Virus record (IMG/VR): IMGVR_UViG_3300021963_000038
Location: 62,001-126,000 of that record
Reading direction: 5' to 3' (one strand)
DNA: 64,000 nt
Source of the DNA: a virus
Part shown: in pieces, positions 1 through 64,000 of the stretch
How the letters are laid out: every line of letters starts with the position of its first letter
How positions within the stretch are numbered: the first letter of the stretch is position 1
Position numbers and translations under genes: made by a program
The notes under the pieces: model-generated
What the model was told of the DNA's origin: nothing
What the model saw: only the letters and a program-made list of their open reading frames with translations
Databases searched by the model: none

Positions 1-1
1 T

Positions 2-124
2 GTTGCCGATGTTGTGGATGCCTTCAAAATTCATGGTACCGAAAACATCATGCGGGAAGTAAGTAAAAATACTTACATAAATCAAGAGCTTAGAGTGTTG
101 TTTTCTGGCAACAAGACGGCTTGA
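2..124 (+). CDS. 3' end of an unidentified protein (partial)
   Basis: An open frame enters from the left edge and ends at TGA 122-124, leaving about 40 residues that finish in FSGNKTA. I do not recognise the protein. Its stop codon lies inside the -35 hexamer of the next promoter, so the gene is packed directly against the following transcription unit. Confidence 0.6.
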   Translation, partial: VADVVDAFKIHGTENIMREVSKNTYINQELRVLFSGNKTA

Positions 125-149
125 CATTTCAGACTACCTGTGTTACAAT
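121..149 (+). promoter_or_regulatory. Sigma-70 promoter for the VWA protein gene
   Basis: TTGACA (121-126), a 17-base spacer and TACAAT (144-149) with the extended -10 triplet TGT before it. Transcription should start near 156, giving a leader of about 23 bases before the ATG at 179. The -35 overlaps the upstream stop codon. Confidence 0.85.
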
Positions 150-178
150 GGTCGTATTAAAAGTTAAATAGGTAAACT

Positions 179-2440
179 ATGCAAGATTATAGTGTCGAAT
201 CAAAATCACAATTAGCGAAGTTGCTCGCTACTGAAAACCTGACTATTCAACACCAAAAAATCAGAACCGCAAAATTCGATACAGCGAATCGTGTTCTGTA
301 TTGTCCAATTTGGGATAATATGACTGGTGATTTGTATGACCTTTTGTTAGGTCACGAAGTTGGTCATGCTTTATATACACCTAAAGATGGATGGCATGAT
401 GCTGTTTGTGATAAAGGTGAAAATTACAAACGATTCCTTAATGTGATTGAAGATGCTCGCATTGAGAAAAAAGTCAAACGCAAATATCCAGGTATTCGTA
501 AATCATTTATTAATGGTTATGCTAACCTTTTAGAACGTGATTTTTTCGGCATCAAAAATAAAAATGTAAATGATTTGGCATTTATCGACCGCTTGAACCT
601 TTATACAAAAGGCGGTACAATGTTGGGTATTGCCTTTGATGAAAAAGAAAAAACATTGCTTGCTAAAGTTGAAGCAGTTGAAACATGGACTGATGTTTTA
701 AATGTTTGTTCTGAAATTTTTGATTACTCAAAAGATGAACAATCGAAAAAACAAATCTTTTCACCATATGATGATTTTGAAGATTACGAAGATAATTATG
801 GTGATGATGAAGAAATTGATGATGATTATGATGTTGAAGATTCTGATGAAGAATCAGATGATGAAAAACAAAATGTAAATTCGTCTGATGGTGATGCTGA
901 AGAAACCGATGAAGAATTGGATGAAAAACAAAATGTCTTAAATCGTGAAAAGAATTCTAAAGCATTGGGTGAAGAAAGTGAAAAATTCGAACCCGATTGT
1001 GTTACTGATGAAGCATTTAGGCAGAATGAAGATAAATTACTTTCAGAAAAATGCCGTGATTTCCGTTACATGAATGTGCCTAAGTTGGTGAATCCCAAAT
1101 CTGTGTATACAGGTTACAAACGTGTTCACGAATTAATGGAAAAACATTTCAAAGAATACAATCCAGTAACTTATACGGATGGTACAGTTGATAAATTGGT
1201 GAAAGAATTCAAATCTCAAAATGAAAGATACATTTCATTATTGGCAAAAGAATTCGAAATGAAGAAGGCTGCAAAATCTTACTCTAAGGCCAAAATCTCC
1301 GATACTGGTGATATTGATATCAATAAACTTTACAAGTATCAAGTTGAAGATAATATCTTCCGTAAAATGACGGTTCTACCAAAAGGTAAATCTCACGGTT
1401 TGGTTTTGTTACTTGATAAATCTGGTTCGATGCGTGATAACATGAGTGGTTCTATCGAACAGATTTTGGTTCTAACCGCATTTTGCCGTAAAGTAAATAT
1501 TCCTTTTACTGTTTACGCTTTTAGTGATTATGACCATGCTCGCCGTATGGATGTAAGTGATGATGTTTTTGATAAAGAAAAAAATGTTGCGGCTTTCAGT
1601 AGAAATTCTGGTGAGATGGAACTAGGAGATGTTTATTTGCGTGAGTATTTGAATTCTACAATGAAAACTTCCGAGTATAATCGTTGTGTTAAGAATATGA
1701 TTTTGCTTGCCAATGCATACAATGTTTCATATAATACTCGCACACATTTTTCAATTCCACCATCAGAAGGTCTTGGTATGACTCCTCTGATTCAATCAAT
1801 CTTTGCAATTCAACCTGCAATCAGTAAATTCAAAGTGAAAAATAATCTTGACATTGTGAATTTAATTGTTGTGCATGATGGTGATGCCGATAGTTGTGGT
1901 TATCATTTGTATTATGATACTCAAAAAGAAAAAATGTCATGGAGTGGTTGGTCCCATGAGCGTGAAAATGTTTTCATTGCTGATAACAGTATTAAGTTTC
2001 AAATGAAATTGAATTCTGAAGTTAAGTATAGTGGTGAAGCATTGCGTGAAGCGGCATTTGAGTGGTTGAAAAAGAAAACTGGTGCTCGCATTTTTGGTTT
2101 CTTTATTACATCAAAAAATCGCCGTAGGTTGTACAATGACATTATGGTGAAATACAGAAATGAAAAAGGTGAATCAGTTAATAAAGGTTATGTTTGCCAT
2201 GAAGTAAAAATGTTGGCAACAAAAGTCAAGAAAGAAAAATTTCTAGAATCGTACAATGCTGGTTACAATCGTTTCTACCTGTTGCCTTCTGGTGAAGATT
2301 TGAAAATTGAAAATGAAGAACTTGAAGTTGATGGTAAATTTACCGCCAACAAATTGAAAAACGCTTTTATGAAATTCAATAAAAGGCGGCAAGTGAATCG
2401 TGTGTTGGTGTCAAAATTCATTGCAGGTATTGCTTCCTAG
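179..2440 (+). CDS. VWA-domain protein with HExxH motif (CobT-like partner of a MoxR ATPase)
   Basis: A 753-residue protein. An HEVGH motif at residues 59-63 matches the zinc-metallopeptidase signature HExxH, with acidic residues near 91-92 as possible further ligands. A very acidic linker (about residues 195-265) leads to a C-terminal von Willebrand A domain whose MIDAS motif DKSGS lies near 412-416. CobT-type VWA proteins work with MoxR/CobS-type AAA+ ATPases, and such an ATPase is the next gene, so the two probably form a chaperone or remodelling pair. The target is unknown. Cobalt chelation is unlikely because no other cobalamin gene is present. Weak SD AGGT precedes the start. The VWA call is firm; peptidase activity is inferred from the motif only. 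Confidence 0.8.
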   Translation: MQDYSVESKSQLAKLLATENLTIQHQKIRTAKFDTANRVLYCPIWDNMTGDLYDLLLGHEVGHALYTPKDGWHDAVCDKGENYKRFLNVIEDARIEKKVKRKYPGIRKSFINGYANLLERDFFGIKNKNVNDLAFIDRLNLYTKGGTMLGIAFDEKEKTLLAKVEAVETWTDVLNVCSEIFDYSKDEQSKKQIFSPYDDFEDYEDNYGDDEEIDDDYDVEDSDEESDDEKQNVNSSDGDAEETDEELDEKQNVLNREKNSKALGEESEKFEPDCVTDEAFRQNEDKLLSEKCRDFRYMNVPKLVNPKSVYTGYKRVHELMEKHFKEYNPVTYTDGTVDKLVKEFKSQNERYISLLAKEFEMKKAAKSYSKAKISDTGDIDINKLYKYQVEDNIFRKMTVLPKGKSHGLVLLLDKSGSMRDNMSGSIEQILVLTAFCRKVNIPFTVYAFSDYDHARRMDVSDDVFDKEKNVAAFSRNSGEMELGDVYLREYLNSTMKTSEYNRCVKNMILLANAYNVSYNTRTHFSIPPSEGLGMTPLIQSIFAIQPAISKFKVKNNLDIVNLIVVHDGDADSCGYHLYYDTQKEKMSWSGWSHERENVFIADNSIKFQMKLNSEVKYSGEALREAAFEWLKKKTGARIFGFFITSKNRRRLYNDIMVKYRNEKGESVNKGYVCHEVKMLATKVKKEKFLESYNAGYNRFYLLPSGEDLKIENEELEVDGKFTANKLKNAFMKFNKRRQVNRVLVSKFIAGIAS

Positions 2441-2464
2441 TCTGTTGTTTTTATGCAACAGACT
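2439..2464 (+). other. Hairpin after the VWA gene
   Basis: A 9-bp perfect stem (AGTCTGTTG with CAACAGACT, 8-base loop) starts at the stop codon. No U-tract follows; the -35 box of the next promoter begins three bases later. It may stabilise the transcript 3' end or terminate weakly. Confidence 0.4.
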
Positions 2465-2466
2465 GG

Positions 2467-2495
2467 TTGACAATGTGATGGTTTTGTGTTATAAT
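2467..2495 (+). promoter_or_regulatory. Consensus sigma-70 promoter for the MoxR-like ATPase gene
   Basis: Perfect TTGACA (2467-2472), 17-base spacer and perfect TATAAT (2490-2495), with TGT forming an extended -10. This matches the sigma-70 consensus at all twelve positions. The leader to the ATG at 2531 carries SD TTGGAG at 2515-2520. Confidence 0.93.
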
Positions 2496-2530
2496 GGTGT
2501 TATCTTAGTTGAAATTGGAGTTTTTATATT

Positions 2531-3730
2531 ATGAGTAAGCGTGCCGAAGTGAAAGAAAAATTTATGTCTGCCTTGATTGCTACTGGCAAACAAAATGTTA
2601 CTTTCGAAGAAATTAAACAAATTTGTGATAAAGAAGATATTTCTCATCCTTATTGGTTTACTAATGATGTTGCAAATCGTTTGAAGCGTGGTGTATACAA
2701 AGTACCTTCAACTTCAGCCGTTTCACAATCAACAACAATCGATTTACAAGCTCAGGTGATTCAAATGCCAAAACAAGAAACAAAAACTGGTAATAGAATT
2801 ACTAGCGTCATCACACAACTCGAAACTGAAAATTTAGTTCCATCAGTTTACAAGAATTATGTTCCTTTCGGACACTATGAAGATTTGATTAAAATTATTG
2901 CATCAAATGGATTTTTTCCTATTTTCATTACAGGTAATTCTGGCAATGGCAAAACAATGTCAGTTGAACAGGCTTGTGCTAAACTGAAACGCAAATTCGT
3001 TTGTGTTTCAATGACACCTGAAACCGATGAAAGTGATTTGCTTGGCAATTATGTTTTGATTAATGGTCAAATGGAATGGCGTGATGGTCCCGTTACTGTT
3101 GCGGCTCGTCAAGGTGCTGTTTTGTGTATCGATGAAATTGATTATGGTGCTCAGAACCTTTCTTCTTTGCAACGTGTACTTGAAGGCAAACCTTTCTTGT
3201 TGAAGAAAAAGAATGAGATTGTTTATCCTACTCAAGGTTTTACAATCGTAGCTACTGCCAATACCAAAGGTAAAGGTTCAGAAGATGGTCGTTATATGTT
3301 CACCAATGTATTGAACGAAGCTTTCTTGGAACGATTCTTGAATACCTATGAACAACAATGGCCTCCAGTAAACATTGAGCGTAAAATTCTAAAGAAAGAA
3401 TTGAATGCCGTTGCCAAATCTGACGATGAATTTGCCGAGAAACTTGTTACTTGGGCTGATGTTATTCGTAAAACCTTTGATGATGGCGGTCTTGATGAAG
3501 TGATTTCTACTCGCCGTTTGGTTCACATTATCAAAACTTATGGTGTGTTTGGTGATAAAATGAAATCGATTGAGTTATGCCTGAATCGTTTCGATACCGA
3601 TACCAAAATGTCATTCTTAGATTTGTACACCAAAGTTGATGCGGGTGCAAATACCGAAACTCTGATAGCAGAAACAATGGCTACACCTGAAGTTGATGAA
3701 AAAGATGAAGAAGAAGAACTTCCTTTCTAA
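2531..3730 (+). CDS. MoxR/CobS-like AAA+ ATPase
   Basis: A 399-residue AAA+ protein. Walker A GNSGNGKT lies near residues 135-142 and Walker B VLCIDEID near 197-204, followed by a sensor region with ATANTKGKG. The C-terminus is acidic (DEKDEEEELPF). The short N-terminal region may be an adaptor. MoxR/CobS ATPases act as rings that remodel clients through a VWA partner, which here is encoded just upstream. The gene has its own consensus promoter, so it may be made in different amounts from the VWA protein. Aquatic T4-like phages often carry cobS-like genes. The client protein is not evident. Confidence 0.85.
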   Translation: MSKRAEVKEKFMSALIATGKQNVTFEEIKQICDKEDISHPYWFTNDVANRLKRGVYKVPSTSAVSQSTTIDLQAQVIQMPKQETKTGNRITSVITQLETENLVPSVYKNYVPFGHYEDLIKIIASNGFFPIFITGNSGNGKTMSVEQACAKLKRKFVCVSMTPETDESDLLGNYVLINGQMEWRDGPVTVAARQGAVLCIDEIDYGAQNLSSLQRVLEGKPFLLKKKNEIVYPTQGFTIVATANTKGKGSEDGRYMFTNVLNEAFLERFLNTYEQQWPPVNIERKILKKELNAVAKSDDEFAEKLVTWADVIRKTFDDGGLDEVISTRRLVHIIKTYGVFGDKMKSIELCLNRFDTDTKMSFLDLYTKVDAGANTETLIAETMATPEVDEKDEEEELPF

Positions 3731-3751
3731 AATTTAATTTGTTCGGCACTT

Positions 3752-3779
3752 GACCCATCGGCAACGATGGGTCTTTTTT
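3752..3779 (+). terminator. Intrinsic terminator after the ATPase gene
   Basis: A 9-bp stem (GACCCATCG with CGATGGGTC) with a GCAA tetraloop is followed directly by six T. This is a textbook rho-independent terminator. The next promoter starts about 20 bases later. Confidence 0.92.
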
Positions 3780-3800
3780 ACTTATTTACCTGTAAAAGTG

Positions 3801-3829
3801 TTGACTTACTTGTTTCGGTAGTATATAAT
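3801..3829 (+). promoter_or_regulatory. Sigma-70 promoter for the small winged-helix gene
   Basis: TTGACT (3801-3806), 17-base spacer, TATAAT (3824-3829). It gives the 3912 gene its own transcript, with a leader of roughly 75 bases. Confidence 0.88.
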
Positions 3830-3849
3830 ATGTAAAGAATCTGAGAGTT

Positions 3850-3884
3850 GAATCACCTCTTTGATACTATTTTAATCGTGATTC
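3850..3884 (+). promoter_or_regulatory. Leader with inverted repeat and a shared 16-base element
   Basis: GAATCAC (3850-3856) can pair with GTGATTC (3878-3884). The loop contains ATACTATTTTAATCGT (3864-3879), which recurs exactly at 58171-58186 in another leader. This may be an operator, RNA-protein site or stability element. The function is inferred. Confidence 0.4.
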
Positions 3885-3911
3885 GTTTTTAAAACTATGG
3901 AGTTTTTTATT

Positions 3912-4184
3912 ATGTCAGCAAAGCAAAAAATCTTATCTTACCTTTCTAAAGAAGGTTCTTACAACACTTTGACCGCAAACAAGATGCAGTCAGTTTTTGG
4001 TGTTGCAAATCCTTCCGCAACCATCAATGAGTTGCGTAACGAAGGTCATGCAATCTACTTGAACACTCGCATCAATGCGAATGGTCAGAAAGTTGCCTTC
4101 TATCGCCTTGGTACTCCTACTAAGCGTATGGTTGCAGCAGGTATTGCCGCAATCCGTTCACAAGGTGAACGTGCATTTGCCTAA
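3912..4184 (+). CDS. Small winged-helix/HTH DNA-binding-like protein
   Basis: A 90-residue protein beginning MSAKQKILSYLSKEG. The upstream in-frame ATG at 3897 is part of the SD (ATGGAG), so the ATG at 3912, nine bases after GGAG, is the better start. Helix-turn-helix-like layout is seen in residues about 3-55 (LTANKMQSVFGVANPSATIN, then a wing ending in VAFYRLG). Many phages carry such HTH_39-like proteins. The basic, alanine-rich C-terminus could also contact nucleic acid. The gene is monocistronic with a strong promoter and terminator, suggesting abundant early expression. A regulator or DNA-coating role is inferred. Confidence 0.7.
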   Translation: MSAKQKILSYLSKEGSYNTLTANKMQSVFGVANPSATINELRNEGHAIYLNTRINANGQKVAFYRLGTPTKRMVAAGIAAIRSQGERAFA

Positions 4185-4202
4185 TTAGAGGCGAATAGTC
4201 AG

Positions 4203-4240
4203 AAAAGGAGAGATATATATTAGTATCTCTCCTTTTTTTT
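4203..4240 (+). terminator. Intrinsic terminator after the winged-helix gene
   Basis: A 13-bp stem (AAAAGGAGAGATA with TATCTCTCCTTTT, 8-base loop) runs into eight consecutive T (4233-4240). Confidence 0.93.
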
Positions 4241-4257
4241 TATTTTATGGACACATT

Positions 4258-5073
4258 ATGGAAATTCAAGTAAACGTAGATGATTTGAAGAAACACAAAT
4301 TATTCATTGCTACACCGATGTATGGTGGTATGGCACACGGGCTTTATGTTAAATCATGCCTAGATTTGCAAACTACTATGACACGATATGGTATTGAAAC
4401 TAAATTTTCATTTCTTTTCAATGAATCATTAATTACAAGAGCTCGCAACTATCTTGTTGATGAGTTTCTCCGTACAGATTACACACACCTTTTGTTTATC
4501 GATTCTGATATTCATTACTCACCCCAAGATATTATTGCACTTCTAGCATTAGACAAAGATGTTATTGGTGGACCTTATCCTAAAAAATCAATCAACTGGA
4601 ACAACGTAGCTGAAACTGCCCGTAAACATCCAAACCTAGAACCAAGAGAACTTGAAAACTTGGTTGGTGAATATGTTTTCAACGTAGTTAAAGGTACATC
4701 ACAATTTCAAGTTTCTGAACCACTTCAAGTTATGGAAATTGGAACAGGTCATATGTTAATCAAACGCCATGTGTTCGATAAAATGGCAGAAGCTTATCCT
4801 TTGATTCGTTACAAACCAGACCATGTTGGTCAAGCTAACTTTGATGGTTCACGTTACATTCATGCTTACTTTGATACTGTCATTGACACTAAAGAAAGTA
4901 TGACTGGAGGCGGTTCTGAACGGTACCTATCAGAAGATTATATGTTCTGTCAAATGTGGCGTAAGATTGGTGGAGAAATTTATCTCTGTCCATGGATGCG
5001 TACACAACACATCGGCACATATGCATTTACTGGTAATATGCCAGCTGTAGCTCAGTATACTGGTCGTCTATGA
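4258..5073 (+). CDS. GT-A type glycosyltransferase-like protein
   Basis: A 271-residue protein starting MEIQVNVDDLKK. The N-terminal half resembles a GT-A nucleotide-sugar fold: FIATPMYGG, then LLFIDSDIHY near residue 80, where DSD is the usual metal/nucleotide-binding DxD. IGTGHMLIKR and SEDYMFCQM are typical of the acceptor half, with E-D as a candidate catalytic pair. No SD is obvious before the start. Its stop overlaps the next start by four bases (ATGA). Substrate is unknown; it might glucosylate DNA or a surface sugar, but nothing here decides this. Confidence 0.65.
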   Translation: MEIQVNVDDLKKHKLFIATPMYGGMAHGLYVKSCLDLQTTMTRYGIETKFSFLFNESLITRARNYLVDEFLRTDYTHLLFIDSDIHYSPQDIIALLALDKDVIGGPYPKKSINWNNVAETARKHPNLEPRELENLVGEYVFNVVKGTSQFQVSEPLQVMEIGTGHMLIKRHVFDKMAEAYPLIRYKPDHVGQANFDGSRYIHAYFDTVIDTKESMTGGGSERYLSEDYMFCQMWRKIGGEIYLCPWMRTQHIGTYAFTGNMPAVAQYTGRL

Positions 5074-5681
5074 TTATCGGGCTGGTAGGTTTTATCGGTT
5101 CTGGTAAAGGAACAGTTGGTGACCTCCTTGAGGTTCATGGATTCACCAAAGATAGTTTTGCCAAACCTTTGAAAGATGCCTGCTCAATAATGTTTGGCTG
5201 GCCAAGAGAGTTACTAGAGGGTGATACTGAAGTTTCTCGAAAGTGGCGTGAAGAACCTGATTCTTTTTGGAGTGAAAAATTTGGTTATACTTTCACGCCA
5301 CGATTGGCATTACAGTTGATGGGTACAGAAGCTGGTAGAAATGTATTCCACCAAGATGTTTGGGTTATCTCATTATTGAATCGTGCAAAAGGTAAAGATG
5401 TTGTTGTTACCGATGTTCGATTTAAGAATGAGATAAATTACATTCAACAGAATGGTGGAATAATTGTGCGTGTTAAGCGAGGTGAAGAACCTGAATGGTA
5501 TAAACTCGCAGAAGATGCCTCTGCTGGTTTCTCATCAGCTATTATGGGAATGAAAGACAAAGGCATACACCAGTCGGAATGGGACTGGATTGGTTCTGAT
5601 TTTAATTATACCATAGACAACGATGGTACAGTTAATGAACTAGGCAATAAAGTGAAAGAGCTGTTGCAATTCATTCGTTAA
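5070..5681 (+). CDS. 1: Deoxynucleoside monophosphate kinase (T4 gp1-like)
   Basis: A 203-residue P-loop kinase. The N-terminus GLVGFIGSGKGTVGDLL holds the Walker A motif (GFIGSGKGT), and VVVTDVRFKNE gives the strand leading to the substrate and base-binding region. T4 gp1 phosphorylates dGMP, dTMP and 5-hydroxymethyl-dCMP to diphosphates, supplying the replisome. The start overlaps the preceding stop by four bases. The promoter for the clamp gene lies inside its 3' end. Confidence 0.85.
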   Translation: MIIGLVGFIGSGKGTVGDLLEVHGFTKDSFAKPLKDACSIMFGWPRELLEGDTEVSRKWREEPDSFWSEKFGYTFTPRLALQLMGTEAGRNVFHQDVWVISLLNRAKGKDVVVTDVRFKNEINYIQQNGGIIVRVKRGEEPEWYKLAEDASAGFSSAIMGMKDKGIHQSEWDWIGSDFNYTIDNDGTVNELGNKVKELLQFIR

Positions 5682-5692
5682 TGTTGTATAAT
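5664..5692 (+). promoter_or_regulatory. Sigma-70 promoter for the sliding clamp operon
   Basis: TTGCAA (5664-5669), 17-base spacer, TATAAT (5687-5692). The -35 lies inside the dNMP kinase gene. The leader to ATG 5722 contains SD GTGGAG. Confidence 0.85.
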
Positions 5693-5721
5693 GATTTATA
5701 TTATTTTTTTGTGGAGAAATT

Positions 5722-6408
5722 ATGAAACTGTCTAATGACACCTTGAGTGTATTAAAAAACTTTGGTAACATCAATCAAGGTATCTACTTCAAGAAAGGTA
5801 AAGTCCTAAAGACTGTATCTTCTGGTAAGAATATCTTGGCCGAAGTTACCATCAATGAAGAAATTCCTGCCAACTTTGGCGTTTACAACTTAAACGAATT
5901 TCTTTCTGTTGTATCTTTACACAAAGATACTCCATCTTTTGAGTTTACTGAAAAGTCTGCTGTTATCATTGGTAACAAAGGTCGTAGTAAAACCAATTAT
6001 CGTTTCTGTGAACCAACTATGCTTACGGTTCCACCAGAGAAACAACTGCAAATGCCTACACCTGAAATCTCATTTGAGATGACTGCTGAAGATTTTGATT
6101 GGATTTTGCGTAGTGCATCTGTTCTAGGTTCACCACAAATTGCAATTGAATCTGATGGTGAAACAGTTAACATTATTACACTTGATACCTCAAATGATGC
6201 AGCTCATACTGATGCGCTTGAAATTACAAAAGGTAATGGTGATAAGTATCGTATGATTTTTAAGACTGAAAACATCACCAAAGTTTTGGCTGGTGGTTAT
6301 GATGTTCAAATTTCCTCTAAAGGTATTTCACACTTCAAAAACAAGAAAATTGCTTTACAGTATTGGATTACAACTGAGGCTGGTTCTAAGTTTGAAAAGG
6401 CAAAATGA
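5722..6408 (+). CDS. 45: DNA polymerase sliding clamp gp45
   Basis: A 228-residue protein matching T4 gp45 in size and order of segments: MKLSNDTLSVLKNFGNINQG at the start, and a C-terminal FKTENITKVLAGGYDVQISS stretch. The trimeric clamp tethers gp43 to DNA and, in T4, also activates late transcription with gp33/gp55. It begins the operon 45-(63 aa)-44-(membrane)-(PD-ExK)-62-regA, led by its own promoter. SD GTGGAGAAA precedes the start. Confidence 0.92.
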   Translation: MKLSNDTLSVLKNFGNINQGIYFKKGKVLKTVSSGKNILAEVTINEEIPANFGVYNLNEFLSVVSLHKDTPSFEFTEKSAVIIGNKGRSKTNYRFCEPTMLTVPPEKQLQMPTPEISFEMTAEDFDWILRSASVLGSPQIAIESDGETVNIITLDTSNDAAHTDALEITKGNGDKYRMIFKTENITKVLAGGYDVQISSKGISHFKNKKIALQYWITTEAGSKFEKAK

Positions 6409-6596
6409 TGGGTGAAGTAAGAACTTGGGTTGACAAAACAGAATATATTTCTGTATTGAAAAAAGAAATTGAAGTTTTGAAAACCAAATACAAACCACAT
6501 GAAGAAGGTACTGGTCATTTCAATACCGCAATTTCTGTCTTACAATCTCGCATAGAAGAAATTGAAAATGAATTGAACTGGCCATTTCCAAATTAA
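6405..6596 (+). CDS. Small coiled-coil protein of unknown function
   Basis: A 63-residue protein overlapping the clamp stop by four bases. Heptad-like VLKKEIEVLKTKYK and ISVLQSRIEEIENEL predict coiled coil. The ATG doublet at the start leaves 6405 or 6408 possible. I do not recognise a family. Its position between clamp and clamp loader suggests a replication accessory, but that is inference. Confidence 0.65.
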   Translation: MMGEVRTWVDKTEYISVLKKEIEVLKTKYKPHEEGTGHFNTAISVLQSRIEEIENELNWPFPN

Positions 6597-6632
6597 TGCG
6601 AATTATATTATATATTATGAAAGAGGTGAATT

Positions 6633-7562
6633 GTGGAACATTTATTGTGGACGGAGAAGTATCGCCCTAAAAATATTGAAGATTGTATTCTTCCTGAACG
6701 CCTAAAGAAACCGTTTCAGGAGTATGTTTCTCAGAAGAACATACCTAATCTTCTACTTACTGGCGGTGCAGGCGTTGGTAAGACTACTGTGGCGAAAGCC
6801 ATGTGTAATGAAATCGGTTGTGATTTTATGGTCATCAATGGTTCTGATGAGAACGGCATTGATATGGTCAGAAACAAAATCACCAACTATGCATCGTCTA
6901 TGTCTTTTGCTGGTGGTCGTAAAGTTATCATCATTGATGAGGCTGACTATCTATCTGCAAATGCTCAGGCGGCATTTAGAAATGCAATTGAAGAATTTGC
7001 AGTCAATTGTTCATTTATCTTCACCTGTAATTTCAAAAACAAAATCATCGAACCATTGCACAGTCGATGTGCCGTTATTGAGTTTGGCCTTAAAGCCTCT
7101 GAGAAGTCATCTATGGCAGGTCAATTCTTTAAACGAATTCAAACGATTCTGGCAACTGAAGAAATCACATATGAAACACCTGTTGTTGCTGAGTTAATCA
7201 AGAAACACTTTCCTGATTTTCGCCGTGTCATTAATGAACTACAACGATTCTCAAAATTTGGTAACATCGATACTGGTGTTCTATCACAGATTGTTGATGT
7301 ATCACTTAGTGATATTATTAAATTTATCAAAGATAAAGATTTTGGTGCAATTCGTAAATGGGTCGCAAGCAATGATGTTGACCCAGCATCACTCTATCGT
7401 AAACTATATGACAACTTGTATGAAGTATTGAAACCTCAATCCATTCCACAAGCAGTTGTTATTCTAGCCGATTATCAATACAAACAGGCATTTGTTGCAG
7501 ACCAAGAAATTAATCTTGTGGCTTGCTTGACTGAATTGATGGTGTCTTTGGAGTTTAAGTGA
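6633..7562 (+). CDS. 44: Clamp loader ATPase subunit gp44
   Basis: A 309-residue AAA+ protein starting at GTG with SD AAGAGG. Features in order: WTEKYRPKNIEDCILP at the N-terminus, Walker A GGAGVGKTT near residues 43-51, Walker B VIIIDEADYL near 99-108, and the arginine-finger SRC motif near 143. With gp62 it forms the 4:1 loader that opens gp45. The GTG start and start/stop overlap with the next gene suggest translational tuning, as in T4 where RegA regulates this operon. Confidence 0.93.
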   Translation: MEHLLWTEKYRPKNIEDCILPERLKKPFQEYVSQKNIPNLLLTGGAGVGKTTVAKAMCNEIGCDFMVINGSDENGIDMVRNKITNYASSMSFAGGRKVIIIDEADYLSANAQAAFRNAIEEFAVNCSFIFTCNFKNKIIEPLHSRCAVIEFGLKASEKSSMAGQFFKRIQTILATEEITYETPVVAELIKKHFPDFRRVINELQRFSKFGNIDTGVLSQIVDVSLSDIIKFIKDKDFGAIRKWVASNDVDPASLYRKLYDNLYEVLKPQSIPQAVVILADYQYKQAFVADQEINLVACLTELMVSLEFK

Positions 7563-7843
7563 TTAAAATCTTTACACCAACCATAGAATGGATTCGTAAT
7601 GACTATGCTAGTAATCGTTTTCGCTTTTGTGTTGAGTTGTTTGCTTGGTTTATATCTATCGGGTGTAGCATTACGATGGCGGCCACAGTACCACATCCAC
7701 CCCTACTTGTTCTCTATCCTATATGGATTACTGGTTGCATTTTGTACGCTTGGGCTGCTTATACTAGGAAATCTTTTGGGATGTTGGCTAACTATGTCTT
7801 GTTGACTACAATTGATACAATTGGCCTAGTGAGAATGTTATGA
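7559..7843 (+). CDS. Three-helix membrane protein in the clamp-loader operon
   Basis: A 94-residue protein starting at GTG (GTGA overlap with gp44 stop) and ending in an ATGA overlap with the next gene, which fixes this frame over a hydrophobic alternative at 7599. Three membrane spans are seen (about residues 24-43, 47-66 and 74-92). The same kind of short protein sits after gp44 in cyanophage genomes as far as I recall. Function is unknown; a membrane anchor for the replisome is possible but unproven. Confidence 0.75.
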   Translation: MIKIFTPTIEWIRNDYASNRFRFCVELFAWFISIGCSITMAATVPHPPLLVLYPIWITGCILYAWAAYTRKSFGMLANYVLLTTIDTIGLVRML

Positions 7844-8508
7844 TTATTGATGAGAGAAACCTAGATGAGAAAGCTCTATTCAATAATCCAATTTACTTGT
7901 TGACTGGTGATTTTGAAACGGCTAAGTTCTTTAGTTGTCTTGCATCAGCGTGTTGTAAATTCGGTTACTTTGTAGAGAAAGCAATCAAAGAACATTTCAA
8001 ATATACATACATTAAACAAACAGAAATAGGTGTTACAAATACAGGAAAGTTTTTGTTACAGAAACCTAAGTTTGGTGCAGAAGTGCCAGACTATGTGTTA
8101 GTTGATGAAGATACAAAAACAATCTATGTTTATGAATTGAAGATTAATCTCAGAAACATGGACTCAAAGAAGGCACATGGAGAGAAAGCCAAATATCAAA
8201 GATTGAAGTTACACTTGGAAGAAATACATCCAGAATATGAAACTAAAATCTTTGTTGTCAATTTTTTAGGTGCGTCTGGTAGAAATGTTGGTTTGTATGA
8301 AGGACTAGACTACCTAAAGATAGTATCAGGTGAACAGTTCTGTGAAATGATGGATGTATCTTTTGCCTTGGTTATGGATAAAATACATTCCTCACGAAGT
8401 GAAAATCAGCAGTTTTTATTAGACTATAAACAGAAAAAGTTGGAAGAAGTAAAAGAACCACAGTTCCAACAACAAAATACATTGGTGCAATTTTATGAAT
8501 CCGTTTGA
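7840..8508 (+). CDS. PD-(D/E)xK nuclease-like protein
   Basis: A 222-residue protein. PDYVLVDEDTKTIYVYELKI near residues 86-106 gives the restriction-fold pattern PD-(about 16 residues)-ExK, followed by a basic stretch KKAHGEKAKYQ where Q/K residues often complete the site. It overlaps both gp44-side and gp62 neighbours, so it is made with the clamp loader. A nuclease role in replication, repair or packaging is inferred from the motif. No other family is obvious. The C-terminal tail, NTLVQFYESV, ends in hydrophobic residues and might also touch the clamp. Confidence 0.6.
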   Translation: MIIDERNLDEKALFNNPIYLLTGDFETAKFFSCLASACCKFGYFVEKAIKEHFKYTYIKQTEIGVTNTGKFLLQKPKFGAEVPDYVLVDEDTKTIYVYELKINLRNMDSKKAHGEKAKYQRLKLHLEEIHPEYETKIFVVNFLGASGRNVGLYEGLDYLKIVSGEQFCEMMDVSFALVMDKIHSSRSENQQFLLDYKQKKLEEVKEPQFQQQNTLVQFYESV

Positions 8509-8878
8509 TTATGTGAACCAGATTTTGTATGGTAAAAAGAATCTGATTGTTGATGAGGTCACAGAAAAGTCATATACACCTTTTCTGGTCAACCGGTCTT
8601 TGTCCTACCACAAAGACTGTATTGGATATGCCAATGAGATGAACCGCCGCCACCATCTGGACAAGAAGTTACAATTCGATTTTTTACTAAATACGATAAG
8701 GTCACAAAAACGACCTTTTGCAAAGTGGGTAAAATCTGAAAAAAGTGAAGATATAGAATGTATTAAAGCCGTCTATGGTTTTTCAGATATCAAAGCTCGT
8801 GAAGCTCTACGCCTACTTAGTAATGAACAAATCCAACAATTAAAAGAACAAACCGATATCGGTGGATTAGGAAAGTGA
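8495..8878 (+). CDS. 62: Clamp loader small subunit gp62
   Basis: A 127-residue protein starting MNPFDYVNQILYGKKNL. It matches the T4-like gp62 pattern: short, helical, with ML-like FAKWVKS and a C-terminal IQQLKEQTDIGGLGK. T4 gp62 is longer (187 aa), but aquatic relatives are short. It overlaps the PD-ExK gene by 14 bases and lies directly before regA, as in T4. Confidence 0.85.
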   Translation: MNPFDYVNQILYGKKNLIVDEVTEKSYTPFLVNRSLSYHKDCIGYANEMNRRHHLDKKLQFDFLLNTIRSQKRPFAKWVKSEKSEDIECIKAVYGFSDIKAREALRLLSNEQIQQLKEQTDIGGLGK

Positions 8879-8879
8879 A

Positions 8880-9293
8880 ATGGTCGATTTAACCAAGTTT
8901 GTTGAGGTTACACTCAATGAACATGATGACTTTTTGAAGGTAAGAGAAACACTTACCCGAATTGGTGTATCATCTCGCAAAGAAAAAGTTCTATACCAAT
9001 CTTGTCATATCTTGCATAAGCAAGGACACTATTACTTGGTACATTTCAAAGAACTATTTGCGTTAGATGGTAAACCAACAAACATCTCTGAGAATGATAT
9101 TCAGAGAAGAAACGCAATTGCAAAATTATTGGAAGAATGGGATTTGGTAAAAATTATAAACCCCAAAGTAATCGGTGAAGATGTTGCACCGTTACACCAG
9201 ATTAAAATAATTGCTTTCAAAGAAAAAGATGAATGGGAATTAATACCAAAATATAATATTGGTAAAAAACCAAACGAAAATCATAATTATTGA
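8880..9293 (+). CDS. regA: RegA translational repressor
   Basis: A 137-residue protein with the T4 RegA core VRETLTRIGVSSRKEKVLYQ, then LHKQGHYYLVHFKELFALDG and a final WELIPKYNIG. RegA binds A/U-rich sites around start codons of early mRNAs, including those of the clamp and clamp loader, and blocks ribosomes. The T4 order 62-regA-43 is broken here, since the polymerase is 5 kb further on. The basic, asparagine-rich tail after residue 128 is extra. Confidence 0.92.
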   Translation: MVDLTKFVEVTLNEHDDFLKVRETLTRIGVSSRKEKVLYQSCHILHKQGHYYLVHFKELFALDGKPTNISENDIQRRNAIAKLLEEWDLVKIINPKVIGEDVAPLHQIKIIAFKEKDEWELIPKYNIGKKPNENHNY

Positions 9294-9300
9294 ATAAATA
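9294..9300 (+). promoter_or_regulatory. Late-promoter-like ATAAATA before hsp20
   Basis: ATAAATA matches the core of the T4 late promoter TATAAATA, recognised by gp55 sigma with the clamp. It overlaps the regA stop region, 75 bases before hsp20. The same heptamer occurs at three other late-gene junctions in this window. Confidence 0.5.
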
Positions 9301-9303
9301 GGA

Positions 9304-9343
9304 TTTGTCCGTAAGGACAAAACCAACGCCTTAGGGGTTGGTT
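9304..9343 (+). terminator. Tandem hairpins between regA and hsp20
   Basis: First hairpin: TTTGTCC with GGACAAA, GTAA tetraloop (9304-9321). Second: AACCAAC with GTTGGTT (9321-9343), followed by the weak U-rich TATTTCT. The first lacks a U-tract. They probably end or stabilise the replication transcript; strength as terminators is uncertain. Confidence 0.45.
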
Positions 9344-9374
9344 ATTTCTGTAACTCGCTTAATAGGAGAACTAT

Positions 9375-9845
9375 ATGACACTAGGACATATTTCATTTGG
9401 TCCGTTACATCATACGACACTTGGCTTTGAACGCCTGTTTAACGACATGGAAAAAATGTTGGATAATAATATTTCAAAAGCCGTATCAAACTTTCCACCA
9501 CACAACATTCTTAAACTAGACAACAATCGCTACATCGTAGAATTGGCAGTCGCTGGTTTCTCAAAGAATGAGATTGATATTACTGTTGAAGATGGTAGTT
9601 TGATTATTAAAGGTGAGAAAGAAGAAAAAGAAACTGATGTTCAATATCTACATAAAGGTATTGGCACTCGTTCTTTCACCAAAACACTCCGTATCGCCGA
9701 TACTGTTGAAGTTAGAGGTGCGGAATTTGCTGATGGTATTCTTAAAATTGGTTTAGAGAATATTGTTCCTGACCATAAGAAACCACGCAAGGTCGAAATC
9801 GGCAAACAAATTAAGTTTGCCCAACCTGAACTACTAACAGAGTAG
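9375..9845 (+). CDS. hsp20: Small heat-shock protein Hsp20 (IbpA-like)
   Basis: A 156-residue alpha-crystallin-type chaperone. The core runs from about residue 35 to 130: NRYIVELAVAGFSKNEIDIT, LIIKGEKEEKE, then FTKTLRIADTVEVRGAEFADGILKIGL. Hsp20 holds unfolding proteins in solution and is a hallmark gene of aquatic T4-like phages. SD TAGGAG precedes the start. The ATAAATA motif upstream suggests late expression, so it may help assembly. Confidence 0.92.
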   Translation: MTLGHISFGPLHHTTLGFERLFNDMEKMLDNNISKAVSNFPPHNILKLDNNRYIVELAVAGFSKNEIDITVEDGSLIIKGEKEEKETDVQYLHKGIGTRSFTKTLRIADTVEVRGAEFADGILKIGLENIVPDHKKPRKVEIGKQIKFAQPELLTE

Positions 9846-9853
9846 TTTGCCTG

Positions 9854-9881
9854 AAAGGTGCGGTTGTTTGCCGCACCTTTT
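9854..9881 (+). terminator. Intrinsic terminator after hsp20
   Basis: A 10-bp GC-rich stem (AAAGGTGCGG with CCGCACCTTT, 7-base loop) followed by TTTTC at 9878-9882. It ends the hsp20 transcript just before the next promoter. Confidence 0.88.
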
Positions 9882-9890
9882 CAAAATTTG

Positions 9891-9899
9891 TGTTATAAT
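9891..9899 (+). promoter_or_regulatory. Extended -10 promoter for the phosphoesterase operon
   Basis: TGTTATAAT is an exact extended -10 (TGnTATAAT). No good -35 sits at the usual distance, because the terminator stem occupies that place. The start point should be near 9906, 21 bases before ATG 9927. Confidence 0.65.
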
Positions 9900-9926
9900 G
9901 ATTGCATCTTAGCGGAAAATTATATT

Positions 9927-10856
9927 ATGAAAATAGCACTCGCCTCAGACATTCATCTAGAGTTTGCGGATATCAATTTAAAGAATACAGAAAATGCCGA
10001 TGTATTGATACTCGGTGGTGATATCTGTGTGGCTGCTGATATTGGTAAACCAGACCCTCATGGTTTTTTAGAAGGCGCTCGTAGCAATCGTATTAACGAT
10101 TTCTTCAAGCGGTGTTCATTCCAATTTCCTCATGTAGTGTACATCATGGGTAATCACGAACACTATCATGGTGATTTTGCCACAAGTGGAAATAAAATCA
10201 AATCAATGTTAGAATCTAATATGTTGAGCAATGTGTATTTGCTTGACAAAGAATCTAAAGTGATTGATGATGTTACATTCATTGGTGGTACTTTGTGGAC
10301 CGATATGAACAGAGAAGATGATATGACTCTATTACACATTCGTGGAATGATGAATGACTTCCGTTGTGTGAAGAATTCTAACCGAACGGTCTCTCGTAAA
10401 GTTCCTCTTTACAAGAAAGATGAGAATGGACAATACATCAACGAAACAGTTGGCGGTATCAATCGTCTAGTTGAAGATGGTTACAAATTCAAAGAAGAAG
10501 TTTCTACATTTTCACCAGAAGATGCTGTTGTTGACCACAAGAAAATGCTTGGTTATATTCAAACTGTGATTGAAGGTAAGTATGACCAGAAGTTTGTTGT
10601 TGTTGGTCATCATGCACCAAGTCGTTTATCAACACATCCTCGATATGCAAGAGAAGAATTGATGAATGGTGGTTACAGTTCTTCATTAGATGAATACATC
10701 ATGGAACATCCACAAATTAAATTGTGGACTCATGGTCACACACATGAAGATTTTGATTACATGGTAGGTTCTACCCGTGTCGTTTGTAATCCAAGAGGTT
10801 ATGATGGTTACGAAGATAGAGCAGACCGCTTTGAATTGAAATACATGAATGTATGA
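9927..10856 (+). CDS. Calcineurin-like metallophosphoesterase
   Basis: A 309-residue protein starting MKIALASDIHLEF. An in-frame ATG at 9858 lies inside the terminator stem and is rejected. Metallophosphoesterase motifs run in order: SDIHLEF (DxH), LILGGDIC (GDxx), MGNHEHYHGD (GNHE), VVGHHAP (H) and WTHGHTHEDFDY (GHxH). These bind two metals. The family includes phosphodiesterases and protein phosphatases; the substrate is not evident. It opens an operon of nucleotide and small-molecule enzymes. Confidence 0.85.
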   Translation: MKIALASDIHLEFADINLKNTENADVLILGGDICVAADIGKPDPHGFLEGARSNRINDFFKRCSFQFPHVVYIMGNHEHYHGDFATSGNKIKSMLESNMLSNVYLLDKESKVIDDVTFIGGTLWTDMNREDDMTLLHIRGMMNDFRCVKNSNRTVSRKVPLYKKDENGQYINETVGGINRLVEDGYKFKEEVSTFSPEDAVVDHKKMLGYIQTVIEGKYDQKFVVVGHHAPSRLSTHPRYAREELMNGGYSSSLDEYIMEHPQIKLWTHGHTHEDFDYMVGSTRVVCNPRGYDGYEDRADRFELKYMNV

Positions 10857-11199
10857 TATGAGTGATTACAATCCAGATAAGTGGTTGGTTGTTAAGATTA
10901 CTGGTCGTCCCAATGAAAAACCAGCATATAAAGTTTTTGCTTGTTGGTATGGAGGATACCTTGGTTCAGATTCTTGGAAACTGAATAGTGGTATCACCAA
11001 AGTAACTGAAACAACTGACTACTTCTTTTTTGATGGTCATAGTGGTTCAACTTATTCATGTCGCAAAGGTTCTTATGGTGCTAATGGATATGGTTATGGT
11101 GTTCTAGAAGATTTGATTCAAAAAGCAGAATCAAATGATATTACAATTGAAGTGTTACCCGAAGATACAAAATGGATGAAATTAAATTATGAAAACTAA
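10849..11199 (+). CDS. Conserved hypothetical protein
   Basis: A 116-residue protein overlapping the phosphoesterase end by eight bases. Start may be ATG 10849 or 10858. It is rich in aromatic and glycine residues (WYGGYLGSDSWKLNSG, GANGYGYG) and ends acidic. No family is recognised. A beta-rich fold is likely. Confidence 0.6.
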   Translation: MYDMSDYNPDKWLVVKITGRPNEKPAYKVFACWYGGYLGSDSWKLNSGITKVTETTDYFFFDGHSGSTYSCRKGSYGANGYGYGVLEDLIQKAESNDITIEVLPEDTKWMKLNYEN

Positions 11200-11347
11200 C
11201 AGCAACTTTAAACTTAACAAACAAACAAAACGATTCATGGCTACCATGATTAATGATACTGAACGAAACATCTACAAAAAATTAATGATTGGTGCTCAAG
11301 TAGATTCCGAAAAACCAGCACCAAAAGAAAAGCGTAATGAAAAATAA
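11189..11347 (+). CDS. Small basic hypothetical protein
   Basis: A 52-residue frame from ATG 11189 to TAA 11347, MKTNSNFKLNKQTKRFMATM at the start. It overlaps the preceding stop by 11 bases and the dCMP deaminase start by 11 bases, the packing expected of a real gene in this phage. It is lysine-rich and helical. No function can be given. Confidence 0.55.
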   Translation: MKTNSNFKLNKQTKRFMATMINDTERNIYKKLMIGAQVDSEKPAPKEKRNEK

Positions 11348-11852
11348 ATTCAAAGATGCCTACATGAAAGTGGCGGAGACATTTGCAGAATTGTCCTCGG
11401 CTCGTAGACTTCATGTTGGTGCCATCGTAGTCAAAGATGATAGAATCATTTCAATTGGTTACAATGGTATGCCTGCTGGTTGGGATAACAACTGCGAAGA
11501 TAAAGAATACATGAGCGTAGATGCCGGAGGTTGGTTAGACCCTAATGAGATTTATGAACAATGGCCGATGCAAGAGCAACAATTACCAAAAGAAGATAAT
11601 CGTTGGCTTCGTTACAGATTAAAAACTAAACCTGAGGTACTTCATGCTGAAACAAATGCGATTGCCAAGTTGGCTAAATCTAACGAATCTGGTATGGGTG
11701 CTACTATGTTTATTACCCATGCTCCATGTTTGGACTGTGCCAAACTTATCTACCAAAGTGGTATTAGCAGTGTTCTATATCGTAACACTTATCGGTCTGA
11801 AGATGGTATCACTTTTCTACAAAAAGCAGGAGTAAGTATTGAAAAAATCTAA
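11337..11852 (+). CDS. cd: dCMP deaminase
   Basis: A 171-residue zinc-dependent deaminase. HAETNAIAK near residues 102-110 (HAE, zinc ligand and catalytic Glu) and PCLDCAK near 129-135 (PCxxC) are the catalytic motifs. An insertion between residues 52 and 98 resembles other phage dCMP deaminases. It converts dCMP to dUMP, supplying ThyX (encoded at 47.7 kb). It overlaps the next gene by 14 bases. Confidence 0.92.
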   Translation: MKNKFKDAYMKVAETFAELSSARRLHVGAIVVKDDRIISIGYNGMPAGWDNNCEDKEYMSVDAGGWLDPNEIYEQWPMQEQQLPKEDNRWLRYRLKTKPEVLHAETNAIAKLAKSNESGMGATMFITHAPCLDCAKLIYQSGISSVLYRNTYRSEDGITFLQKAGVSIEKI

Positions 11853-12033
11853 AAGATACACAACTAAAGTGGTAGAAATTTGTGAGAATGGTGATGCGAT
11901 TGTTGAATTGCCTGATGAGTTAGTTAAAGAACTTGATTGGCAAATTGGCGACACACTTGATTATGAAATGAAAAACAAAGTTGTTTATATAAAAAATCTT
12001 AGTAAGGAAAAAAGAGATGCTAGTATTGCCTGA
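11839..12033 (+). CDS. AbrB/MazE-like SpoVT-fold DNA-binding protein
   Basis: A 64-residue protein from TTG 11839, with SD AGGAGT. The pattern NGDAIVELPDELVKELDWQIGDTL followed by VVYIKNL is the swapped-hairpin AbrB domain. Members are transition-state regulators or antitoxins. No toxin gene is beside it, so an autonomous regulator is more likely. The TTG start suggests low-level expression. Confidence 0.75.
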   Translation: MKKSKRYTTKVVEICENGDAIVELPDELVKELDWQIGDTLDYEMKNKVVYIKNLSKEKRDASIA

Positions 12034-12475
12034 TAATATGATAGGTAGACCAATTGGTTTTACCTGCTCAACTTTTGATTTACTTCATGCTGGTCATATT
12101 TTGATGCTTGCTGAATGTAAAACTATTTGTGATTATTTAATTGTTGCTGTTCAAAGCGACCCAACAATTGACCGACCAGACACCAAAAACAAACCTGTTC
12201 AGTCGGTTGTTGAACGATATGTACAACTTTCTGCTGTTAAATTCATTGACCAAATTATTGTTTATGATACAGAAAGAGACCTTGAAGATTTACTGATGTT
12301 CTTACCTATTAGTGTTCGTATTATTGGTGAAGAATACAAAGATAAAGAATTCACAGGTAAACAGATTTGTGAGGACCGTGGTATTAAAATTTGGTACAAC
12401 TCTCGCAATCACCGATTCAGTTCTTCTGAATTGAGAAATAGAACCTATCAGTCTGAATTGAAAAGGAAAAGTTAA
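12017..12475 (+). CDS. Cytidylyltransferase (TagD-like, HxGH family)
   Basis: A 152-residue nucleotidyltransferase. CSTFDLLHAGH near residues 17-27 contains the HxGH site, and NHRFSSSELRNR near 132-143 is the ISSTxxR-type second motif. TagD-like enzymes make CDP-glycerol from CTP and glycerol-3-phosphate; related proteins activate other phosphorylated alcohols. It might supply a CDP-linked donor to the glycan cluster at 26-36 kb, though this is speculative. Confidence 0.85.
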   Translation: MLVLPDNMIGRPIGFTCSTFDLLHAGHILMLAECKTICDYLIVAVQSDPTIDRPDTKNKPVQSVVERYVQLSAVKFIDQIIVYDTERDLEDLLMFLPISVRIIGEEYKDKEFTGKQICEDRGIKIWYNSRNHRFSSSELRNRTYQSELKRKS

Positions 12476-12477
12476 TC

Positions 12478-12828
12478 ATGTCTAATATGGCACTTGATGT
12501 GAAAGTCTTTATTGAAGCGTGTGACCAAGAAATAACAGATGAAAATGCAGGTCTTTACACCAAGTTAATTATGGAAGAATATGCAGAATTTTTAGATGCA
12601 GAATCGGATGTAGAAGAACTTGATGCTTGCATGGATATGATTTGGGTTATTCTAGGTTATTGTTACATGAGAGGTTGGAATGTACATGGTGCATGGGAAG
12701 AAGTTGCTAGGTCCAATCTAGCAAAGATTGATAGAAAGACTGGTAAAGTTATTAAAAGAGAAGATGGTAAGGTGTTGAAACCTGAAGGTTGGACACCACC
12801 AGACCTCAAAAGTTTTGTTAAGAAATAA
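12478..12828 (+). CDS. MazG-like nucleotide pyrophosphohydrolase
   Basis: A 116-residue all-alpha NTP pyrophosphatase. The metal site is formed by MEEYAEFLDAE (ExxE) and VEELDACMDMIWV (ExxD). MazG-like phage enzymes hydrolyse dNTPs or (p)ppGpp-type nucleotides. Start could be ATG 12478 or 12487. SD AAAGGA is present. Confidence 0.8.
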   Translation: MSNMALDVKVFIEACDQEITDENAGLYTKLIMEEYAEFLDAESDVEELDACMDMIWVILGYCYMRGWNVHGAWEEVARSNLAKIDRKTGKVIKREDGKVLKPEGWTPPDLKSFVKK

Positions 12829-12838
12829 AGGAAATAAT

Positions 12839-13288
12839 ATGTCAATTACAATTAGAAACCTTGAAAGTGCATTAGCTGGAGAAAGTAAGGCACATATCAA
12901 GTATCGTTATTTTGCGAAGATTGCTCGTGAAGAAGGTTATGAGGATGTTGCAAAACATTTTGAACACACAGCAGACCAAGAGATTCTCCATGCATGGGGT
13001 CATCTTGAGTTATTGATTGGTAAACCATCAACCAAAGAATGTTTGGAGTTGGCCATTGAAGGTGAAACATATGAATACACCACAATGTATCCCGAAATGA
13101 AAGAAGATGCAATTGCAGAAGGCAATAAACAAGCAGAACTTGAAGCTTCACATCAAATTACTGAATCAAGAAATCATGCAGAAGAATTTAAAGAAGTGTT
13201 GGTGAAGGCACAGAAACGATTTGCAGCATTAGAAAAGATTGAAAAACGTCATGCTGATGCTTATAAACGTGTACTTGAAAGTGTATAA
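12839..13288 (+). CDS. Rubrerythrin (ferritin-like di-iron protein)
   Basis: A 149-residue protein; start chosen at ATG 12839, which has SD AAAGGA, not at the upstream in-frame codon. The ferritin-like bundle shows the di-iron ligands: E near residue 19 (AGESKAHIKY), then E and ExxH (HTADQEILHAWGH), and a second set EGETYEYTTMYPEM with the later Glu and HAEEF. The usual C-terminal rubredoxin domain is absent from this chain but encoded separately two genes on. Rubrerythrins reduce peroxide. It shares one base with the next start (TAATG). Confidence 0.88.
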   Translation: MSITIRNLESALAGESKAHIKYRYFAKIAREEGYEDVAKHFEHTADQEILHAWGHLELLIGKPSTKECLELAIEGETYEYTTMYPEMKEDAIAEGNKQAELEASHQITESRNHAEEFKEVLVKAQKRFAALEKIEKRHADAYKRVLESV

Positions 13289-13467
13289 TGGAAACGCATA
13301 AAAGGACAATAGTAAGAGCAATTAGTTGGCGAATTGTAGCAACACTAGTTACAGCAATTTGGACAGGATTAAGTGGTGCAATTGTGATTAATATCTTTAT
13401 GACAGTAGCACATTATATCCACGAAAGATTATGGTTAAAATTAGATTGGGAGAAAATTAATGAGTGA
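13288..13467 (+). CDS. DUF2061 membrane protein
   Basis: A 59-residue frame from ATG 13288 to TGA 13467. METHKRTIVRAISWRIVATL followed by a hydrophobic span (residues 17-40) and HYIHERLWLKLDW is the DUF2061 pattern (KR-x-K-x-x-W-R-x-x-A-T ... HERxW). DUF2061 proteins are small bacterial membrane proteins of unknown role. Here the gene lies between rubrerythrin and rubredoxin and overlaps both, so it may anchor or serve that redox pair. Confidence 0.8.
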   Translation: METHKRTIVRAISWRIVATLVTAIWTGLSGAIVINIFMTVAHYIHERLWLKLDWEKINE

Positions 13468-13594
13468 ACAACATATATGTGTAGTTTGTGGCCATGTCCA
13501 CGATGATGAAACAGAAGGTAAATGGAACGAATTACCCGATGATTTCGTTTGCCCTGAGTGTGGTTGCGGCAAAGAAGATTATGAAGTTCTTTAA
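13460..13594 (+). CDS. Rubredoxin-like protein
   Basis: A 44-residue protein starting MSEQHICVVCGHVHDD. Two pairs, CVVC and CPEC, plus the GKWNELPDDFVCPECG spacing give the single-iron Fe(Cys)4 site of rubredoxin. At 44 residues it is close to a minimal rubredoxin domain. It likely passes electrons to the rubrerythrin encoded upstream. It overlaps DUF2061 by eight bases. Confidence 0.85.
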   Translation: MSEQHICVVCGHVHDDETEGKWNELPDDFVCPECGCGKEDYEVL

Positions 13595-13598
13595 AGTC

Positions 13599-13627
13599 TT
13601 GCCATCTAACATCAACTATGTTACAAT
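13599..13627 (+). promoter_or_regulatory. Sigma-70 promoter before the 13649 gene
   Basis: TTGCCA (13599-13604), 17-base spacer, TACAAT (13622-13627) with TGT extended -10. It starts four bases after the rubredoxin stop. Confidence 0.85.
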
Positions 13628-13648
13628 ACACCATTAAATTTATTAACT

Positions 13649-13885
13649 ATGAAAGAGAATATGAATATTCGTGAACTTGCTAAGAAACTGGCAGTTGAGT
13701 ATAAACTTCCTAGAGCAGATAAGTATGACTTATATCTGCGAGAGATTGACAACAAGGTGGAGGTTCTTGGATGGGTTCAAGACCCAACACAAAGCATGAA
13801 CGACTTCCGTGGTCGTGAAATGCTTTTTCCAAAACGCTGGGTCACCATTGGCGTTTTGCCAGCGGAGACTAAGGTAAATGTATAG
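13649..13885 (+). CDS. Hypothetical protein
   Basis: A 78-residue protein (MKENMNIRELAKKLAVEYKL). An internal ATG at 13661 gives 74 residues and has a purine-rich run just before it, so either may be the start. A helical N-terminus is followed by a region with LYLREIDNKVEVLGWVQDP. No family is recognised. Confidence 0.6.
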   Translation: MKENMNIRELAKKLAVEYKLPRADKYDLYLREIDNKVEVLGWVQDPTQSMNDFRGREMLFPKRWVTIGVLPAETKVNV

Positions 13886-14054
13886 AGTAGCATACTATCG
13901 AATAGGTGGTACGTCCGTGGATTTTAAAGATTTTGAATCTTTAACCGAAGCGGTTAATTTTTCAATTAAATTACCGATAGAATCGGTTTTAGAAATTAAA
14001 CATTATGACAGTAAAACTAATAACTTTCAAGACCAACCATACGATTCTAGGTGA
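13878..14054 (+). CDS. Small hypothetical protein
   Basis: A 58-residue frame from ATG 13878 to TGA 14054 (MYRVAYYRIGGTSVDFKDFE at the start), with AAGG before it. It overlaps the preceding gene by eight bases and the next by 50. An alpha/beta pattern ending VLEIKHYD is seen. I recall similar short proteins near phage polymerase genes, but no function is known. Confidence 0.6.
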   Translation: MYRVAYYRIGGTSVDFKDFESLTEAVNFSIKLPIESVLEIKHYDSKTNNFQDQPYDSR

Positions 14055-14316
14055 AGTAACAGACTTACCTGAAAATGATTATGTACTTGTAAAAGATAGT
14101 GTTCAGGTTGTTTCAGTGCCACCCACTAGTCAAAATCCACAAGGTGGTATTTCATTTCTTCCTTTTGTTGAATATGCAAAAGAATTCAAAACAGGATTCA
14201 AAATTAAAAGGCAAGATATCTTAATGATTAATGACCCAATACTTGAGGTTGAAAATCAATACAATAAAATTTTTGGTTCTGGTATACAGATTGCCTCTGG
14301 CAACTTTAAAATCTGA
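14005..14316 (+). CDS. Hypothetical protein upstream of polymerase
   Basis: A 103-residue beta-rich protein. The start, KLITFKTNHTILGEVTDL, followed by DYVLVKDSVQVV and a later FKIKRQDILMINDP, has the alternating strand pattern of Sm-like barrels. This fold suggestion is weak. Similar proteins precede gp43 in aquatic T4-like phages as far as I recall. The stop codon forms part of the extended -10 of the polymerase promoter. Confidence 0.6.
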   Translation: MTVKLITFKTNHTILGEVTDLPENDYVLVKDSVQVVSVPPTSQNPQGGISFLPFVEYAKEFKTGFKIKRQDILMINDPILEVENQYNKIFGSGIQIASGNFKI

Positions 14317-14322
14317 TATAAT
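14314..14322 (+). promoter_or_regulatory. Extended -10 promoter for DNA polymerase, possibly leaderless
   Basis: TGATATAAT is an exact extended -10. It ends six bases before ATG 14329, so the usual start point coincides with the A of the start codon. No SD precedes the ATG. A leaderless mRNA, or coupling to the upstream gene, would explain translation. Confidence 0.55.
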
Positions 14323-14328
14323 ATATGA

Positions 14329-16875
14329 ATGAGTAAATTTTATACATCGGTTGCCAGCGTAGGCAACAACATACTTTATCGTGGCGTAGACAATGGCAGG
14401 CGAGTTAAATCTAAAATAGGTTACTCGCCTACTTTGTTTTTGTCATCCAAAAAAGATTCACCTTGGAAAACATTGAAGGGTGAAAGTCTTGAACCAATGA
14501 AATTTGACGGCATTCGTGATGCAAGAGATTTCATTAAACGATATGAAGGCGTTGAGAATTTTAAAATCTATGGCATGAATAGATTTGAATACGCTTTCAT
14601 CACCGAACAACATCGTGGCATGATTGAATGGGATATCGAACATATCTCAATCGCTGTTGTTGACATTGAGGTTGGTTCTGAGAATGGTTTCCCTGACCCA
14701 TATCTTGCAACAGAACCAATTACAGCAATTTGTGTCAAGTATTCTGATGGCACTTGTGTGGTTTTCGGTTGTGGTGATTATATAATTAAAGGCACAGAAA
14801 GATACATCAGATGCAAAGATGAATATTCTCTGTGTAAAAACTTTATAAACTACTGGCAAGAAAATTGTCCTGACGTTGTTACTGGATGGAATATCAAGTT
14901 CTTTGATATGCCTTATCTTGTTAATCGTCTGCGTAAAATCCTTGATGAAGAAGAAACCAAGAAGTTGTCACCTTGGAATATGATTACTGAACGCAAAGCC
15001 AATGTCAATGGTCGTGAGATGATTGCATATGATTTTCTCGGTGTATCTGCACTAGACTATATTGAATTATATAAATGGTATGCGCCAGGTGGTAAATCAC
15101 AAGATTCATATCGCTTGGATAATATTGCACAAGTTGAACTTGGTGAAGGTAAGATTGCATATGATGAGTATGATAATCTTCATGCTTTGTATCGTTTGAA
15201 TTATCAAAAGTTTATTGAGTATAACATTAAAGACGTTGACTTGATTTGGAAACTTGATGATAAGTTGAAGTTGCTTGAATTGGCAATTACTCTTGCCTAT
15301 GATACAAAGTCTAACTATGATGATGTGTTCGCACAAACTCGTATGTGGGATTCTCTGACATATTCATATCTGTTAGATAAAAAGATTGTTGTACCACCAA
15401 GAGTTATCAAAGATAAAACCTCAGCATTTGAAGGCGCCTATGTTAAAGACCCACAAGTTGGTCTACATGATTGGGTTGCATCATTTGACTTGAACAGTTT
15501 GTATCCTCACTTGATGATGCAATATAACATTTCACCAGAAACACTAATTGAACCATCTGATTATACGGATGATATGCGTAACATTATTATGAACGGTGTT
15601 TCTGTTGAAAAGATGTTGAATAAAGAAGTTGACACTTCTAAGATGGAAGGTGTTACTCTGACACCTAACGGACAATTCTTTCGTACCGACAAACAAGGTT
15701 TCTTACCAAAGATGATGGAAGAAATGTATGAAGATAGAAAGAAGTTTAAGAAGTTAATGTTGAAAGCAAAGCAAGATTATGAAAATGAAAAAGATAAATC
15801 TAAATTATATGAAATAGAAAAGAAAATTGCTCGATATAATAATCTACAACTAGCAAAGAAAGTTTCACTAAACTCTGCTTATGGTGCCTTGGGTTCACAA
15901 TACTTCCGATTCTATGATTTGCGACAAGCATTGGCAGTAACTCTGGCTGGCCAACTTTCCATTCGTTGGATTGAAAACAAGCTAAATGAGTATATGAATA
16001 AACTTTTAAAGACTACTGGAATAGATTATGTTATCGCCTCAGACACAGATTCGATTTATCTCCGTCTTGGTCCATTGGTTGAAAAAATCTTTGCTGCGGG
16101 AGGTAAAGTATCGCAGCCAGCACACAAAACAATCGAATTTATGGATAAGGTATGTGAAGATAAAATTCAACCGTTTATTGATGCGAGTTATAAGGAACTC
16201 GCTGAATATGTTCACGCATACAAACAAAAAATGGAAATGAAGCGAGAAGGTCTATCTGATAAAGGTATCTGGACTGCCAAGAAACGATACATTCTTAATG
16301 TGTATAACAATGAAGGTGTTCAATATAACGAACCACAAATCAAAGTGATGGGTCTTGAGATGATTAAATCATCTACACCTGCCGCTGTTCGTGATAAGAT
16401 GAAACAATCAATTGGCATTATGATGAACGGTTCAGAAGAAGATATACATAAGTTTATAGATGATTTTAAATCGGAGTTTAAGACATTACCTGTTGAAGAT
16501 ATTTCTTTCCCTAGAGGTTTGAATGGTCTGAAAACATATTCAGATAGTGTAACGATGTATAAGAAAGGCACACCCATTCATGTTAAGGGTGCAATCATAT
16601 ATAATTATCACCTGAAACAAAAAGGATTAGATAAGAAATATCCTTTCATTCAAGAAGGTGAGAAATTGAAATTTACTTATCTGAAACAACCGAATCCTTT
16701 TAAAGATTCAGTAATATCTTTTCCTCAAAGATTACCAAAAGAGTTTGATATGCAGATGTATATTGATTATGATACTCAATTTGAGAAGGCCTTCATTGAA
16801 CCAATTAAAGTGATTCTTGATTGTATGGGATGGTCTATTGAGAAAAAGACCTCATTGGAAAGTTTCTTTGGATAA
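14329..16875 (+). CDS. 43: DNA polymerase gp43 (family B)
   Basis: An 848-residue replicative polymerase. The 3'-5' exonuclease motifs are DIEVGSE near residue 112 and YNIKDVD near 298. Polymerase motifs follow: DLNSLYP near 387, KKVSLNSAYG near 510 and SDTDS near 571. It is slightly shorter than T4 gp43. The C-terminal SLESFFG resembles the hydrophobic tail by which T4-type polymerases bind the gp45 clamp. A T5orf172/GIY-YIG-like gene is inserted immediately after it. Confidence 0.96.
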   Translation: MSKFYTSVASVGNNILYRGVDNGRRVKSKIGYSPTLFLSSKKDSPWKTLKGESLEPMKFDGIRDARDFIKRYEGVENFKIYGMNRFEYAFITEQHRGMIEWDIEHISIAVVDIEVGSENGFPDPYLATEPITAICVKYSDGTCVVFGCGDYIIKGTERYIRCKDEYSLCKNFINYWQENCPDVVTGWNIKFFDMPYLVNRLRKILDEEETKKLSPWNMITERKANVNGREMIAYDFLGVSALDYIELYKWYAPGGKSQDSYRLDNIAQVELGEGKIAYDEYDNLHALYRLNYQKFIEYNIKDVDLIWKLDDKLKLLELAITLAYDTKSNYDDVFAQTRMWDSLTYSYLLDKKIVVPPRVIKDKTSAFEGAYVKDPQVGLHDWVASFDLNSLYPHLMMQYNISPETLIEPSDYTDDMRNIIMNGVSVEKMLNKEVDTSKMEGVTLTPNGQFFRTDKQGFLPKMMEEMYEDRKKFKKLMLKAKQDYENEKDKSKLYEIEKKIARYNNLQLAKKVSLNSAYGALGSQYFRFYDLRQALAVTLAGQLSIRWIENKLNEYMNKLLKTTGIDYVIASDTDSIYLRLGPLVEKIFAAGGKVSQPAHKTIEFMDKVCEDKIQPFIDASYKELAEYVHAYKQKMEMKREGLSDKGIWTAKKRYILNVYNNEGVQYNEPQIKVMGLEMIKSSTPAAVRDKMKQSIGIMMNGSEEDIHKFIDDFKSEFKTLPVEDISFPRGLNGLKTYSDSVTMYKKGTPIHVKGAIIYNYHLKQKGLDKKYPFIQEGEKLKFTYLKQPNPFKDSVISFPQRLPKEFDMQMYIDYDTQFEKAFIEPIKVILDCMGWSIEKKTSLESFFG
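16852..16875 (+). repeat. 24-bp direct repeat, left copy (polymerase 3' end)
   Basis: The last 24 bases of gene 43, encoding SLESFFG plus stop, recur at 17449-17472 with one mismatch (A at 16860, G at 17457). The two copies flank the inserted endonuclease gene. Confidence 0.9.
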
Positions 16876-16878
16876 ATT

Positions 16879-17472
16879 ATGAGTTATGTTTATTTTATAT
16901 TAGATGAAAAATCTAAAGCAATAAAAATTGGTAAAGCAAATAATATAGAACAACGACTTTCTGATTTACAAACTGGAAATCCTAATATTCTAAATGTAAT
17001 TCATCAAATTGAATGTAAGTCTGAGGAACATAGTTTCTTTACAGAGAAAAAATATCATAAACAACTGAAAGAATTTCACATAAATGGTGAATGGTTTCAT
17101 TATGATGAACCAACATTTGAAAAAATCTTTAGTGATGATATAAATTATAAACCAAAAGAGAAAAGAAATCCACTAAAAATAACTACATTATTTGGTGAAG
17201 AATGTATAGAGATGTTTGGTATTAAAAACAGTCCTTCATGTTATTTTTATCCAAATTTAATTGCACAAATAATGCATAATTATGAAGAATCATCGAAATT
17301 AAAAATACCATTTAGAACTATGGAATATCCAACACATGGAAAACCAATGTTATTACCTTACTCCAATAAAAAAGATATGGTTTTTATTTCAACTAAAAAA
17401 CATAAAGAAAATATGGAACTGAATAGATTTAAAAGTATTGAAATTAATTCATTGGAGAGTTTCTTTGGATAA
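16879..17472 (+). CDS. T5orf172/GIY-YIG-like endonuclease, probable mobile gene
   Basis: A 197-residue protein. The N-terminus, YVYFILDEKSKAIKIGKANN, then RLSDLQTGNP and a Glu/His-rich helix ending NGEWFHYD, is the T5orf172/MUG113 branch of the GIY-YIG nuclease fold. The middle is specific to this protein and looks like a target-binding region. The last seven residues, SLESFFG, are identical to the polymerase C-terminus. The gene appears richer in A/T than its neighbours and lacks a clear SD. It sits exactly between 43 and the hydroxylase gene, flanked by the 24-bp repeat, as expected of a homing endonuclease insertion. Confidence 0.8.
   Translation: MSYVYFILDEKSKAIKIGKANNIEQRLSDLQTGNPNILNVIHQIECKSEEHSFFTEKKYHKQLKEFHINGEWFHYDEPTFEKIFSDDINYKPKEKRNPLKITTLFGEECIEMFGIKNSPSCYFYPNLIAQIMHNYEESSKLKIPFRTMEYPTHGKPMLLPYSNKKDMVFISTKKHKENMELNRFKSIEINSLESFFG
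17449..17472 (+). repeat. 24-bp direct repeat, right copy (endonuclease 3' end)
   Basis: This copy supplies the endonuclease stop, the SD GGAG and the TTG start of the next gene. Its G at 17457 makes the SD stronger than in the left copy. It probably preserves the ancestral junction of gene 43 with the hydroxylase gene. Confidence 0.9.
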
Positions 17473-18013
17473 TATTCGTGTCATCAAAACAGGTATCAAT
17501 GTTTCAAAGATAATTAAACAACTGAAACAATATCCTGAAGATTGGGAAAACCAAAAGAAATTAGATGGTGCTCAATCATTGATTGACCGTGGCTTTGATG
17601 ACTTGCCTGCCGGTGTATTACAACTAGTCATTGGTGGTGTAACGAATGTAAATGATTTTGTTGGTGATAGTGAGATTTGTATTCCCACTCCTGCTTATGA
17701 TAGACACACAGAGATTATTGGTTTTCTAAAAAGACATTTTAAAAATTTCAAACGATGTGGTTTTCTATCATTAGAGGTTGGTGGTACAGTTGGTCGACAC
17801 ATAGATGAAGGCACTTATTATCTAACAAAAGATAGATATCATTTATCCATTCAAGGTCGATATAAGTATATGGTCGGAGACGAAGAAGTGATTGTTGAAC
17901 CGGGTACTTTGTTGTGGTTCAATAATAAATTATTGCATGGCACAGAAAATGTTGGTGATTGTACAAGAATCACCTTTGTCTTTGATGTACCACATTCAAA
18001 ATCAAACCCATAA
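17465..18013 (+). CDS. Aspartyl/asparaginyl beta-hydroxylase-like 2OG-Fe(II) oxygenase
   Basis: A 182-residue protein starting at TTG 17465, seven bases after SD GGAG; a longer in-frame start at 17438 lies inside the endonuclease and is rejected. The beta-helix core reads SLEVGGTVGRHIDEG (HxD iron ligands), YHLSIQGRYKYMVGDEE and LLWFNNKLLHGTENVG (distal His), then RITFVFDV with the 2OG-binding Arg. Family members hydroxylate Asp/Asn in proteins. The substrate here is unknown. Confidence 0.82.
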   Translation: MDNIRVIKTGINVSKIIKQLKQYPEDWENQKKLDGAQSLIDRGFDDLPAGVLQLVIGGVTNVNDFVGDSEICIPTPAYDRHTEIIGFLKRHFKNFKRCGFLSLEVGGTVGRHIDEGTYYLTKDRYHLSIQGRYKYMVGDEEVIVEPGTLLWFNNKLLHGTENVGDCTRITFVFDVPHSKSNP

Positions 18014-18942
18014 TGTTACAAGTTCTATTACCTTTTTTAACTGCAATTGGTCTATCAGGCATTGCAGCTTACTATTCAGTTATCGGCCTAGCACAGATAT
18101 TTCCAGGTTCATACTGGCCAATTATCATCATGGGTTCGATACTTGAAGCATCAAAATTGGTAACAGTATCTTGGTTATATAATAATTGGAATAATACTGT
18201 TAATGTGATGCGCTACTATTTTTTAGCAGCCATTATTTTATTAATGATGATTACTTCAATGGGTATTTTTGGTTTCTTGTCTAAGGCACACCTTGAACAT
18301 TCATCGGATAATGCACCACTTGTAAACAAGATTTCAATCTTAGATGAGAGAATTAAAACAGAGAGAGAGAACATTGATGCCAATCGCAAAATACTCAAAC
18401 AATATGATGAGATTGTGGACCAAACGATGGGTCGCACAACAGATGAAAAAGGTACCGACAAGGCGCAAGCGATACGCCGTACCCAACAGAAAGACCGTAG
18501 TAGAATATTACAAGATATTCAACAGTCGCAAACCACCATTGCCAAATACTCCGAGGAACGTGCGCCTCTATCTAATGAGCTTAAGAAAATCGAAGCGGAT
18601 GTTGGACCAATCAAATATATTGCCGCCTTACTCTACAATCAGGCGGTTGATGTGGATATCATTGACAAAGCGGTCAGGCTGGTAATTTTATTAATCATTG
18701 TTGTGTTTGACCCACTTGCAATTCTATTATTGATTGCCTCAAATCAAACATACCGAAAAATAAAAGAAGAAGAATCGGAACCAATTGAACCATATAAACG
18801 CAAGGTAAAGAAGAAAAAAGAGGTTGCCAAATCAACAGCACCTAGTGTAGAATTGTTCATGGAAGATACAGAAGTCATAAAGAAATCAGATATCGTAGAA
18901 ATTAAACCTCGAAAGAATACTCTTGAGGGTGGTACATTTTAA
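18013..18942 (+). CDS. Membrane protein with long coiled coil
   Basis: A 309-residue protein. Three spans (about residues 4-25, 35-55 and 66-90) precede a charged coiled coil (about 100-190, e.g. ILDERIKTERENIDANRKIL), a fourth span (about 215-240, LVILLIIVVFDPLAILLLIA) and a basic tail (YKRKVKKKKEV). Its place just before uvsX recalls aquatic T4-like phages. It could tether replication complexes or act in superinfection exclusion; neither is shown. Confidence 0.7.
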   Translation: MLQVLLPFLTAIGLSGIAAYYSVIGLAQIFPGSYWPIIIMGSILEASKLVTVSWLYNNWNNTVNVMRYYFLAAIILLMMITSMGIFGFLSKAHLEHSSDNAPLVNKISILDERIKTERENIDANRKILKQYDEIVDQTMGRTTDEKGTDKAQAIRRTQQKDRSRILQDIQQSQTTIAKYSEERAPLSNELKKIEADVGPIKYIAALLYNQAVDVDIIDKAVRLVILLIIVVFDPLAILLLIASNQTYRKIKEEESEPIEPYKRKVKKKKEVAKSTAPSVELFMEDTEVIKKSDIVEIKPRKNTLEGGTF

Positions 18943-18953
18943 AAGGAAATATT

Positions 18954-20012
18954 ATGAGTTTACTAGACAAATTGAAAAAGAATTCAACAATTAAAGATAG
19001 CGCAATTCTATCCAAATCTAAATTCTTTACTGAAAAAGATATGGTACCAACAGAAGTGCCGATGATTAATGTGGCACTATCTGGTCGCCTTGATGGTGGT
19101 ATTATTCCTGGTCTTACTATGTGGGCAGGACCATCGAAACACTTTAAGACTGCCTTTAGTTTGTTGATGGCAAAGGCTTACATGGACAAATATCCAGAAT
19201 CAGTATTGTTATTCTATGATTCAGAATTTGGAACACCTGTTAAATACTTTGAAACATTTCAGATTGATATGGACAGAGTTCTACATACACCTTTAACTGA
19301 CATTGAACAGTTGAAGTTCGATATTATGCAACAGCTTCAAGATGTGAACCGTGGTGATAAACTAATTATCATCCTTGATTCTATTGGTAATCTAGCATCT
19401 AAGAAGGAAGTAGAAGATGCACTTGAAGGTAAATCTGTTGCAGATATGAGTCGTGCGAAACAAGTTAAGAGTTTGTTCCGCATGGTAACACCACACTTGA
19501 ATCTAAAAGATATTCCAATGGTGGTTGTCAATCACACATACAAAGAGATTGGTATGTTCCCGAAAGATATCGTTGGTGGTGGCACAGGTTCTTATTACTC
19601 AGCTGACAACATTTACATTCTTGGTCGTCAGCAAGAAAAAGATGGCACCGAAATTGTCGGTTACAATTTTATTATCAATGTAGAGAAATCCCGTTATGTT
19701 AAAGAAAAATCTAAAATACCTATTTCTGTATCTTTTGATGGTGGTATTAGTAAGTATAGTGGTCTACTTGACCTTGCGATTGAATCCGGCCATGTGGTCA
19801 AACCAACCAATGGTTGGTATGCAAAGGTAGACCAAAAGACTGGTGAAATCGGTGATAAGAAACGTATCGCTGACACATCAACACCAGAATTTATGGAACC
19901 GATTCTGAATGATAGTAAATTCAGAGATTTTATTAAACACAAATATGAGATTGCTTATGGGAACATTATGGGAGAAACTCCTGTTTTGGAAGAAGCCGAA
20001 GATGCTGCTTGA
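18954..20012 (+). CDS. uvsX: UvsX RecA-like recombinase
   Basis: A 352-residue strand-exchange ATPase. Walker A is GPSKHFKT (residues near 58-65), the variant form also seen in T4 UvsX (GPSKSFKS). LIIILDSIG gives Walker B, and VVVNHTYKE plus GGTGSYYSADNIYILGR match RecA-core DNA-binding and sensor regions. It forms filaments for recombination-dependent replication. SD AAGGAA precedes the start. It overlaps the next gene by 11 bases. Confidence 0.93.
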   Translation: MSLLDKLKKNSTIKDSAILSKSKFFTEKDMVPTEVPMINVALSGRLDGGIIPGLTMWAGPSKHFKTAFSLLMAKAYMDKYPESVLLFYDSEFGTPVKYFETFQIDMDRVLHTPLTDIEQLKFDIMQQLQDVNRGDKLIIILDSIGNLASKKEVEDALEGKSVADMSRAKQVKSLFRMVTPHLNLKDIPMVVVNHTYKEIGMFPKDIVGGGTGSYYSADNIYILGRQQEKDGTEIVGYNFIINVEKSRYVKEKSKIPISVSFDGGISKYSGLLDLAIESGHVVKPTNGWYAKVDQKTGEIGDKKRIADTSTPEFMEPILNDSKFRDFIKHKYEIAYGNIMGETPVLEEAEDAA

Positions 20013-20313
20013 AGGTAAAGATTACCGCTTCATAGACTTCACCAATTCCGAAATTACAGGAATTCAAATTCTTGAAGGAGAATTTGCCGGTGTAGTCTAT
20101 CATTATGGTAAAGCAAGAGTTCAAGAGGCAGGCGAATTTGCAAAACTACAATTCGGTTATACACTCGTCCACTCAGGTAAACATGACATAGATGAGTTGC
20201 AAAACAACGAAGAATTTGTTACAATAATGGGTGACATACTAACAGAGATTTTGATAAATCAACATAATGAACCGACTAGAACATTCAATACTGAAGAACC
20301 TGATTTACAATGA
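20002..20313 (+). CDS. Conserved small protein after UvsX
   Basis: A 103-residue protein starting MLLEGKDYRFIDFTNSEITG. This ATG lies inside uvsX with a nearby purine run, while the earlier in-frame ATG at 19909 would overlap uvsX by 100 bases and is less likely. The pattern EGEFAGVVYHYGKARVQE and FGYTLVHSG looks like a conserved beta-rich protein between uvsX and 41. No function is known; a recombination mediator is possible. Confidence 0.7.
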   Translation: MLLEGKDYRFIDFTNSEITGIQILEGEFAGVVYHYGKARVQEAGEFAKLQFGYTLVHSGKHDIDELQNNEEFVTIMGDILTEILINQHNEPTRTFNTEEPDLQ

Positions 20314-21670
20314 TAGTTATTGCCGTAAGGTATTACCATTCATAAGTGCTGACTACTTTTCGGATGATACCGAAAAAGTAGTATTCAAAGAAGTTAATGA
20401 GTTTGTAAACAAATATAAAAATTTACCAACACATGAAGCTTTGGTGATTAACTTCACAGAAAGTAAATCTCTAACTGAAGCACAAGTTAGAACATCTATA
20501 AATCTTCTCAATGAGATTCACGAACACAGAGAAGAACCTACCGAAGAACAATGGCTTATCGAGCAGACTGAGAAGTTCTGTCAAGATAAAGCCATTTACA
20601 ATGCCATCATGGAGTCTGTTTCAATCCTTGATGACAAGAATCACAAGACATCCAAAGGTGAAATTCCAAAACTTCTAAGTGATGCTCTTGGTGTTTCTTT
20701 TGATTCACACATTGGTCACGATTATATCAACGATGCAGAAGAACGATTTGACTTCTACCATCGTGTTGAAGAACGTGTTCGTTTTGACCTTGACTTGTTT
20801 AACAAGATTACAAAAGGTGGATTACCTGTTAAGACTTTGAATATTGCTTTGGCAGGTACAGGCGTTGGCAAATCTTTGTTTATGTGTCATGTGGCTGCCG
20901 CCTGTATCAGTCAAGGTAAAAATGTTTTGTACATCACACTTGAGATGGCAGAAGAACGAATCGCTGAACGAATCGATGCAAACCTTCTTAACATTGATAT
21001 ACAAGAACTACACACAATTAGCAAACAAGATTATGACCGTAAGTTTGATGTGTTGAGAAGTAAGACACAAGGTAAACTAATCATCAAAGAATATCCAACT
21101 GCTTCTGCTTCTACATTACATTTCAGGTCTTTGTTACAAGATTTACATCTAAAGAAGAACTTCAAACCAGATATCATCTTTGTTGATTATCTGAATATTT
21201 GTTCCTCTGCTCGTATGAAACCTGGTAATAGTGTTAACAGTTACACTTACATCAAGGCGATTGCTGAAGAATTGCGAGGTCTTGCTGTTGAGTTTGCTGT
21301 GCCTATTGTTAGTGCAACACAAACAACAAGAAGTGGTTTTACAAACAGCGACCCTGGTCTTGAAGATACAAGTGAATCGTTTGGTCTGCCTGCAACTGCC
21401 GACTTTATGTTTGCTTTGATTACAACAGAAGAACTTGAACAACTTGGCCAGATTATGGTTAAGCAATTGAAGAATCGTTATTCGGATCCAAACAACTATA
21501 AACGATTCGTTATTGGTATCGATAGAGCAAAGATGAAACTATTCGATGCTGAACCTGATGCACAGAATGGCATTGTTGATAGTGGCCACGATATACCAGA
21601 TAAACCTTTAAATACTTTTGGTGACCGTGAAAGAAAATTCAATAGTAAATTTGAAGGAGTGAGAGTTTAA
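20267..21670 (+). CDS. 41: Replicative DNA helicase gp41 (DnaB-like)
   Basis: A 467-residue RecA-fold helicase. Walker A AGTGVGKSLF lies near residues 196-205, and IIFVDYLN near 304 gives Walker B. VSATQTTRSG matches the H3/arginine region of DnaB-family enzymes. It unwinds the fork on the lagging strand and pairs with primase gp61 (46.7 kb). It overlaps the preceding gene by 47 bases. Confidence 0.93.
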   Translation: MNRLEHSILKNLIYNDSYCRKVLPFISADYFSDDTEKVVFKEVNEFVNKYKNLPTHEALVINFTESKSLTEAQVRTSINLLNEIHEHREEPTEEQWLIEQTEKFCQDKAIYNAIMESVSILDDKNHKTSKGEIPKLLSDALGVSFDSHIGHDYINDAEERFDFYHRVEERVRFDLDLFNKITKGGLPVKTLNIALAGTGVGKSLFMCHVAAACISQGKNVLYITLEMAEERIAERIDANLLNIDIQELHTISKQDYDRKFDVLRSKTQGKLIIKEYPTASASTLHFRSLLQDLHLKKNFKPDIIFVDYLNICSSARMKPGNSVNSYTYIKAIAEELRGLAVEFAVPIVSATQTTRSGFTNSDPGLEDTSESFGLPATADFMFALITTEELEQLGQIMVKQLKNRYSDPNNYKRFVIGIDRAKMKLFDAEPDAQNGIVDSGHDIPDKPLNTFGDRERKFNSKFEGVRV

Positions 21671-21913
21671 ATGAAGGTCGTAAATTTAAATCGTGAGTTA
21701 CCAAAAGAGAAACGTAAAAAAGATTTATTGGAAATCATCGATTCGTTTCGTCAAAGAATAGTTGATGATGAAGTTGAAGAATTTGTTATTGCTTCTATGG
21801 ATCCAAATGATGGTGAAGTTGTGATTACAGTTTGTTGCCAAGATTATGTGGGTGCAGTAGGCCTATTTGAAATTGGTAAACATATATTATTTCAAGTTAA
21901 TGAAGAACAATGA
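21671..21913 (+). CDS. Hypothetical protein
   Basis: An 80-residue protein with a helical, basic N-terminus (RELPKEKRKKDLLEI) and a beta segment EEFVIASMDPNDGEVVITVC. It abuts gp41 without spacing and overlaps the next gene by four bases (ATGA). SD GGAGTGAGAG lies just inside gene 41. No family is recognised. Confidence 0.65.
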   Translation: MKVVNLNRELPKEKRKKDLLEIIDSFRQRIVDDEVEEFVIASMDPNDGEVVITVCCQDYVGAVGLFEIGKHILFQVNEEQ

Positions 21914-23025
21914 GTTTAAATAGAGACCAAGCACTTCATTGTGCAAAAGCATTTGCAGACTATTTCGATAAGTTTTCCCGTATCGATGAGTATATGCGGG
22001 AGCAAAAACTTAATTCATTGGCTGAAAGACCTTTTGTTTTACCTGGATGTGGACCAGAAGAAGATTTATTTTCTGATTTTTCCATGTCACCAATGGATAT
22101 GGAGTTTGAAATTGTATTGATGGAACAGGAACGATGGGCTTCTTACCTTGATATTATTTCTTCACATAATAATCTTTCAAGTCCAGGTAAATCATTACGC
22201 TTTGGTGTTCTGGAAAAGAAAACAAATAAGTGGGTCGGATTCTGTCGCCTTGGGTCTCCAACGATTATGATGAAGCCTCGTAATGAGATGCTTGGTGAAG
22301 TCTTTACAAACACTCCAGAGGGTGCCAAATCGTTTAATAACACAACGATTATGGGTTTCGTTATTGTACCTGCTCAACCTTTTGGGTTTAATTACCTTGG
22401 TGGCAAGTTACTTGCGGCAATCTGTTGTTCACATGAAGTTAGAAATTTGTTGAATGACAAATACAAAATGAATACTTGTTTGTTTGAAACTACAAGTCTT
22501 TATGGTTCTTCAAAGGCAGCCTCACAATATGATGGTATGAAACCATATTTAAGATTCAAAGGTCTTACAGATTCAGATTTTCTACCAATGATGCACGGCA
22601 AACCATATGATGATATCAGAGATTATGTGGAAAAAATTAATGGTGGTCCTATTGTACCAGAAGATGCTTCAAGTCGTAAGTTGAAGATATCAAATACAAT
22701 TATTGCTATGACAAAGGCTGCATTGAAAACACATAAAGATGAATATGATGCCTTCGTTACTACTATCAATAATGCTAAGAATTTGACAGAACAAAAGAGA
22801 TACTATGCTTCAAACTATGGTTTTAAGAACTATGTTGATGTGGTACTTGGAAGAACCGATAAGTTGATACCAGATGAAAACTATGACAAGTTTCATATGG
22901 AGAAAATTGTAGATTGGTGGAAACAGAAGGCCACCAATCGGTTCGACAATCTAAAGACGGAAGGTCGTCTAAGAACAGAACAAGAAGTCTGGACTAGTGG
23001 AAAAGTGCTTGACATTATTCGTTAA
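21910..23025 (+). CDS. DUF4338-like protein (possible DruA relative)
   Basis: A 371-residue protein. RFGVLEKKTNKWVGFCRLGS followed by NNTTIMGFVIVPAQPFGFNY, LGGKLLAAICCSHEVRN and CLFETTSLYG resembles the DUF4338 layout (GNAT-like core, conserved ExTxLYG segment) known from Druantia DruA. The N-terminal 70 and C-terminal 100 residues are specific. The assignment rests on motif recall and is moderate. It ends the replication block. Confidence 0.5.
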   Translation: MSLNRDQALHCAKAFADYFDKFSRIDEYMREQKLNSLAERPFVLPGCGPEEDLFSDFSMSPMDMEFEIVLMEQERWASYLDIISSHNNLSSPGKSLRFGVLEKKTNKWVGFCRLGSPTIMMKPRNEMLGEVFTNTPEGAKSFNNTTIMGFVIVPAQPFGFNYLGGKLLAAICCSHEVRNLLNDKYKMNTCLFETTSLYGSSKAASQYDGMKPYLRFKGLTDSDFLPMMHGKPYDDIRDYVEKINGGPIVPEDASSRKLKISNTIIAMTKAALKTHKDEYDAFVTTINNAKNLTEQKRYYASNYGFKNYVDVVLGRTDKLIPDENYDKFHMEKIVDWWKQKATNRFDNLKTEGRLRTEQEVWTSGKVLDIIR

Positions 23026-23035
23026 ATGCGGTAGG

Positions 23036-23042
23036 ATAAATA
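23036..23042 (+). promoter_or_regulatory. Late-promoter-like ATAAATA
   Basis: ATAAATA lies 25 bases before ATG 23067, with SD AGGAG between. Position and sequence fit a T4-type late promoter for the following presumed late genes. Confidence 0.6.
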
Positions 23043-23066
23043 CTCCAAAATTGATAGGAGTATTAA

Positions 23067-24137
23067 ATGGCAGAAGGAATATCAGGCGCAGGTGCGGAGA
23101 TAACAGCATTAGCTGAAAGTCTGCAAGCATATGCTTGTGCAACTAGACAATATCTAGGTAAAGACCTTGTTGACATATCTCAAGTTACATCCAAAACTAT
23201 TGGTGATGCCGAATGTGATAGGACATTAGACAAGTGTATGAAAACTTTGGATGAAAATTGGTTCACAAGTGTTGTCAAAACTGCAAATCAAATATTCGTA
23301 GATGTACCTGAAGCAAGAACTGGTAACAAGTATAAATTTTATCGTGGTGGTAAATTTGTAGATTCAATTTATAATGAATGGCGTAGGATGAAAAAAGATA
23401 GTGGTCTTACAGGTGATGATAAATGGAATCCTGCCGACATTTGGATGGTCAAAAAAGGTTTCACATTGAAAACAAAATGGCCAACATTAAGGGAATACAA
23501 TCGATATATGTACGATGAGTTTGCTAGAAAGAATTTGATAGGCATTTCATTAAAGAAATTGGATCCAAAAGGTTCTGCTCACTCTAAAATTTTTAATGCA
23601 GGTAAACCATTGACAGCAGAATTTACTGGTGTCAAACTTGGACCAAATATGTTGGACTCAAAAGACATTTACATAAAATTTAAGTCTGAAGGTAAAGATG
23701 GAGAAATTCAATTGAGAAACTTCTCTAGTAGACCAGTACCATCGTCATGGCAAGGAGAAATTAAAGGTAAGACAGCTGCTGGTGGTAAAATTGGTGGCGG
23801 TGTGATTTTTGAAGGTGCCATAGATACTGGAGTTAACAGAGCAAAGTTAACATTACCTAATCAAACACCAATTGATAAACCTACTGAAGCACAATTTAAA
23901 CAGTTTGCAACGATGTTTAAAGAATTGTCAAAGAGTAAAGAATCAATTCCTAATTTAATTATTCAAGCAAAAGCAGGACACAGGAAAGATAAGACTTGGT
24001 GGATGTCAAAGTATATTGGTATCGACCTTGTGTATACTATGATTAAAGAAAAGAAAATGGATCCTCTCTGTTCTTATATGTTTCAATATGCATCATCAGC
24101 CACAAAAAACAGTAGCATTTTCATAAAGTATAGTTAA
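23067..24137 (+). CDS. Putative late protein, function unknown
   Basis: A 356-residue protein starting MAEGISGAGAEITALAESLQ, with SD GATAGGAG. It has a helical N-terminal third, a WNPADIW segment, and a beta-rich C-terminal half with KIGGGVIFEGA. The ATAAATA motif upstream suggests late expression. I recall pairs of this type of protein with the next gene in aquatic T4-like phages. It may be virion-associated. Confidence 0.55.
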   Translation: MAEGISGAGAEITALAESLQAYACATRQYLGKDLVDISQVTSKTIGDAECDRTLDKCMKTLDENWFTSVVKTANQIFVDVPEARTGNKYKFYRGGKFVDSIYNEWRRMKKDSGLTGDDKWNPADIWMVKKGFTLKTKWPTLREYNRYMYDEFARKNLIGISLKKLDPKGSAHSKIFNAGKPLTAEFTGVKLGPNMLDSKDIYIKFKSEGKDGEIQLRNFSSRPVPSSWQGEIKGKTAAGGKIGGGVIFEGAIDTGVNRAKLTLPNQTPIDKPTEAQFKQFATMFKELSKSKESIPNLIIQAKAGHRKDKTWWMSKYIGIDLVYTMIKEKKMDPLCSYMFQYASSATKNSSIFIKYS

Positions 24138-24138
24138 T

Positions 24139-25368
24139 ATGAAATTCAAAGAATTTTTAACGGAAGCAACAGCAACAGGTAAGAACCTACACCTCGAACA
24201 TATTGAGGATGAGATTCTTAATCGTGGTGTGCAAGGTGGTCGTGATGCAATTAATTTCTTACAGTCGTTGAGAGATATGCTTGCTGGTCATGCAAAATCT
24301 AAAGTGAACATTACCACGAAATGGGATGGTGCGCCTGCCGTATTCTGTGGTATTAATCCTGAGAATGGTAAGTTCTTTGTTGGTACTAAAGGCGTCTTTA
24401 ATAAAAATGCCAAGTTAAACTATACCGATGAAGATATTGATAACAATCACCCATCTGAAGGTCTTAATGCGAAATTAAAAGTTGCTTTGCGATACTTGCC
24501 TAAGTTAGGCATCAAAGGTATTCTGCAAGGTGATATGATGTTCTCTAAAGGTGATTTAAAGAAACAAACAATCGATGGTGAAAACTATATTACATTTCAA
24601 CCAAATACAATTGTTTATGCCATACCATCCGATTCTAAACTTGCTGCGTCTATGCAAGCTGCACAAATGGGTATTGTGTTTCATACTTCATACACAGGCA
24701 GAACTATTGAAGATATGAAAGCATCTTTTAATATTGATATCGGTAAATTATCATCAACAAAAGATGTTTGGTTCCGTGATGCATCATTTGTTGATGCTTC
24801 AGGTTCAGCCACATTTACAGAAGATGAAACAAAAGAATTGACAGGCATTTTATCACAAGCAGGTAGAATATTTCAATCGATTTCTTCTCTGACAGTTAAT
24901 CGCATTGCATCTACTGAAACTATCAGAATTCAAATTGCAACATTCAACAACACCAAAGTTCGTGCTGGTGAAAGAATCAAAGATACTCAGAAACATACAA
25001 CAGAATTAATTAAAACGATTGAAGCAAAATTAAATCAACACGTTCTTGATGCCAAGAAAGAAGATACTAGGAAGAAAAGAGTTGCTGAAAAGAATGAAGT
25101 TATGCGATTCTACCGCAGTAATGCATCTGAGTTGCGTAAAGTATTTGACTTTATGAATCTGATTGTTGATGCAAAATTAAAAATCATTCGCAAATTAGAA
25201 ACTATTCGTGATGTTGGTACTTTCATTCGTACTGATGATGGGTTTAGAATTACTGCACCAGAAGGTTTTGTTGCAGTAGATAAATTAAAAGGTAACGCAG
25301 TTAAATTGGTTGATAGGTTAGAATTTGCCCACGCCAACTTTAATGCAGCTAAGAATTGGGACAAATAA
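24139..25368 (+). CDS. DUF6267-like protein with ligase-type KxDG motif and capsid-targeting-like N-terminus
   Basis: A 409-residue protein. The N-terminus MKFKEFLTEA matches the T4 capsid-targeting pattern (MKTYQEFIAEA of internal proteins). TTKWDGAPAVFCG near residue 57 contains KxDG, the nucleotidyl-acceptor motif I of polynucleotide ligases and capping enzymes. FFVGTKGVF and ILQGDMMF follow at plausible distances for motifs Ia and III. The C-terminal third is helical and charged. The reading as a packaged ligase-like enzyme is inference. It shares one base with the next gene. Confidence 0.6.
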   Translation: MKFKEFLTEATATGKNLHLEHIEDEILNRGVQGGRDAINFLQSLRDMLAGHAKSKVNITTKWDGAPAVFCGINPENGKFFVGTKGVFNKNAKLNYTDEDIDNNHPSEGLNAKLKVALRYLPKLGIKGILQGDMMFSKGDLKKQTIDGENYITFQPNTIVYAIPSDSKLAASMQAAQMGIVFHTSYTGRTIEDMKASFNIDIGKLSSTKDVWFRDASFVDASGSATFTEDETKELTGILSQAGRIFQSISSLTVNRIASTETIRIQIATFNNTKVRAGERIKDTQKHTTELIKTIEAKLNQHVLDAKKEDTRKKRVAEKNEVMRFYRSNASELRKVFDFMNLIVDAKLKIIRKLETIRDVGTFIRTDDGFRITAPEGFVAVDKLKGNAVKLVDRLEFAHANFNAAKNWDK

Positions 25369-25649
25369 TGGCAGAGAAAAAATTTGATTTAAGTTCCATT
25401 ATGGCCGAATACGGCGATAATGATTTTGGTTTTACGGCAATCGATGAAGAAGAATACAATTCGATTATTGCTGAAAAAGAAGATACTGTTGAAGAATACA
25501 AAGCAAGACTACATGAAGTTGAGAAATTGATTCTTCCATTTCTAACAAAACTGTTACAGACGGCAGACCAACCTATCATTAAGTGGCCTAATCGAAAGCC
25601 TGTATTAGAATCACAGATTCAAAAAATATTAAACCTAACTAGAGGATGA
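25368..25649 (+). CDS. Small hypothetical protein
   Basis: A 93-residue acidic, helical protein starting MAEKKFDLSSIMAEYGDNDF. ATG 25368 overlaps the preceding TAA, which decides the start. A conserved-looking WPNRKPVLESQIQKI segment lies near the C-terminus. I recall similar small late proteins in aquatic T4-like phages. Function is unknown. Confidence 0.6.
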   Translation: MAEKKFDLSSIMAEYGDNDFGFTAIDEEEYNSIIAEKEDTVEEYKARLHEVEKLILPFLTKLLQTADQPIIKWPNRKPVLESQIQKILNLTRG

Positions 25650-25650
25650 T

Positions 25651-25815
25651 ATGATTGTCCGTGCTGTAAGAAAGTTAAGAGAGAAAGTAGAAAAAGATAT
25701 TCTACCAAAAGCTGGTGCAGGTCAATGGGGTACAGATGAGTTGAAAAATACTTATCTAAAAGATACACCAGGTCAAAAGATTACCAGGTTTAAAGAGTAT
25801 AGGCGACATAAGTAA
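25651..25815 (+). CDS. Small basic hypothetical protein
   Basis: A 54-residue frame from ATG 25651 to TAA 25815, starting one base after the previous stop and preceded by AGAGGATG as SD. It begins MIVRAVRKLREKVEKDILPK and ends KEYRRHK. No family is recognised. Confidence 0.55.
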   Translation: MIVRAVRKLREKVEKDILPKAGAGQWGTDELKNTYLKDTPGQKITRFKEYRRHK

Positions 25816-25837
25816 TTATTTAACTGATTGGAATATT

Positions 25838-26686
25838 ATGAAAGATTTGATTATAGGTGCTTGCACCAACTATGATTGGGACAAATTAAAGTATTGGGTT
25901 AACTCAATAAACAGAAGTGGTTTTACTGGCGACAAGGTTATGGTTGCCTTTAATATAAGCTTTGAAACTGTTGACAGATTAACTAAAGCTGGTTTCCAAG
26001 TTATTGTTCCTGGTAAATCCGATGAGGTGAACAAACAATTCACCTATCAATCTAACTTACCAATCCATGTGGAACGATTCATCCACATTTACAACTATCT
26101 ACAAACACATGATGAATATCGGTATGTTATCACAACCGATGTGAAAGATGTTATCTTCCAACACAACCCATCTGAAGCATTAGACTTAGAACTAGGTGCA
26201 AGACAACTGTACCTATTTGCTTCCGAAAGTATGTACTACAAAGATGAACCATGGGGCAATCAAAATTTGATTGAAACATTTGGTCCTTTCTTCCACAATA
26301 TTTTCAAAGAGAATGAAATTTATAATGTGGGTGTTCTTGCTGGTCGTGGCCATGCTATTCAAGATTTGGCAGCAATGATTTTTGCCATGTCAGTCAATCG
26401 ACCAATACCAATTGTAGACCAATCAACATTTAACTTTATGATTTCACAAGAACCATATTTGTCAACAGCAAGATATTGTAAATCAGAAGATGGTTGGGCT
26501 TGTCAATTGGGTACAACTGTTGACCCAAGTAAGATAGAACAATTCAGACCTTTCTTATTAGAAGCATCACCAAAAATGATTGCAGGCAATGTTACAACAT
26601 CTAGAGGAAAAGACTTTACAATTGTGCATCAGTATGATAGAATACCAGAATGGCGCAAAATTATCGAGGAAAAATATAATGACTAA
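25838..26686 (+). CDS. GT-A type glycosyltransferase-like protein
   Basis: A 282-residue protein opening the sugar cluster. YVITTDVKDVIFQ near residues 97-109 holds a DxxD-type nucleotide-sugar motif, and YNVGVLAGRGHAIQDLA near 165-181 resembles the acceptor side of GT8/DUF-type transferases. DQSTFNFM and VHQYDR follow. It overlaps the dehydratase gene by eight bases. Donor and acceptor are unknown. Confidence 0.65.
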   Translation: MKDLIIGACTNYDWDKLKYWVNSINRSGFTGDKVMVAFNISFETVDRLTKAGFQVIVPGKSDEVNKQFTYQSNLPIHVERFIHIYNYLQTHDEYRYVITTDVKDVIFQHNPSEALDLELGARQLYLFASESMYYKDEPWGNQNLIETFGPFFHNIFKENEIYNVGVLAGRGHAIQDLAAMIFAMSVNRPIPIVDQSTFNFMISQEPYLSTARYCKSEDGWACQLGTTVDPSKIEQFRPFLLEASPKMIAGNVTTSRGKDFTIVHQYDRIPEWRKIIEEKYND

Positions 26687-27707
26687 ACGAGTATTAATCA
26701 CCGGCGGTGCAGGCTTTATTGCACATCATTTAATTGAAACTATTCTGGACACCACAGATTGGACAATTGTATCACTTGACCGACTAGACTTCTCTGGCAA
26801 TTTAAATCGCCTAGAAGATATTATGAAGAAATATTCACCCGAACAAAAGAAACGGGTTGAGATTGTCTTTCACGATTTGCGAGCAGAAGTTAATCCACAA
26901 ACCGCTGGTTTGATTGGTGATTGCCAACTTGTGTTACACCTTGCAGCTGGTTCTCATGTAGACCGTTCAATTGAATTTCCAATGGAATTTGTGCAAGATA
27001 ATGTTATCGGCACAGTCAACCTTTTACAATTTTCAAGAACACTAAAGAACTTGGAGAGGTTTGTATACTTCTCAACTGATGAAGTATTTGGACCTGCACC
27101 TGAAGGTGTTGACTATAAAGAGAGAGACCGATATAATGCTACGAATCCTTATTCTGCCAGCAAGGCAGCGGGTGAAGAAATGTGTGTTGCCTTTGAGAAC
27201 ACTTACAATATGCCAATTTACATTACACACACAATGAATGTGTTTGGTGAACGTCAGCATCCAGAGAAATTTATTCCTAAAGCCATTCGATATGCTCGTG
27301 ATGGTGAAACACTAACTATTCATTCAGACAGAAGTAAAACTAAAGCCGGTTCTCGGCACTATGTTCATGCAAAAGATGTTGCTGATGGTTTGATGTTTAT
27401 TCTCAATTTACCTGAAGATTATGCCAAAGTTCCTGATTTTGGTGGTGCAAAGATTCCTAAATTTAACATTGTTGGACCTGATGAAGTAGATAATTTAGAG
27501 TTGGCTAAACTTATCGCAGAAGCACAAAACAAAGAACTCAAATATGAAATGGTTGATTTCCATTCATCACGACCTGGCCATGATTTGCGTTATGCATTAT
27601 CTGGTGATTACATGGCAGCTTTAGGATGGAAACCAAAGATTTCTTTGCGTGAACGCATTAGAGATATGGTTATCTGGTCATTAGAAAATGATAAGTGGCT
27701 TAAATGA
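26679..27707 (+). CDS. NDP-sugar 4,6-dehydratase-like extended SDR
   Basis: A 342-residue protein from ATG 26679, with SD GAGGA. The NAD-binding start is VLITGGAGFIAHHLI. STDEVFG near residue 132 and YSASKAAGE near 157 match RmlB-type dehydratases, in which T-D-E and YxxxK carry out oxidation at C4 and loss of C6 hydroxyl. RHYVHAKDVADGL binds the nucleotide-sugar. An epimerase is possible, but TDE favours the dehydratase. It likely makes the 4-keto sugar used by the E1-like enzyme at 32.6 kb. Confidence 0.82.
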   Translation: MTKRVLITGGAGFIAHHLIETILDTTDWTIVSLDRLDFSGNLNRLEDIMKKYSPEQKKRVEIVFHDLRAEVNPQTAGLIGDCQLVLHLAAGSHVDRSIEFPMEFVQDNVIGTVNLLQFSRTLKNLERFVYFSTDEVFGPAPEGVDYKERDRYNATNPYSASKAAGEEMCVAFENTYNMPIYITHTMNVFGERQHPEKFIPKAIRYARDGETLTIHSDRSKTKAGSRHYVHAKDVADGLMFILNLPEDYAKVPDFGGAKIPKFNIVGPDEVDNLELAKLIAEAQNKELKYEMVDFHSSRPGHDLRYALSGDYMAALGWKPKISLRERIRDMVIWSLENDKWLK

Positions 27708-28408
27708 AAATAGCATTATGTCTATCAGGACAACCTCGTAGTGTAAAACAAGGCTATGAGTTTGTTAAACGCAACATACTAGACGGTAACGATGTTACCG
27801 TTTTTTGCCATGTTTGGGAAAATCCAGAGGTCATAGATATTGAACTTTATAAACCTGAAGCGTATATGATGGAGAAATCTTTAACTGATGACTTATCAAA
27901 ATACACAAGATTTCCACCACCACAACCAAATTGGAAAGTAAAAGATCCAGTCCGTTCAACATATAATCAATTGTATGCTATCTTAAAGTGCAACGAATTA
28001 AAACTTGTATATGAAGATGAAAACAGTATGAAGTTTGATTGGGTCATTCGTAGTCGTTTTGATTTTGCAATCAATGCTAAAATTCCATTTGAAGAATTAG
28101 ATAACAGTAAACTTCACATACCTAATTGCCGTATGGTACCAAGTCGTGATTTTGGCAATGACCAATTTGCATTTTCTTCATCTGAAAACATGGACAAATA
28201 TTCTGATACATTTAATCGTATCGATGAATTTTATGATTCAGGCACACAAATGATGTGTGAAGATTTGATGAGTGCAAATTGGAAACAGAAAGGTTTGATT
28301 GGTGAAAATCTTGTTTACTGTGATATCAATCACCCGTTTCCTCCAGGTCCATACAATGGAACTTGGCACAGTTTAATTCGTGAGGACTTTGAACAATGGC
28401 TTCGTTAG
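27704..28408 (+). CDS. Glycosyltransferase-like protein
   Basis: A 234-residue protein starting MKIALCLSGQPRSVKQGYEF. WVIRSRFDFAI near residues 111-121 provides an RxRxD motif typical of this phage/bacterial glycan-cluster family. The DQFAFSS segment is also typical. It overlaps its neighbours by 4 and 13 bases. Assignment to glycan transfer is from motif and context; the exact reaction is unknown. Confidence 0.55.
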   Translation: MKIALCLSGQPRSVKQGYEFVKRNILDGNDVTVFCHVWENPEVIDIELYKPEAYMMEKSLTDDLSKYTRFPPPQPNWKVKDPVRSTYNQLYAILKCNELKLVYEDENSMKFDWVIRSRFDFAINAKIPFEELDNSKLHIPNCRMVPSRDFGNDQFAFSSSENMDKYSDTFNRIDEFYDSGTQMMCEDLMSANWKQKGLIGENLVYCDINHPFPPGPYNGTWHSLIREDFEQWLR

Positions 28409-29121
28409 TAATTTGCATGGCTGGTTTGAATACCAGATTCCATGATGTTGGTTTTGATATACCAAAGTATTTGTTACCATGGAAAAATGAAACAATCATC
28501 CATGAGATTCTCAAACAACTAGGTAAATTTGATGAAATCCTATTGTTAGCTAATAAGCGTGATGTGTATTTCATGCCTAACTTGGTGAAAACTATTGAAC
28601 CACTTGGTCTCACTAAAGATAATATTCATTATATTGGTGACACAAGTGGTCAAGCACATACTGCTTATATTGGTGCCTCACTATTAAAGAACAGAAATAC
28701 CCTTCCCCATCCTTTCTTTGTTCATAATGCCGACACACTATTGATTGGCAGAGATTTCAAAGAAATTGAATCAACAATGTCTGATGGTTATGTTGATGTG
28801 TTTGTTGCCAACAATCCAAAATATTCTTATGTCAGGTCAAAAGATGGTCTTGTGACCGAGATTGTTGAGAAGGCTTTTATTTCTCCATTTGCAAGTTCTG
28901 GTCTTTATGGTTTTAATAATCCCAATCTATATCAAAAAATGTATGAATCTCTATCACAGGGATATATGGGAAAAGAAATGTATATTGCAAATGTGTTAGA
29001 CTATATGATAAAGAATAATATGTCGATTGGTCTAAATGAATTGAATAATGAATATGAAACAATCGTTCTTGGTAGTCCACAAGAATACGGCCTTGAATTG
29101 GCAAGAATGAGTTTAAAATGA
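28396..29121 (+). CDS. Sugar-phosphate nucleotidyltransferase
   Basis: A 241-residue protein. The N-terminus ICMAGLNTRFHDVGFDIPKYLLP is a variant of the GxGTRxxPxTxxxPKxLxP nucleotide-binding signature of RmlA/GalU-type enzymes. FFVHNADTLL near residue 110 is the metal-binding D. It should activate a sugar- or cyclitol-1-phosphate with an NTP for the cluster. Which NTP cannot be read from sequence. Confidence 0.78.
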   Translation: MASLVICMAGLNTRFHDVGFDIPKYLLPWKNETIIHEILKQLGKFDEILLLANKRDVYFMPNLVKTIEPLGLTKDNIHYIGDTSGQAHTAYIGASLLKNRNTLPHPFFVHNADTLLIGRDFKEIESTMSDGYVDVFVANNPKYSYVRSKDGLVTEIVEKAFISPFASSGLYGFNNPNLYQKMYESLSQGYMGKEMYIANVLDYMIKNNMSIGLNELNNEYETIVLGSPQEYGLELARMSLK

Positions 29122-30086
29122 AAATAAAAGACTTGAAAGGTGGTTCTTTAAGTACCACAGAGTTACACGAAATTGATGGTGTTCATTATGTCAAAAAGAA
29201 AATCAATCTTGTCAAAGAAAGAGAATATGGATTTGTTCGTTGGTATTCTCAATTAAAGAAGATACAAAGATACTCTGTTGATTTTCCAAGTTTGTTTCCA
29301 AAAATTATTGATGTTTCATATGAAACAGACTATGCAGTTATGACTTTACAACACATGGAAGGTTTTAGAGATATCAAAACTATTCTATCCGAAGATAAAT
29401 TAACTGAGCAACAGATTATAAAAATAGTAGATGCTATTTGGAAATCATTTGCTTTACTACATTCTAAAACTTATCCACCAGTTATTGGTGCGCCTAAGTT
29501 ATATTATAAAGAAGAAGTGAGGCAGAAACTAAATGATGCTTTGATAAATGATGAATTTCTACAATTTTTCGGTCATGCTACAGGTGGCGTATTTGAATAC
29601 AATGGTGAAATGACTCATGGTATATTTTCTTATCTTTATGAATTAGAAAATATATTCTTTGATTTGAAACTTTCTTCTGAAGAAAACATACATGGTAATC
29701 CAACATTGGAAAATATGTTGTATTCATTTGAGGAAGATAGAGTTGTTTTTATTGACCTCTATGAAGAAAGTATGATGGACACAAAGTTTCTAGATTATGC
29801 ACAGGTGTTACAGTGTTCACGCAGTCATTATGGTTATATAAATGACCGTGATGTTGTTGTTATGGGTTCAAGTGTATCTCATAATTTAGAAATACCAAAA
29901 AACTTTGAGAAATTCAATTTCTATTTTGAATTGAAGATTCCAAACAATTGGATTAAGTTGGTAAATATATTAGAAGCCACACAATTCATTCGTATGTTGC
30001 CATTCAAATGTCGTGCTGGTGAGATTAAAAAGGCAAAGTTCTTCTATGTTCATGCCTGTAACTTATTAGGTAAGGTTTTAAATTAA
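29118..30086 (+). CDS. APH-like small-molecule kinase
   Basis: A 322-residue protein with the aminoglycoside-phosphotransferase fold pattern: VHYVKKKINL (Lys), then VMTLQHMEGFRD hinge, HGNPTLENMLY (catalytic loop, HGxxxxxN, with Asn-Pro in place of the usual Asp) and VVFIDLYEE (metal-binding ID). The catalytic loop lacks the standard D of HGD, so activity needs testing. It likely phosphorylates a sugar or cyclitol for the adjacent nucleotidyltransferase. Confidence 0.68.
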   Translation: MKIKDLKGGSLSTTELHEIDGVHYVKKKINLVKEREYGFVRWYSQLKKIQRYSVDFPSLFPKIIDVSYETDYAVMTLQHMEGFRDIKTILSEDKLTEQQIIKIVDAIWKSFALLHSKTYPPVIGAPKLYYKEEVRQKLNDALINDEFLQFFGHATGGVFEYNGEMTHGIFSYLYELENIFFDLKLSSEENIHGNPTLENMLYSFEEDRVVFIDLYEESMMDTKFLDYAQVLQCSRSHYGYINDRDVVVMGSSVSHNLEIPKNFEKFNFYFELKIPNNWIKLVNILEATQFIRMLPFKCRAGEIKKAKFFYVHACNLLGKVLN

Positions 30087-31219
30087 TGGAAAATGTATTA
30101 GTTAATTTTGACAATTTCAAAAGAACTTGGTCTGTTAAGGCAGAGTTACCTGTTTCTTTTACTGTCAAATATTCAAGTGATATTTTCAATTCATCTAACT
30201 TGGATTTGTTGTCATATAATGATTCTTATCGTAGGTTGGTTGTTATCGATAAAACAGTTTATGAAATTTACAAAGATGATTTGCATAGTTTTTTTGATAA
30301 ACATAAAGTTGAGTTGAAATTATTTGTAATTGATGCAACAGAAGAAAACAAGGATTGGAAACATACAGATGAAGTTTTAAGATTCTTTGAAGATGTTGGT
30401 GTTCTTCGTAGAGAACCAATCATTGCTATTGGTGGTGGAGTTTTACTAGACCTTGTTGGTTTCTGTTGCAGTATCTATCGCCGTGGTATTCCTTACATTA
30501 AGATACCAACAACATTATTGGCAATCGTAGATGCTTCAGTTGGTGTTAAAGTTGCCGCAAATCATTTTGATAGGCGTAATCGTATTGGTGCATACTATCC
30601 ACCAATCGCAACCTTTCTCGACAAGAAGTTTATCAAGACACAAAACGAAAGAGATATCGTTAATGGTATTGCTGAGATATTCAAACTTGCTGTTATCAAG
30701 AGTGAAGAATTGTTTGTCTTACTTGAAGAAAACTATGAACAATTAATTAATGAGAAGTTTCAATTTGGTGCGGTACCTGTTCGTGTAATCAACCTTGCAA
30801 TCACAGGTATGATTGATGAATTGGCACCAAATCTATGGGAAAAGAAATTAGACCGATGTGTTGACTTTGGTCATTCATTTGGTCCTTTGATAGAGATGAA
30901 TAACTTACCAAACCTATATCACGGTGAGGCTGTTGTGTTAGATTGTTTGTTCAGTTCTTGTATTGCAGAAGTTCGTGGGTATATCACAAGAGAACAGTTA
31001 TCGAGAATCTTTATTTGTGCTAAAAAATTAAAACTACCAACATGGCACCAAGATTTTTCTAAGGTTCGTTTACTTGAGTCTGCCTTAGAAGATACAAAGA
31101 AACACAGAAATGGTAATCAATATCTTCCTGTGCCAATTGGTATTGGACAATATACAATGTTGAATAATGTTACTGTCGATGAATTGAGAGTGGCAGCTGA
31201 TTTATTTGAGGAAATATGA
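30086..31219 (+). CDS. Sugar phosphate cyclase (2-epi-5-epi-valiolone synthase-like)
   Basis: A 377-residue member of the 3-dehydroquinate synthase superfamily. AIGGGVLLDLVGFCCSIYRR (NAD site), IPTTLLAIVDASVGVKVAAN, RNRIGAYYPP, CVDFGHSFGPLIEM and YHGEAVVLD give the zinc and phosphate ligands. The forms YRRGIPY, NRIGAYYPP and DFGHSFGP are closer to EEVS-type cyclases of C7-cyclitol pathways than to AroB, where NMIGAFYQP and LGHTFGHAIE are usual. EEVS converts sedoheptulose 7-phosphate to valiolone. This is inference from motifs; AroB-like activity is not excluded. Confidence 0.75.
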   Translation: MENVLVNFDNFKRTWSVKAELPVSFTVKYSSDIFNSSNLDLLSYNDSYRRLVVIDKTVYEIYKDDLHSFFDKHKVELKLFVIDATEENKDWKHTDEVLRFFEDVGVLRREPIIAIGGGVLLDLVGFCCSIYRRGIPYIKIPTTLLAIVDASVGVKVAANHFDRRNRIGAYYPPIATFLDKKFIKTQNERDIVNGIAEIFKLAVIKSEELFVLLEENYEQLINEKFQFGAVPVRVINLAITGMIDELAPNLWEKKLDRCVDFGHSFGPLIEMNNLPNLYHGEAVVLDCLFSSCIAEVRGYITREQLSRIFICAKKLKLPTWHQDFSKVRLLESALEDTKKHRNGNQYLPVPIGIGQYTMLNNVTVDELRVAADLFEEI

Positions 31220-31893
31220 AAACAATTTTAATTACTGGCACAACAAGTGGTCTTGGTGCTACGATTGCTCACCACTATCTCGAACAAGGTTGGAATGTAA
31301 TTGGTTTAGCTCGTAGTGATTCTATATTTTCATATTCTAACTATAAACATTATAAGACAGACATTAGTAAAATCTATACAAGTTTAAGTGATACCTTTGA
31401 CCAAATCGGAGATACTAAGATTGATATCTTGGTTAACAATGCCGCTATTTTTAAAATGAAATCTTTTTCAGAAACAAGAATTGATGATATGTGCGATATG
31501 ATTGATATCAATCTTAAAGGTCCAATGTATGTAACTAAGTTTGCATTAAAAAATATGGAAAAAGGCAGTCGTATATTTTTCATCAATTCAGTTGCTGGTT
31601 TAGAACAATTAGAAAACCAATCTGTATATTGTGCCACAAAACATGGTCTTACAGGATTTGCAGGAGTTCTTGGTAAAGAATTGCAATCAAAAGGAATCAA
31701 AGTTACCAGCATACATCCAGGTGGTATTGATACACCACTATGGAACAAAGATGTACCTTACCCATGTGGTGATGTAAGTAAGGCAATCTCACCAATAGAG
31801 GTTGTAAAATTAATTGATTTCGTGTATAATAGTAAATTCAATATTGATTATAAAACAATTAAAATGTTCCCTGATACAGAATGGCATCAATGA
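31216..31893 (+). CDS. Short-chain dehydrogenase/reductase
   Basis: A 225-residue classical SDR: ILITGTTSGLGATIAHHY (TGxxxGxG), ILVNNAAIF (NNAA), INSVAGL with catalytic Ser, and YCATKHGLTGF (YxxxK). HPGGIDTPLW closes the fold. It probably oxidises or reduces the cyclase or sugar product. It starts in an ATGA overlap with the cyclase stop. Confidence 0.88.
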   Translation: MKTILITGTTSGLGATIAHHYLEQGWNVIGLARSDSIFSYSNYKHYKTDISKIYTSLSDTFDQIGDTKIDILVNNAAIFKMKSFSETRIDDMCDMIDINLKGPMYVTKFALKNMEKGSRIFFINSVAGLEQLENQSVYCATKHGLTGFAGVLGKELQSKGIKVTSIHPGGIDTPLWNKDVPYPCGDVSKAISPIEVVKLIDFVYNSKFNIDYKTIKMFPDTEWHQ

Positions 31894-32612
31894 GTATTAT
31901 ACCTGACAACCACCTTTTCATAGTTACTTCTGCCCTTAATACGGGCATTGGTGTTATTGATTTTGAAACTCGTGTCAATCAAACACTTGAAACCTTGAAA
32001 GTTCTCCGTGAAAGAGTGCCTCAAGCAATTATTACTTTGACTGATGCATCATCAAGACCAGTAGATAAATCTATCATGGATGAAATGTCGAAGTACAGTA
32101 ACATAAATTTAATATTTCATAATGATAGTGACCTGTGTACACTTGCAAATGCTGGATTAAAATCACAAGCAGAAATTATACTGTTACATAAAACATTATC
32201 AATGTTCAAAATGAATGCTGATTTGTTAAAAGTCATGTCAAGTGTAAAGAGAGTTTACAAATTATCAGGTAGAACTAATTTGATTGATGGTTTTGACATT
32301 GAAAGATATAATGATAAAAACTTGTATGGTAAATATGTTTTTAAGAAACGTATGCCATCATGGATGCCTATCGATAAACAAGTTGGCACGGGTGCAGACC
32401 ACTTATTGATTACAAGAATGTATTCTATCTGTATTTCTTTATTAGATAACTACTACAATACATTACCTTTGATTTATCAATCTGTGAATGAAAACAATAT
32501 TGATACGGAACATGGACATTACAAGCACATAGATAAACAATACTTGGTTGAATTTGATAATTTGTATTGCCAAGGAACTATGGCATCAACAGGACTTACG
32601 GAAACATATTGA
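31881..32612 (+). CDS. Unknown protein of the sugar cluster
   Basis: A 243-residue protein. ATG 31890 overlaps the SDR stop and may be the true start. The pattern FIVTSALNTGIG at the start and VKRVYKLSGRTNL near residue 125 resembles glycan-cluster proteins of unknown fold, with LLITRMYSI and HGHYKHID later. A transferase is likely from context, not proven. Confidence 0.55.
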   Translation: MASMSIIPDNHLFIVTSALNTGIGVIDFETRVNQTLETLKVLRERVPQAIITLTDASSRPVDKSIMDEMSKYSNINLIFHNDSDLCTLANAGLKSQAEIILLHKTLSMFKMNADLLKVMSSVKRVYKLSGRTNLIDGFDIERYNDKNLYGKYVFKKRMPSWMPIDKQVGTGADHLLITRMYSICISLLDNYYNTLPLIYQSVNENNIDTEHGHYKHIDKQYLVEFDNLYCQGTMASTGLTETY

Positions 32613-33895
32613 TGATTGATGATAAACTAATTGAAGAACTTGCTCGTCAAGCAAAACCAAAATATCAACAAGACTACACTAACTTTAATCCAGAAAAAGA
32701 TTATGTGATGTATTCTGGTCAGTTGTGGGACCATGACGAGTTTGCAGCTGGTCTTAAATCTTTTCTAACAGGTAAATGGTTGCCTGCTGGTGAAAGAGTT
32801 GAACAATTTCAAATGAAGTTTTCAAAGAAATATAATGTGAAGGCTTCGCACATGGTAAACTCTGGTTCATCAGCCAATTTGGTTATGATGGCCGCAGTTA
32901 AGAATCATCTACAATGGCAAGATGGTGATGAAGTTATCGTTTCACCTGTAGGATTCCCAACTACAATCGCACCATTGATGCAGAACAACCTCAAACCAGT
33001 ATTCATTGATATTGAGTTTGATACATTAAACTTTGATGTGAATCTAATCGAAGAAAAGATTACACCAAAAACAAAAGCAATCATTGTTTCTCCTGTGTTG
33101 GCAAACCCACCAGATATGGATGCGATTGTTGATATCTGCAAGAAACATAATCTTGTGTTGATTGGTGACAATTGTGATTCACTAGGCACCAAATGGGATG
33201 GTAAATTAATTACCGATTTATATTACTGTTGGTCAACATCATTCTATCCCGCACACCATATGTCAACAGGTGAAGGTGGCATGATTTCATCCAACGACAT
33301 TAAACTGATTGATGTTGCTAGGTCTATATCATGGTGGGGTCGTGATTGTTATTGTGTCGGTTCAAACAATATGTTACCATGTGGTACTTGTGGCAATCGA
33401 TTCGATAAATGGTTACCTGGTTATGATGGCATCATCGACCACAAATACATCTTTGCATATGCAGGTTATAATTTGAAACCACTTGATATGCAAGGTGCTA
33501 TTGGTATTGCACAACTAGGAAAAGTTGATTACATAGACCAGAAAAGAAAAGAACACAAAGAACGATTATCTAAACTGCTGACTAAGTATTTGAATGTTCG
33601 TATTGCAGATAAGTTAGAGAAGTCAGACCCATCATGGTTTGGTGTTCCAATTATTTGTGAATCACAAGAAGTGAAAGAAAAGTTAGTTGCCTTCTTTGAA
33701 GCAAATCGTATTCAAACAAGAAACTATTTTGCTGGTAATATATTGTTACATCCAGGTTTTAAACATCTAGATGATGCAAGTAAATATCCATTGGCAAACA
33801 AAGCACTATCTCATGTATTTTTGTTAGGTTGTCCTCCTTTTTGGAACGATGCAGTATTTGATTACATTGAAAAGGTATTAAAATCATGTCAGTAA
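32612..33895 (+). CDS. E1-like NDP-4-keto-6-deoxyhexose 3-dehydrase (RfbH/DdhC-like)
   Basis: A 427-residue DegT-fold protein; ATG 32612 overlaps the preceding TGA. STSFYPAHHMSTGEGG has His where aminotransferases have the PLP lysine, as in E1 dehydrase. DCYCVGSNNMLPCGTCGNRF supplies clustered cysteines like those holding the [2Fe-2S] centre of E1, and the following GYDGIIDHKYIFAYAGYNLK also matches RfbH. E1 removes the C3 hydroxyl of CDP-4-keto-6-deoxyglucose, needing a reductase (E3); none is encoded nearby, so a host reductase or ferredoxin may serve. Confidence 0.85.
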   Translation: MIDDKLIEELARQAKPKYQQDYTNFNPEKDYVMYSGQLWDHDEFAAGLKSFLTGKWLPAGERVEQFQMKFSKKYNVKASHMVNSGSSANLVMMAAVKNHLQWQDGDEVIVSPVGFPTTIAPLMQNNLKPVFIDIEFDTLNFDVNLIEEKITPKTKAIIVSPVLANPPDMDAIVDICKKHNLVLIGDNCDSLGTKWDGKLITDLYYCWSTSFYPAHHMSTGEGGMISSNDIKLIDVARSISWWGRDCYCVGSNNMLPCGTCGNRFDKWLPGYDGIIDHKYIFAYAGYNLKPLDMQGAIGIAQLGKVDYIDQKRKEHKERLSKLLTKYLNVRIADKLEKSDPSWFGVPIICESQEVKEKLVAFFEANRIQTRNYFAGNILLHPGFKHLDDASKYPLANKALSHVFLLGCPPFWNDAVFDYIEKVLKSCQ

Positions 33896-34077
33896 TTATT
33901 GATAAACCACACTACAAATTAACCGTAGATAAAAATCCAGTTTTTAACCCACCAGAGTTGAAAGAATTAGTTTTTAAAAAAACTTCATACAATGAAGATG
34001 GTTCTATTCTTACTTACAGTAAATTTGAATTGTATCTCACTGAAGATGAAATTAAAATGATTAAAGCTGCACTATGA
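33886..34077 (+). CDS. Small hypothetical protein of the sugar cluster
   Basis: A 63-residue protein overlapping the 3-dehydrase by ten bases and the next gene by four. It begins MSVIIDKPHYKLTVDKNPVF and ends YLTEDEIKMIKAAL. A beta-hairpin plus helix is likely. No family is recognised. Confidence 0.55.
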   Translation: MSVIIDKPHYKLTVDKNPVFNPPELKELVFKKTSYNEDGSILTYSKFELYLTEDEIKMIKAAL

Positions 34078-34889
34078 AAGTACAAGTATTTGGTGGTAAT
34101 GGATTTGTTGGTTCTGCTTATGTGAAAAGAAATCCAGATTGTATTGTTAAATCAAGAAATGACTACACCGTAGGTGCAGAAGATGTTCTTTATATGATTT
34201 CGACAGTTACAAATTACCATGTCAAAACAGACCCATACATTGATATCAAAACTAATTTGATGACGTTGATGATGGTGTTGAGTCAATGTAAAGATATGAA
34301 TTTGACATTTAACTTTGTCAGTTCATGGTTTGTTTATGGTGAAACAGAAATGCCTGCAACTGAAGAATCAAATTGTTACCCAAATGGTTTCTATTCGATT
34401 ACAAAAAGATGTGCAGAACAATTATTGATTTCTTATTGTGAAACTTTTGGTATCAAGTATCGTATTCTCAGATTGGCCAATGTAGCGGGTCATGGTGATA
34501 AGAAAGCCTCACCACAAAAGAACGCACTTCAACATATGATTAATGAATTGAAGTTAGGTCGTGATGTAAATGTGTATGATGGTGGTAATTTGTATCGTGA
34601 TTATATTCATGTCAATGATGTTGCCCGAGCAATCGAATTGATATTGGAAAAAGGTGAAGTAAACACAATCTATAATGTGGGCAATGGTATGCCTCTTTTG
34701 TTTAAAGATATGATTGAGTATGCCAAAGAATTAGTCGGTGGGCAAGGCAAATTAAATCCAATCGAAATTCCACAGTTCCACAAGACAGTTCAAGTCCGTA
34801 GTATGTGGATGAAGAACGACAAATTGGCAGCGCTTGGATACACTCTAATGTACGATATGAAGGCTATCATTCAAGACATGGTGAAATGA
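34074..34889 (+). CDS. NAD-dependent sugar epimerase/reductase-like extended SDR
   Basis: A 271-residue protein: VQVFGGNGFVGSAYV (GxxGxxG), NFVSSWFVYGE, YSITKRCAEQL (YxxxK), and LYRDYIHVNDVARAI. These are extended-SDR landmarks shared by epimerases, 4-ketoreductases and dehydratases. With the 3-dehydrase upstream, a final C4 or C5 reduction/epimerisation is the most economical guess. Confidence 0.8.
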   Translation: MKVQVFGGNGFVGSAYVKRNPDCIVKSRNDYTVGAEDVLYMISTVTNYHVKTDPYIDIKTNLMTLMMVLSQCKDMNLTFNFVSSWFVYGETEMPATEESNCYPNGFYSITKRCAEQLLISYCETFGIKYRILRLANVAGHGDKKASPQKNALQHMINELKLGRDVNVYDGGNLYRDYIHVNDVARAIELILEKGEVNTIYNVGNGMPLLFKDMIEYAKELVGGQGKLNPIEIPQFHKTVQVRSMWMKNDKLAALGYTLMYDMKAIIQDMVK

Positions 34890-35536
34890 ATTTAATTCTA
34901 TATCAGGCATATTACCAGCAAGAACAACTTGTTCACCTAGATTCGACTTTTACTCCTTACGACAATACGGCAAACGATGCACCACATTTGCGTGAGTTGC
35001 CGATGTGGAGAAAGTTATTAGAACAACACAAAGACTCCGATTTACATTGGGGTCTTTTGTCATGGAGATGGTTACAAAAAACTGGTGTACCACCAATAAA
35101 ATTCAAAGAATGGATTCTCGCAAATGAAGGTTACGATGTTTATCATCTAGACCCTTTTGCATATCTTGCCAATGATTTTCCAAATTTATGGGTGCAAGGT
35201 GATATGTGGCATCCAGGTATGCTAGAGTTTGCAAGAATATTATTTCCAAAAATTGGCATCAATACACCAGTTGAACAGTTTAAATATCTACCTGAAGATT
35301 TTGGAACTTGCAATTATTTTGTAGGCAACTCTAAATTTTGGACAAATTACCTTGGTTTTATTGACCTATGTCTAAAACTATGTGATGAAGATGAACGGTT
35401 GAGCAACTACATATACAAAGATGGTCGAGAATATAATGGACATTTTATTCCATACTTTTCATTTGTTATTGAAAGGTTGTTCTCTATTCACAATATTTTG
35501 AATCGACAAATAACTGTTAAAAAATACCATGATTAA
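34886..35536 (+). CDS. Unknown protein of the sugar cluster
   Basis: A 216-residue protein from ATG 34886 (ATGA overlap); the longer frame from 34805 lies inside the SDR gene. It is rich in aromatic residues (LHWGLLSWRW, LWVQGDMWHPG, NYFVGNSKFWTNY). This looks like a glycan-cluster transferase of unassigned family. Assignment is by context only. Confidence 0.55.
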   Translation: MNLILYQAYYQQEQLVHLDSTFTPYDNTANDAPHLRELPMWRKLLEQHKDSDLHWGLLSWRWLQKTGVPPIKFKEWILANEGYDVYHLDPFAYLANDFPNLWVQGDMWHPGMLEFARILFPKIGINTPVEQFKYLPEDFGTCNYFVGNSKFWTNYLGFIDLCLKLCDEDERLSNYIYKDGREYNGHFIPYFSFVIERLFSIHNILNRQITVKKYHD

Positions 35537-36311
35537 TCAATTTGACTATGAAAAGTTAATTAAACAATATCAAGAAGGCAAACCATTTCGCCATGTGGTG
35601 ATTGACAACTTCTTTGATGCTGAAACTGCATTGAAACTATCTGCTGAATTTCCAGACTTCAATGACCCTAAAATTTGGTCTGTATATAAGAACCCTATTG
35701 AGAATAAGAAACTGACTCCTAATTGGGACTTGTTTCCTAAAAATACATACCGAGCATTTACTTTGATGAATACTCCAGAGTTTGTTGATAAGATTCGCAT
35801 AATTACAGGTATCAATAATCTAGAAGCCGATTATGGTTTACATGGTGGTGGTTGGCACATGACTGCTCGAGGTGGTAAATTGAATATGCACAAAGATTAT
35901 TCAATTCATCCTAAACTAGGCAAAGAAAGACGCATCAACATTATCATCTACATGACACCTGCATGGGAAGAAGAATGGGGTGGTGGTTTAGAATTCTGGT
36001 CACATGATGCAGAGAAGAATCTACCAAAAGAATGTGTGACCAAATTGTATAATAAATTTAATCGTGCGGTTCTATTTGACACCGCAGATAACTCATGGCA
36101 TGGACTACCAACAGAGCTCCAATGTCCAGAAGGTGTATATCGTAAGTCATTGAATATTTACTATGTTTCTGAAGCCAGACCGGAATCAGAAAAACACGAT
36201 AAAGCTTTGTTTGCACCATATGGTGACCAAGTAAATGACCCTCAGATACTTGAATTGATTAAAAAACGGTCTAGTTCCAAGACATCCGGTGAAGTTTACA
36301 GAACACCGTAA
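35529..36311 (+). CDS. Prolyl-4-hydroxylase-like 2OG-Fe(II) oxygenase
   Basis: A 260-residue dioxygenase. LNMHKDYSIHP near residues 117-127 has the HxD iron ligands, NSWHGLP near 194-200 the distal His, and RKSLNIYYVS the 2OG-binding Arg. The INIIIYMTPAWEEEWGGGLEFW segment is typical of phage and bacterial homologues in glycan clusters. It may hydroxylate a sugar or peptide. It ends the sugar cluster. Confidence 0.85.
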   Translation: MINQFDYEKLIKQYQEGKPFRHVVIDNFFDAETALKLSAEFPDFNDPKIWSVYKNPIENKKLTPNWDLFPKNTYRAFTLMNTPEFVDKIRIITGINNLEADYGLHGGGWHMTARGGKLNMHKDYSIHPKLGKERRINIIIYMTPAWEEEWGGGLEFWSHDAEKNLPKECVTKLYNKFNRAVLFDTADNSWHGLPTELQCPEGVYRKSLNIYYVSEARPESEKHDKALFAPYGDQVNDPQILELIKKRSSSKTSGEVYRTP

Positions 36312-36315
36312 ATAC

Positions 36316-36322
36316 ATAAATA
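36316..36322 (+). promoter_or_regulatory. Late-promoter-like ATAAATA
   Basis: ATAAATA sits 39 bases before the ATG at 36361 in a 49-base gap. It fits a T4-type late promoter for the following presumed head genes. The SD is AGAGGCGG. Confidence 0.6.
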
Positions 36323-36360
36323 GTCTGTAAACTTGTAATATTATCGCTGTAGAGGCGGAA

Positions 36361-38508
36361 ATGAAATTTAGAGAATTTTTAGAAGAACAAAAAGAAAACC
36401 ATGCCGTTATGGCTTTTGGAAGGATGAACCCTCCAACAACAGGTCATGGTAAACTTGTAGACAAAGTTAAAGAGGTCGCCAAAAAAGTAGGCGGTTCTCA
36501 TCATGTCATATTATCACATTCGCAAGACAAGGAAAAGAATCCTCTGTCTGCCGAAGATAAGATAAAACACGCAAAACGATTCTTTCCAGATACTAATCTT
36601 TCAGTATCGAACAAAGAACATCCAACATTCCTACAACACGCAGCAAAACTTCACAAACAAGGTGTAACTCATTTACACATGGTTGCTGGTTCTGACCGTG
36701 TTCCTGAATACAAAAAGAAACTCGCACAATATAATGGCACACACGAAGGTGCATTATATAATTTTAAAAAGATTACGGTTCATAGTGCAGGCGAACGGGA
36801 TCCTGATGCTGAAGGCACAACTGGTATGTCAGCCTCTAAAATGAGAGGCCATGCTGCAAAAGGTAATTTTAAAGAATTTAAAAAAGGCATTCCCTCTCAC
36901 GTTGAACCACATCATGCAAAAGAATTGTACCATGATGTTCGTAAACATATGGGTATTAAAGAAGAAACAGAACTTGATATTCTGTTTGAAGAAATTTTAG
37001 AAGAAGGTGTCCACGATAAAGCCATTTTCAAAGCAGTATTTTTAGCAGGTGGTCCAGGTTCTGGTAAAGACTATGTTCTTGATAACACACTTGCAGGTCA
37101 TGGCCTAACTGAAATCAATTCAGATAAGGCACTTGAGTTTCTCATGGACAAAGAGAACCTCGACAAGAAAATGCCTGATAACGAAGAAGCACAAAGAGAT
37201 GCTGTTCGTTCAAGAGCTAAAAGTATGACTGAATTGCGCCAACGATTGGCACTACAAGGTCGCAACGGCCTTATCATCAATGGTACTGGTGATGACTATG
37301 AAAAAATCAAACGCATCAAAGAAAAATTAGAAGCCATTGGTTATGAAACTTCTATGATTACAGTTAATACTCGTGATGAAGTTTCTCAACAAAGAAATGT
37401 TGAGCGTGGCCAACGTGGTGGTCGTACCGTGCCGGAAAACATCCGTAAAGAAAAATGGGACTCAGTTCAGAAATCAAGACCACAACTTGCAGAGTTATTT
37501 AAAGATAACTATGTTGAATTTGATAATTCTGAAGATTTGCGTTCTGCACATCCAGATGTAGTTAAAACCAAAAAAGATGAATTGTTATCTTTGTATAAAA
37601 ACTTTCAAAAGTTTGTTTCTAAACCACCTAAGAATGATAAAGCAAAAGAATGGGTTGGTGGGCAATTAGGCAAGAAAGATACTTTACCGGTTCCTAAAAA
37701 AGGACAAGAAGCTGTACATCACCCAGCAGATAGAGATTCTAAAGCTACTCTACAAGCAAGACAATTAGGTTTAACCTATTTTGGTTTTGGTCGTTGGGGT
37801 AAAGGTGGTGTTGTTTCACATCATGTTGTGCATGGTCAATTAGTTGCCAACGAAACAGAAAAAAGAGGACAACAAACCGTGCAAGTACCACAAACAAAAA
37901 CTATTGAGAAGATTAAAAAAGTTAACGAAGAATTCGAAAACTTTTTAAATGAATCGGTTACAGTATCGGTAATAGAAGAATCTAACAAAGTTGATTTACA
38001 CCATAGTAAATTAATGAAAGATGGTAAAGGTAAAGTTAGAACTTTTATGATACGCAGAAATGCAGCCAAAGAGGCTCATACACACAATGGTGTCGTACAT
38101 AAAATCGATAAGGGATATGTTGTTAAAATAAAGGAGAATGAAGATGTTAAAAGCATTAGTCAATTATTTAAAGTTGAAACCGAAGGTAGAAGAATCACCG
38201 AAAGTGGAAGTACAACCAGTTCCAGAACCAGAGGTGAAGAAACCGGCAGTAAAAAAATCACCCTCGAAGAAATCCGTGCCCGCCAAAAAGAAAAAATAAA
38301 TGAAATTGATGGTGGTACAGAACCAGGTATGGCATTGAATGGTTACGCAAAAGAAACTATCAGCAGAAAACGTAAAGATGGTAAAGTAACTGTTACAGAA
38401 TTAACTGGTGATGAAACTACTATGAGTATTGGTGATAAAAAAGAAGATGACCTTAAAAAAGTAGGCATCAATCTTTCATCATTTAAAGCAAAGAAATTTG
38501 TAGGGTAA
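36361..38508 (+). CDS. Nucleotidyltransferase-kinase fusion with capsid-targeting-like N-terminus
   Basis: A 715-residue protein. MKFREFLEEQ resembles the T4 capsid-targeting sequence. Residues about 14-160 form an HxGH-family nucleotidyltransferase (FGRMNPPTTGHGKL; MSASKMRG as ISSTxxR motif), like NMN adenylyltransferases. Residues about 222-400 form a zeta-toxin-like P-loop kinase (LAGGPGSGKDYVLDNTL). The region 465-500 carries ATLQARQLGLTYFGFGRWG, seen in many T4-like proteins. The C-terminus is low-complexity and overlaps a second gene at 38144. Two enzyme domains in a likely packaged protein suggest NAD or nucleotide modification on infection; this is inference. Confidence 0.75.
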   Translation: MKFREFLEEQKENHAVMAFGRMNPPTTGHGKLVDKVKEVAKKVGGSHHVILSHSQDKEKNPLSAEDKIKHAKRFFPDTNLSVSNKEHPTFLQHAAKLHKQGVTHLHMVAGSDRVPEYKKKLAQYNGTHEGALYNFKKITVHSAGERDPDAEGTTGMSASKMRGHAAKGNFKEFKKGIPSHVEPHHAKELYHDVRKHMGIKEETELDILFEEILEEGVHDKAIFKAVFLAGGPGSGKDYVLDNTLAGHGLTEINSDKALEFLMDKENLDKKMPDNEEAQRDAVRSRAKSMTELRQRLALQGRNGLIINGTGDDYEKIKRIKEKLEAIGYETSMITVNTRDEVSQQRNVERGQRGGRTVPENIRKEKWDSVQKSRPQLAELFKDNYVEFDNSEDLRSAHPDVVKTKKDELLSLYKNFQKFVSKPPKNDKAKEWVGGQLGKKDTLPVPKKGQEAVHHPADRDSKATLQARQLGLTYFGFGRWGKGGVVSHHVVHGQLVANETEKRGQQTVQVPQTKTIEKIKKVNEEFENFLNESVTVSVIEESNKVDLHHSKLMKDGKGKVRTFMIRRNAAKEAHTHNGVVHKIDKGYVVKIKENEDVKSISQLFKVETEGRRITESGSTTSSRTRGEETGSKKITLEEIRARQKEKINEIDGGTEPGMALNGYAKETISRKRKDGKVTVTELTGDETTMSIGDKKEDDLKKVGINLSSFKAKKFVG
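38144..38299 (+). CDS. Overprinted small Lys/Pro-rich protein inside the fusion gene
   Basis: A 51-residue frame (+1 relative to the host gene) from ATG 38144 to TAA 38299, preceded by the strong SD AAGGAG at 38130-38135. It begins MLKALVNYLKLKPKVEES and ends in a lysine/alanine/proline-rich tail (KKSPSKKSVPAKKKK), like small DNA-binding proteins. The host frame here is low-complexity, so both may be real. A sequencing frameshift is an alternative explanation. Confidence 0.45.
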   Translation: MLKALVNYLKLKPKVEESPKVEVQPVPEPEVKKPAVKKSPSKKSVPAKKKK

Positions 38509-38509
38509 T

Positions 38510-39514
38510 ATGAAAACATTTAATACATTTGTTGTTGAAGATTTACGCAAGTGGTTCAGTAAAACCGATCCAGAAGGTGGTTGGAAAAGAATCAACAGTA
38601 AAGGTGAAGCAATTGGTCCTTGTGCAAGAGAACCAGGTGAACCTAAACCTAAGTGTATGTCAAATGAAAAGAGAGCTCAACTAACTAAAAAAGAAAGAGC
38701 ATCTGCTGTTCGTGCAAAAAGAAAACACGACCCTAATCCTGAGAGAAAAGGTGAACCAATCAACGTGTCAAACTTTGGTAAAGGAAAGATATCAGAAGCA
38801 TCAGCAGCTGCTATTGCAGCCGCTACTGCAATTTCTAAAAAGAAATCTGGAAATTATGACAAAGATGGGTTAAGAGTTAAACCCTACAAGAATCCAGATG
38901 CTCCAAATAAAAAGTCAAATGAGCAAAGGAAAAAAGAAATGAAAGAAGAAATCGAACAAATCGATGAAAAGAATGTACCAACAAGTCCTGAAAAATGGGC
39001 ACAAGCTAAAGCACAAGCTAAAGCTAAGTTTGATGTATATCCTTCTGCTTATGCGAATGGTTGGGCATCAAAGAAGTATAAAGAGATGGGTGGTGGATGG
39101 AAATCTGTTAGTGAAAAAGAAGAATTGCTTTCATTTAAATCATTCATCAACGAAAGATGCTGGCCAGGTTATAAAGAAGTACCAGGCAAAAAAGCATATG
39201 AACAAGGTTCTTGCAGAAAAGAAGAAGTTGAATTGGATGAAGTTGCTGCTTGGCAACGCAAAGAAGGTAAATCTGAATCTGGTGGCCTAAATCGTAAAGG
39301 TATTGAATCATATCGTAGAGAGAATCCAGGTTCTAAACTTTCAATGGCAGTTACAACAAAACCATCAAAATTAAAACCAGGTTCGAAATCAGCAAATCGT
39401 AGAAAATCATTTTGTGCTCGCATGGGCGGCATGAAGAAGCGTTTGACTTCTGATAAAACTGCAAATGATCCAGATTCACGCATCAATAAAGCATTAAGAA
39501 AATGGAATTGTTAA
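38510..39514 (+). CDS. Late protein with DUF6321-like C-terminus
   Basis: A 334-residue basic protein. The N-terminus MKTFNTFVVEDL is capsid-targeting-like. Then follow a Cys-containing WKRINSKGEAIGPC block, a central low-complexity stretch, RCWPGYKEVPGKKAYEQGSC, an EEVELDEV motif, and a C-terminal SFCARMGGMKKRLTSDKTAN block characteristic of DUF6321. It is probably a head internal protein; the repeated short motif is shared with neighbours. Confidence 0.65.
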   Translation: MKTFNTFVVEDLRKWFSKTDPEGGWKRINSKGEAIGPCAREPGEPKPKCMSNEKRAQLTKKERASAVRAKRKHDPNPERKGEPINVSNFGKGKISEASAAAIAAATAISKKKSGNYDKDGLRVKPYKNPDAPNKKSNEQRKKEMKEEIEQIDEKNVPTSPEKWAQAKAQAKAKFDVYPSAYANGWASKKYKEMGGGWKSVSEKEELLSFKSFINERCWPGYKEVPGKKAYEQGSCRKEEVELDEVAAWQRKEGKSESGGLNRKGIESYRRENPGSKLSMAVTTKPSKLKPGSKSANRRKSFCARMGGMKKRLTSDKTANDPDSRINKALRKWNC

Positions 39515-39550
39515 TTTCGTATAAAATTATAAAACTAAAAAGGAAAAACC

Positions 39551-40651
39551 ATGGAATTCGAAAATAAAAAACTAAGAGATGTGGCTGATATTGCAGCTCG
39601 CATTATGTCTGGTCAAACAGTTACAGAAAAATTACATCCAAACCAACAAAAGTTGGATGTACACGAGCCAGAAAAAGACGAATTGACTGCAAAAGACTTT
39701 GAAATGCTTCGTGCTAAAAAAGCAGTGAAGAAAGAAGAAGTTGAAGAACTTGATGAAGTTAAGATGGCTGACTTACCTGTTAGAAAAGTTCAAGGTCGTG
39801 CATATGGTGCTTCTAAGCCTGAACCACACGCAGTAGATACACTTAGAGGTCCAAAAGAAAAAGAATTGAAAGACATTGAATCAGAAAAGAAAAAGAAAAA
39901 GTTTTCTGAAATGATTGATGTTTATAAAACAGGTGGATTAAAATCATTCATGGAATCTATTCCTAAAGAAGAAGAATTGATTGATGAATTGTCGAAAGAT
40001 ATTGCCGATTACACAATGGATGTAATTGATGCTGGTGAATACACAGAAGTTACCATTGGTGAAGAAGCGAGTGAAGAAGAATTCAATGCTGAAATCAAGA
40101 AAGCACAAGCCAAATCAGAAGGTAAAGATAAAGCAGAAGTATCCAAAGGTTCTGTACAGGCAGTTAAACAAGAAGAAACAGAAATCACAGATGAAATGAT
40201 TTTTGAAGTTCTTGAAGAATCTGGTATTGATTTCGAATCATTGAATGATGATGAATTGCAAGAAGTTGTTGCTGAAGCAATTCGTGTTCTTGATGTTTCC
40301 AAATCAAATGCAGGTGTAAAACCAAAAACACCAGAAGATAGAAACAAAGCAGCTGCAGCAGTAAAGGCAGCAAGAGCAAACAAACCAACAGACCGTTATA
40401 CTGCTAAACCAGTTGTTGGTGCAGGTTCAGTTGGTGCAGGACAAAGACAAGCTGGCAAACCAGTATCACACATTGCTGTTCGTGAAGATGCGGAACAAGT
40501 TGATGAACGTCATATGACAGATTCAGAAATGGAAAAACGTGAGAAGATTGTTAAGTCAATGAAAAAAGGCATGGCAGGTTTCAAAGAGCGTTATGGTGAT
40601 AAAGCAAAAAACGTAATGTACGCAACTGCAACTAAACAGGCAATGAAGTGA
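39551..40651 (+). CDS. Acidic late protein with EEVEELDE motif
   Basis: A 366-residue, strongly acidic, low-complexity protein with SD AAGGAA. It has KKEEVEELDEVKMADLPVRK near residue 58 and further Glu-rich helical segments. The C-terminus, MKKGMAGFKERYGDKAKNVMYATATKQAMK-like, is a helix-rich basic block seen in many T4-like proteins. The composition recalls T4 prohead core proteins. Function as a scaffold or internal protein is inferred. Confidence 0.55.
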   Translation: MEFENKKLRDVADIAARIMSGQTVTEKLHPNQQKLDVHEPEKDELTAKDFEMLRAKKAVKKEEVEELDEVKMADLPVRKVQGRAYGASKPEPHAVDTLRGPKEKELKDIESEKKKKKFSEMIDVYKTGGLKSFMESIPKEEELIDELSKDIADYTMDVIDAGEYTEVTIGEEASEEEFNAEIKKAQAKSEGKDKAEVSKGSVQAVKQEETEITDEMIFEVLEESGIDFESLNDDELQEVVAEAIRVLDVSKSNAGVKPKTPEDRNKAAAAVKAARANKPTDRYTAKPVVGAGSVGAGQRQAGKPVSHIAVREDAEQVDERHMTDSEMEKREKIVKSMKKGMAGFKERYGDKAKNVMYATATKQAMK

Positions 40652-42147
40652 GAACTATAAAAGGTATTTTAGAGCAACATAGGGAAAAAGTTAGGTTCAA
40701 ACCTATCAAACCTAGATATGTTTCGAATTTATCTGGTGTTTCGCCTCGACCAACCAGCGATAGTGAAAATGTTAAATTAAAAGAAGATGGTGGTTTAGCA
40801 CAGAATACTCTTTTAGATAAAAAGAAAAAACCAATGTCAACCGCCACTGCTGAGAATTCATTTCAATCAGTTAAAGAAGAGGCAGAAATTGGTGATGAAT
40901 CATCATCAACAGAGGCATCAGAAAATATTGCTAAGAAAGGCGGTAAAACCGTGATTGTAAAAACATTAGACCAAATGAAAGAAGCAAAAGAAAAATCAGA
41001 GTATGATTACGAAGGTGACATGGCTCGTGGGCAATTACAAAGTATTGTAAACAATGCTCAAAGAGTACATGATATGTTGAAAGATAATGATAATCTTCCA
41101 GAGTGGGTTCAATCTAAAATTACATTAGCAGAAGATTACATTTCAACAGTTGCCAATTATATGATGAGTGAAGTTGATGAAGAAGTCAAAGACGAATATG
41201 CTCGTAAGGTTGATAAGTATTTAAAAAAGAAATACAACAAAGAAGAAGTTGAATTGGATGAAGTATCAACAAAAGGTTATCATTCAGCTGCTGTTAAGAG
41301 TAGAATGAGTGCTGCTGTTAAACTAATGTCCAGTATGGGCAAAGACAAAGAAGCAAAAACAAAACTTGATGCTCGCAATCGTGGATTAAAAAGACTTAGT
41401 GATAGAACATCAGCAGCGATGAAGAAAGCCAATTCTGGTCCACAAAAACCAAGAGTTGCAAAAGAACCAACAGAAGCTGAACGCCGTGGTTATGGCCAAG
41501 GTCGTTACATGGGTGATTCAGTTGAAGTTACTGGTAATCAAATCACCGAAGGTCGTCCATCACAACGTCATCCATTAGAAGGACATGAGTATCACAAAAA
41601 GTCTGATGAAGCATTGATTCACATTGCCAAAGATGCACACGCTGCCGCTGAAGCAATGAAAAGTCATAACACAGCTGCAGAAAACAAATATCGTGACCAA
41701 GCAAATGATTCTGCAACAGTAAGACATTTCCGTAAAACAAGTGGTATGCCTGATTGGTACAAGAAGAAATATGGCCATATGAAAGAATCATTCAGACCTA
41801 TGGATGAACCAAAATATAGTTTGTCTATTCAAGCTCGTCAAAAGAAAGCTGATGACAACAAACCACCATTTGAAGGTCCATATAAGAAAACCAAAGGCGT
41901 CATAACTGATAAATCTGGTGCAAAACATGGTCCTATGTCCCGTGCTAGAGACCTTGCTCGTACAGCTGCACGAAAGCAAGCTAATATGAAAGAATCTAAT
42001 GAACCCTTACAAGAATCCCGTAAAGCCGAGATTGTTCGTGAGGCTATGAAAGTGGCTAAAGAGAAGAAAAAGGCTAATTCTGAGGATAAATTTATTGCGG
42101 ATCCAGAATTAAACAGTAAAGTGATTAAAACCGCAACTCAGATGTAA
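40648..42147 (+). CDS. Low-complexity late protein with EEVELDE motif
   Basis: A 499-residue protein. It starts MRTIKGILEQHREK, overlaps the previous stop by four bases and contains KEEVELDEVSTKGYHSAAV near residue 201. Basic and acidic blocks alternate. PMSRARDLARTAARKQ lies in the C-terminal quarter. A similar repeat unit (EE-x-LDE-x-S-x-K-T-x-x-S-Y) occurs in other T4-like phage proteins. It probably belongs to the head core or internal proteins. Confidence 0.55.
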   Translation: MRTIKGILEQHREKVRFKPIKPRYVSNLSGVSPRPTSDSENVKLKEDGGLAQNTLLDKKKKPMSTATAENSFQSVKEEAEIGDESSSTEASENIAKKGGKTVIVKTLDQMKEAKEKSEYDYEGDMARGQLQSIVNNAQRVHDMLKDNDNLPEWVQSKITLAEDYISTVANYMMSEVDEEVKDEYARKVDKYLKKKYNKEEVELDEVSTKGYHSAAVKSRMSAAVKLMSSMGKDKEAKTKLDARNRGLKRLSDRTSAAMKKANSGPQKPRVAKEPTEAERRGYGQGRYMGDSVEVTGNQITEGRPSQRHPLEGHEYHKKSDEALIHIAKDAHAAAEAMKSHNTAAENKYRDQANDSATVRHFRKTSGMPDWYKKKYGHMKESFRPMDEPKYSLSIQARQKKADDNKPPFEGPYKKTKGVITDKSGAKHGPMSRARDLARTAARKQANMKESNEPLQESRKAEIVREAMKVAKEKKKANSEDKFIADPELNSKVIKTATQM

Positions 42148-42151
42148 TAAC

Positions 42152-42158
42152 ATAAATA
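42152..42158 (+). promoter_or_regulatory. Late-promoter-like ATAAATA
   Basis: ATAAATA lies 32 bases before ATG 42190, with SD TAGGAG in between, fitting a T4-type late promoter. Confidence 0.6.
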
Positions 42159-42189
42159 ACAAATAAACCGATTTTTAGGAGAAACTAAT

Positions 42190-42774
42190 ATGTCTTTATG
42201 GGGAAACTTAGATGCCGCTAACAATGCACCAAAATCAAGTGCAATGGCTGGCTATGGTGGTGAAACACCACAAGTAACAAGCAATTCGCAAGTATACTAC
42301 GCTAATACACAACTTGGTGCGTTTATCGACAACCAAGCACTTGGTATTTTTGGTGTATCTGCTGCGGAACAGGCTAATTCATCAACAGTAGCATCAACCG
42401 GTCGTCCACAACACGCTGGATGGGTGGTTCGTAAAGTTGGTATGGGTCCTGTTGCTACAATTACTGCTAACGCAGGCGCAGTTGGTGTAAACAGCACAAT
42501 CACTATTGTTGCAAATAGTGGATTTGGTAATACCGGTTCAAACGGCCGTTCTACCATTATTCCAGTCGTTGCAACAATTACAACAAATACTGCTGGTTAC
42601 ATTGATACAATCACAATCGTGAATCCTGGACTGTATGCTAACACACCAATTTTACGTCCAAATACAGGTAATGCTGTGTTCACCGTAACAATGGGTGGTC
42701 GTGCAAATCGTGTTCAAACAGAAACATTAGTTGCCATGGGTTCAATGACTGGTGACAACGAAAACGTATTCTAA
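42190..42774 (+). CDS. Putative structural protein
   Basis: A 194-residue protein starting MSLWGNLDAANNAPKSSAM. It is rich in Ala, Thr, Val, Asn and Gly with repeating beta segments (ATITANAGAVGVNSTITIV; ATITTNTAGYIDTITIV), typical of virion surface proteins. The late-promoter motif upstream agrees. A capsid decoration or tail role is inferred. Confidence 0.65.
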   Translation: MSLWGNLDAANNAPKSSAMAGYGGETPQVTSNSQVYYANTQLGAFIDNQALGIFGVSAAEQANSSTVASTGRPQHAGWVVRKVGMGPVATITANAGAVGVNSTITIVANSGFGNTGSNGRSTIIPVVATITTNTAGYIDTITIVNPGLYANTPILRPNTGNAVFTVTMGGRANRVQTETLVAMGSMTGDNENVF

Positions 42775-42775
42775 A

Positions 42776-43117
42776 ATGGACCAAGTTATACCAGCTCAAG
42801 AACCAAATGAGAATCCGATTGCAAAGTCGGAGATAAACTCACAACTGGTGATTGAGCTGGGTGAAATAATTACCTCTGCAAATCTCGGTTTTCAAAAGAT
42901 TCGTAAAGTGTTGTTCAGGTACGGATTAGACCTGCCAGCACTTTACGATATCCTAGAAGAAGGAGATGAATTCGCCATCGAACTTGATGGCGAATTATTT
43001 TTATATGTTTTATACTACTTAACTGATGAAGGTAATTACGATTTCTATGCCGAAGTTACGGATTGGAATGGTGTTGATGAACTAATGTCAGATGAGGAAG
43101 ACCTAGAAGAAGAATAA
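42776..43117 (+). CDS. Acidic hypothetical late protein
   Basis: A 113-residue acidic protein. ATG 42776 follows the preceding stop by one base; the in-frame ATG at 42752 lies inside the upstream gene. ITSANLGFQKIRKVLFRYGL is followed by YDILEEGDEFAIELDGELFL and an acidic tail. No family is recognised. Confidence 0.55.
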   Translation: MDQVIPAQEPNENPIAKSEINSQLVIELGEIITSANLGFQKIRKVLFRYGLDLPALYDILEEGDEFAIELDGELFLYVLYYLTDEGNYDFYAEVTDWNGVDELMSDEEDLEEE

Positions 43118-43119
43118 TA

Positions 43120-43512
43120 ATGTCCTTTGATGATTTGACGAATGAAAATGTTATGATATATGCGATGAAAGTTTATGATAAACCAAATTGCATAATGAGT
43201 GAGTTTAAAGAAGATATGAAACGATTCAACTACTTGAAAAGGTTGTTTCGTAGGTACGCAAAAGTAGGTGAAATGAGAGAACGATTAGTTCTTAATCATC
43301 TTGTGATACTGTATAATGTTTTTGGTGTAGAAGCAACTACAAGATTGTTGTTTTTTAAAATGGCCAAAAATGATTATTCAGCTTTAAAAACTTTTTTACT
43401 ATTTTTATCATATATGCCAGATGTTATTAAAGGTATTAAAGGACAAGATATCATATCATCGGAGATTTCTGTTGATATGTCAATTGCAGAAATTTTAAGA
43501 ACAATAAAATGA
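43120..43512 (+). CDS. Conserved helical late protein
   Basis: A 130-residue helical protein: MSFDDLTNENVMIYAMKVYD, DMKRFNYLKRLFRRYAKVGE, ERLVLNHLVILYNVFGVE. This pattern is common in aquatic T4-like phages (DUF7207-like as I recall). Function is unknown; its place between head-like and lysis genes suggests late expression. Confidence 0.6.
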   Translation: MSFDDLTNENVMIYAMKVYDKPNCIMSEFKEDMKRFNYLKRLFRRYAKVGEMRERLVLNHLVILYNVFGVEATTRLLFFKMAKNDYSALKTFLLFLSYMPDVIKGIKGQDIISSEISVDMSIAEILRTIK

Positions 43513-43727
43513 CAAACGAATTTAAAAAAGAATGTGGTGCAGGTTATTATTGGTGTACAACCGATAAAGTTTGCAAACCTATTCAAGAAGATGCACCAGT
43601 TAATTCAGTTGGTGGTGGACAAATTGCAGGTATTGGTGTTGGACCTAAAGGTGAACCAGGAATGAAGAAAAAGAAAATGATGCCTTTCATGGCATTCGTG
43701 CGTAGAAAACCACCGGCAGGAGTTTAA
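43509..43727 (+). CDS. Small Cys/Gly-rich late protein
   Basis: A 72-residue protein with three cysteines near the N-terminus (CGAGYYWCTTDKVCK) and the motif NSVGGGQIAGIGVGPKGEPG, then a lysine-methionine-rich stretch KKKKMMPF. The Gly-rich motif recurs in T4-like phage late proteins as I recall. Function unknown. Confidence 0.55.
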   Translation: MTNEFKKECGAGYYWCTTDKVCKPIQEDAPVNSVGGGQIAGIGVGPKGEPGMKKKKMMPFMAFVRRKPPAGV

Positions 43728-43728
43728 T

Positions 43729-44175
43729 ATGTGGATATTATCTTGGTTGCCTAACTGGATATTCTACGGAATATTTTTTGCTGGTCTATTAGGTTTACTT
43801 GCATCATATGTGATGAGATTCATACCTTTCGTATATGTTTATCGTACACCAATACAGGCAGCTTCTGTATTGGCTATTGCAATCGGAACTTATATGGCTG
43901 GTGCAATATCCAATGAAGAATCTTGGCAAGCAAAAGTCAAAGAGATGGAAGCAAAAGTTGCTGCCGCTGAAGTGCAATCAGCAAAAGAGAATGTGAAAAT
44001 TGTTGAAAGAGTTGTGAAGAAAACAGAATACATAACTCGCAGAGGTCAAGATATCATTCAATATGTTGACAGAGAAATTATTAAGTATGACACAAAGTTT
44101 GCACCAGGCGGTCAATGTGAAATTCCTAAAGAATTTATCAAAGCATTAAATGATGCTGCGGAGCCTCCAAAATGA
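43729..44175 (+). CDS. i-spanin-like membrane protein
   Basis: A 148-residue protein with two N-terminal spans (about residues 10-30 and 38-60) followed by a coiled coil (ESWQAKVKEMEAKVAAAEVQ onwards) and the Rz-like signature KKTEYITRRGQDIIQYVDREI, ending CEIPKEFIKALNDAAE. Spanins join the inner and outer membranes in the last step of Gram-negative lysis. Its lipoprotein partner is at 44323. Confidence 0.75.
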   Translation: MWILSWLPNWIFYGIFFAGLLGLLASYVMRFIPFVYVYRTPIQAASVLAIAIGTYMAGAISNEESWQAKVKEMEAKVAAAEVQSAKENVKIVERVVKKTEYITRRGQDIIQYVDREIIKYDTKFAPGGQCEIPKEFIKALNDAAEPPK

Positions 44176-44330
44176 AATCTTTTAAACAATTTTTAGAACA
44201 CATTGTAAAAGTAGGCAGTCAGTATAGATTGGTTTCAAAATCAACTGGTAAAAATTTAGGAACATACCCCAGTAAAGAAGGTGCGAAAAAGCGTGAACGC
44301 CAAGTACAATATTTCAAACATCATGGATAA
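44172..44330 (+). CDS. Small protein with capsid-targeting-like N-terminus
   Basis: A 52-residue frame from ATG 44172 to TAA 44330. The start MKSFKQFLEHIVKVG resembles the T4 capsid-targeting pattern. The rest, SQYRLVSKSTGKNLGTYPSK, then KKRERQVQYFKHHG, is a compact basic domain. It overlaps the i-spanin by four bases and the o-spanin by eight, so the spanin genes are separated by it. Confidence 0.6.
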   Translation: MKSFKQFLEHIVKVGSQYRLVSKSTGKNLGTYPSKEGAKKRERQVQYFKHHG

Positions 44331-44589
44331 AATTAAATATTTTTTACTTGTATTGATTCTAACTGGTTGTTCTACAACTGTGCCTGTTACTGCAAAGTTC
44401 CCTGATGTACCTGAAAGGTTGTTAGTAAAATGCCCTCAATTAGAAAAATTAGAAAACGAAGCAAAGTTATCCGACATAAGCAAAACGGTAACAAATAACT
44501 ATACAACATATTATGAATGTGCCGTGAAACATGATGCGTTTGTTGAATGGTATAATATACAGAAAAACATTTTCGATAAGGTAAAATGA
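44323..44589 (+). CDS. o-spanin-like outer-membrane lipoprotein
   Basis: An 88-residue lipoprotein from ATG 44323. The signal sequence KYFLLVLILTGC ends in a lipobox (LTGC), so the mature protein is acylated at Cys 19 and probably held in the outer membrane. It has a Pro-rich start and two further cysteines (KCP, YEC). With the i-spanin at 43729 it should complete the spanin complex. It implies a Gram-negative host. Confidence 0.78.
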   Translation: MDKIKYFLLVLILTGCSTTVPVTAKFPDVPERLLVKCPQLEKLENEAKLSDISKTVTNNYTTYYECAVKHDAFVEWYNIQKNIFDKVK

Positions 44590-45212
44590 TGGAATTAACA
44601 CTAGAACAATTAAAACAATTACTACCAAAAAATCCATTTGTCGAACATTGGCATGATGCCTTGTCGCAATTGTTGCCTGACTATGATATCAATACACCAC
44701 AACGAATCGCTGCGTTCATTGCACAATGTTCTCACGAATCTGGTGGTTTCACCGCATTAAAAGAAAATCTAAATTATAAAGCTGCAACACTTCGTAAGAT
44801 TTTTCCAAAGTATTTCCCAACTGATGAACTTGCAAATGCATATGCAAGTCTGCCTAATAAACAAGAAGCGATTGCAAACAAAGTTTATGCCAATCGTATG
44901 GGAAATGGTCCTGAAAATTCAGGTGATGGTTACAGGTATTGTGGTCGTGGACTTATTCAATTGACTGGTAAAACAAATTATCAAGCTTTTGCTGATAGTC
45001 TTGAAATGAATGTTGAAGATGTTCCAGAATATCTGTCTACATTTGAAGGTGCAGCACAATCCGCTTGCTGGTTTTGGGAGTCAAACAACCTAAACCAATG
45101 GGCAGATAAAGGTGATATTGTTACTCTAACCAAACGCATCAATGGTGGTACAATTGGACTTGATGATAGAATTAAACATTATCAACACGCACTTCATGTA
45201 TTAGGAGTATAA
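44586..45212 (+). CDS. GH19-family endolysin (chitinase-like)
   Basis: A 208-residue protein. FIAQCSHESGGF near residue 45-56 has the catalytic Glu of family 19 glycoside hydrolases, and YCGRGLIQLTGKTNY near 119-133 is the conserved substrate-cleft motif. It should cleave peptidoglycan glycan chains. There is no signal peptide, so it needs a holin. ATG doublet at the start leaves 44586 or 44589. Confidence 0.9.
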   Translation: MMELTLEQLKQLLPKNPFVEHWHDALSQLLPDYDINTPQRIAAFIAQCSHESGGFTALKENLNYKAATLRKIFPKYFPTDELANAYASLPNKQEAIANKVYANRMGNGPENSGDGYRYCGRGLIQLTGKTNYQAFADSLEMNVEDVPEYLSTFEGAAQSACWFWESNNLNQWADKGDIVTLTKRINGGTIGLDDRIKHYQHALHVLGV

Positions 45213-45752
45213 ATGGCAACAGAAGTAAAACCACTTTCTCGTTCTGAGAAAGAAGCACTAATCAAAGATAAAGCAGGTTGGGTAATTACTATACTTGCAG
45301 CATTGCTTGCAATCAATACCCTGATGGGTGGCAGTAATGGCAGTAAAGTATTGAACAACACGATTGATGCCAATAATACATGGGCATTTTATCAAGCAAA
45401 ATCAATTAAACAATCTCTTGCTGAAGGACAGTTGGAGAATACTCGTGACCCTAAGCGTGTTAAAGAATTAGCCGCTAAGATTGAACGATATGAATCTGAC
45501 CCAAAGTCAGGTGAAGGTAAGAAAGAACTGATGGAAAAGGCTCGTAAGTTAGAGGCTGACCGTGCAGTAGCAAAGTCTAGAAGTCCTTGGTATACATATG
45601 CTGGTAGTTTATTTCAAATTGCCATCGTATTGTTAACTGCAAGTATTCTAGCAGTAAATAATAGACTTTATTATGCCAGTATTGTTGTTGGTGCCTTAGG
45701 TGCTCTGTTAATGAGCCAAGCACTTTGGTTATGGTTACCATTAACATTATAA
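45213..45752 (+). CDS. DUF4337-like membrane protein
   Basis: A 179-residue protein. One span near residues 24-44 is followed by NNTWAFYQAKSIKQSL, the DUF4337 signature, a long helix, and two or three C-terminal spans (about 125-175). DUF4337 proteins are of unknown function. It may be a membrane component of lysis given its place after the endolysin. Confidence 0.7.
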   Translation: MATEVKPLSRSEKEALIKDKAGWVITILAALLAINTLMGGSNGSKVLNNTIDANNTWAFYQAKSIKQSLAEGQLENTRDPKRVKELAAKIERYESDPKSGEGKKELMEKARKLEADRAVAKSRSPWYTYAGSLFQIAIVLLTASILAVNNRLYYASIVVGALGALLMSQALWLWLPLTL

Positions 45753-45761
45753 GGATTTAAA

Positions 45762-46178
45762 ATGGCTGAAGAAGTTAAAAAAGACGAAGATTGGATGCAA
45801 AAAAAATGGCGTCCAGCTATGGGTTGGATGTACATGGTTGTGTGTTTCTTTGACATGGTTATATTTCCAGTTGCATGGAGTATTCTACAAACTGTTCAAC
45901 ACCAAACAATTACACAATGGAATCCATTGACACTACAAGGTGCAGGACTATTTCACCTTGCGATGGGTGCCGTATTAGGTATTGCCGCATTTGGTAGAAC
46001 ACAAGAGAAGATTGCGGGAGCTGCTGTTAATCCAACACCTGCACCTACACCAGCACCTGCATTTTCAGCACCAACACCATCATTCTCTGCACCTGCGCCT
46101 GCATTTAGTGCGCCTGCACCATCAACAGGATTTGGCGGTAAATTAGCACCACCACCTGCAGCACAACCAGAACTATAA
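45762..46178 (+). CDS. 3TM-type holin-like protein with Pro/Ala-rich tail
   Basis: A 138-residue protein. KWRPAMGWMYMVVCFFDMVIFPV (positions about 15-37) and WNPLTLQGAGLFHLAMGAVLGIAAF match the GTA_holin_3TM family. The C-terminal 50 residues form a repeat-rich Pro-Ala-Ser-Phe tail (PAPAFSAPTPSFSAPAPAF). Holins release endolysin; the tail is unusual and might time the pore. Next to the DUF4337 gene. Confidence 0.75.
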   Translation: MAEEVKKDEDWMQKKWRPAMGWMYMVVCFFDMVIFPVAWSILQTVQHQTITQWNPLTLQGAGLFHLAMGAVLGIAAFGRTQEKIAGAAVNPTPAPTPAPAFSAPTPSFSAPAPAFSAPAPSTGFGGKLAPPPAAQPEL

Positions 46179-46187
46179 GGAAATAAA

Positions 46188-46361
46188 ATGAAAAAATTAT
46201 TAACTATCTTAATTGCAGCTGCACTTTCAACATCCGTTTATGCTGGTGGTGAAAAGAAAAAAGTCTGCCATGTGGATGAGAAAACCAAAAAAGAAATTTG
46301 TAAAGAAGTAAAAGTACATAAAAAACTAGAAGGCACTAAAGTGCCAGAAAAGAAAAAATAA
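46188..46361 (+). CDS. Small secreted Lys-rich protein
   Basis: A 57-residue frame from ATG 46188 with SD AAGGAA. MKKLLTILIAAALSTSVYAG is a signal peptide with an AxA-like VYA cut site. The mature part is short, basic and contains two Cys (VCHVD, EICKE). The periplasmic peptide may act in lysis control or superinfection. Function unknown. Confidence 0.6.
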   Translation: MKKLLTILIAAALSTSVYAGGEKKKVCHVDEKTKKEICKEVKVHKKLEGTKVPEKKK

Positions 46362-46672
46362 TGGCAAGCACATCAGAACGATTAGGTGTCGTTGAGACCA
46401 AGGTACACAATCTAGATAATAAACTTGATGAATTGAAAGTTGATGTTAAGGAAATGCATGATTGCCTTGATAAGACTAGATATGACTTGACTTTACAGCT
46501 AGAAAAGATGTATGATGCATCTTGTTCTCAACATTCAGCTTTGGCGAAAGAAATATCAGAACTTAAAACTCAAAGAGATAAGTGGGTATGGACTGTTGCC
46601 GGAGGGTTAGTTGTTCTGTCTTGGGCAAGTGCCCATGCTGATTCTTTAGGTAAAATTTTAAAATTGTTTTGA
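46361..46672 (+). CDS. Coiled-coil protein with C-terminal membrane span (XhlA-like)
   Basis: A 103-residue protein. Residues 5-70 are heptad-like (VVETKVHNLDNKLDELKVDV), then a span WVWTVAGGLVVLSWASAHA. XhlA-type hemolysin-like proteins in phage lysis regions have this layout. The start overlaps the preceding TAA by one base. It is probably lysis-related. Confidence 0.6.
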   Translation: MASTSERLGVVETKVHNLDNKLDELKVDVKEMHDCLDKTRYDLTLQLEKMYDASCSQHSALAKEISELKTQRDKWVWTVAGGLVVLSWASAHADSLGKILKLF

Positions 46673-46697
46673 CAAATGATGGAGTTTATTATATAAT
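46669..46697 (+). promoter_or_regulatory. Consensus sigma-70 promoter for primase, possibly leaderless
   Basis: Perfect TTGACA (46669-46674), 17-base spacer and TATAAT (46692-46697). The start codon ATG 46704 lies six bases after the -10, at the expected transcription start, and no SD is present. This suggests a leaderless mRNA, like the polymerase promoter. Confidence 0.9.
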
Positions 46698-46703
46698 GGT
46701 TGA

Positions 46704-47735
46704 ATGTCAATACACATCGATTTAAAATATACAAACCTCCTATCACATAGATTTGAGAGATTCGCTCGCAAAGATAATTACCTCTTTAATGTGAGGTGTC
46801 CTCTTTGCGGCGATTCAAAGAAGAATAAGTCCAAGATGCGGGGTTATATCTACCGCAAAGGTAACAACTTATTCTATAAATGCCATAACTGTAACGCAGG
46901 TACAAGTCTTGGCAATCTCATCAAATTTATTGACGGTAACCTACATAAAGAATATGTACTTGAACGATACAAGGCGGGTGAATCCGGTAACTCCAATTTC
47001 AAAGACCCATCATTCGACATACCACCGCCAAGATTCGACAAGGTCGAAAAATCAAAACTGTTTGAACACGCCGAATGGTGCGACAAACTGCCTAGTGGAC
47101 ATTTCTGCTTAGAATATTTGCAGAAACGCAAGATACCAGAACAATGGTATTCTAAATTATTATTCACACAACACTATAAACAATTCTGTGATGATTTAAT
47201 TCCAAATCATGGTAAACAATTAACCGATGATGCAAGACTTATTATACCATTTTATGATGAGTATGATAATTTAATTGCAGTATCGGGTCGTGCATTGGAA
47301 ACTTCTGATTATAAATTGCGTTATGTAACACTTCGTACCAATGATAGTAAAGACAAACTTATCTTTGGTGTGGATAGAGTAAACATACATGAACCAGTTA
47401 AGATTGTGGAAGGTCCAATAGATAGTCTATTTTTATCTAATTGTATTGCAAGTGGTGATGCCAATCTTTCATTAACATCAAAAAATATTTCAGCAGGCAA
47501 AAAAGTTTTAATATTTGATAATGAACCTCGCAATAAAGAAATCGTGAAGATGATAGAGGTTGCAATCAAATCAGACAATTATGTTGTAATTTGGCCTAAT
47601 ACTATCAATGGTAAAGATATAAATGAAATGGTAATGAGTGGATTGTCAGTAGGTGAGATTGAAGATATTATAAGTAGTAATACATTTTCGGGATTAGAGG
47701 CGCAAGCCAAATTCATTTTTTGGAAGAAGGTATAA
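46704..47735 (+). CDS. 61: DNA primase gp61
   Basis: A 343-residue primase. The zinc-ribbon CPLCGDSKKNKSK ... YKCHNCNAG lies near residues 31-63 and the Toprim motifs VEGPIDSLFL near 234-243 and LIFDNEPRN near 271-279 follow. It makes RNA primers with gp41. The absent SD and the promoter placement point to a leaderless transcript. It is followed by nucleotide-metabolism genes. Confidence 0.92.
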   Translation: MSIHIDLKYTNLLSHRFERFARKDNYLFNVRCPLCGDSKKNKSKMRGYIYRKGNNLFYKCHNCNAGTSLGNLIKFIDGNLHKEYVLERYKAGESGNSNFKDPSFDIPPPRFDKVEKSKLFEHAEWCDKLPSGHFCLEYLQKRKIPEQWYSKLLFTQHYKQFCDDLIPNHGKQLTDDARLIIPFYDEYDNLIAVSGRALETSDYKLRYVTLRTNDSKDKLIFGVDRVNIHEPVKIVEGPIDSLFLSNCIASGDANLSLTSKNISAGKKVLIFDNEPRNKEIVKMIEVAIKSDNYVVIWPNTINGKDINEMVMSGLSVGEIEDIISSNTFSGLEAQAKFIFWKKV

Positions 47736-47738
47736 ATT

Positions 47739-48401
47739 ATGAATGTTAAATTGATTAGTTATTCGCAGGCGGTTGAAGAAGAATCTGACCTCAAAAATGT
47801 GCAAGAGTTGATTGCTTTTTGTGCAAGAGTATCCAACCCTAGCAATCAGTACAACACAGAAACATCAGAAAAGTTGATTCGTTATCTAACCAAACATCAA
47901 CACTGGTCTCCATTAGAAATGGTGAGTGCTTGTTTAGAGATTGAAACAACTCGTGATATTGCTCGTCAAATATTACGACACAGAAGTTTTTCGTTTCAAG
48001 AATTTAGTCAGCGTTATGCTGACCCAACAAAAGATTTAGATTTTGTATTGCGTGAGGCACGGTTACAGGATCCAAAGAACAGACAAAACAGTATCGAAAA
48101 CACCAACCTAGCAGTTGCTGCATGGTGGGAAGAAAGACAACGGCGTGTCATTGAAGAAGCCAGAAATGCTTATGCATGGGCAATTGAAAATGGTATTGCA
48201 AAAGAGTGTGCTCGTGCTGTATTACCGGAAGGCAACACAGTATCAAAAATATACATGAATGGTACATTAAGAAGTTGGGTGCATTTCATCCAATTGCGTA
48301 GTGCTAATGGTACACAGAAAGAACATCAACTAATCGCAAAAGAATGTGCAAAAGTAATCGCCAAAGTATTTCCGATGGCGAATGAATTCGTAGAACAATA
48401 A
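47739..48401 (+). CDS. thyX: Flavin-dependent thymidylate synthase ThyX
   Basis: A 220-residue enzyme with the signature RHRSFSFQEFSQR (RHRxxSxxxxSxR) near residues 80-92. ThyX methylates dUMP using methylene-folate and reduced flavin. It complements the dCMP deaminase at 11.3 kb. It is in the nucleotide-synthesis run with nrdA and nrdB. Confidence 0.95.
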   Translation: MNVKLISYSQAVEEESDLKNVQELIAFCARVSNPSNQYNTETSEKLIRYLTKHQHWSPLEMVSACLEIETTRDIARQILRHRSFSFQEFSQRYADPTKDLDFVLREARLQDPKNRQNSIENTNLAVAAWWEERQRRVIEEARNAYAWAIENGIAKECARAVLPEGNTVSKIYMNGTLRSWVHFIQLRSANGTQKEHQLIAKECAKVIAKVFPMANEFVEQ

Positions 48402-48416
48402 TAATTGGAGTTTTTA

Positions 48417-50213
48417 ATGCAAGAAATTGTGCATGGTATCAAGGTAGACTATTCTCGTGATTCTCTATTCGATGAATTAGGTTTAAAAAGACTAAAAGAG
48501 AGTTACATGAAAGAAGATGAGAACTCTCCACAGGAAAGGTTCGCATATGTATCAAAAGCGTTTGGCTCTAATGCAGAGCATTCACAGAGATTATACGAAT
48601 ATAGCAGTAAGCATTGGCTCAGTTATTCTACTCCCATTCTTTCTTTTGGCCGTAGTAAGCGTGGCTTGCCTATTTCATGTTTTCTGCCGTATTTGGATGA
48701 TAGTGCAGAAGGTCTCGTTGATACTCTCTCGGAAGTAAATTGGCTTTCAATGCTAGGTGGTGGTGTAGGCATTGGTTTAGGTATTCGTTCAGCTGATGAT
48801 AAAAGTGTTGGTATTATGCCACACTTACGCACCTATGATGCTTCTTCTCTAGCGTATCGTCAAGGTCGCACACGCAGAGGCAGTTATGCGGCCTATTTGG
48901 ACATTTCTCATCCAGATATTTTAATGTTTTTAGAGATTCGTAAACCTACTGGTGACCAGAATATGCGGTGCCAAAACCTACATCACGGTATTAATATCAC
49001 CGATGATTTTATGGCATTGGTTGAAAAATCAATGTATGACCCACACGCTGACGATACATGGGAATTAAAAGACCCAGCATCAGGTGAAGTGCGTGATACA
49101 GTATCAGCAAGAGAATTGTGGCAACGCATACTTGAAACAAGAATGTTAACTGGTGAACCATATATTCATTACATCGACACTAGTAATAGACAAATGCCAG
49201 ACTTTCAAAAGAAACTTGGTTTAAGTATCAAACAATCTAATTTGTGTAGTGAAATTATTCTACCAACAAACAAAGACCGCACGGCTGTCTGTTGTTTATC
49301 TTCTGTCAACTTGGAGTATTATGATGAGTGGAGAACGGATCCTAATTTTCTTCGTGATATTGCTGAAATGCTCGACAATGTTTTGGAGTATTTTATTCTT
49401 CATGCGCCTACCACCATTGAACGTGCAAGGTATTCTGCCAGTCGTGAGCGCAGTATTGGTATCGGTGCTTTGGGTTTCCATGCTTATCTACAACGAAGCG
49501 GAATAGCTTTTGAGGGTGTCATGGCTAAATCTGCAAATATCAGAATGTTCAAACATATTAGAGGAAAATTAGATGAAGCTAATAAAGAATTGGGAATGGA
49601 ACGAGGTGAAGCTCCTGATGCAATGGGTACTGGAAATCGTTTTAGTCATCTTATGGCTATTGCTCCCAATGCTTCTTCTTCCATCCTTATGGGCAATACC
49701 AGTCCTTCTATTGAACCTTATCGTGCCAATGCGTATAGGCAGGATACTCTTTCGGGTTCTCACCTGAATAAGAATAAGTGGTTAGATAAGATTATACAGA
49801 AACACGCAGAAAATCATCCAGAAGGTTGGGCAGATGAGGTATGGAGTAGTATTATTGCTAATGATGGTTCTGTTCAACACTTTGAATGGCTATCCGAGAA
49901 TGACAAATATGTATTTAAAACATCAATGGAAATTGACCAACGATGGGTTATTGAACACGCAGCTGACCGTCAAGCATTTATTGACCAAGCACAATCATTA
50001 AACCTATTCTTTAGACCAGATGTTAACATTAAGTACCTTCATGCCTGCCATTTCTTGGCATGGAAAAAAGGACTGAAAACACTTTACTACTGCCGTAGTG
50101 AGAAGTTGGCAAAGGCCGATAAGGTATCAAAACGGATTGAACGTGAAGTGATTAAAGAATTAGATATGACCGCAATCGCACAAGGAAACGAGTGTTTAGC
50201 TTGCGAGGGATAA
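48417..50213 (+). CDS. nrdA: Ribonucleotide reductase large subunit NrdA
   Basis: A 598-residue protein from ATG 48417, behind SD TTGGAG; the in-frame TTG at 48405 is part of that SD. The catalytic core shows NLCSEIILP and CCLSSVNLEYY, and a C-terminal ECLACEG gives the redox-active CxxC. It is shorter than many NrdA proteins, lacking a long N-terminal ATP cone. It is probably class I, with NrdB encoded at 51.7 kb. Confidence 0.93.
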   Translation: MQEIVHGIKVDYSRDSLFDELGLKRLKESYMKEDENSPQERFAYVSKAFGSNAEHSQRLYEYSSKHWLSYSTPILSFGRSKRGLPISCFLPYLDDSAEGLVDTLSEVNWLSMLGGGVGIGLGIRSADDKSVGIMPHLRTYDASSLAYRQGRTRRGSYAAYLDISHPDILMFLEIRKPTGDQNMRCQNLHHGINITDDFMALVEKSMYDPHADDTWELKDPASGEVRDTVSARELWQRILETRMLTGEPYIHYIDTSNRQMPDFQKKLGLSIKQSNLCSEIILPTNKDRTAVCCLSSVNLEYYDEWRTDPNFLRDIAEMLDNVLEYFILHAPTTIERARYSASRERSIGIGALGFHAYLQRSGIAFEGVMAKSANIRMFKHIRGKLDEANKELGMERGEAPDAMGTGNRFSHLMAIAPNASSSILMGNTSPSIEPYRANAYRQDTLSGSHLNKNKWLDKIIQKHAENHPEGWADEVWSSIIANDGSVQHFEWLSENDKYVFKTSMEIDQRWVIEHAADRQAFIDQAQSLNLFFRPDVNIKYLHACHFLAWKKGLKTLYYCRSEKLAKADKVSKRIEREVIKELDMTAIAQGNECLACEG

Positions 50214-50861
50214 ATGAAACCTACTGTAGCGTTGTTTGTATGTGACCCAAAATGTTCTGTACAATCCACAAACGGTGTAATGAGGGCACTATCAGGAAAC
50301 TATAACTTCAAACTATTTTCAAAGAATGAAGTGGAAGAAGGTTTCTTTGATGGTGTTGATATGGTTATTTTCCCTGGTGGATTTGGTGATTCAGATTCGT
50401 ATGACACGATTTTGAAAAACAATAAAGATGTAGTTGTTGATTTTGTAACTAGAGGTGGTAAGTATCTTGGTATTTGTATGGGAGCTTATTGGGCAGGTAA
50501 AGATTATTTCAACATACTTGACAAGGTTGATGCGGTACAATATATTAAGCAGCCCAATACCTGTACAAAAAGACCTCATGCAAAGAATATGCCTGTCATG
50601 TGGAGAAATGAACCACACAATATGTTTTTCTATGATGGATGTGCATTAGTTGGTGATGATAACTCACCTTACGAAACTATTGCAACGTACAGTAATGGTG
50701 ATAACATGGCTATTATACAAAATAGAATAGGTCTAATTGGTTGCCATCCTGAGAGTGAACAGTTTTGGTATGATAGTTATTCTTGGATGAAAGGTAAATA
50801 TCATAATGGAGTCCAACATAAAATGTTATTAAATTTTGTAAACGAATTAATGGAAAGATAA
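50214..50861 (+). CDS. Class I glutamine amidotransferase-like protein (BPL_N-like)
   Basis: A 215-residue protein immediately after nrdA. VDMVIFPGGFGDSD, then KYLGICMGAYWAGKD (nucleophile Cys in GICMG) and a C-terminal GLIGCHPESEQFW resemble the DJ-1/GATase core of biotin-protein-ligase N-terminal-like proteins. The catalytic Cys and the His of CHPESE are visible. Target is unknown. It sits in the reductase operon, so a role in nucleotide supply is possible. Confidence 0.7.
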   Translation: MKPTVALFVCDPKCSVQSTNGVMRALSGNYNFKLFSKNEVEEGFFDGVDMVIFPGGFGDSDSYDTILKNNKDVVVDFVTRGGKYLGICMGAYWAGKDYFNILDKVDAVQYIKQPNTCTKRPHAKNMPVMWRNEPHNMFFYDGCALVGDDNSPYETIATYSNGDNMAIIQNRIGLIGCHPESEQFWYDSYSWMKGKYHNGVQHKMLLNFVNELMER

Positions 50862-51104
50862 ATGAATAAAATATTAAGATTTACAGCATCATGGTGTGGT
50901 CCATGCAAATCATTGGCGAAGAATCTAGAAGAAGCCAATCTACCAGTACCAATTGAGGTCATTGATATTGACGATAAGTCAGACATTGCCGCAGAATATG
51001 GTATTCGTGGTGTACCAACATTGGTGATGTTACATGAGAATATAGAAATCAAAAGATTGGTTGGTTCAAAGTCAGTCAAAGAATTGCAAGAATGGGTAAG
51101 TTAA
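50862..51104 (+). CDS. Thioredoxin-like protein
   Basis: An 80-residue thioredoxin fold. FTASWCGPCKSL near residues 7-18 has the canonical WCGPC site, and GIRGVPTLVML has the cis-Pro. It is short compared with the usual 105-residue thioredoxin. It likely reduces NrdA after each turnover, since it lies between nrdA and nrdB. Confidence 0.88.
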   Translation: MNKILRFTASWCGPCKSLAKNLEEANLPVPIEVIDIDDKSDIAAEYGIRGVPTLVMLHENIEIKRLVGSKSVKELQEWVS

Positions 51105-51111
51105 TATAGTT

Positions 51112-51690
51112 ATGGGTTATATTGAGAATTTGTTTTCGACACCCATTTATGTTGATATGATACAAAACATAGATGAGGTGCAATCTGAGATTGATAATGT
51201 TATAAATGATATAAAATTTGTAGAACCACCATCAACTTGGGGTAAAACACATTTGTTATCATCAAGTGATATTTTTGAAACACATAAAATGGTAGTTACG
51301 GAATCTACCATTTTTAGTCATGTGGTAAACTACTGTGATTACCTTGAATTCAAAATTCCAAACAAATATAAAATTGAATCTTGGATGACATTATTCAATA
51401 AAGGTGATTATGGTCATACACATAATCATGGTCATGCTGACATATCTGGTGTATATTATTACAGAACTACTGGTGATGATGGTGATATATTTTTCGAATC
51501 ACCAGTAGAAGGTGCTGAAAATTCTTTAGTCTACGCTAAATGTGCTGAGAGATGGAATCACACACCAAAAGTTGGAAAACTAATTTTATTTCCTGGCTGG
51601 TTAAAACACGGTGTTTTGAAGAACACCAAAGAGTCAAATAGACATAGTATTTCATTTAACATATTTTTCGACAGGATAAACAATGATTAA
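51112..51690 (+). CDS. 2OG-Fe(II) oxygenase-like protein (TIGR02466 type)
   Basis: A 192-residue protein. FSTPIYVDMI at the N-terminus, HTHNHGHADISGVYYY near residues 102-117 (iron-binding His residues), FFESP and LKHGVLKNTKESNRHSISFN near the C-terminus match the phage family of putative 2OG-Fe(II) oxygenases. It is the second of its type in the window; another lies at 59085. The substrate is unknown. Confidence 0.75.
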   Translation: MGYIENLFSTPIYVDMIQNIDEVQSEIDNVINDIKFVEPPSTWGKTHLLSSSDIFETHKMVVTESTIFSHVVNYCDYLEFKIPNKYKIESWMTLFNKGDYGHTHNHGHADISGVYYYRTTGDDGDIFFESPVEGAENSLVYAKCAERWNHTPKVGKLILFPGWLKHGVLKNTKESNRHSISFNIFFDRINND

Positions 51691-52675
51691 AAAAGCAGAA
51701 TCAAAATTAACGGACACAAGAAACAGTTTCAAACCATTCAATTATCCATGGGCATATGATGCATGGTTGAAACATGAACAATCACATTGGTTACACACAG
51801 AGGTGCCAATGTTAGAAGATGTGAAAGATTGGAAAAAGAAACTAACACCATCAGAAAAACAATTTCTCACAAACATTTTTCGTTTCTTTACACAAGGTGA
51901 TATTGATGTGGCGGGTGGTTATGTAAATAACTATCTGCCATATTTTCCTCAGCCTGAAGTTCGTATGATGCTGATGGGTTTTGCGGCTCGTGAGGCACTA
52001 CACATTGCAGCCTATTCACACTTGATTGAAACACTTGGTTTGCCTGATACCACATACAATGAATTCATGGCCTATCAAGAAATGAAAGACAAACATGATT
52101 ATGTCATGGACTTATCAGGTAAGAATGGCACCAAAGAGAACACCGCACGACATATTGCTGTGTTCTCTGCTTTCACTGAAGGTATGCAATTGTTCTCCTC
52201 ATTTATTATGTTACTTAACTTTCCACGCACAGGCAAAATGAAAGGCATGGGACAGATTGTAACTTGGTCTATTGTTGATGAAACAATGCACGCTGAGAAT
52301 ATGATGAAGTTATTTAAGACCTACATACAAGAGAATAATGAAATTTGGAACGATGAATTAAAATCTTCCATTTATGCCATTGCTGAACGCATGGTAGAAT
52401 TAGAAGATAAATTTATTGACCTTGCATTTAATATGGGACCAATGGAAGGTTTAACACCAGAAGATGTTAAACAATATATTCGTTACATTGCTGACCGCAG
52501 GTTGATTGGCCTTGGTATGAAAGGCATCTTTAAAGTAAAACGCAACCCACTACCATGGGTCGAATCTATGATTAACGCACCAACCCACACCAATTTCTTT
52601 GAGAATCGTGCCACAGATTATGCTAAGGGTGCTTTGAATGGTACATGGGATGAAGTTTGGGGAAGAGCTGCATAA
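51683..52675 (+). CDS. nrdB: Ribonucleotide reductase small subunit NrdB
   Basis: A 330-residue di-iron protein. REALHIAAYSHLIE (ExxH) and IVDETMHAENMMK (ExxH) are iron ligands. ITFRFFTQGDID-like residues NIFRFFTQGDID precede them. It overlaps the preceding gene by eight bases. It partners NrdA at 48.4 kb, with the thioredoxin between. Confidence 0.93.
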   Translation: MIKKAESKLTDTRNSFKPFNYPWAYDAWLKHEQSHWLHTEVPMLEDVKDWKKKLTPSEKQFLTNIFRFFTQGDIDVAGGYVNNYLPYFPQPEVRMMLMGFAAREALHIAAYSHLIETLGLPDTTYNEFMAYQEMKDKHDYVMDLSGKNGTKENTARHIAVFSAFTEGMQLFSSFIMLLNFPRTGKMKGMGQIVTWSIVDETMHAENMMKLFKTYIQENNEIWNDELKSSIYAIAERMVELEDKFIDLAFNMGPMEGLTPEDVKQYIRYIADRRLIGLGMKGIFKVKRNPLPWVESMINAPTHTNFFENRATDYAKGALNGTWDEVWGRAA

Positions 52676-53313
52676 TGGCACACATTGTTGCTAATCTTCC
52701 AGCAGTAAAATGTTTTGTTCGTAAAGAGTTTCTCTATGACTTTGAGAAAGGTCATGGAGAACTTGAGCCTTGTTGGTGGGTGAGTATTAAATCACTAAGA
52801 GGCCAAGCATTTCGTATTGAATCATACCTAAACAACTATGGTGCATTGTATGACAAACTACCACTTCATGCATATTGTTGGAAACCTATTGAAGGTGAAC
52901 CTCTACCTTTAGATTATTTGCAGTTGTGGGACTGTTTATCATATGATATTGCTGTGATAAAGAAAGCACAGCTGCAATCGATGAGGTGTAAGTTTAAGTT
53001 AAAGAATGGAGATTGGCAATATGGTGTTTATATGTTTACAGTTGATTCTGCTCATCCTGATTTTAACGTACTTGATACAGGGTTTAGCGAAGATATCGAG
53101 GACCACAAGTCTTATAATTTCGTCATGTGTGATAATGGTCAGTTTGCTGCTCAGCCAAATAATCGTTTAATCATACTAGAACCAAGTAGTAATCCAAAAG
53201 AACTGAAGATGCCAGATTTTAAGGTTGCAACAAAAAAATGGTCGGTTGAAACCGATCCTAAGTGGGCATTAGGTGACACAAACACAATAATGTACGAAAG
53301 AGAAAATGATTGA
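52675..53313 (+). CDS. Conserved hypothetical protein after nrdB
   Basis: A 212-residue protein from ATG 52675 (overlapping the nrdB TAA). The start MAHIVANLPAVKCFVRKEFL and CWWVSIKSLRGQAFRIESYL, and PLDYLQLWDCLSYD, look like a conserved phage protein that I recall near nrdB in aquatic T4-like phages. Beta-rich pattern (QYGVYMFTVDSAH). Function unknown. Confidence 0.7.
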   Translation: MAHIVANLPAVKCFVRKEFLYDFEKGHGELEPCWWVSIKSLRGQAFRIESYLNNYGALYDKLPLHAYCWKPIEGEPLPLDYLQLWDCLSYDIAVIKKAQLQSMRCKFKLKNGDWQYGVYMFTVDSAHPDFNVLDTGFSEDIEDHKSYNFVMCDNGQFAAQPNNRLIILEPSSNPKELKMPDFKVATKKWSVETDPKWALGDTNTIMYEREND

Positions 53314-54010
53314 ACTAATTTACCTTTTGGTGATGACCCATATCACCATCATATCAGTTACATTGTATCTGCACAGGGGTCAAGCACACAGAGGTATTGA
53401 GTTTCATCCAATACTAGGTCATTTCATGCGTTTCTGGTTGTGGTTAACAACAGGTATGATAACTAAACAATGGGTTGCCATACACCGAAAACACCATCAA
53501 AAGAGTGATATTGAAGGTGACCCGCATAGTCCTCATGTATTTGGTATTTGGACAGTCTTAACTAAAGGAGCATTGTTATACAATGATGCATCAAAAGATA
53601 AAGATATGGTTGATACATATGGTGCTGGCACTCCTGATGATTGGGTGGAAAGAAGTATATACAGTAAACATAGTCGTTTAGGAATTACTTTGTTATTGGT
53701 CATAAATTTACTTTGTTTTTCATGGGTAGGTTTATTAATATGGGCAATTCAAATGATATGGATTCCATTTTGGGCTGCAGGTGTTATTAATGGCATAGGA
53801 CACTTTTGGGGTTACAGAAATGGTGAAACTAAAGATTATAGTCGCAATATTAGTCCTTGGGGTATTGTTATTGGTGGTGAAGAATTGCACAACAACCACC
53901 ATCTCTCACCAGCGAGTGCCAAGTTATCTCAAAAATGGTGGGAATTTGATATAGGTTGGATGTGGTTAACAATATTCAGATTCTTTAAGTTGGCAAAATT
54001 AACAAGATAA
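53306..54010 (+). CDS. Fatty acid desaturase
   Basis: A 234-residue integral membrane di-iron enzyme. The three His clusters are LYLHRGQAHRG (HRxxAH), IHRKHHQKSD (HRxHH) and EELHNNHHLSP (HxxHH). Spans lie near residues 2-20, 38-50 and 128-165. It puts double bonds into acyl chains, probably to alter host membrane fluidity. It is followed by an LpxH-like gene. Confidence 0.9.
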   Translation: MIELIYLLVMTHITIISVTLYLHRGQAHRGIEFHPILGHFMRFWLWLTTGMITKQWVAIHRKHHQKSDIEGDPHSPHVFGIWTVLTKGALLYNDASKDKDMVDTYGAGTPDDWVERSIYSKHSRLGITLLLVINLLCFSWVGLLIWAIQMIWIPFWAAGVINGIGHFWGYRNGETKDYSRNISPWGIVIGGEELHNNHHLSPASAKLSQKWWEFDIGWMWLTIFRFFKLAKLTR

Positions 54011-54013
54011 CAA

Positions 54014-54802
54014 ATGAAATATAAAAGTATATTCATTAGTGATGTACATTTAGGAACTCGTGATTGTCAAGCAGAAAAATTAAATAATTTTTTGAAAAAT
54101 AATTCATGTGAAACACTATATCTTGTTGGAGATATAATTGATGCATGGAAAATTCAACAAAACAAATGGCGGTGGAAACAAAGTCATACAAATGTCGTGA
54201 GAAGAATTCTTGGCCATGCAAAAAGAGGCACAAGAGTCGTTTATGTTGCAGGTAATCACGATGAATTTTTAAGACCAATGATTCCTTATGGTTTCAGTTT
54301 TGGTCTAATCGAAATACACAATCAAGTAGAACATATTGGTGCAGATGGTAAGCATTATCTGGTCACACATGGTGATTTATTTGATGGTATTACTAGGCTT
54401 GCTCCTTGGTTGTCATTTCTTGGTGATAAATTATATGATGTAGTTTTAGAATGGAATTCAAAATTTAATTGGATTAGACATAAATTAGGTTTTGGTTATT
54501 GGTCTTTATCAAAATACTTAAAAAGTAGAGTGAAAAAAGCAAATGATTTTATTTTTCAATTTGAAAAGAATCTTGCAAACTATTGTAAAAAACGTGGTTT
54601 TGATGGTGTAATATGCGGTCACATACATACCGCTGAGATTAAAGATATAGATGGTATAATTTACATGAACGATGGTGATTGGGTTGAATCTTGTTCTGCT
54701 CTTGTTGAACATTACGATGGTAAGTGGGAAATCGTAACTTGGACCAAGGAGAAGAACGATGTGGTTAATGATACTGATAGCAGTACACATGAACAACCCT
54801 AA
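54014..54802 (+). CDS. LpxH-like UDP-diacylglucosamine hydrolase family phosphoesterase
   Basis: A 262-residue metallophosphoesterase: ISDVHLGT (DxH), LVGDIIDAW (GD), VAGNHDEFL (GNHD), THGDLFD and CGHIHTAEI (GHxH). The family resembles COG2908, including LpxH, which cleaves UDP-2,3-diacylglucosamine in lipid A synthesis. A role in modifying host lipid A or another phospho-lipid is plausible. The gene next door is a desaturase. Confidence 0.75.
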   Translation: MKYKSIFISDVHLGTRDCQAEKLNNFLKNNSCETLYLVGDIIDAWKIQQNKWRWKQSHTNVVRRILGHAKRGTRVVYVAGNHDEFLRPMIPYGFSFGLIEIHNQVEHIGADGKHYLVTHGDLFDGITRLAPWLSFLGDKLYDVVLEWNSKFNWIRHKLGFGYWSLSKYLKSRVKKANDFIFQFEKNLANYCKKRGFDGVICGHIHTAEIKDIDGIIYMNDGDWVESCSALVEHYDGKWEIVTWTKEKNDVVNDTDSSTHEQP

Positions 54803-54929
54803 TGATGTGCCAGGAAAAATAACTTTAGAGTTTCAAACACAACAACAATGCGAACAATCATTACAGTCAATGACATATTGGTTAAAATTTGATAAATTTA
54901 AGGTGGTTGGTAAATGTCAAAAGATTTAA
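54759..54929 (+). CDS. Small membrane-anchored protein
   Basis: A 56-residue frame from ATG 54759 to TAA 54929, with SD AAGGAG. MWLMILIAVHMNNPNDVPGK is followed by two Cys (QQQCEQS, VVGKCQK). It overlaps both the LpxH-like gene and the glycosyltransferase gene in other frames, which is unusual but matches this phage's dense packing. I recall similar small proteins in aquatic T4-like phages. Function unknown. Confidence 0.55.
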   Translation: MWLMILIAVHMNNPNDVPGKITLEFQTQQQCEQSLQSMTYWLKFDKFKVVGKCQKI

Positions 54930-55630
54930 AAAATAAAATTACAATTGTGGTGCCTTGCAAAAATGAGGAAAACTATATTGCTCATTTGTTAATGCACCTG
55001 CGCCAGCAAGATATAGGCAAAACTAGAATCATTATCGCAGATTGTTCTACTGACAATACACGAGAAGTTATTCAAGTGATGAAAGGTGAACTGAATGTTG
55101 AAGTTATTGAAGGTGGCACAGTTTCATTTGCAAAGAATAGTGGTGCCAAACTTGCAACAACACCATATATTTTGTTTATAGATAGTGATGTGAGATTCTT
55201 TTCTGATACAGTTATAAATGATTGTGTCAATGAAATGGAAAAAAACAATTTAGATTTAATTGGACTAAATATCAAATGTTATGATGGTGACAAAAGGGCA
55301 CAAATTGCCTTTATGATATTTAATGCAATTAATGGCATAATGAAATATTGGTCACCATTTGCAGTCGGTGCTTTCATGTTAACCCGTACTGATAAATTTT
55401 GGGAATACGGTGGCTTTGCAGAAAAATATGTAACAAGTGAAGATTTCTTCTTATCACAAGAATATGATGTGAAAAAATTCAAGTTAGTGAACCATTATTT
55501 TGGCCAAGACAATAGAAGGTTTAAAAAAATGGGATACTTTGGTATGGCTTGGTATCTGATTAAGAATTTTTGGAATCGTAATAATGAGAAACATTGGAGT
55601 AATATAGATTATTCCAAATATTGGAAATAA
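54914..55630 (+). CDS. Family 2 glycosyltransferase
   Basis: A 238-residue GT2 enzyme. ITIVVPCKNEENYIAHLLMH near residues 9-28 is the typical start, IIIADCSTDNTREV the nucleotide strand, FIDSDVRF near 92-99 the DxD motif, and SEDFFLSQEY near 177-186 the catalytic segment. The C-terminus looks amphipathic and may associate with membranes. Acceptor is unknown; lipid or surface glycan fits the context. Confidence 0.85.
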   Translation: MSKDLKNKITIVVPCKNEENYIAHLLMHLRQQDIGKTRIIIADCSTDNTREVIQVMKGELNVEVIEGGTVSFAKNSGAKLATTPYILFIDSDVRFFSDTVINDCVNEMEKNNLDLIGLNIKCYDGDKRAQIAFMIFNAINGIMKYWSPFAVGAFMLTRTDKFWEYGGFAEKYVTSEDFFLSQEYDVKKFKLVNHYFGQDNRRFKKMGYFGMAWYLIKNFWNRNNEKHWSNIDYSKYWK

Positions 55631-55631
55631 G

Positions 55632-55961
55632 ATGATAACACTAGACGAAACCGCCAAAGATAAGATTACAGACTTATACATAGATGAGAATGACTCAACC
55701 ATCAAAGGGTTGAGAGTTTTTGTTCAAGGTGGCGGTTGTTCTGGTTTTTCATATGGTTTCACATGGGAGTGGGAAAAGAATGAAGATGACTTTGAATTTC
55801 CCATCAATGAAAAAATCCAAGTATTGGTTGATGCCATGAGTATGCAATATTTACAAGGCGCAACAATCAAATTCAAAACCGAATTAATGGGTTCTAATTT
55901 TCTAATTGAGAATCCAAACGCAACGAACAAATGTGGTTGCGGCTCATCATTTGCAGTATAA
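55632..55961 (+). CDS. A-type iron-sulfur carrier (IscA/ErpA-like)
   Basis: A 109-residue protein. VQGGGCSGFSYGF near residues 32-44 and CGCGSSFAV at the C-terminus supply the three cysteines (C, CxC) of HesB/IscA-type proteins. It delivers [2Fe-2S] or [4Fe-4S] clusters. The E1-like 3-dehydrase here needs a cluster and could be one client; this link is speculative. Confidence 0.9.
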   Translation: MITLDETAKDKITDLYIDENDSTIKGLRVFVQGGGCSGFSYGFTWEWEKNEDDFEFPINEKIQVLVDAMSMQYLQGATIKFKTELMGSNFLIENPNATNKCGCGSSFAV

Positions 55962-55972
55962 AGAAAGATAAA

Positions 55973-56782
55973 ATGAAAAAATTCCTGTTTGTATTACTAT
56001 TAATTTCAACAGCAGCATTTGGTTGGACACAAAGACAACCATTGCCCGTTGAATCATGCAAAGTCCATGCACCATATGGATTTCCTCAGAGTGCAGTTAA
56101 TGTTCAACCAATTTGCCGACAAGCCTATTTGGTTGGATATGATGCACCAACAAAACTACCACGATTCGTTACATATGAATTGATTCCACAAAATGCATTA
56201 GGTTGTGTTGCTCGCACCAATGCATTTGTTGCTGACCAATCAATATCAAATGGTCCAAGACCTGATGACTATGCAGCAACAGGTTACGACAAAGGCCATA
56301 TGGCACCAGATGGTGATTTATCATGGGACCAACAGGTTGAGTATGAATCTTTTTTGATGACCAATATGTCACCGCAAGCTGGCTCTTTGAACCGTGGCAT
56401 ATGGAAACTGTTAGAGACCTCTGTAAGAGGATGGGTCGTTCAAAGAAACCAATCGTATACGATTTATGTTGGCGGCATTTACAATGCACAAGATAAGAAG
56501 ATTGGTACTGGTGTTGTAGTGCCTCATGCATTTTATAAGATTGTAATTAACAATCAAACAAATGAAATTGCTGGTTGGCAATTCCCTCATGTGCCACCAT
56601 ATCCAAATCTAGGCAACGATTTAAAATTATTTCGATTGCCCGTTTCACAAATTCAAACAAATGCAGGCGTTAACTTTGGTTATCCACAAAATGCCATAGA
56701 ATTACAACCAGGTCAAGAATGGCCTGTTGATTTTGGTGCATTGACCAATGCTAAGCGTGCCAAATGTGGTAGAGCAGACTAA
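55973..56782 (+). CDS. Secreted DNA/RNA non-specific endonuclease (NUC family)
   Basis: A 269-residue protein from ATG 55973; the longer frame from 55931 lacks a signal and starts inside the upstream gene. MKKFLFVLLLISTAAFGW is a signal peptide. ATGYDKGHMAPDGD near residues 103-116 matches the NUC catalytic motif (DRGH), with the later QAGSLNRGIWKLLE holding the Asn-containing metal site. It would act in the periplasm, perhaps destroying competing DNA or degrading released nucleic acid. Confidence 0.88.
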   Translation: MKKFLFVLLLISTAAFGWTQRQPLPVESCKVHAPYGFPQSAVNVQPICRQAYLVGYDAPTKLPRFVTYELIPQNALGCVARTNAFVADQSISNGPRPDDYAATGYDKGHMAPDGDLSWDQQVEYESFLMTNMSPQAGSLNRGIWKLLETSVRGWVVQRNQSYTIYVGGIYNAQDKKIGTGVVVPHAFYKIVINNQTNEIAGWQFPHVPPYPNLGNDLKLFRLPVSQIQTNAGVNFGYPQNAIELQPGQEWPVDFGALTNAKRAKCGRAD

Positions 56783-56931
56783 TGATTATAAAACACCAAT
56801 GTTCAGAGTGTGATTCAAAATACACCATTGAATTCAGTTTAGATGATTGTGAAGATAATCCAACCTACTGTCCCTTCTGTTCATCCTATATACAGGAAGA
56901 TGAAGTTGAACAGCAGGATGATGATTATTAA
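56782..56931 (+). CDS. Small zinc-ribbon protein
   Basis: A 49-residue frame from ATG 56782 to TAA 56931. CSEC and CPFC pairs (with another Cys between, DDCEDN) make a zinc ribbon, followed by an acidic tail EDEVEQQDDDY. It overlaps its neighbours by one base at each side. The role is unknown. Confidence 0.65.
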   Translation: MIIKHQCSECDSKYTIEFSLDDCEDNPTYCPFCSSYIQEDEVEQQDDDY

Positions 56932-57416
56932 TGACTTGGTTTTTTCATAATACACCAGAACAATTCAATATTGACGATGCCGAAGGTTACTTTGGTTTCG
57001 TCTATCTTATTACCCACAATCCAACAGGTCGAAAATATATTGGTAAGAAATTCTTTACCAAAGCTGGAACTCGCCAAATCAAAGGCAAAAAGAAAAAGAT
57101 TCGCAAGACCTCTGATTGGGAAACATATTGGGGTTCCAATACAGAATTGCAGGCAGAAGTAAAACAAAATGGGGAGGAACAATACACAAGAGAAATTCTA
57201 CATTTATGTAAATCTCGGTCAGAGTGTAGTTATATGGAAACATTTGAAATATTCAATCGCCATGCATTATTGAGTGATTCATATTATAACTCATGGGTGA
57301 CCTGTAAAATCCACAAATCTCATGTAATAGGAAAAATTAATGGCTCGCAAACAAACAGCAAACAACGAAACAATAACAGTAGCCAAGACAACCAATCAAT
57401 TGAAAATACGAATTGA
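56931..57416 (+). CDS. GIY-YIG-like endonuclease
   Basis: A 161-residue protein. GFVYLITHNPTGRKYIGKKFF near residues 22-42 is the GIY-YIG motif (VYLIT ... KYIGKK), then TYWGSNTELQ and YMETFEIF (catalytic Glu). It has a lysine-rich insertion (KKKKKIRKT). Such proteins are common beside phoH in aquatic T4-like phages as I recall, so a mobile or a fixed nuclease role are both possible. Its last 77 bases overlap phoH. Confidence 0.75.
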   Translation: MTWFFHNTPEQFNIDDAEGYFGFVYLITHNPTGRKYIGKKFFTKAGTRQIKGKKKKIRKTSDWETYWGSNTELQAEVKQNGEEQYTREILHLCKSRSECSYMETFEIFNRHALLSDSYYNSWVTCKIHKSHVIGKINGSQTNSKQRNNNSSQDNQSIENTN

Positions 57417-58080
57417 TGACCTTAAAACATTCGACCCATTAACCGACAATCAAAAACTATTCTTTGATGCATATAAAAGAGGTGATTACTTTGTAGCACT
57501 ACATGGTGTTGCAGGTACAGGTAAAACATTCTGTGCATTGTATAAGGCAATAGAAGAAGTCCTTGACAAATCAAACCCATTCAAAAAAATCATTGTTGTC
57601 CGTTCAGCAGTACAATCTCGTGAGATTGGCCATTTACCTGGCGATGTAAATGAAAAGATGGAAATCTACCAACAGCCATATCGGCAAATATGTGAAACAC
57701 TATTTGGTCGCCGTGATGCATGGGATAGATTAGAAGAACAACATTATATTGAATTCATATCAACCTCATTCATTCGTGGTATGTCATTTGATGATGCCAT
57801 TATCATTGTGGATGAGATGCAGAATATGACCTTTGAAGAAATCGACACCGTTATGACACGGGTTGGTTATCGTTCAAAGATTCTATGGTGTGGTGATTAC
57901 AGGCAAACCGACCTGAACAAAAAGAAAAACGATATGTCAGGCATATTGAAATTCTTTGACATTGCCATGCATATGAAAGCATTTACCCGTATTGAATTTA
58001 CTGCCGATGATATTGTCCGTTCATCATTGGTTAAAGATTATATTCTGGCGAAGATGCAATATGAAGATGCCGTTTCATAA
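57340..58080 (+). CDS. phoH: PhoH-like ATPase
   Basis: A 246-residue protein. LHGVAGTGKTFCAL near residues 53-66 is Walker A, and IIIVDEMQNMT near 151-161 Walker B. Phage PhoH proteins of this short type are widespread marine-phage markers; RNA-related functions are suspected. It ends before a 120-base gap with a conserved leader element. Confidence 0.93.
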   Translation: MARKQTANNETITVAKTTNQLKIRIDDLKTFDPLTDNQKLFFDAYKRGDYFVALHGVAGTGKTFCALYKAIEEVLDKSNPFKKIIVVRSAVQSREIGHLPGDVNEKMEIYQQPYRQICETLFGRRDAWDRLEEQHYIEFISTSFIRGMSFDDAIIIVDEMQNMTFEEIDTVMTRVGYRSKILWCGDYRQTDLNKKKNDMSGILKFFDIAMHMKAFTRIEFTADDIVRSSLVKDYILAKMQYEDAVS

Positions 58081-58120
58081 GGTGAAATAGACCAGGCATA
58101 CTAGTAGAAACACTAGGTTT

Positions 58121-58186
58121 TTGATGCAATGCAACATATATAATAGTATGGGTGCTCAATAGTGAGGCTCATACTATTTTAATCGT
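58121..58186 (+). promoter_or_regulatory. Putative promoter and structured leader before the 58201 gene
   Basis: TTGATG (58121) and TATAAT (58139) are present but badly spaced (12 bases); TTGATG-17-TAGTAT (58144) is an alternative. ATAGTATG (58143-58150) pairs with CATACTAT (58170-58177). The element ATACTATTTTAATCGT (58171-58186) is identical to one in the 3850-3884 leader. Confidence 0.4.
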
Positions 58187-58200
58187 CTAAAGGAGATATT

Positions 58201-58413
58201 ATGTTCGCAGTAGATACATTCATCGAAACCGTTCAAGGTGCAAAGAAATATTTTGTCAACACATTTGTTGCCGATAAAGAATTACAAAAACCACTTAACG
58301 CTTTCATCGATAAACAAACCGAGTTTGTTACTCAAATCGTAAAGACCAACCAAGAAGTGTCAAATCAAATCTTGGATTCATTGGCCAAATTCTCTAAAAC
58401 ATCGAAGGCCTAA
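58201..58413 (+). CDS. Small phasin-like helical protein
   Basis: A 70-residue helical amphipathic protein (MFAVDTFIETVQGAKKYFVN) with SD AAAGGAG. The spacing of hydrophobic residues recalls phasins or small membrane-active helices, but the match is weak. It has its own leader and strong SD, so it may be abundant. Function unknown. Confidence 0.6.
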   Translation: MFAVDTFIETVQGAKKYFVNTFVADKELQKPLNAFIDKQTEFVTQIVKTNQEVSNQILDSLAKFSKTSKA

Positions 58414-58414
58414 T

Positions 58415-58564
58415 ATGCCAGATATGACAGGATTTTGGGAGTGGGTTAAAAGAACATTCACACCTGCATACAGAAATGAGATTGAGGCCTATTTGGCTGA
58501 TTCTGTTGACCATGCTGATGTTGAACGTAGAATTATGAACCTCCAACGCAGAGGCATGATATGA
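58415..58564 (+). CDS. DUF3563-like small protein
   Basis: A 49-residue frame from ATG 58415 to TGA 58564. FTPAYRNEIEAYLADSVDHA followed by DVERRIMNLQRRG is the DUF3563 pattern of small proteobacterial proteins. Such proteins have no assigned function. It supports a proteobacterial host. Confidence 0.72.
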   Translation: MPDMTGFWEWVKRTFTPAYRNEIEAYLADSVDHADVERRIMNLQRRGMI

Positions 58565-58659
58565 AAATCTTAAAATCAATCGCAAAATTTTTTGTTGTGT
58601 GTGGTGAAGTTTTAGAAGAATATCGCAACGGTAAATATTCTAAGATTCATAAACGGTGA
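58561..58659 (+). CDS. Tiny basic amphipathic protein
   Basis: A 32-residue frame (MKILKSIAKFFVVCGEVLEE at the start) whose ATG overlaps the DUF3563 stop (ATGA). It is amphipathic, like a membrane-associated peptide. It is too short for firm support beyond its packing. Confidence 0.4.
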   Translation: MKILKSIAKFFVVCGEVLEEYRNGKYSKIHKR

Positions 58660-58680
58660 GAGTGTTGTTCGGCGTATAAT

Positions 58681-58709
58681 TTGATTGTATTGTAAATTTC
58701 TGATATACT
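58681..58709 (+). promoter_or_regulatory. Sigma-70 promoter for the 58743 gene
   Basis: TTGATT (58681-58686), 17-base spacer, TATACT (58704-58709) with TGA extended -10. TGATATACT recurs in the promoters at 62156 and 62251. Confidence 0.75.
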
Positions 58710-58742
58710 ACATATACCATAAGATAGTATAATGAGATACCA

Positions 58743-58991
58743 ATGCAAAAAAAGTTATCGCCGGCAACTACCAAACTGAGGACTGAAATCAAGAACAATT
58801 TGCGTTCTTGGCACCTTTGTGAGCGTAATGGCTGGTTTATAAAATTATCGATACACCGAGAAGAAAACATATTATTGATGTTCATTTCTCGGTACACGGC
58901 ACAAACTATTATTCGGTATTTTACCTGTGAAGATGATGCCGTAGAATATATAAATTTTGTTATTGACAAGAGTGCCGAAGATAAGGTTTAA
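58743..58991 (+). CDS. Small hypothetical early protein
   Basis: An 82-residue protein (MQKKLSPATTKLRTEIKNNL) with its own promoter and terminator. It is basic, with a YTAQTIIRYFTCEDDAVEYI segment. The single-gene unit suggests an early takeover protein. No SD is evident. No family is recognised. Confidence 0.6.
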   Translation: MQKKLSPATTKLRTEIKNNLRSWHLCERNGWFIKLSIHREENILLMFISRYTAQTIIRYFTCEDDAVEYINFVIDKSAEDKV

Positions 58992-58995
58992 TTGT

Positions 58996-59020
58996 ACCCA
59001 CCAAATTGGTGGGTTTTTTA
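58996..59020 (+). terminator. Intrinsic terminator after the 58743 gene
   Basis: A 7-bp stem (ACCCACC with GGTGGGT, AAATT loop) followed by TTTTTT at 59015-59019 and further T. Confidence 0.9.
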
Positions 59021-59046
59021 TTTTTGCCGCATTTATTATTTTTTTG

Positions 59047-59055
59047 TGTTATAAT
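59047..59055 (+). promoter_or_regulatory. Extended -10 promoter for the 59085 gene
   Basis: TGTTATAAT is an exact extended -10. The nearest -35-like TTGCCG (59024-59029) is 20 bases away, too far, so the extended element probably matters. SD GAAGGAA follows before ATG 59085. Confidence 0.6.
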
Positions 59056-59084
59056 TACTGAACTGACCACTTGAAGGAATCATA

Positions 59085-59702
59085 ATGAAAGAACCAGTCT
59101 TGCATGGCTTATTTCCAACGCCATTAATCTTTACCAATATCGAAAGAGAATTCACCAAAGAAGAACTAGAATTCTTTGATGAACACGGTAAAACAACATT
59201 TAAGAATGAAGGCAATGTAACCAGTCTTGATAATTATTTGATGAAGCACGATGCAATGTCGACCATCAAACAAGAACTGACACAGGCCTTACAGATGTAT
59301 TTGGATAGCATTATCAAACAAAAAGATGATGTGAAGCCTTATATTACACAAGCATGGTTAAACTATACAACCGAAAATCAATATCACCACAAACACGCAC
59401 ACCCTAATAGTTTTCTATCTGGTGTGATGTATATCAATGCCGACCCCGAAAAAGATAAGATTACATTCTTTAAAGAGGGTTACAAACAAATCAAATTGGA
59501 ACCAAAAGAGTGGAGTTGGTACAATGCAGAAACTTGGTTCTTTACTGTAAAGCCAGGTGATATCGTAGTGTTTCCATCATCATTAACGCATATGGTTGAG
59601 CAGAAGGCTGGTGACAATACTCGCATTAGTTTGGCGTTTAATTCATTCCTAAGAGGTGCAATTGGTGACAATCGTTCGCTGACCGAGTTACTCAACCCAT
59701 AA
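59085..59702 (+). CDS. 2OG-Fe(II) oxygenase-like protein (TIGR02466 type)
   Basis: A 205-residue protein. GLFPTPLIFTNIE at the N-terminus, YHHKHAHPNSFLSGVMYIN near residues 102-120 (iron-binding His), and FPSSLTHMVEQKAGDNTRISLAFNSF near 164-189 (distal His and 2OG-binding Arg). It is similar in layout to the gene at 51112 and likely a paralogue. Function unknown. It has its own promoter. Confidence 0.75.
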   Translation: MKEPVLHGLFPTPLIFTNIEREFTKEELEFFDEHGKTTFKNEGNVTSLDNYLMKHDAMSTIKQELTQALQMYLDSIIKQKDDVKPYITQAWLNYTTENQYHHKHAHPNSFLSGVMYINADPEKDKITFFKEGYKQIKLEPKEWSWYNAETWFFTVKPGDIVVFPSSLTHMVEQKAGDNTRISLAFNSFLRGAIGDNRSLTELLNP

Positions 59703-59714
59703 TCGGAGGTGTTT

Positions 59715-59957
59715 ATGAGTGATGAAGATTCTAAAATCAAACATTCAAAGCGGTTACACAAAGAGAATAGTGCAATTGTAAAGCAGACCAAGATTGCTAA
59801 GGCACACGGTATCGATGTAAAAGAACCGCATAAGTTTGCCAAGCATCATGCATTGGATTGTGGTCGACCGAACTGTATATTGTGTTCATCGCCACGCAAA
59901 ATATGGAAAGAAGAAACAATACAGGAACGCCGATTTAAGCAAGAGGAGTTAGAATAA
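59715..59957 (+). CDS. Small Cys-motif protein
   Basis: An 80-residue protein from ATG 59715, five bases after SD CGGAGG. It ends with ALDCGRPNCILCSSPRKIWK near residues 48-67, a CxxxxCxxC block common in small phage proteins, and a basic C-terminus. It may bind zinc. It shares one base with the next gene. Confidence 0.65.
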   Translation: MSDEDSKIKHSKRLHKENSAIVKQTKIAKAHGIDVKEPHKFAKHHALDCGRPNCILCSSPRKIWKEETIQERRFKQEELE

Positions 59958-60430
59958 TGGGTATGTTCGATTATATACATTATGGTGGGTTTAAATATCA
60001 AACAAAGGACACACCAAGTCAATTCATTGATGATTATAAGATAGAAGTTGACCAAGAATCTGGTCTTGTATATCTTTGGATAAAAGAATATGACAGCGAA
60101 TGGGTTGATATTGAGGATAATGTAGTGGGTGGTTATTTCAAACGAAATAATGAGAGATGGGTGAAGTGTGAGGATTTTGATGGTTCAATTCGATTTTATC
60201 GTGAGGATGAAAAGAATGGTGGGTACAATAATGATGCATGGATTGAATTCAAAGCTTTATTTTCTGATGGTCAACTAATCAAAATGGTGGGCAATAGTTA
60301 TGAACCAGATGATGGTGCATTAACTGAAGAGCAAACAAATCAAATACTCAAAGAGGTAAAGGAAACAAAGAGATGCGAAACCAACTTGAAATCCAGTATT
60401 TTTGGCCCCTCACCGAACAAATCGAATTAG
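59957..60430 (+). CDS. Hypothetical protein
   Basis: A 157-residue acidic protein beginning MGMFDYIHYGGFKYQTKDTP. Beta-rich pattern with aromatic residues (LVYLWIKEYDSEWVDI). The family (MGMFDxI...) is seen in several phages as I recall, without function. Its last 58 bases overlap the next gene. Confidence 0.6.
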   Translation: MGMFDYIHYGGFKYQTKDTPSQFIDDYKIEVDQESGLVYLWIKEYDSEWVDIEDNVVGGYFKRNNERWVKCEDFDGSIRFYREDEKNGGYNNDAWIEFKALFSDGQLIKMVGNSYEPDDGALTEEQTNQILKEVKETKRCETNLKSSIFGPSPNKSN

Positions 60431-60648
60431 ATTTAGATTACAGTGGTTGTTACAAACAGAAAATAGAATGGTCACCGATAGATAGAAGTTTATATACACT
60501 TTCGAATGGTGGTACTGGTGCATCGACCATTACAGCCTCGCATTTGGTTCTAGATATTGATACAACCACTATTAAGATGAAATCTAAACCAAATCTGCTG
60601 TTCCGTTTCATGTACAAATTAATAGGTTTAAAATGGGAAATTAAATGA
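60373..60648 (+). CDS. Hypothetical protein
   Basis: A 91-residue protein starting MRNQLEIQYFWPLTEQIELD, preceded by AAGGAAACAAAGAG. The LEIQYFWPLTEQ start is one I recall from cyanophage proteins. It overlaps the preceding gene by 58 bases and the next by four. Function unknown. Confidence 0.6.
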   Translation: MRNQLEIQYFWPLTEQIELDLDYSGCYKQKIEWSPIDRSLYTLSNGGTGASTITASHLVLDIDTTTIKMKSKPNLLFRFMYKLIGLKWEIK

Positions 60649-60842
60649 GCAATGTAGCATTAAAGACCGATATCTCTGGTAAATGGGTATCGGTAGAAGA
60701 AGTCAACAATCAATTGAATATATTAGAAGGACAGATTGAGTCAGCGAAAACACGCCTTGATTCTTTAGAAAAAGAGAATGCCGCATTACGGGAACTGGTG
60801 CATCACCTTGCATCAAGACCAGCACCTCATATGGCAACCTGA
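60645..60842 (+). CDS. Small coiled-coil protein
   Basis: A 65-residue protein with a heptad-like stretch NNQLNILEGQIESAKTRLDS. The C-terminus is Ala/Pro-rich (HHLASRPAPHMAT). It overlaps the preceding gene by four bases. No function. Confidence 0.6.
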   Translation: MSNVALKTDISGKWVSVEEVNNQLNILEGQIESAKTRLDSLEKENAALRELVHHLASRPAPHMAT

Positions 60843-60844
60843 CA

Positions 60845-61138
60845 ATGAGATATTATGTTATTGCCGGTACATTTGAAGAATACTTGCTTTGGTTGAAAAC
60901 ATCAAACCTTTCACCTAATGGTGCAATATGTGTAAGCACACCAGCAGTATTGCGTGGCACACGAAACCCGCATGGTTCTTTTATTGGCACATGGCGTAAT
61001 AGAAGTGACCTTGAAGATATCTTTATGGAGTTATTAACCAGAACCGATATTCAAACAAAATCACACAGAGTAATCACTAACATATGGAGTAAGTGGAAGG
61101 AAACACAATGTGGTGATGTTAAAGAAAAGACCATATGA
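60845..61138 (+). CDS. Hypothetical protein
   Basis: A 97-residue protein (MRYYVIAGTFEEYLLWLKTS). It has an alpha/beta pattern with GSFIGTWRNRSDLEDIFMEL. It overlaps the HNH endonuclease gene by four bases. No family. Confidence 0.6.
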   Translation: MRYYVIAGTFEEYLLWLKTSNLSPNGAICVSTPAVLRGTRNPHGSFIGTWRNRSDLEDIFMELLTRTDIQTKSHRVITNIWSKWKETQCGDVKEKTI

Positions 61139-61671
61139 CTAAAGCAAAAACACTACCTCCGTCAGAAGAATTACAAAAAATCTTTGAATATAAGGACGGA
61201 TATCTTTACAAAAATGGCAGAAAGACAGGGCATATCGTTACAGGAAAAGTTGATGGTAGACAATATGTGTTTGTAAGTTACTATCCTTGGCGTAAACGAT
61301 ATCCTGCTCATAGATTAATATGGGTTTGGCATGGTTATTCTTTAAAAGAGGACGAACTTATAGACCATATAGATGGAAACTCAATCAATAATCGTATAGA
61401 AAATCTAAGAGCTTGTACAAATAAACAAAACCAAGAAAATAAAAAAAGTTGTTATTCAACTAATAAAACAAGTGGTCATTTAGGTGTTTTTTTTGAAGAT
61501 TCCAGAAAGAAATGGCACGCTACAATTTGCCACAATCGGAAAAAAATTAGTTTGGGTAGATATGATAAAATTGAAGATGCCATAGCCGCAAGAATAGAGG
61601 GTGAAAAGAAATATTATACTCATTCTTCCAATAGTGCAATAAAGTGTGAAATTGTGCAAAAAAGTGGGTAG
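61135..61671 (+). CDS. HNH homing endonuclease with AP2-like C-terminus
   Basis: A 178-residue protein. AHRLIWVWHGYSL then DHIDGNSINNRIENLRAC (H-N-N) is the HNH core, and GHLGVFFEDSRKKWHATICH resembles an AP2/NUMOD DNA-binding region. This is a free-standing homing endonuclease type common in phages. It starts in an ATGA overlap, showing efficient capture in the operon. Its target site is not evident. Confidence 0.85.
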   Translation: MTKAKTLPPSEELQKIFEYKDGYLYKNGRKTGHIVTGKVDGRQYVFVSYYPWRKRYPAHRLIWVWHGYSLKEDELIDHIDGNSINNRIENLRACTNKQNQENKKSCYSTNKTSGHLGVFFEDSRKKWHATICHNRKKISLGRYDKIEDAIAARIEGEKKYYTHSSNSAIKCEIVQKSG

Positions 61672-61692
61672 TAAATACGCTTAGAGGAAAAG

Positions 61693-62007
61693 ATGCCAGG
61701 TGTATATAAGTTAAAATCGTGTCCTGAGTGCGGAAAAGAACACCGTAAGAGAGGACTGCATTGCTCTCAGAGTTGTGCTCAGATTAATAAAGAATTAACA
61801 GATGAACACAAAGATAAATTATCAGAGAAAGCAATAGAGTACCGACAGACACCCGAAGGTATTGCGACCACCTCTATGATTATCAGAGGTCGTGAGAGAT
61901 ACTTAACTAATGTCGAAAAACAAAAAAACGGTGAGTATATATTAACTGACGATGATTGGATGATTGATATTCCGAACCTCGAAGATGATGATAATATTAA
62001 TCTATAA
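61693..62007 (+). CDS. Small zinc-finger protein
   Basis: A 104-residue protein with CPECGKEHRKRGLHCSQSCA near residues 9-28, a CxxC...CxxxC zinc site, then a helical region and an acidic tail (NLEDDDNINL). The finger is typical of phage homing-endonuclease neighbours, so this may be a companion or a remnant DNA-binding protein. Function unknown. Confidence 0.65.
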   Translation: MPGVYKLKSCPECGKEHRKRGLHCSQSCAQINKELTDEHKDKLSEKAIEYRQTPEGIATTSMIIRGRERYLTNVEKQKNGEYILTDDDWMIDIPNLEDDDNINL

Positions 62008-62079
62008 TAATAAAGTATTACTAATATAATAGTATTACCCCGCCCCGAACCACCCCTCCATTATACCAGATAATTGCCG

Positions 62080-62144
62080 AAAAGGCAAGCCCCTAATAAT
62101 ACTTGACCATTCCGGTCGACTATTCGAGGGGGCTTGCCTTTTTT
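62080..62144 (+). terminator. Long-loop intrinsic terminator overlapping a promoter
   Basis: A 14-bp stem (AAAAGGCAAGCCCC at 62080-62093 with GGGGCTTGCCTTTT at 62129-62142) encloses a 35-base loop holding a small GACC/GGTC hairpin. T residues follow to 62144. The -35 box of the next promoter lies inside the right arm. Confidence 0.8.
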
Positions 62145-62161
62145 GCCCATTGTGATATACT
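62134..62161 (+). promoter_or_regulatory. Early promoter, first copy of the repeated unit
   Basis: TTGCCT (62134-62139), 16-base spacer, TATACT (62156-62161) with TGA extended -10. The -35 is embedded in the terminator stem. The downstream bases recur at 63486. Confidence 0.75.
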
Positions 62162-62180
62162 CCTTCCATAGATTGAAAAA
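62156..62180 (+). repeat. 25-bp promoter/leader repeat, copy 1
   Basis: The -10 box and start region are identical over 25 bases to 63486-63510. The copies diverge immediately on the right side, where different leaders follow. Confidence 0.9.
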
Positions 62181-62227
62181 GCGAGAAAAACAGATGTTGC
62201 AGAAAAACAACAGAATCCACAAACCGC

Positions 62228-62256
62228 TTGACAATTGCCAAAAATCGTGATATACT
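62228..62256 (+). promoter_or_regulatory. Sigma-70 promoter for the 62287 gene
   Basis: Perfect TTGACA (62228-62233), 17-base spacer, TATACT (62251-62256) with TGA extended -10. A tandem promoter with the one at 62134. Confidence 0.88.
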
Positions 62257-62286
62257 GATAACATCAAAACTTGAAAAGGAAACAAA

Positions 62287-62583
62287 ATGTCTAAAACCTC
62301 TGACCTCTCCGTTGCTCTGAAAAACATTCAGTCCGAAATGAAAACCCTCCGTGCTCAGGCTACTGAAGTCCGTGCCGCTTTGAAAACGGCTCGTGCTAAT
62401 GCGAAAACCGAGAAAGCCATTGCTCGCCAAGCGAAGCAGAATATTGCTGCTGTAAAGAAAGCAGAGCGTATTGCTAAACTTGAAGCCAAGTTGCTTGCAT
62501 TGAAAACCGGTCCCGTTGGTATCAAAGCTCGCAAAGCTAACAAAAAACCTGGTAAAGTTACTGTTACCAAAATCGCCGCCTAA
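62287..62583 (+). CDS. Ala/Lys-rich helical basic protein
   Basis: A 98-residue protein with SD AAAAGGAA. Long Ala-Lys helices (RAALKTARANAKTEKAIARQ) and a basic tail (KARKANKKPGKVTVTK) look histone-like or nucleic-acid-binding. It is preceded by two tandem promoters, so it is probably abundant early. Role unknown; host nucleoid binding is a possibility. Confidence 0.65.
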   Translation: MSKTSDLSVALKNIQSEMKTLRAQATEVRAALKTARANAKTEKAIARQAKQNIAAVKKAERIAKLEAKLLALKTGPVGIKARKANKKPGKVTVTKIAA

Positions 62584-62594
62584 GGATAACTAAT

Positions 62595-62924
62595 ATGATG
62601 TTGGTCATTTCCACCCAAATCCACGAAAATTACGGTGCCCACGATTGGGACGGTAATGGTGTTTGCCCCCAATACTGGAAGGCTAAGGGTGGTTCTGAAT
62701 ATAAAATAACCAACATTCCTCTGAATATCGATTACCTTGCTGTGGTCGCTATGGCTGGTTTAGAAGGTGGTAACGATTATTTCCGTGAGGAAATTATTGA
62801 TTGGAAAATTGAAGGTGATGATTATCTTAGTTGGTTCGAAAAGAGTCAGCTCGATTATGAGGGTGTTATTACACACAAAGAGCCTACAATTGAATACTCT
62901 GAATTAAATGGGAGCTTCGCTTAA
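62595..62924 (+). CDS. Hypothetical protein of a common phage family
   Basis: A 109-residue protein with SD AAGGAT. The ATG doublet gives 62595 or 62598. VISTQIHENYGAHDWDGNG followed by CPQYWKAKGGSEYKI is a pattern I recall in many phages without function. Acidic C-terminal half. It shares one base with the next start. Confidence 0.65.
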   Translation: MMLVISTQIHENYGAHDWDGNGVCPQYWKAKGGSEYKITNIPLNIDYLAVVAMAGLEGGNDYFREEIIDWKIEGDDYLSWFEKSQLDYEGVITHKEPTIEYSELNGSFA

Positions 62925-63064
62925 TGGATACTATTTCACGGGAAGATTTAATTTTGTTGCTGAGTTTCAAAGGCTGGACTAGTGATGAGCTCAGTCTAAT
63001 GGATAATGAAACTTTAGATAACCTTTATATTGAATACATTGTATTGGAGAACGATTATGTCTAA
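62924..63064 (+). CDS. Small acidic protein
   Basis: A 46-residue frame from ATG 62924 to TAA 63064. LLLSFKGWTSDELSLMDNET is HTH-like in spacing. Overlaps its neighbours by one and eight bases, as normal in this region. No function. Confidence 0.55.
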   Translation: MDTISREDLILLLSFKGWTSDELSLMDNETLDNLYIEYIVLENDYV

Positions 63065-63329
63065 ACTTACCGAATACACGTTGGAGATTCACAAAGCCGA
63101 CAAGCGATACATTGAAGGTCGCCGTTTGGTTCAAGTGATTGATTTTGCAGAGTCCACAAAGGACTATATTGAAGCGGTTGCAGCTGCGAAGCGCAAGCTT
63201 GGTTTTATTGTTTTTGTGTTTGAGACCTATGTCACCAAAACCAATATTATGAGTGGAAAAGAAATTAAAGAGCGTTACGATACGCCTTATTATTGCTCAC
63301 CTTCAAGTGAGTCCTACTGGAGTATGTAA
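63057..63329 (+). CDS. Hypothetical protein
   Basis: A 90-residue protein from ATG 63057, after SD GGAGA. The longer in-frame start at 63030 lacks an SD. MSKLTEYTLEIHKADKRYIE then KDYIEAVAAAKRKLGFIVFV give an alpha/beta pattern. No family. Start/stop overlap with the next gene is one base. Confidence 0.6.
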   Translation: MSKLTEYTLEIHKADKRYIEGRRLVQVIDFAESTKDYIEAVAAAKRKLGFIVFVFETYVTKTNIMSGKEIKERYDTPYYCSPSSESYWSM

Positions 63330-63454
63330 TGAATAAGATAAGGAATTTTGTCGCAAAGCACAATAAGCACCGTGCTGTGGTGATGAAAGTCCGTGTCCGT
63401 TATCAGAGGCGACCGAAGCACCAGAAGAAGTTGACCAATGGGATGGAGAACTAA
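63329..63454 (+). CDS. Tiny basic protein
   Basis: A 41-residue frame from ATG 63329 to TAA 63454. It is very basic (HNKHRAVVMKVRVRYQRRPK). It may bind nucleic acid. It ends ten bases before the next promoter. Confidence 0.5.
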   Translation: MNKIRNFVAKHNKHRAVVMKVRVRYQRRPKHQKKLTNGMEN

Positions 63455-63463
63455 AGTAGTATA

Positions 63464-63491
63464 TTGCCATTTTCACCAATTCTGTTATACT
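63464..63491 (+). promoter_or_regulatory. Early promoter, second copy of the repeated unit
   Basis: TTGCCA (63464-63469), 16-base spacer, TATACT (63486-63491) with TGT extended -10. Start should be near 63498, giving a 5' leader of about 150 bases. Confidence 0.8.
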
Positions 63492-63510
63492 CCTTCCATA
63501 GATTGAAAAA
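63486..63510 (+). repeat. 25-bp promoter/leader repeat, copy 2
   Basis: Identical to 62156-62180. After it the sequence turns into the structured leader RNA at 63512. Confidence 0.9.
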
Positions 63511-63511
63511 C

Positions 63512-63576
63512 CACTCTGAGACCACCGAGGAACGGTGGCACCACAAAAGACCCATGCCAACATGGGTTCTCAGGTG
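63512..63576 (+). ncRNA. Three-way-junction structured leader RNA
   Basis: An outer stem (CAC-U-CUGAGA at 63512-63521 with UCUCAGGUG at 63568-63576; one bulged U) closes two hairpins: CCACCG/CGGTGG with AGGAA loop (63522-63538), and ACCCATG/CATGGGT with CCAA loop (63550-63567). The junction has an 11-base linker. A further stem GCTGAT/ATCAGC lies at 63606-63626. It precedes the 63650 gene by 73 bases; a riboswitch-like or protein-bound leader is possible. Confidence 0.65.
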
Positions 63577-63649
63577 TAAGGCAGAAGGATCGGATCCTCG
63601 AGGCCGCTGATTGAAAAATTATCAGCAAATAAATTTAAAAGGAATTGCA

Positions 63650-63772
63650 ATGAGTGAATTTTTTGTTGAACATGAGGACGGTTGTGATTTAATCGAAGCT
63701 CCCAATTTGGAAACGGCATATGAAATTGCCAATGAATTGGGTTTGGTAATTTATTCAATTAATGAGGCTTAA
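63650..63772 (+). CDS. Small acidic protein downstream of structured leader
   Basis: A 40-residue frame from ATG 63650 to TAA 63772 with SD AAAAGGA. MSEFFVEHEDGCDLIEAPNL is followed by a helix (ETAYEIANELGL). Function unknown. It is expressed from the repeated early promoter behind a long structured leader. Confidence 0.6.
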   Translation: MSEFFVEHEDGCDLIEAPNLETAYEIANELGLVIYSINEA

Positions 63773-63773
63773 A

Positions 63774-63989
63774 ATGATTTACTACGGAATGTTCACGGAT
63801 GAAGGCAATGCAAAGGTTGCCGAAATTGTAGAATTCGCTAAGACTAATAATGCTCAATGGGAAGATATATTGCCCATGCTCAGAAATTTAGCTGAGAGCG
63901 ACCGTGCTAAATTTGGTGAAGCGCTTGACACCGCTGTCCGTGAAATGGTGTATGATGCTTGCTTTTGCACAGGTGATTTTTATATATGA
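63774..63989 (+). CDS. Small hypothetical early protein
   Basis: A 71-residue protein from ATG 63774 (MIYYGMFTDEGNAKVAEIVE), one base after the previous stop. The longer in-frame ATG at 63762 overlaps the preceding gene. Helical and acidic, ending DACFCTGDFYI. No family. Confidence 0.6.
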   Translation: MIYYGMFTDEGNAKVAEIVEFAKTNNAQWEDILPMLRNLAESDRAKFGEALDTAVREMVYDACFCTGDFYI

Positions 63990-64000
63990 GAAAAAAGCGC

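What the first reader, a model, noticed from the sequence alone, without database searches (positions are those of the whole stretch)
25838..36311. Phage-borne cyclitol/deoxysugar gene cluster
Thirteen overlapping genes encode GT-A transferases, an RmlB-like 4,6-dehydratase, a sugar nucleotidyltransferase, an APH-like kinase, an EEVS-like sugar phosphate cyclase, two SDRs, an E1-like 3-dehydrase, a 2OG-Fe(II) oxygenase and unknown proteins. Seen: the motifs and tight overlaps. Known: EEVS starts C7-cyclitol pathways, and E1 makes 3-deoxysugars. Inferred: the phage makes an activated cyclitol- or 3-deoxy-sugar for glycosylating its virion, DNA or the host surface. I know of no described phage pathway with this combination.
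Basis: partly seen in the sequence, partly recalled or inferred. Interest (0 to 1): 0.85.

Follow-up and report, generated by a model that had tools for sequence, protein, structure and literature searches.

The report
Phage pathway for an activated cyclitol
A group of uncultured T4-like water phages carries a compact, strongly conserved set of enzymes that should turn a common sugar phosphate of the host into a ring-shaped pseudo-sugar (a C7-cyclitol) attached to a nucleotide, with sugar-attaching enzymes next to it; such pseudo-sugars are best known from bacterial drugs such as acarbose, and I found no report of a virus making one.

Summary
Thirteen co-directional, mostly overlapping genes (25838-36311) lie in a 135.9-kb T4-like viral contig. 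[quoted passage not shown] About 90 IMG/VR relatives show two modules were lumped together. One is a near-invariant core: nucleotidyltransferase, APH-fold kinase, EEVS, SDR. The other (4,6-dehydratase, E1 3-dehydrase, epimerase, oxygenase) is optional: E1 is in 9 of 49 complete clusters, and a methyltransferase-like gene replaces it in most others. A soil-bacterial MAG carries the same kinase-EEVS pair in a surface-polysaccharide-type locus, with a non-homologous reductase in the SDR's place. Best reading: sedoheptulose-7-P is cyclised, reduced, 1-phosphorylated and nucleotidylated, and the NDP-cyclitol is used by GT-A transferases. Late-promoter-like sites bracket the cluster; the acceptor is unknown. 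Open problems: the kinase has Asn instead of the catalytic Asp, E1's reductase partner was not found, no chemistry is shown. New variant of known kinds; no published phage EEVS pathway was found in the literature searchable here.

The parts
23036..23042 (+). T4-type late-promoter core ATAAATA upstream of the gene at 23067, heading the unit that precedes the cluster
   Evidence: 4 sites in the window against 26 expected, all + strand and intergenic; a site 2.3-4.3 kb upstream of the first GT in most of the loci printed; NATAAATA is the cyanophage late promoter (PMC2984593)
25838..26686 (+). P0001, putative GT-A glycosyltransferase, present in all 49 complete clusters
   Evidence: PHROG 1579 glycosyltransferase 9.1e-7; conserved TTDVKDVIF
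26679..27707 (+). P0002, RmlB-like NDP-sugar 4,6-dehydratase (optional module)
   Evidence: TIGR01181 1.6e-70, below equivalog cut-off; STDEVFG and YxxxK
27704..28408 (+). P0003, conserved protein of PHROG 13607; possibly a glycosyltransferase (inference from the VIRSRFDF motif only)
   Evidence: PHROG 13607 8.9e-27; in 49/49 complete clusters
28396..29121 (+). P0004, sugar/cyclitol-1-phosphate nucleotidyltransferase (core)
   Evidence: profile match to 4evw 3.4e-29 and RmlA-type enzymes; invariant G-x-N-T-R and P-K motifs
29118..30086 (+). P0005, APH-fold small-molecule kinase (core); ATP-site residues kept, catalytic Asp replaced by Asn (HGNPTLEN)
   Evidence: AlphaFold2 pLDDT 93.4; Foldseek best APH(2'')-Ia 1.8e-6; motif counts
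30086..31219 (+). P0006, EEVS-type sedoheptulose 7-phosphate cyclase (core)
   Evidence: ValA 5.5e-84; 13/13 active-site columns as ValA; tree
31216..31893 (+). P0007, classical SDR ketoreductase (core)
   Evidence: adh_short 2.6e-39; TGxxxGxG and S-x12-Y-x3-K in 68 of 69 relatives
31881..32612 (+). P0008, GT-A fold glycosyltransferase
   Evidence: AlphaFold2 pLDDT 92.8; Foldseek Ktr4p/Kre2p mannosyltransferases and glycogenin, about 1e-6
32612..33895 (+). P0009, E1/RfbH-like 4-keto-6-deoxyhexose 3-dehydrase (optional module)
   Evidence: 3bcx 5e-69; RfbH 1.3e-108, below cut-off; His in place of Lys and four Cys in all phage copies aligned
33886..34077 (+). 63-codon ORF, function unknown
   Evidence: sequence read directly; overlaps both neighbours
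34074..34889 (+). P0010, NDP-sugar epimerase/reductase, extended SDR (optional module)
   Evidence: Epimerase 2.2e-32
34886..35536 (+). P0011, unknown protein of the optional module (start placed at 34886 from homologue lengths)
   Evidence: no PHROG, NCBIfam or Pfam hit; in 8/49 complete clusters
35529..36311 (+). P0012, 2OG-Fe(II) oxygenase (mostly with the optional module)
   Evidence: 2OG-FeII_Oxy_3 4.6e-15; in 10/49 complete clusters
36316..36322 (+). late-promoter core immediately after the cluster, upstream of the next gene (36361)
   Evidence: same place 39-47 bases before the right flanking gene in most loci printed

Best explanation
The cluster is a phage-encoded pathway for a nucleotide-activated C7-cyclitol and the enzymes that transfer it. 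P0006 cyclises host sedoheptulose 7-phosphate to 2-epi-5-epi-valiolone (activity inferred from family, active site and tree). P0007 reduces the ring ketone, P0005 phosphorylates the resulting hydroxyl (C1), and P0004 couples it to an NTP to give an NDP-cyclitol (order inferred by analogy with AcbN/AcbU/AcbR of acarbose biosynthesis). GT-A enzymes, P0008 by fold and P0001 by weak family match, transfer it to a phage- or host-made glycan. The glycan is then varied by exchangeable modules: a 6-deoxy/3-deoxysugar branch (P0002, P0009, P0010, with P0011 and P0012) in this phage, a methyltransferase-like gene in most relatives. The genes are most likely expressed late, as part of a unit starting at the promoter-like site at 23036. 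The acceptor is probably a virion protein or a host surface polysaccharide (about equal odds); phage DNA is less likely.
For: Cyclase: ValA best by far; 13/13 active-site columns as ValA, unlike AroB (Asn and His at two diagnostic columns) and unlike DDGS (Ala, Thr); on the EEVS side of the tree, split from AroB 100/96. Coupling: kinase and cyclase adjacent in every locus long enough to show it; kinase without cyclase only on one contig ending inside the kinase; core junctions overlap. The core occurs in phage contigs with quite different flanking genes (L030, L040, L027, L018, L134, L150, L084). Independent pairing: bacterial locus L057 has kinase - EEVS - aldo/keto reductase - NTase-like next to a GT2 and a 4,6-dehydratase, so a different reductase fills the SDR's place. 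Reductase, 1-kinase and NTase steps are described for acarbose (PMC9200736). Kinase and GT folds. Late unit.
Against: No enzyme activity, metabolite or transcript is shown. The kinase's catalytic-base Asp is Asn in every intact phage copy and in the bacterial one, so it may not be an ordinary kinase. No gene for C2 epimerisation or dehydration, as in acarbose and validamycin, so the exact cyclitol is unknown. NTase relatives also accompany a RuBisCO-like protein in other phages, so the NTase family is not unique to cyclitol loci. L134 and L135 lack a recognised NTase next to the core. No isolate carries the core; all phage copies come from metagenomic contigs.
Confidence: 0.62

Rival explanations
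1. The cyclase feeds a free small molecule (a pseudosugar inhibitor or UV-protective compound), not a glycan; the glycosyltransferases are an unrelated neighbouring cluster.
For: Known EEVS and DDGS pathways end in small molecules: acarbose, validamycin, gadusol, mycosporines (PMC9200736, PMC4426668). In several phage contigs the core stands without the GT1 and P0008 families (L027, L030, L040, L018).
Against: An NTase lies directly upstream in nearly all loci; GT families flank the core in all or nearly all 49 complete clusters; the bacterial copy sits in a surface-polysaccharide-type locus; no methyltransferase-oxidoreductase (gadusol) or ATP-grasp (mycosporine) gene was recognised in the window cluster.
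Confidence: 0.13
2. The cyclase is a divergent 3-dehydroquinate synthase boosting aromatic synthesis.
For: Pfam and NCBIfam name it AroB-like (TIGR01357 209 bits).
Against: The score is below the AroB equivalog cut-off of 305; two active-site columns typical of AroB carry ValA residues in all 25 phage copies examined; the tree excludes it from AroB; the neighbours are glycan genes, not shikimate genes.
Confidence: 0.04
3. The kinase-like protein is a pseudokinase; the NTase, if it acts on the cyclitol, uses phosphate placed by a host kinase, and P0005 serves as a scaffold or cyclase partner.
For: HGNPTLEN with Asn at the catalytic base in every intact phage copy; strict adjacency of kinase and cyclase could mean a complex.
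Against: The ATP-site Lys (K27), Glu (E36), Asn199 and metal Asp213 are all invariant, which argues for retained nucleotide binding; a 1-kinase is needed to make the NTase substrate.
Confidence: 0.2
4. The glycan is attached to phage DNA as a defence against restriction, as in T4.
For: T4-like phages glucosylate hydroxymethylcytosine (established knowledge); replication genes lie nearby.
Against: No thymidylate-synthase/hydroxymethylase-family gene in G000, G497, G498 or G499, although two other phages with the core (G500, G501) have a family member; the cluster is bracketed by late-promoter-like sites.
Confidence: 0.08

Closest known systems
C7-cyclitol pathways of acarbose and validamycin (AcbC/ValA, AcbN, AcbU, AcbR/ValB)
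   Same: EEVS entry enzyme; a reductase, a kinase and a nucleotidyltransferase for making an NDP-cyclitol; glycosyltransferases (PMC9200736).
   Different: No recognised epimerase, dehydratase, 7-kinase or phosphatase for the cyclitol; the kinase is APH-fold with Asn at the catalytic site, while AcbM/ValC are ROK-like and AcbK adenosine-kinase-like; encoded by a virus next to GT-A enzymes.
Holophagaceae MAG CTSoil_006 surface-polysaccharide-type locus (L057)
   Same: Adjacent homologous kinase (also HGNxTLEN) and EEVS (48% identity), then a reductase and an NTase-like gene.
   Different: Aldo/keto reductase instead of SDR; GT2 transferase and other sugar genes around it; bacterial contig.
Phage LPS/glycan clusters: cyanophage P-SSM2 (24 LPS genes) and the pelagimyophage host-recognition cluster
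   Same: T4-like aquatic phages with glycosyltransferases and deoxysugar genes, proposed to alter the host surface against co-infection (PMC2984593; PMC7029224).
   Different: No cyclitol pathway mentioned in the passages read; those clusters are described as variable, whereas here a fixed four-gene core persists.
E1/RfbH (3,6-dideoxyhexose pathways) and cyanophage homologues (S-B05, S-B43, S-H68; 52.7%)
   Same: Catalytic His, Fe-S cysteines, phage occurrence.
   Different: No reductase partner (E3) or CDP-glucose NTase found; the P0002 partner is closer to dTDP- than to CDP-glucose dehydratases.

Membership tests
[quoted passage not shown]
   EEVS/DDGS-side group separated from AroB 100/96; phage rows within the ValA-side group with bacterial EEVS-like proteins, inner support moderate
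[quoted passage not shown]
   13/13 columns in 25/25 phage copies. The published 14-site list (Kean 2014) could not be read; columns were chosen from knowledge of DHQS and ValA
[quoted passage not shown]
   needs an enzyme assay
3-dehydroquinate synthase (AroB) | Passes the AroB equivalog model and has the AroB active-site Asn/His | tested here: not met
   209 bits against a cut-off of 305; Asp and Pro at those columns
desmethyl-4-deoxygadusol synthase (DDGS) | Ala and Thr at the two columns where ValA has Asp and His | tested here: not met
   phage copies have Asp and His; one DDGS structure served as reference
APH/choline-kinase-type small-molecule kinases | Kinase fold | tested here: met
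   (best match APH(2'')-Ia; TM about 0.5, distant)
APH/choline-kinase-type small-molecule kinases | Catalytic Asp in HxDxxxxN | tested here: not met
   Asn in every intact copy
E1 (PMP/[2Fe-2S] 4-keto-6-deoxyhexose 3-dehydrase) | His instead of the PLP Lys, and four Cys for the cluster | tested here: met
   spacing of the third Cys differs from 3bcx
E1 (PMP/[2Fe-2S] 4-keto-6-deoxyhexose 3-dehydrase) | E3 reductase partner encoded by the same genome | tested here: not met
   no Fer2 domain in six phage records; a host enzyme or a fragmentary record remains possible
Acarbose-type NDP-cyclitol pathway | EEVS with reductase, 1-kinase and cyclitol-1-phosphate NTase | tested here: inconclusive
   all gene types present and linked; homology of kinase and NTase to AcbU and AcbR was not tested; activities untested

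The most novel reading that the evidence does not exclude
A minimal four-enzyme NDP-C7-cyclitol pathway, built around a new kinase family that works without the canonical catalytic Asp, is a widespread phage trait used to build carbocyclic glycans on virions or host surfaces, so that viruses use pseudo-sugars as structural glycan units.
Probability: 0.4. Interest if true: 0.85.

Novelty: new variant of a known kind. Interest (0 to 1): 0.7.

Why it matters
C7-cyclitol chemistry is known mainly from actinobacterial drugs and from sunscreens. A fixed viral four-gene core, with a bacterial counterpart in a polysaccharide-type locus, would mean that carba-sugars are also activated as glycan building blocks in nature, would give an unusually short route to an NDP-cyclitol, and would offer a single-operon test of how phages change virion or host surfaces. 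The kinase, with Asn where related enzymes need Asp, is a clean mechanistic question.

Tried and rejected
AroB misannotation: rejected by tree and active site. Horizontal acquisition judged from GC: no contrast, the cluster is 32-37% GC like the rest. Cyanophage identity: the DNA polymerase is only 51% identical to cyanophage enzymes and no psbA or transaldolase was found; host left open. INPHARED relatives of the core: none for the kinase, only AroB-type hits under 32% for the cyclase. Sequence-profile search of the kinase and of P0008 against the PDB found nothing; folds solved it. Bacterial kinase homologues: only L057's genome among 297 of its phylum, none in 199 genomes of the Streptomyces group; the bacterial sample is narrow. 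Sigma-70-like promoter scan: chance level (56 found, 62 expected). Rfam: nothing. Literature for phage or virus plus EEVS, valiolone or dehydroquinate synthase as an auxiliary gene: no paper in the hit lists was evidently about such a pathway. The 2014 ValA structure paper is not held.
Full report
Setting. The window is part of a 135.9-kb uncultured virus record. It encodes T4-type DNA polymerase, replicative helicase, primase, ribonucleotide reductase and a CobS-like protein; the DNA polymerase is about 51% identical to cyanomyovirus enzymes. No tRNAs and no psbA or transaldolase were found, so the phage is T4-like but its host is unknown.

Observation. Twelve recognisable CDS and one 63-codon ORF run from 25838 to 36311 on one strand, nearly all overlapping. 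Two proteins without Pfam or NCBIfam families were modelled with high confidence: P0005 is kinase-fold with aminoglycoside phosphotransferase APH(2'')-Ia as best match, and P0008 is a GT-A glycosyltransferase. P0003 and P0011 remain unassigned.

The cyclase. ValA (4p53) is the best solved relative by a wide margin (285 bits; DDGS 217; best AroB 132). At 13 active-site columns all 25 phage copies examined equal ValA; AroB rows differ at the Asn and His columns, and DDGS at two columns. The maximum-likelihood tree puts the phage sequences on the EEVS side of a 100/96 split from AroB, in a group with the Holophagaceae protein L057; some inner nodes are weak and one long Streptomyces-group row falls among the phages. 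Activity is inferred.

Two modules. Scans of IMG/VR found 55 and then 90 loci encoding cyclase relatives, and 103 for the kinase. The gene order NTase-kinase-cyclase-SDR is nearly invariant; a kinase without a cyclase was seen once, on a contig that ends inside the kinase. In 49 loci spanning both flanks, P0001, P0003, NTase, kinase and cyclase are in 49, SDR in 47 and P0008 in 46, but E1 in only 9 and the oxygenase in 10. A methyltransferase-like family (weak Pfam support) is present in 36, and E1 and it exclude each other in all but one. The E1 set is thus a separate decoration module. The core also occurs among quite different flanking genes, and core genes overlap by 1, 4 or 8 bases as a rule.

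Bacterial counterpart. A Holophagaceae MAG carries kinase, EEVS (48% identity), aldo/keto reductase and an NTase-like gene in a row, beside a GT2 and a GDP-mannose-dehydratase-type enzyme. Replacement of the SDR by an unrelated reductase supports a ketone-reduction step after cyclisation. This is one MAG; its binning was not tested.

Mechanism. In acarbose synthesis a reductase (AcbN), a 1-kinase (AcbU) and an NTase (AcbR) lead to GDP-valienol (PMC9200736). The phage core has one candidate for each step and nothing recognised for epimerisation or dehydration, so I infer the short route sedoheptulose 7-phosphate, 2-epi-5-epi-valiolone, reduced cyclitol, cyclitol 1-phosphate, NDP-cyclitol. Shown here: families, folds, residues, linkage. 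Inferred: every reaction, their order, the product and the acceptor.

The kinase anomaly. Across 72 distinct kinase sequences the motif is HGN[P/L/I]TLEN, one truncated copy aside and once with Leu for His, where APH-type enzymes have HxDxxxxN (established knowledge). The other nucleotide- and metal-site residues are invariant in the 19 aligned. Either the family uses a different base or it is a pseudokinase.

Expression and acceptor. The T4-type late core ATAAATA occurs 4 times in the window against 26 expected, always on the + strand between genes. It lies upstream of the unit before the cluster and 39-47 bases before the gene after it in most relatives printed, and only 5 sites fall inside 296 kb of cluster sequence. 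Cyanophages use NATAAATA late (PMC2984593). This suggests that the cluster belongs to a late unit, which fits virion glycosylation or late host-surface change. The absence of a thymidylate-synthase-family gene in the window's record argues against T4-type DNA glucosylation. Host-surface change against co-infection has been proposed for LPS genes of related phages.

Novelty. Phage glycan clusters, phage E1 homologues and EEVS pathways are each known. Their combination in a fixed phage core was not found in the papers searchable here or in isolate genomes. I rate it a new variant of a known kind. Limits: metagenomic data only, narrow bacterial sampling, no biochemistry.

Noticed in passing
L154:760-2365 and L208-L286: A RuBisCO-like protein (PF00016; metal-site K-x-D-E kept, loop-6 Lys apparently absent) sits behind an NTase, with a small gene of no known family between them in the loci inspected; an NTase hit accompanies it in about 76 of 79 phage loci examined, and 8 also have kinase-EEVS-SDR. 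It looks like a second phage nucleotide-sugar cassette, perhaps more unusual than this one.
   Followed up: partly
window 9294, 23036, 36316, 42152: The late-promoter core ATAAATA is about six-fold depleted in the window and remains only at intergenic + strand positions.
   Followed up: partly
window 24139-25368 and 36361-38508: The proteins on either side of the cluster begin MKFKEFLTEA and MKFREFLEEQ, resembling the capsid-targeting start of T4 internal proteins (from memory), so they may be injected virion proteins.
   Followed up: no
window 36361-38508: A 715-aa protein joins a cytidylyltransferase-like (NMNAT-type) domain to a Zeta-toxin/P-loop kinase-like domain.
   Followed up: no
window 53306-54010: A fatty-acid desaturase-like gene stands near the ribonucleotide reductase genes.
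   Followed up: no
phage record LR756502.1, 445129-446382: The closest relative of the E1-like protein in the phage collection (60%) is in a 642-kb uncultured phage genome.
   Followed up: no

What the first reader, a model, noticed from the sequence alone, without database searches (positions are those of the whole stretch)
30086..31219. Valiolone-synthase-like cyclase rather than AroB
The motifs YRRGIPY, RNRIGAYYPP and DFGHSFGP diverge from AroB forms and resemble EEVS-type cyclases. No other shikimate gene is present, so a simple aromatic amino-acid helper role is unlikely.
Basis: partly seen in the sequence, partly recalled or inferred. Interest (0 to 1): 0.7.

Follow-up and report, generated by a model that had tools for sequence, protein, structure and literature searches.

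The report
Phage cyclitol-making enzyme and gene cassette
An uncultivated T4-like aquatic phage carries a sugar cyclase of the kind that starts acarbose and validamycin synthesis, always next to a reductase, a kinase-fold protein and a nucleotidyltransferase, so it probably makes an activated ring-shaped sugar mimic that no known phage has been shown to make.

Summary
The observation and its main reading hold. Window 30086-31219(+) is an intact 377-aa sugar phosphate cyclase. [quoted passage not shown] It has EEVS residues at every diagnostic active-site column compared. The AroB residues Lys250, Arg264, Asn268 and His275 are all replaced, and a tree plus AU test reject AroB kinship (p = 0.0001).

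Beyond the finding: the cyclase sits in a translationally coupled four-gene cassette, nucleotidyltransferase-kinase fold-cyclase-SDR. All four genes occur in 63 of 63 viral loci with enough flank. Related cassettes occur in Myxococcota, Polynucleobacter, Balneolaceae, Fibrobacterota, Prochlorococcus and a Woesearchaeote, three of them in polysaccharide loci; twice an aldo/keto reductase stands in for the SDR.

Best explanation: sedoheptulose 7-phosphate is cyclised, reduced, phosphorylated and nucleotidylated to an NDP-C7-cyclitol, used by neighbouring glycosyltransferases on host or virion glycans. Only homology and linkage are shown. Product, step order and acceptor are inferred, and the kinase-fold protein has an invariant HGN where catalytic HGD is expected.

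No named phage among 50,697 records carries it; their cyclase hits (at most 32% identity) are AroB-like. New variant of a known kind.

The parts
30086..31219 (+). EEVS-type sugar phosphate cyclase, 377 aa (the finding)
   Evidence: ValA 4p53 285 bits, DDGS 5tpr 217, AroB at most 132; TIGR01357 aroB 209 bits, below its cut-off of 305; active-site columns; tree and AU test
28396..29121 (+). Small sugar/cyclitol-1-phosphate nucleotidyltransferase (NT), 241 aa
   Evidence: TIGR03992/RmlA-like; family profile hits Vibrio NDP-sugar pyrophosphorylase 4evw, E 5e-35; invariant N-terminal G10/R14/P23-K24 motif
29118..30086 (+). APH/choline-kinase-fold protein (KIN), 322 aa, with an invariant HGN in place of HGD
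   Evidence: AlphaFold model pLDDT 93.8; VIA-align Z 19.1 to APH(4)-Ia, 18.7 to choline/ethanolamine kinase 3dxq; Lys27, Asn199 and Asp213 invariant; weak Pfam APH/Choline_kinase hits in cellular orthologues
31216..31893 (+). Short-chain dehydrogenase/reductase (SDR), 225 aa, putative ketone reductase
   Evidence: PF00106 E 2.6e-39; replaced by an aldo/keto reductase in Prochlorococcus and one Myxococcales
31881..32612 (+). GT-A-fold glycosyltransferase-like protein, 243 aa, conserved next to the cassette in the T4-like viruses
   Evidence: AlphaFold pLDDT 89.5; VIA-align Z 13.5 to GnT-I 1foa, 12.8 to the PBCV-1 capsid-glycosylating transferase 2p6w
27704..28408 (+). Conserved protein of unknown fold, N-terminal CLSGQPR motif, upstream partner in the T4-like viruses
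   Evidence: phrog_13607; found in 67 viral loci; no PDB sequence match
25838..26686 (+). Glycosyltransferase-like gene upstream
   Evidence: phrog_1579 glycosyltransferase, E 9e-7
26679..27707 (+). NDP-hexose 4,6-dehydratase-like gene, variably present
   Evidence: TIGR01181 238 bits, below its cut-off; missing from many relatives
32612..33895 (+). RfbH-like DegT aminotransferase/dehydrase, variably present
   Evidence: NF011936 363 bits (cut-off 423), PF01041; missing from many relatives
34074..34889 (+). NAD-dependent epimerase-like gene, variably present
   Evidence: PF01370 E 2e-32; variable

Best explanation
The gene encodes an EEVS-type cyclase that turns the pentose-phosphate intermediate sedoheptulose 7-phosphate into 2-epi-5-epi-valiolone or a close stereoisomer. 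Its three partners then reduce the ring ketone (SDR), phosphorylate a hydroxyl (APH/choline-kinase-fold KIN) and attach a nucleotide (NT), giving an NDP-activated C7-cyclitol, a carbocyclic mimic of a nucleotide sugar. Neighbouring glycosyltransferases use it to decorate host-surface or virion glycans. Shown here: subfamily of the cyclase, active-site residues, strict linkage, and the folds or families of the partners. Inferred: substrate, product, order of steps, activity of the kinase-fold protein, and acceptor.
For: Cyclase: ValA is the best solved relative at 285 bits and 43% identity; all 30 phage sequences carry ValA-like Leu/Asp/His at the three columns where DDGS has Glu/Ala/Thr, and have Met, a non-Arg residue, Asp and Pro where AroB has Lys, Arg, Asn and His; tree and AU test exclude AroB. 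Cassette: 63 of 63 viral loci with enough flank hold all four genes, mostly with -4 or -1 base overlaps. Related cassettes in other lineages: KIN-CYC-SDR-NT in Myxococcales, Polynucleobacter, Fibrobacteria, Balneolaceae and Woesearchaeota; NT-KIN-CYC followed by an aldo/keto reductase in Prochlorococcus and a Myxococcales, which points to a keto reduction. Host bacteria keep a separate AroB above the model cut-off in 9 of 10 genomes. Cellular cassettes lie beside Wzz, GT9, ManC and Gmd (Polynucleobacter), CapD-like and UDP-GlcNAc 2-epimerase genes (Balneolaceae) and a Wzx-like flippase (Woesearchaeote). The same logic (cyclase, kinase, reductase, nucleotidyltransferase to GDP-valienol) is established for acarbose (PMC9200736).
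Against: No biochemistry. KIN has Asn at the position of the catalytic Asp in every member aligned (HGN), so its kinase activity is uncertain. NT and KIN belong to different families from the acarbose/validamycin nucleotidyltransferase and ROK kinases, and no epimerase or dehydratase accompanies the core, so the product cannot be GDP-valienol by the known route. The cyclase clade does not contain a characterised enzyme. In the L163-L165 virus lineage the NT-like protein is divergent (about 96 bits) and a cupin and a RuBisCO-like protein are inserted. The acceptor is unknown.
Confidence: 0.62

Rival explanations
1. It is AroB (3-dehydroquinate synthase) with diverged motifs, helping aromatic amino-acid synthesis.
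For: Pfam DHQ_synthase domains and an aroB model hit of 209 bits.
Against: The hit is far below the aroB cut-off of 305; DAHP-binding Lys250/Arg264 and Asn268/His275 are all replaced; tree support 100/100 and AU p 0.0001; three other shikimate families absent; bacterial carriers of the cassette have their own AroB.
Confidence: 0.02
2. It is a desmethyl-4-deoxygadusol synthase (DDGS) or EboD-type cyclase, feeding a sunscreen or an Ebo product.
For: DDGS is the second-best solved relative (217 bits); the same tree region uses sedoheptulose 7-phosphate.
Against: DDGS columns Glu/Ala/Thr and EboD columns Tyr/Glu/Lys are not met; both groups form separate 100/99 clades; the conserved partners are KIN, NT and SDR, with no O-methyltransferase or ATP-grasp gene found among the adjacent genes examined.
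Confidence: 0.04
3. The cyclase makes a different carbocycle (another stereoisomer, or from another sugar phosphate), still activated by NT and KIN.
For: The phage/cassette clade is sister to the ValA group and contains no characterised enzyme; some second-shell columns vary.
Against: All compared catalytic and fingerprint residues equal ValA.
Confidence: 0.2
4. The end product is a small diffusible cyclitol (an inhibitor or antimetabolite acting in the infected cell) and not a glycan building block.
For: Known EEVS products are often inhibitors such as acarbose and validamycin (PMC9200736, PMC8599487).
Against: Strict linkage to a nucleotidyltransferase, a neighbouring GT-A-fold protein, and polysaccharide loci in cells.
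Confidence: 0.12
5. The activated cyclitol modifies phage DNA.
For: T4-like phages glycosylate hydroxymethylated bases (general knowledge).
Against: No thymidylate synthase/hydroxymethylase family match in the parent record or in most T4-like relatives; bacteria and an archaeon carry the cassette in polysaccharide loci.
Confidence: 0.05

Closest known systems
[quoted passage not shown] ValA (PDB 4P53) and AcbC
   Same: Same active-site residues at all compared diagnostic columns, 43% identity, and no AroB carboxylate-binding residues.
   Different: Phage and cassette sequences form a sister clade to the characterised group; product untested; virus-encoded.
Acarbose and validamycin C7-cyclitol nucleotide pathways (AcbC/M/O/L/N/U/R; GDP-valienol)
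   Same: Cyclase, reductase, kinase and nucleotidyltransferase logic leading to an NDP-cyclitol (PMC9200736).
   Different: Here only four core genes. The kinase-like protein is APH/choline-kinase fold and not ROK, the nucleotidyltransferase is of a short separate family, there is no epimerase, dehydratase or phosphatase in the core, and the cellular context is surface polysaccharide instead of a secondary metabolite cluster.
DDGS (mycosporine-like amino acid pathway) and EboD (ebo operon)
   Same: Same superfamily and same half of the tree, predicted sedoheptulose 7-phosphate users.
   Different: Different residues at the fingerprint columns and different gene partners.
LPS-type sugar clusters of T4-like aquatic phages
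   Same: Nucleotidyltransferase, epimerase/dehydratase, aminotransferase and glycosyltransferase genes in a T4-like backbone.
   Different: None of 50,697 phage records has this cyclase (only AroB-like hits of at most 32% identity) or this kinase-fold protein.

Membership tests
[quoted passage not shown]
   E197, H263 and H279 plus K155, N165 and K200 invariant in all 30 phage rows
[quoted passage not shown] residue names recalled from Kean 2014, pattern re-derived here) | tested here: met
   L246, D260 and H340 in 30/30 phage rows; DDGS rows have E/A/T
[quoted passage not shown]
   The phage/cassette clade (99/94) is sister to the branch holding ValA, DDGS and EboD (90/85)
[quoted passage not shown]
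   Needs an enzyme assay
AroB (3-dehydroquinate synthase) | DAHP carboxylate- and substrate-binding residues Lys250, Arg264, Asn268, His275 (A. nidulans numbering) | tested here: not met
   Met, Asp, Asp, Pro; AroB rows 12/12 conserved
AroB (3-dehydroquinate synthase) | TIGR01357 score above the curated cut-off of 305 bits | tested here: not met
   209 bits; true AroB of carrier genomes 324-408 bits
AroB (3-dehydroquinate synthase) | Groups with AroB in a tree | tested here: not met
   p-AU 0.0001
DDGS | Glu/Ala/Thr at the three fingerprint columns | tested here: not met
   Leu/Asp/His
EboD | EboD-like columns (Tyr/Glu/Lys, His132) and clade | tested here: not met
Acarbose/validamycin-type NDP-cyclitol pathway | ROK-type cyclitol 7-kinase, 2-epimerase and glucose-1-phosphate-adenylyltransferase-like nucleotidyltransferase | tested here: not met
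   Core holds an APH/choline-kinase-fold protein and a short nucleotidyltransferase of another family; no 2-epimerase in the conserved core

The most novel reading that the evidence does not exclude
Aquatic phages encode a compact four-enzyme route, shared with scattered bacteria and an archaeon, from sedoheptulose 7-phosphate to a nucleotide-activated carbocyclic sugar. They use it to put glycosidase-resistant pseudo-sugars into surface or virion glycans: a new class of sugar nucleotide and a new viral metabolic function.
Probability: 0.4. Interest if true: 0.82.

Novelty: new variant of a known kind. Interest (0 to 1): 0.62.

Why it matters
EEVS chemistry is known from antibiotic-type secondary metabolism and from gadusol synthesis in vertebrates. 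A conserved viral cassette would place it in phage biology and in ordinary surface polysaccharides, and would predict a nucleotide-activated carbasugar as a glycan donor. It is directly testable with four small proteins. AMG surveys can miss it: one large ocean catalogue removed virus contigs carrying glycosyltransferase, nucleotidyltransferase, carbohydrate kinase or nucleotide-sugar epimerase genes as possible LPS islands (PMC11360552), and routine domain annotation calls the cyclase 3-dehydroquinate synthase.

Tried and rejected
AroB, DDGS and EboD membership rejected. Typical cyanophage identity: the helicase is 61-64% identical to Synechococcus phages, but psbA/psbD (PF00124) is absent from the parent record and 11 related records and transaldolase is absent from the parent record, so the host stays unknown. 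DNA hypermodification: no thymidylate synthase/hydroxymethylase match in the parent record. Defence function: no PADLOC match for the seven core and flanking proteins scanned. PDB sequence search with the KIN profile gave only weak kinase hits, pseudokinases first; the CLSGQPR protein gave none. Literature searches for phage plus valiolone, phage plus dehydroquinate synthase among AMGs, C7-cyclitol plus polysaccharide, and sedoheptulose 7-phosphate plus phage plus cyclase gave nothing relevant. The 14 named-phage matches to the cyclase are at most 32% identical; those annotated are called 3-dehydroquinate synthase.

Full report
What was checked. The ORF at 30086-31219(+) is real and complete: 377 codons, ATG to TGA, all three quoted motifs present, opposite strand closed by stops. 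The window is part of a 135.9-kb IMG/VR virus record with T4-like replication genes, UvsX and a gp41-type helicase; the helicase is 61-64% identical to Synechococcus myophages.

Not AroB. Pfam and NCBIfam recognise the superfamily, but the aroB equivalog score is 209 against a cut-off of 305. The best solved relative is the EEVS ValA (285 bits), then the DDGS of PDB 5TPR (217), then AroB proteins (at most 132). In a 98-sequence alignment, every phage row (30/30) matches ValA at the metal ligands, at Lys155/Asn165/Lys200 and at the three columns that separate EEVS (Leu, Asp, His) from DDGS (Glu, Ala, Thr). Where all 12 AroB rows have Lys, Arg, Asn and His (A. nidulans Lys250, Arg264, Asn268, His275), the window protein has Met, Asp, Asp and Pro, and Met, Asp and Pro at the first, third and fourth of these are fixed in all phage rows. 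The residue numbers are from my knowledge of the DHQS and ValA structures; the group patterns are computed here. That 14 active-site positions fingerprint the sedoheptulose 7-phosphate cyclases, two of them separating EEVS from DDGS, is stated in PMC4426668. That 5TPR is the DDGS is also from my knowledge; the PDB file calls it 3-dehydroquinate synthase.

Tree. An IQ-TREE phylogeny puts EEVS, DDGS, EboD-like and phage sequences on one side of a 100/100 branch away from AroB. Forcing phage and AroB together costs 63.9 log units, p-AU 0.0001. Within the EEVS side, phage sequences form one clade (91/92). Prochlorococcus sequences are sister to it, then those of other cellular cassette carriers. 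This clade (99/94) is sister to the branch with ValA, DDGS and EboD, so the protein is EEVS-like by residues but not nested among characterised EEVS enzymes. Several AroB rows and some cellular rows have long branches, so fine branching should not be over-read.

The cassette. The gene overlaps its neighbours: NT 28396-29121, KIN 29118-30086, cyclase 30086-31219, SDR 31216-31893. In viral contigs with enough flank, 63 of 63 have all four genes, and the adjacent genes usually overlap by 4 or 1 bases. Other sugar genes (4,6-dehydratase, DegT, epimerase) come and go. The cassette also occurs in viral contigs without the T4-like neighbours (L016, L017, L026, L029, L039; L163-L165), so it moves as a unit. 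In cells, KIN-cyclase-SDR-NT occurs in Myxococcales, Polynucleobacter, Fibrobacteria, Balneolaceae and a Woesearchaeote, and NT-KIN-cyclase in Prochlorococcus and another Myxococcales. There the gene after the cyclase encodes an aldo/keto reductase instead of the SDR: two unrelated reductase families at the same place point to a keto-reduction step. Actinobacterial EEVS loci lack this KIN. Nine of ten genomes with an EEVS-like cyclase, most of them cassette carriers, have a separate AroB over the cut-off. Cellular cassettes sit among ManC, Wzz, GT9 and Gmd (Polynucleobacter), CapD-like and UDP-GlcNAc 2-epimerase genes (Balneolaceae) and a Wzx-like flippase (Woesearchaeote).

Partners. The KIN model (pLDDT 93.8) matches aminoglycoside phosphotransferases and choline/ethanolamine kinase (Z 19.1 and 18.7). 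Its nucleotide-site Lys27, Asn199 and Asp213 are invariant, but the catalytic HGD is HGN in every member aligned. That is a real caveat: it may be a kinase with an unusual base, or not a kinase. NT matches a structural-genomics NDP-sugar pyrophosphorylase (4evw, E 5e-35) and RmlA/GlmU-type enzymes. The gene after the SDR encodes a GT-A-fold protein, best Z 13.5; the capsid-glycosylating transferase of PBCV-1 is among the matches at 12.8.

Mechanism proposed. Sedoheptulose 7-phosphate from the host is cyclised, the ring ketone reduced, a hydroxyl phosphorylated and a nucleotide attached, giving an NDP-C7-cyclitol for a glycosyltransferase. The acarbose pathway proves that such cyclitol nucleotides exist (GDP-valienol; PMC9200736), but with other kinase and nucleotidyltransferase families and extra epimerase and phosphatase steps. 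Cyclase identity: about 0.93 not AroB and about 0.75 valiolone-type product. NDP-cyclitol: about 0.65. Use on surface or virion glycans: about 0.5. These are my estimates.

Novelty. None of 50,697 phage records has this cyclase beyond AroB-like hits of at most 32% identity, and none has the kinase-fold protein. No paper found describes a phage EEVS or cyclitol cassette; the library is open-access only, so absence is weak evidence. The enzyme class is known; the viral carriage, the compact cassette and its partner families appear new.

Noticed in passing
L164:7763-9037(+), also L163 and L165: A RuBisCO-like protein (PF00016, E 2.5e-43), with a cupin-like gene, lies inside the cassette between NT and KIN in a second virus lineage. 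KPK and the KxDE metal-ligand motif are kept; the loop-6 lysine is not evident. In L163 and L165 an ORF of matching size and place was seen but not searched.
   Followed up: partly
window 29118-30086; alignment A2: The kinase-fold family has an invariant HGN in place of the catalytic HGD, in phages, bacteria and an archaeon, while the other nucleotide-site residues are kept.
   Followed up: partly
L060:2861-4156(-): The Woesearchaeote contig that carries the cassette also has a RuBisCO large chain about 5 kb upstream.
   Followed up: no
window 21910-23025: Gene next to the helicase has a Druantia DruA domain match (PF14236, E 1e-9) in a phage genome.
   Followed up: no
window 36361-38508: 715-aa fusion of a cytidylyltransferase-like domain with a Zeta-toxin/AAA kinase-like domain.
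   Followed up: no
window 35529-36311: 2OG-Fe(II) oxygenase (PF13640) at the end of the sugar gene run.
   Followed up: no
L058:11119-13362(+): Aldo/keto reductase fused to a methyltransferase directly after the cyclase in a Myxococcales MAG, suggesting a methylated cyclitol variant.
   Followed up: no
G000 and 11 related virus records: No photosystem reaction-centre gene (PF00124) although the helicase is closest to cyanophages, so the host may not be a cyanobacterium.
   Followed up: partly
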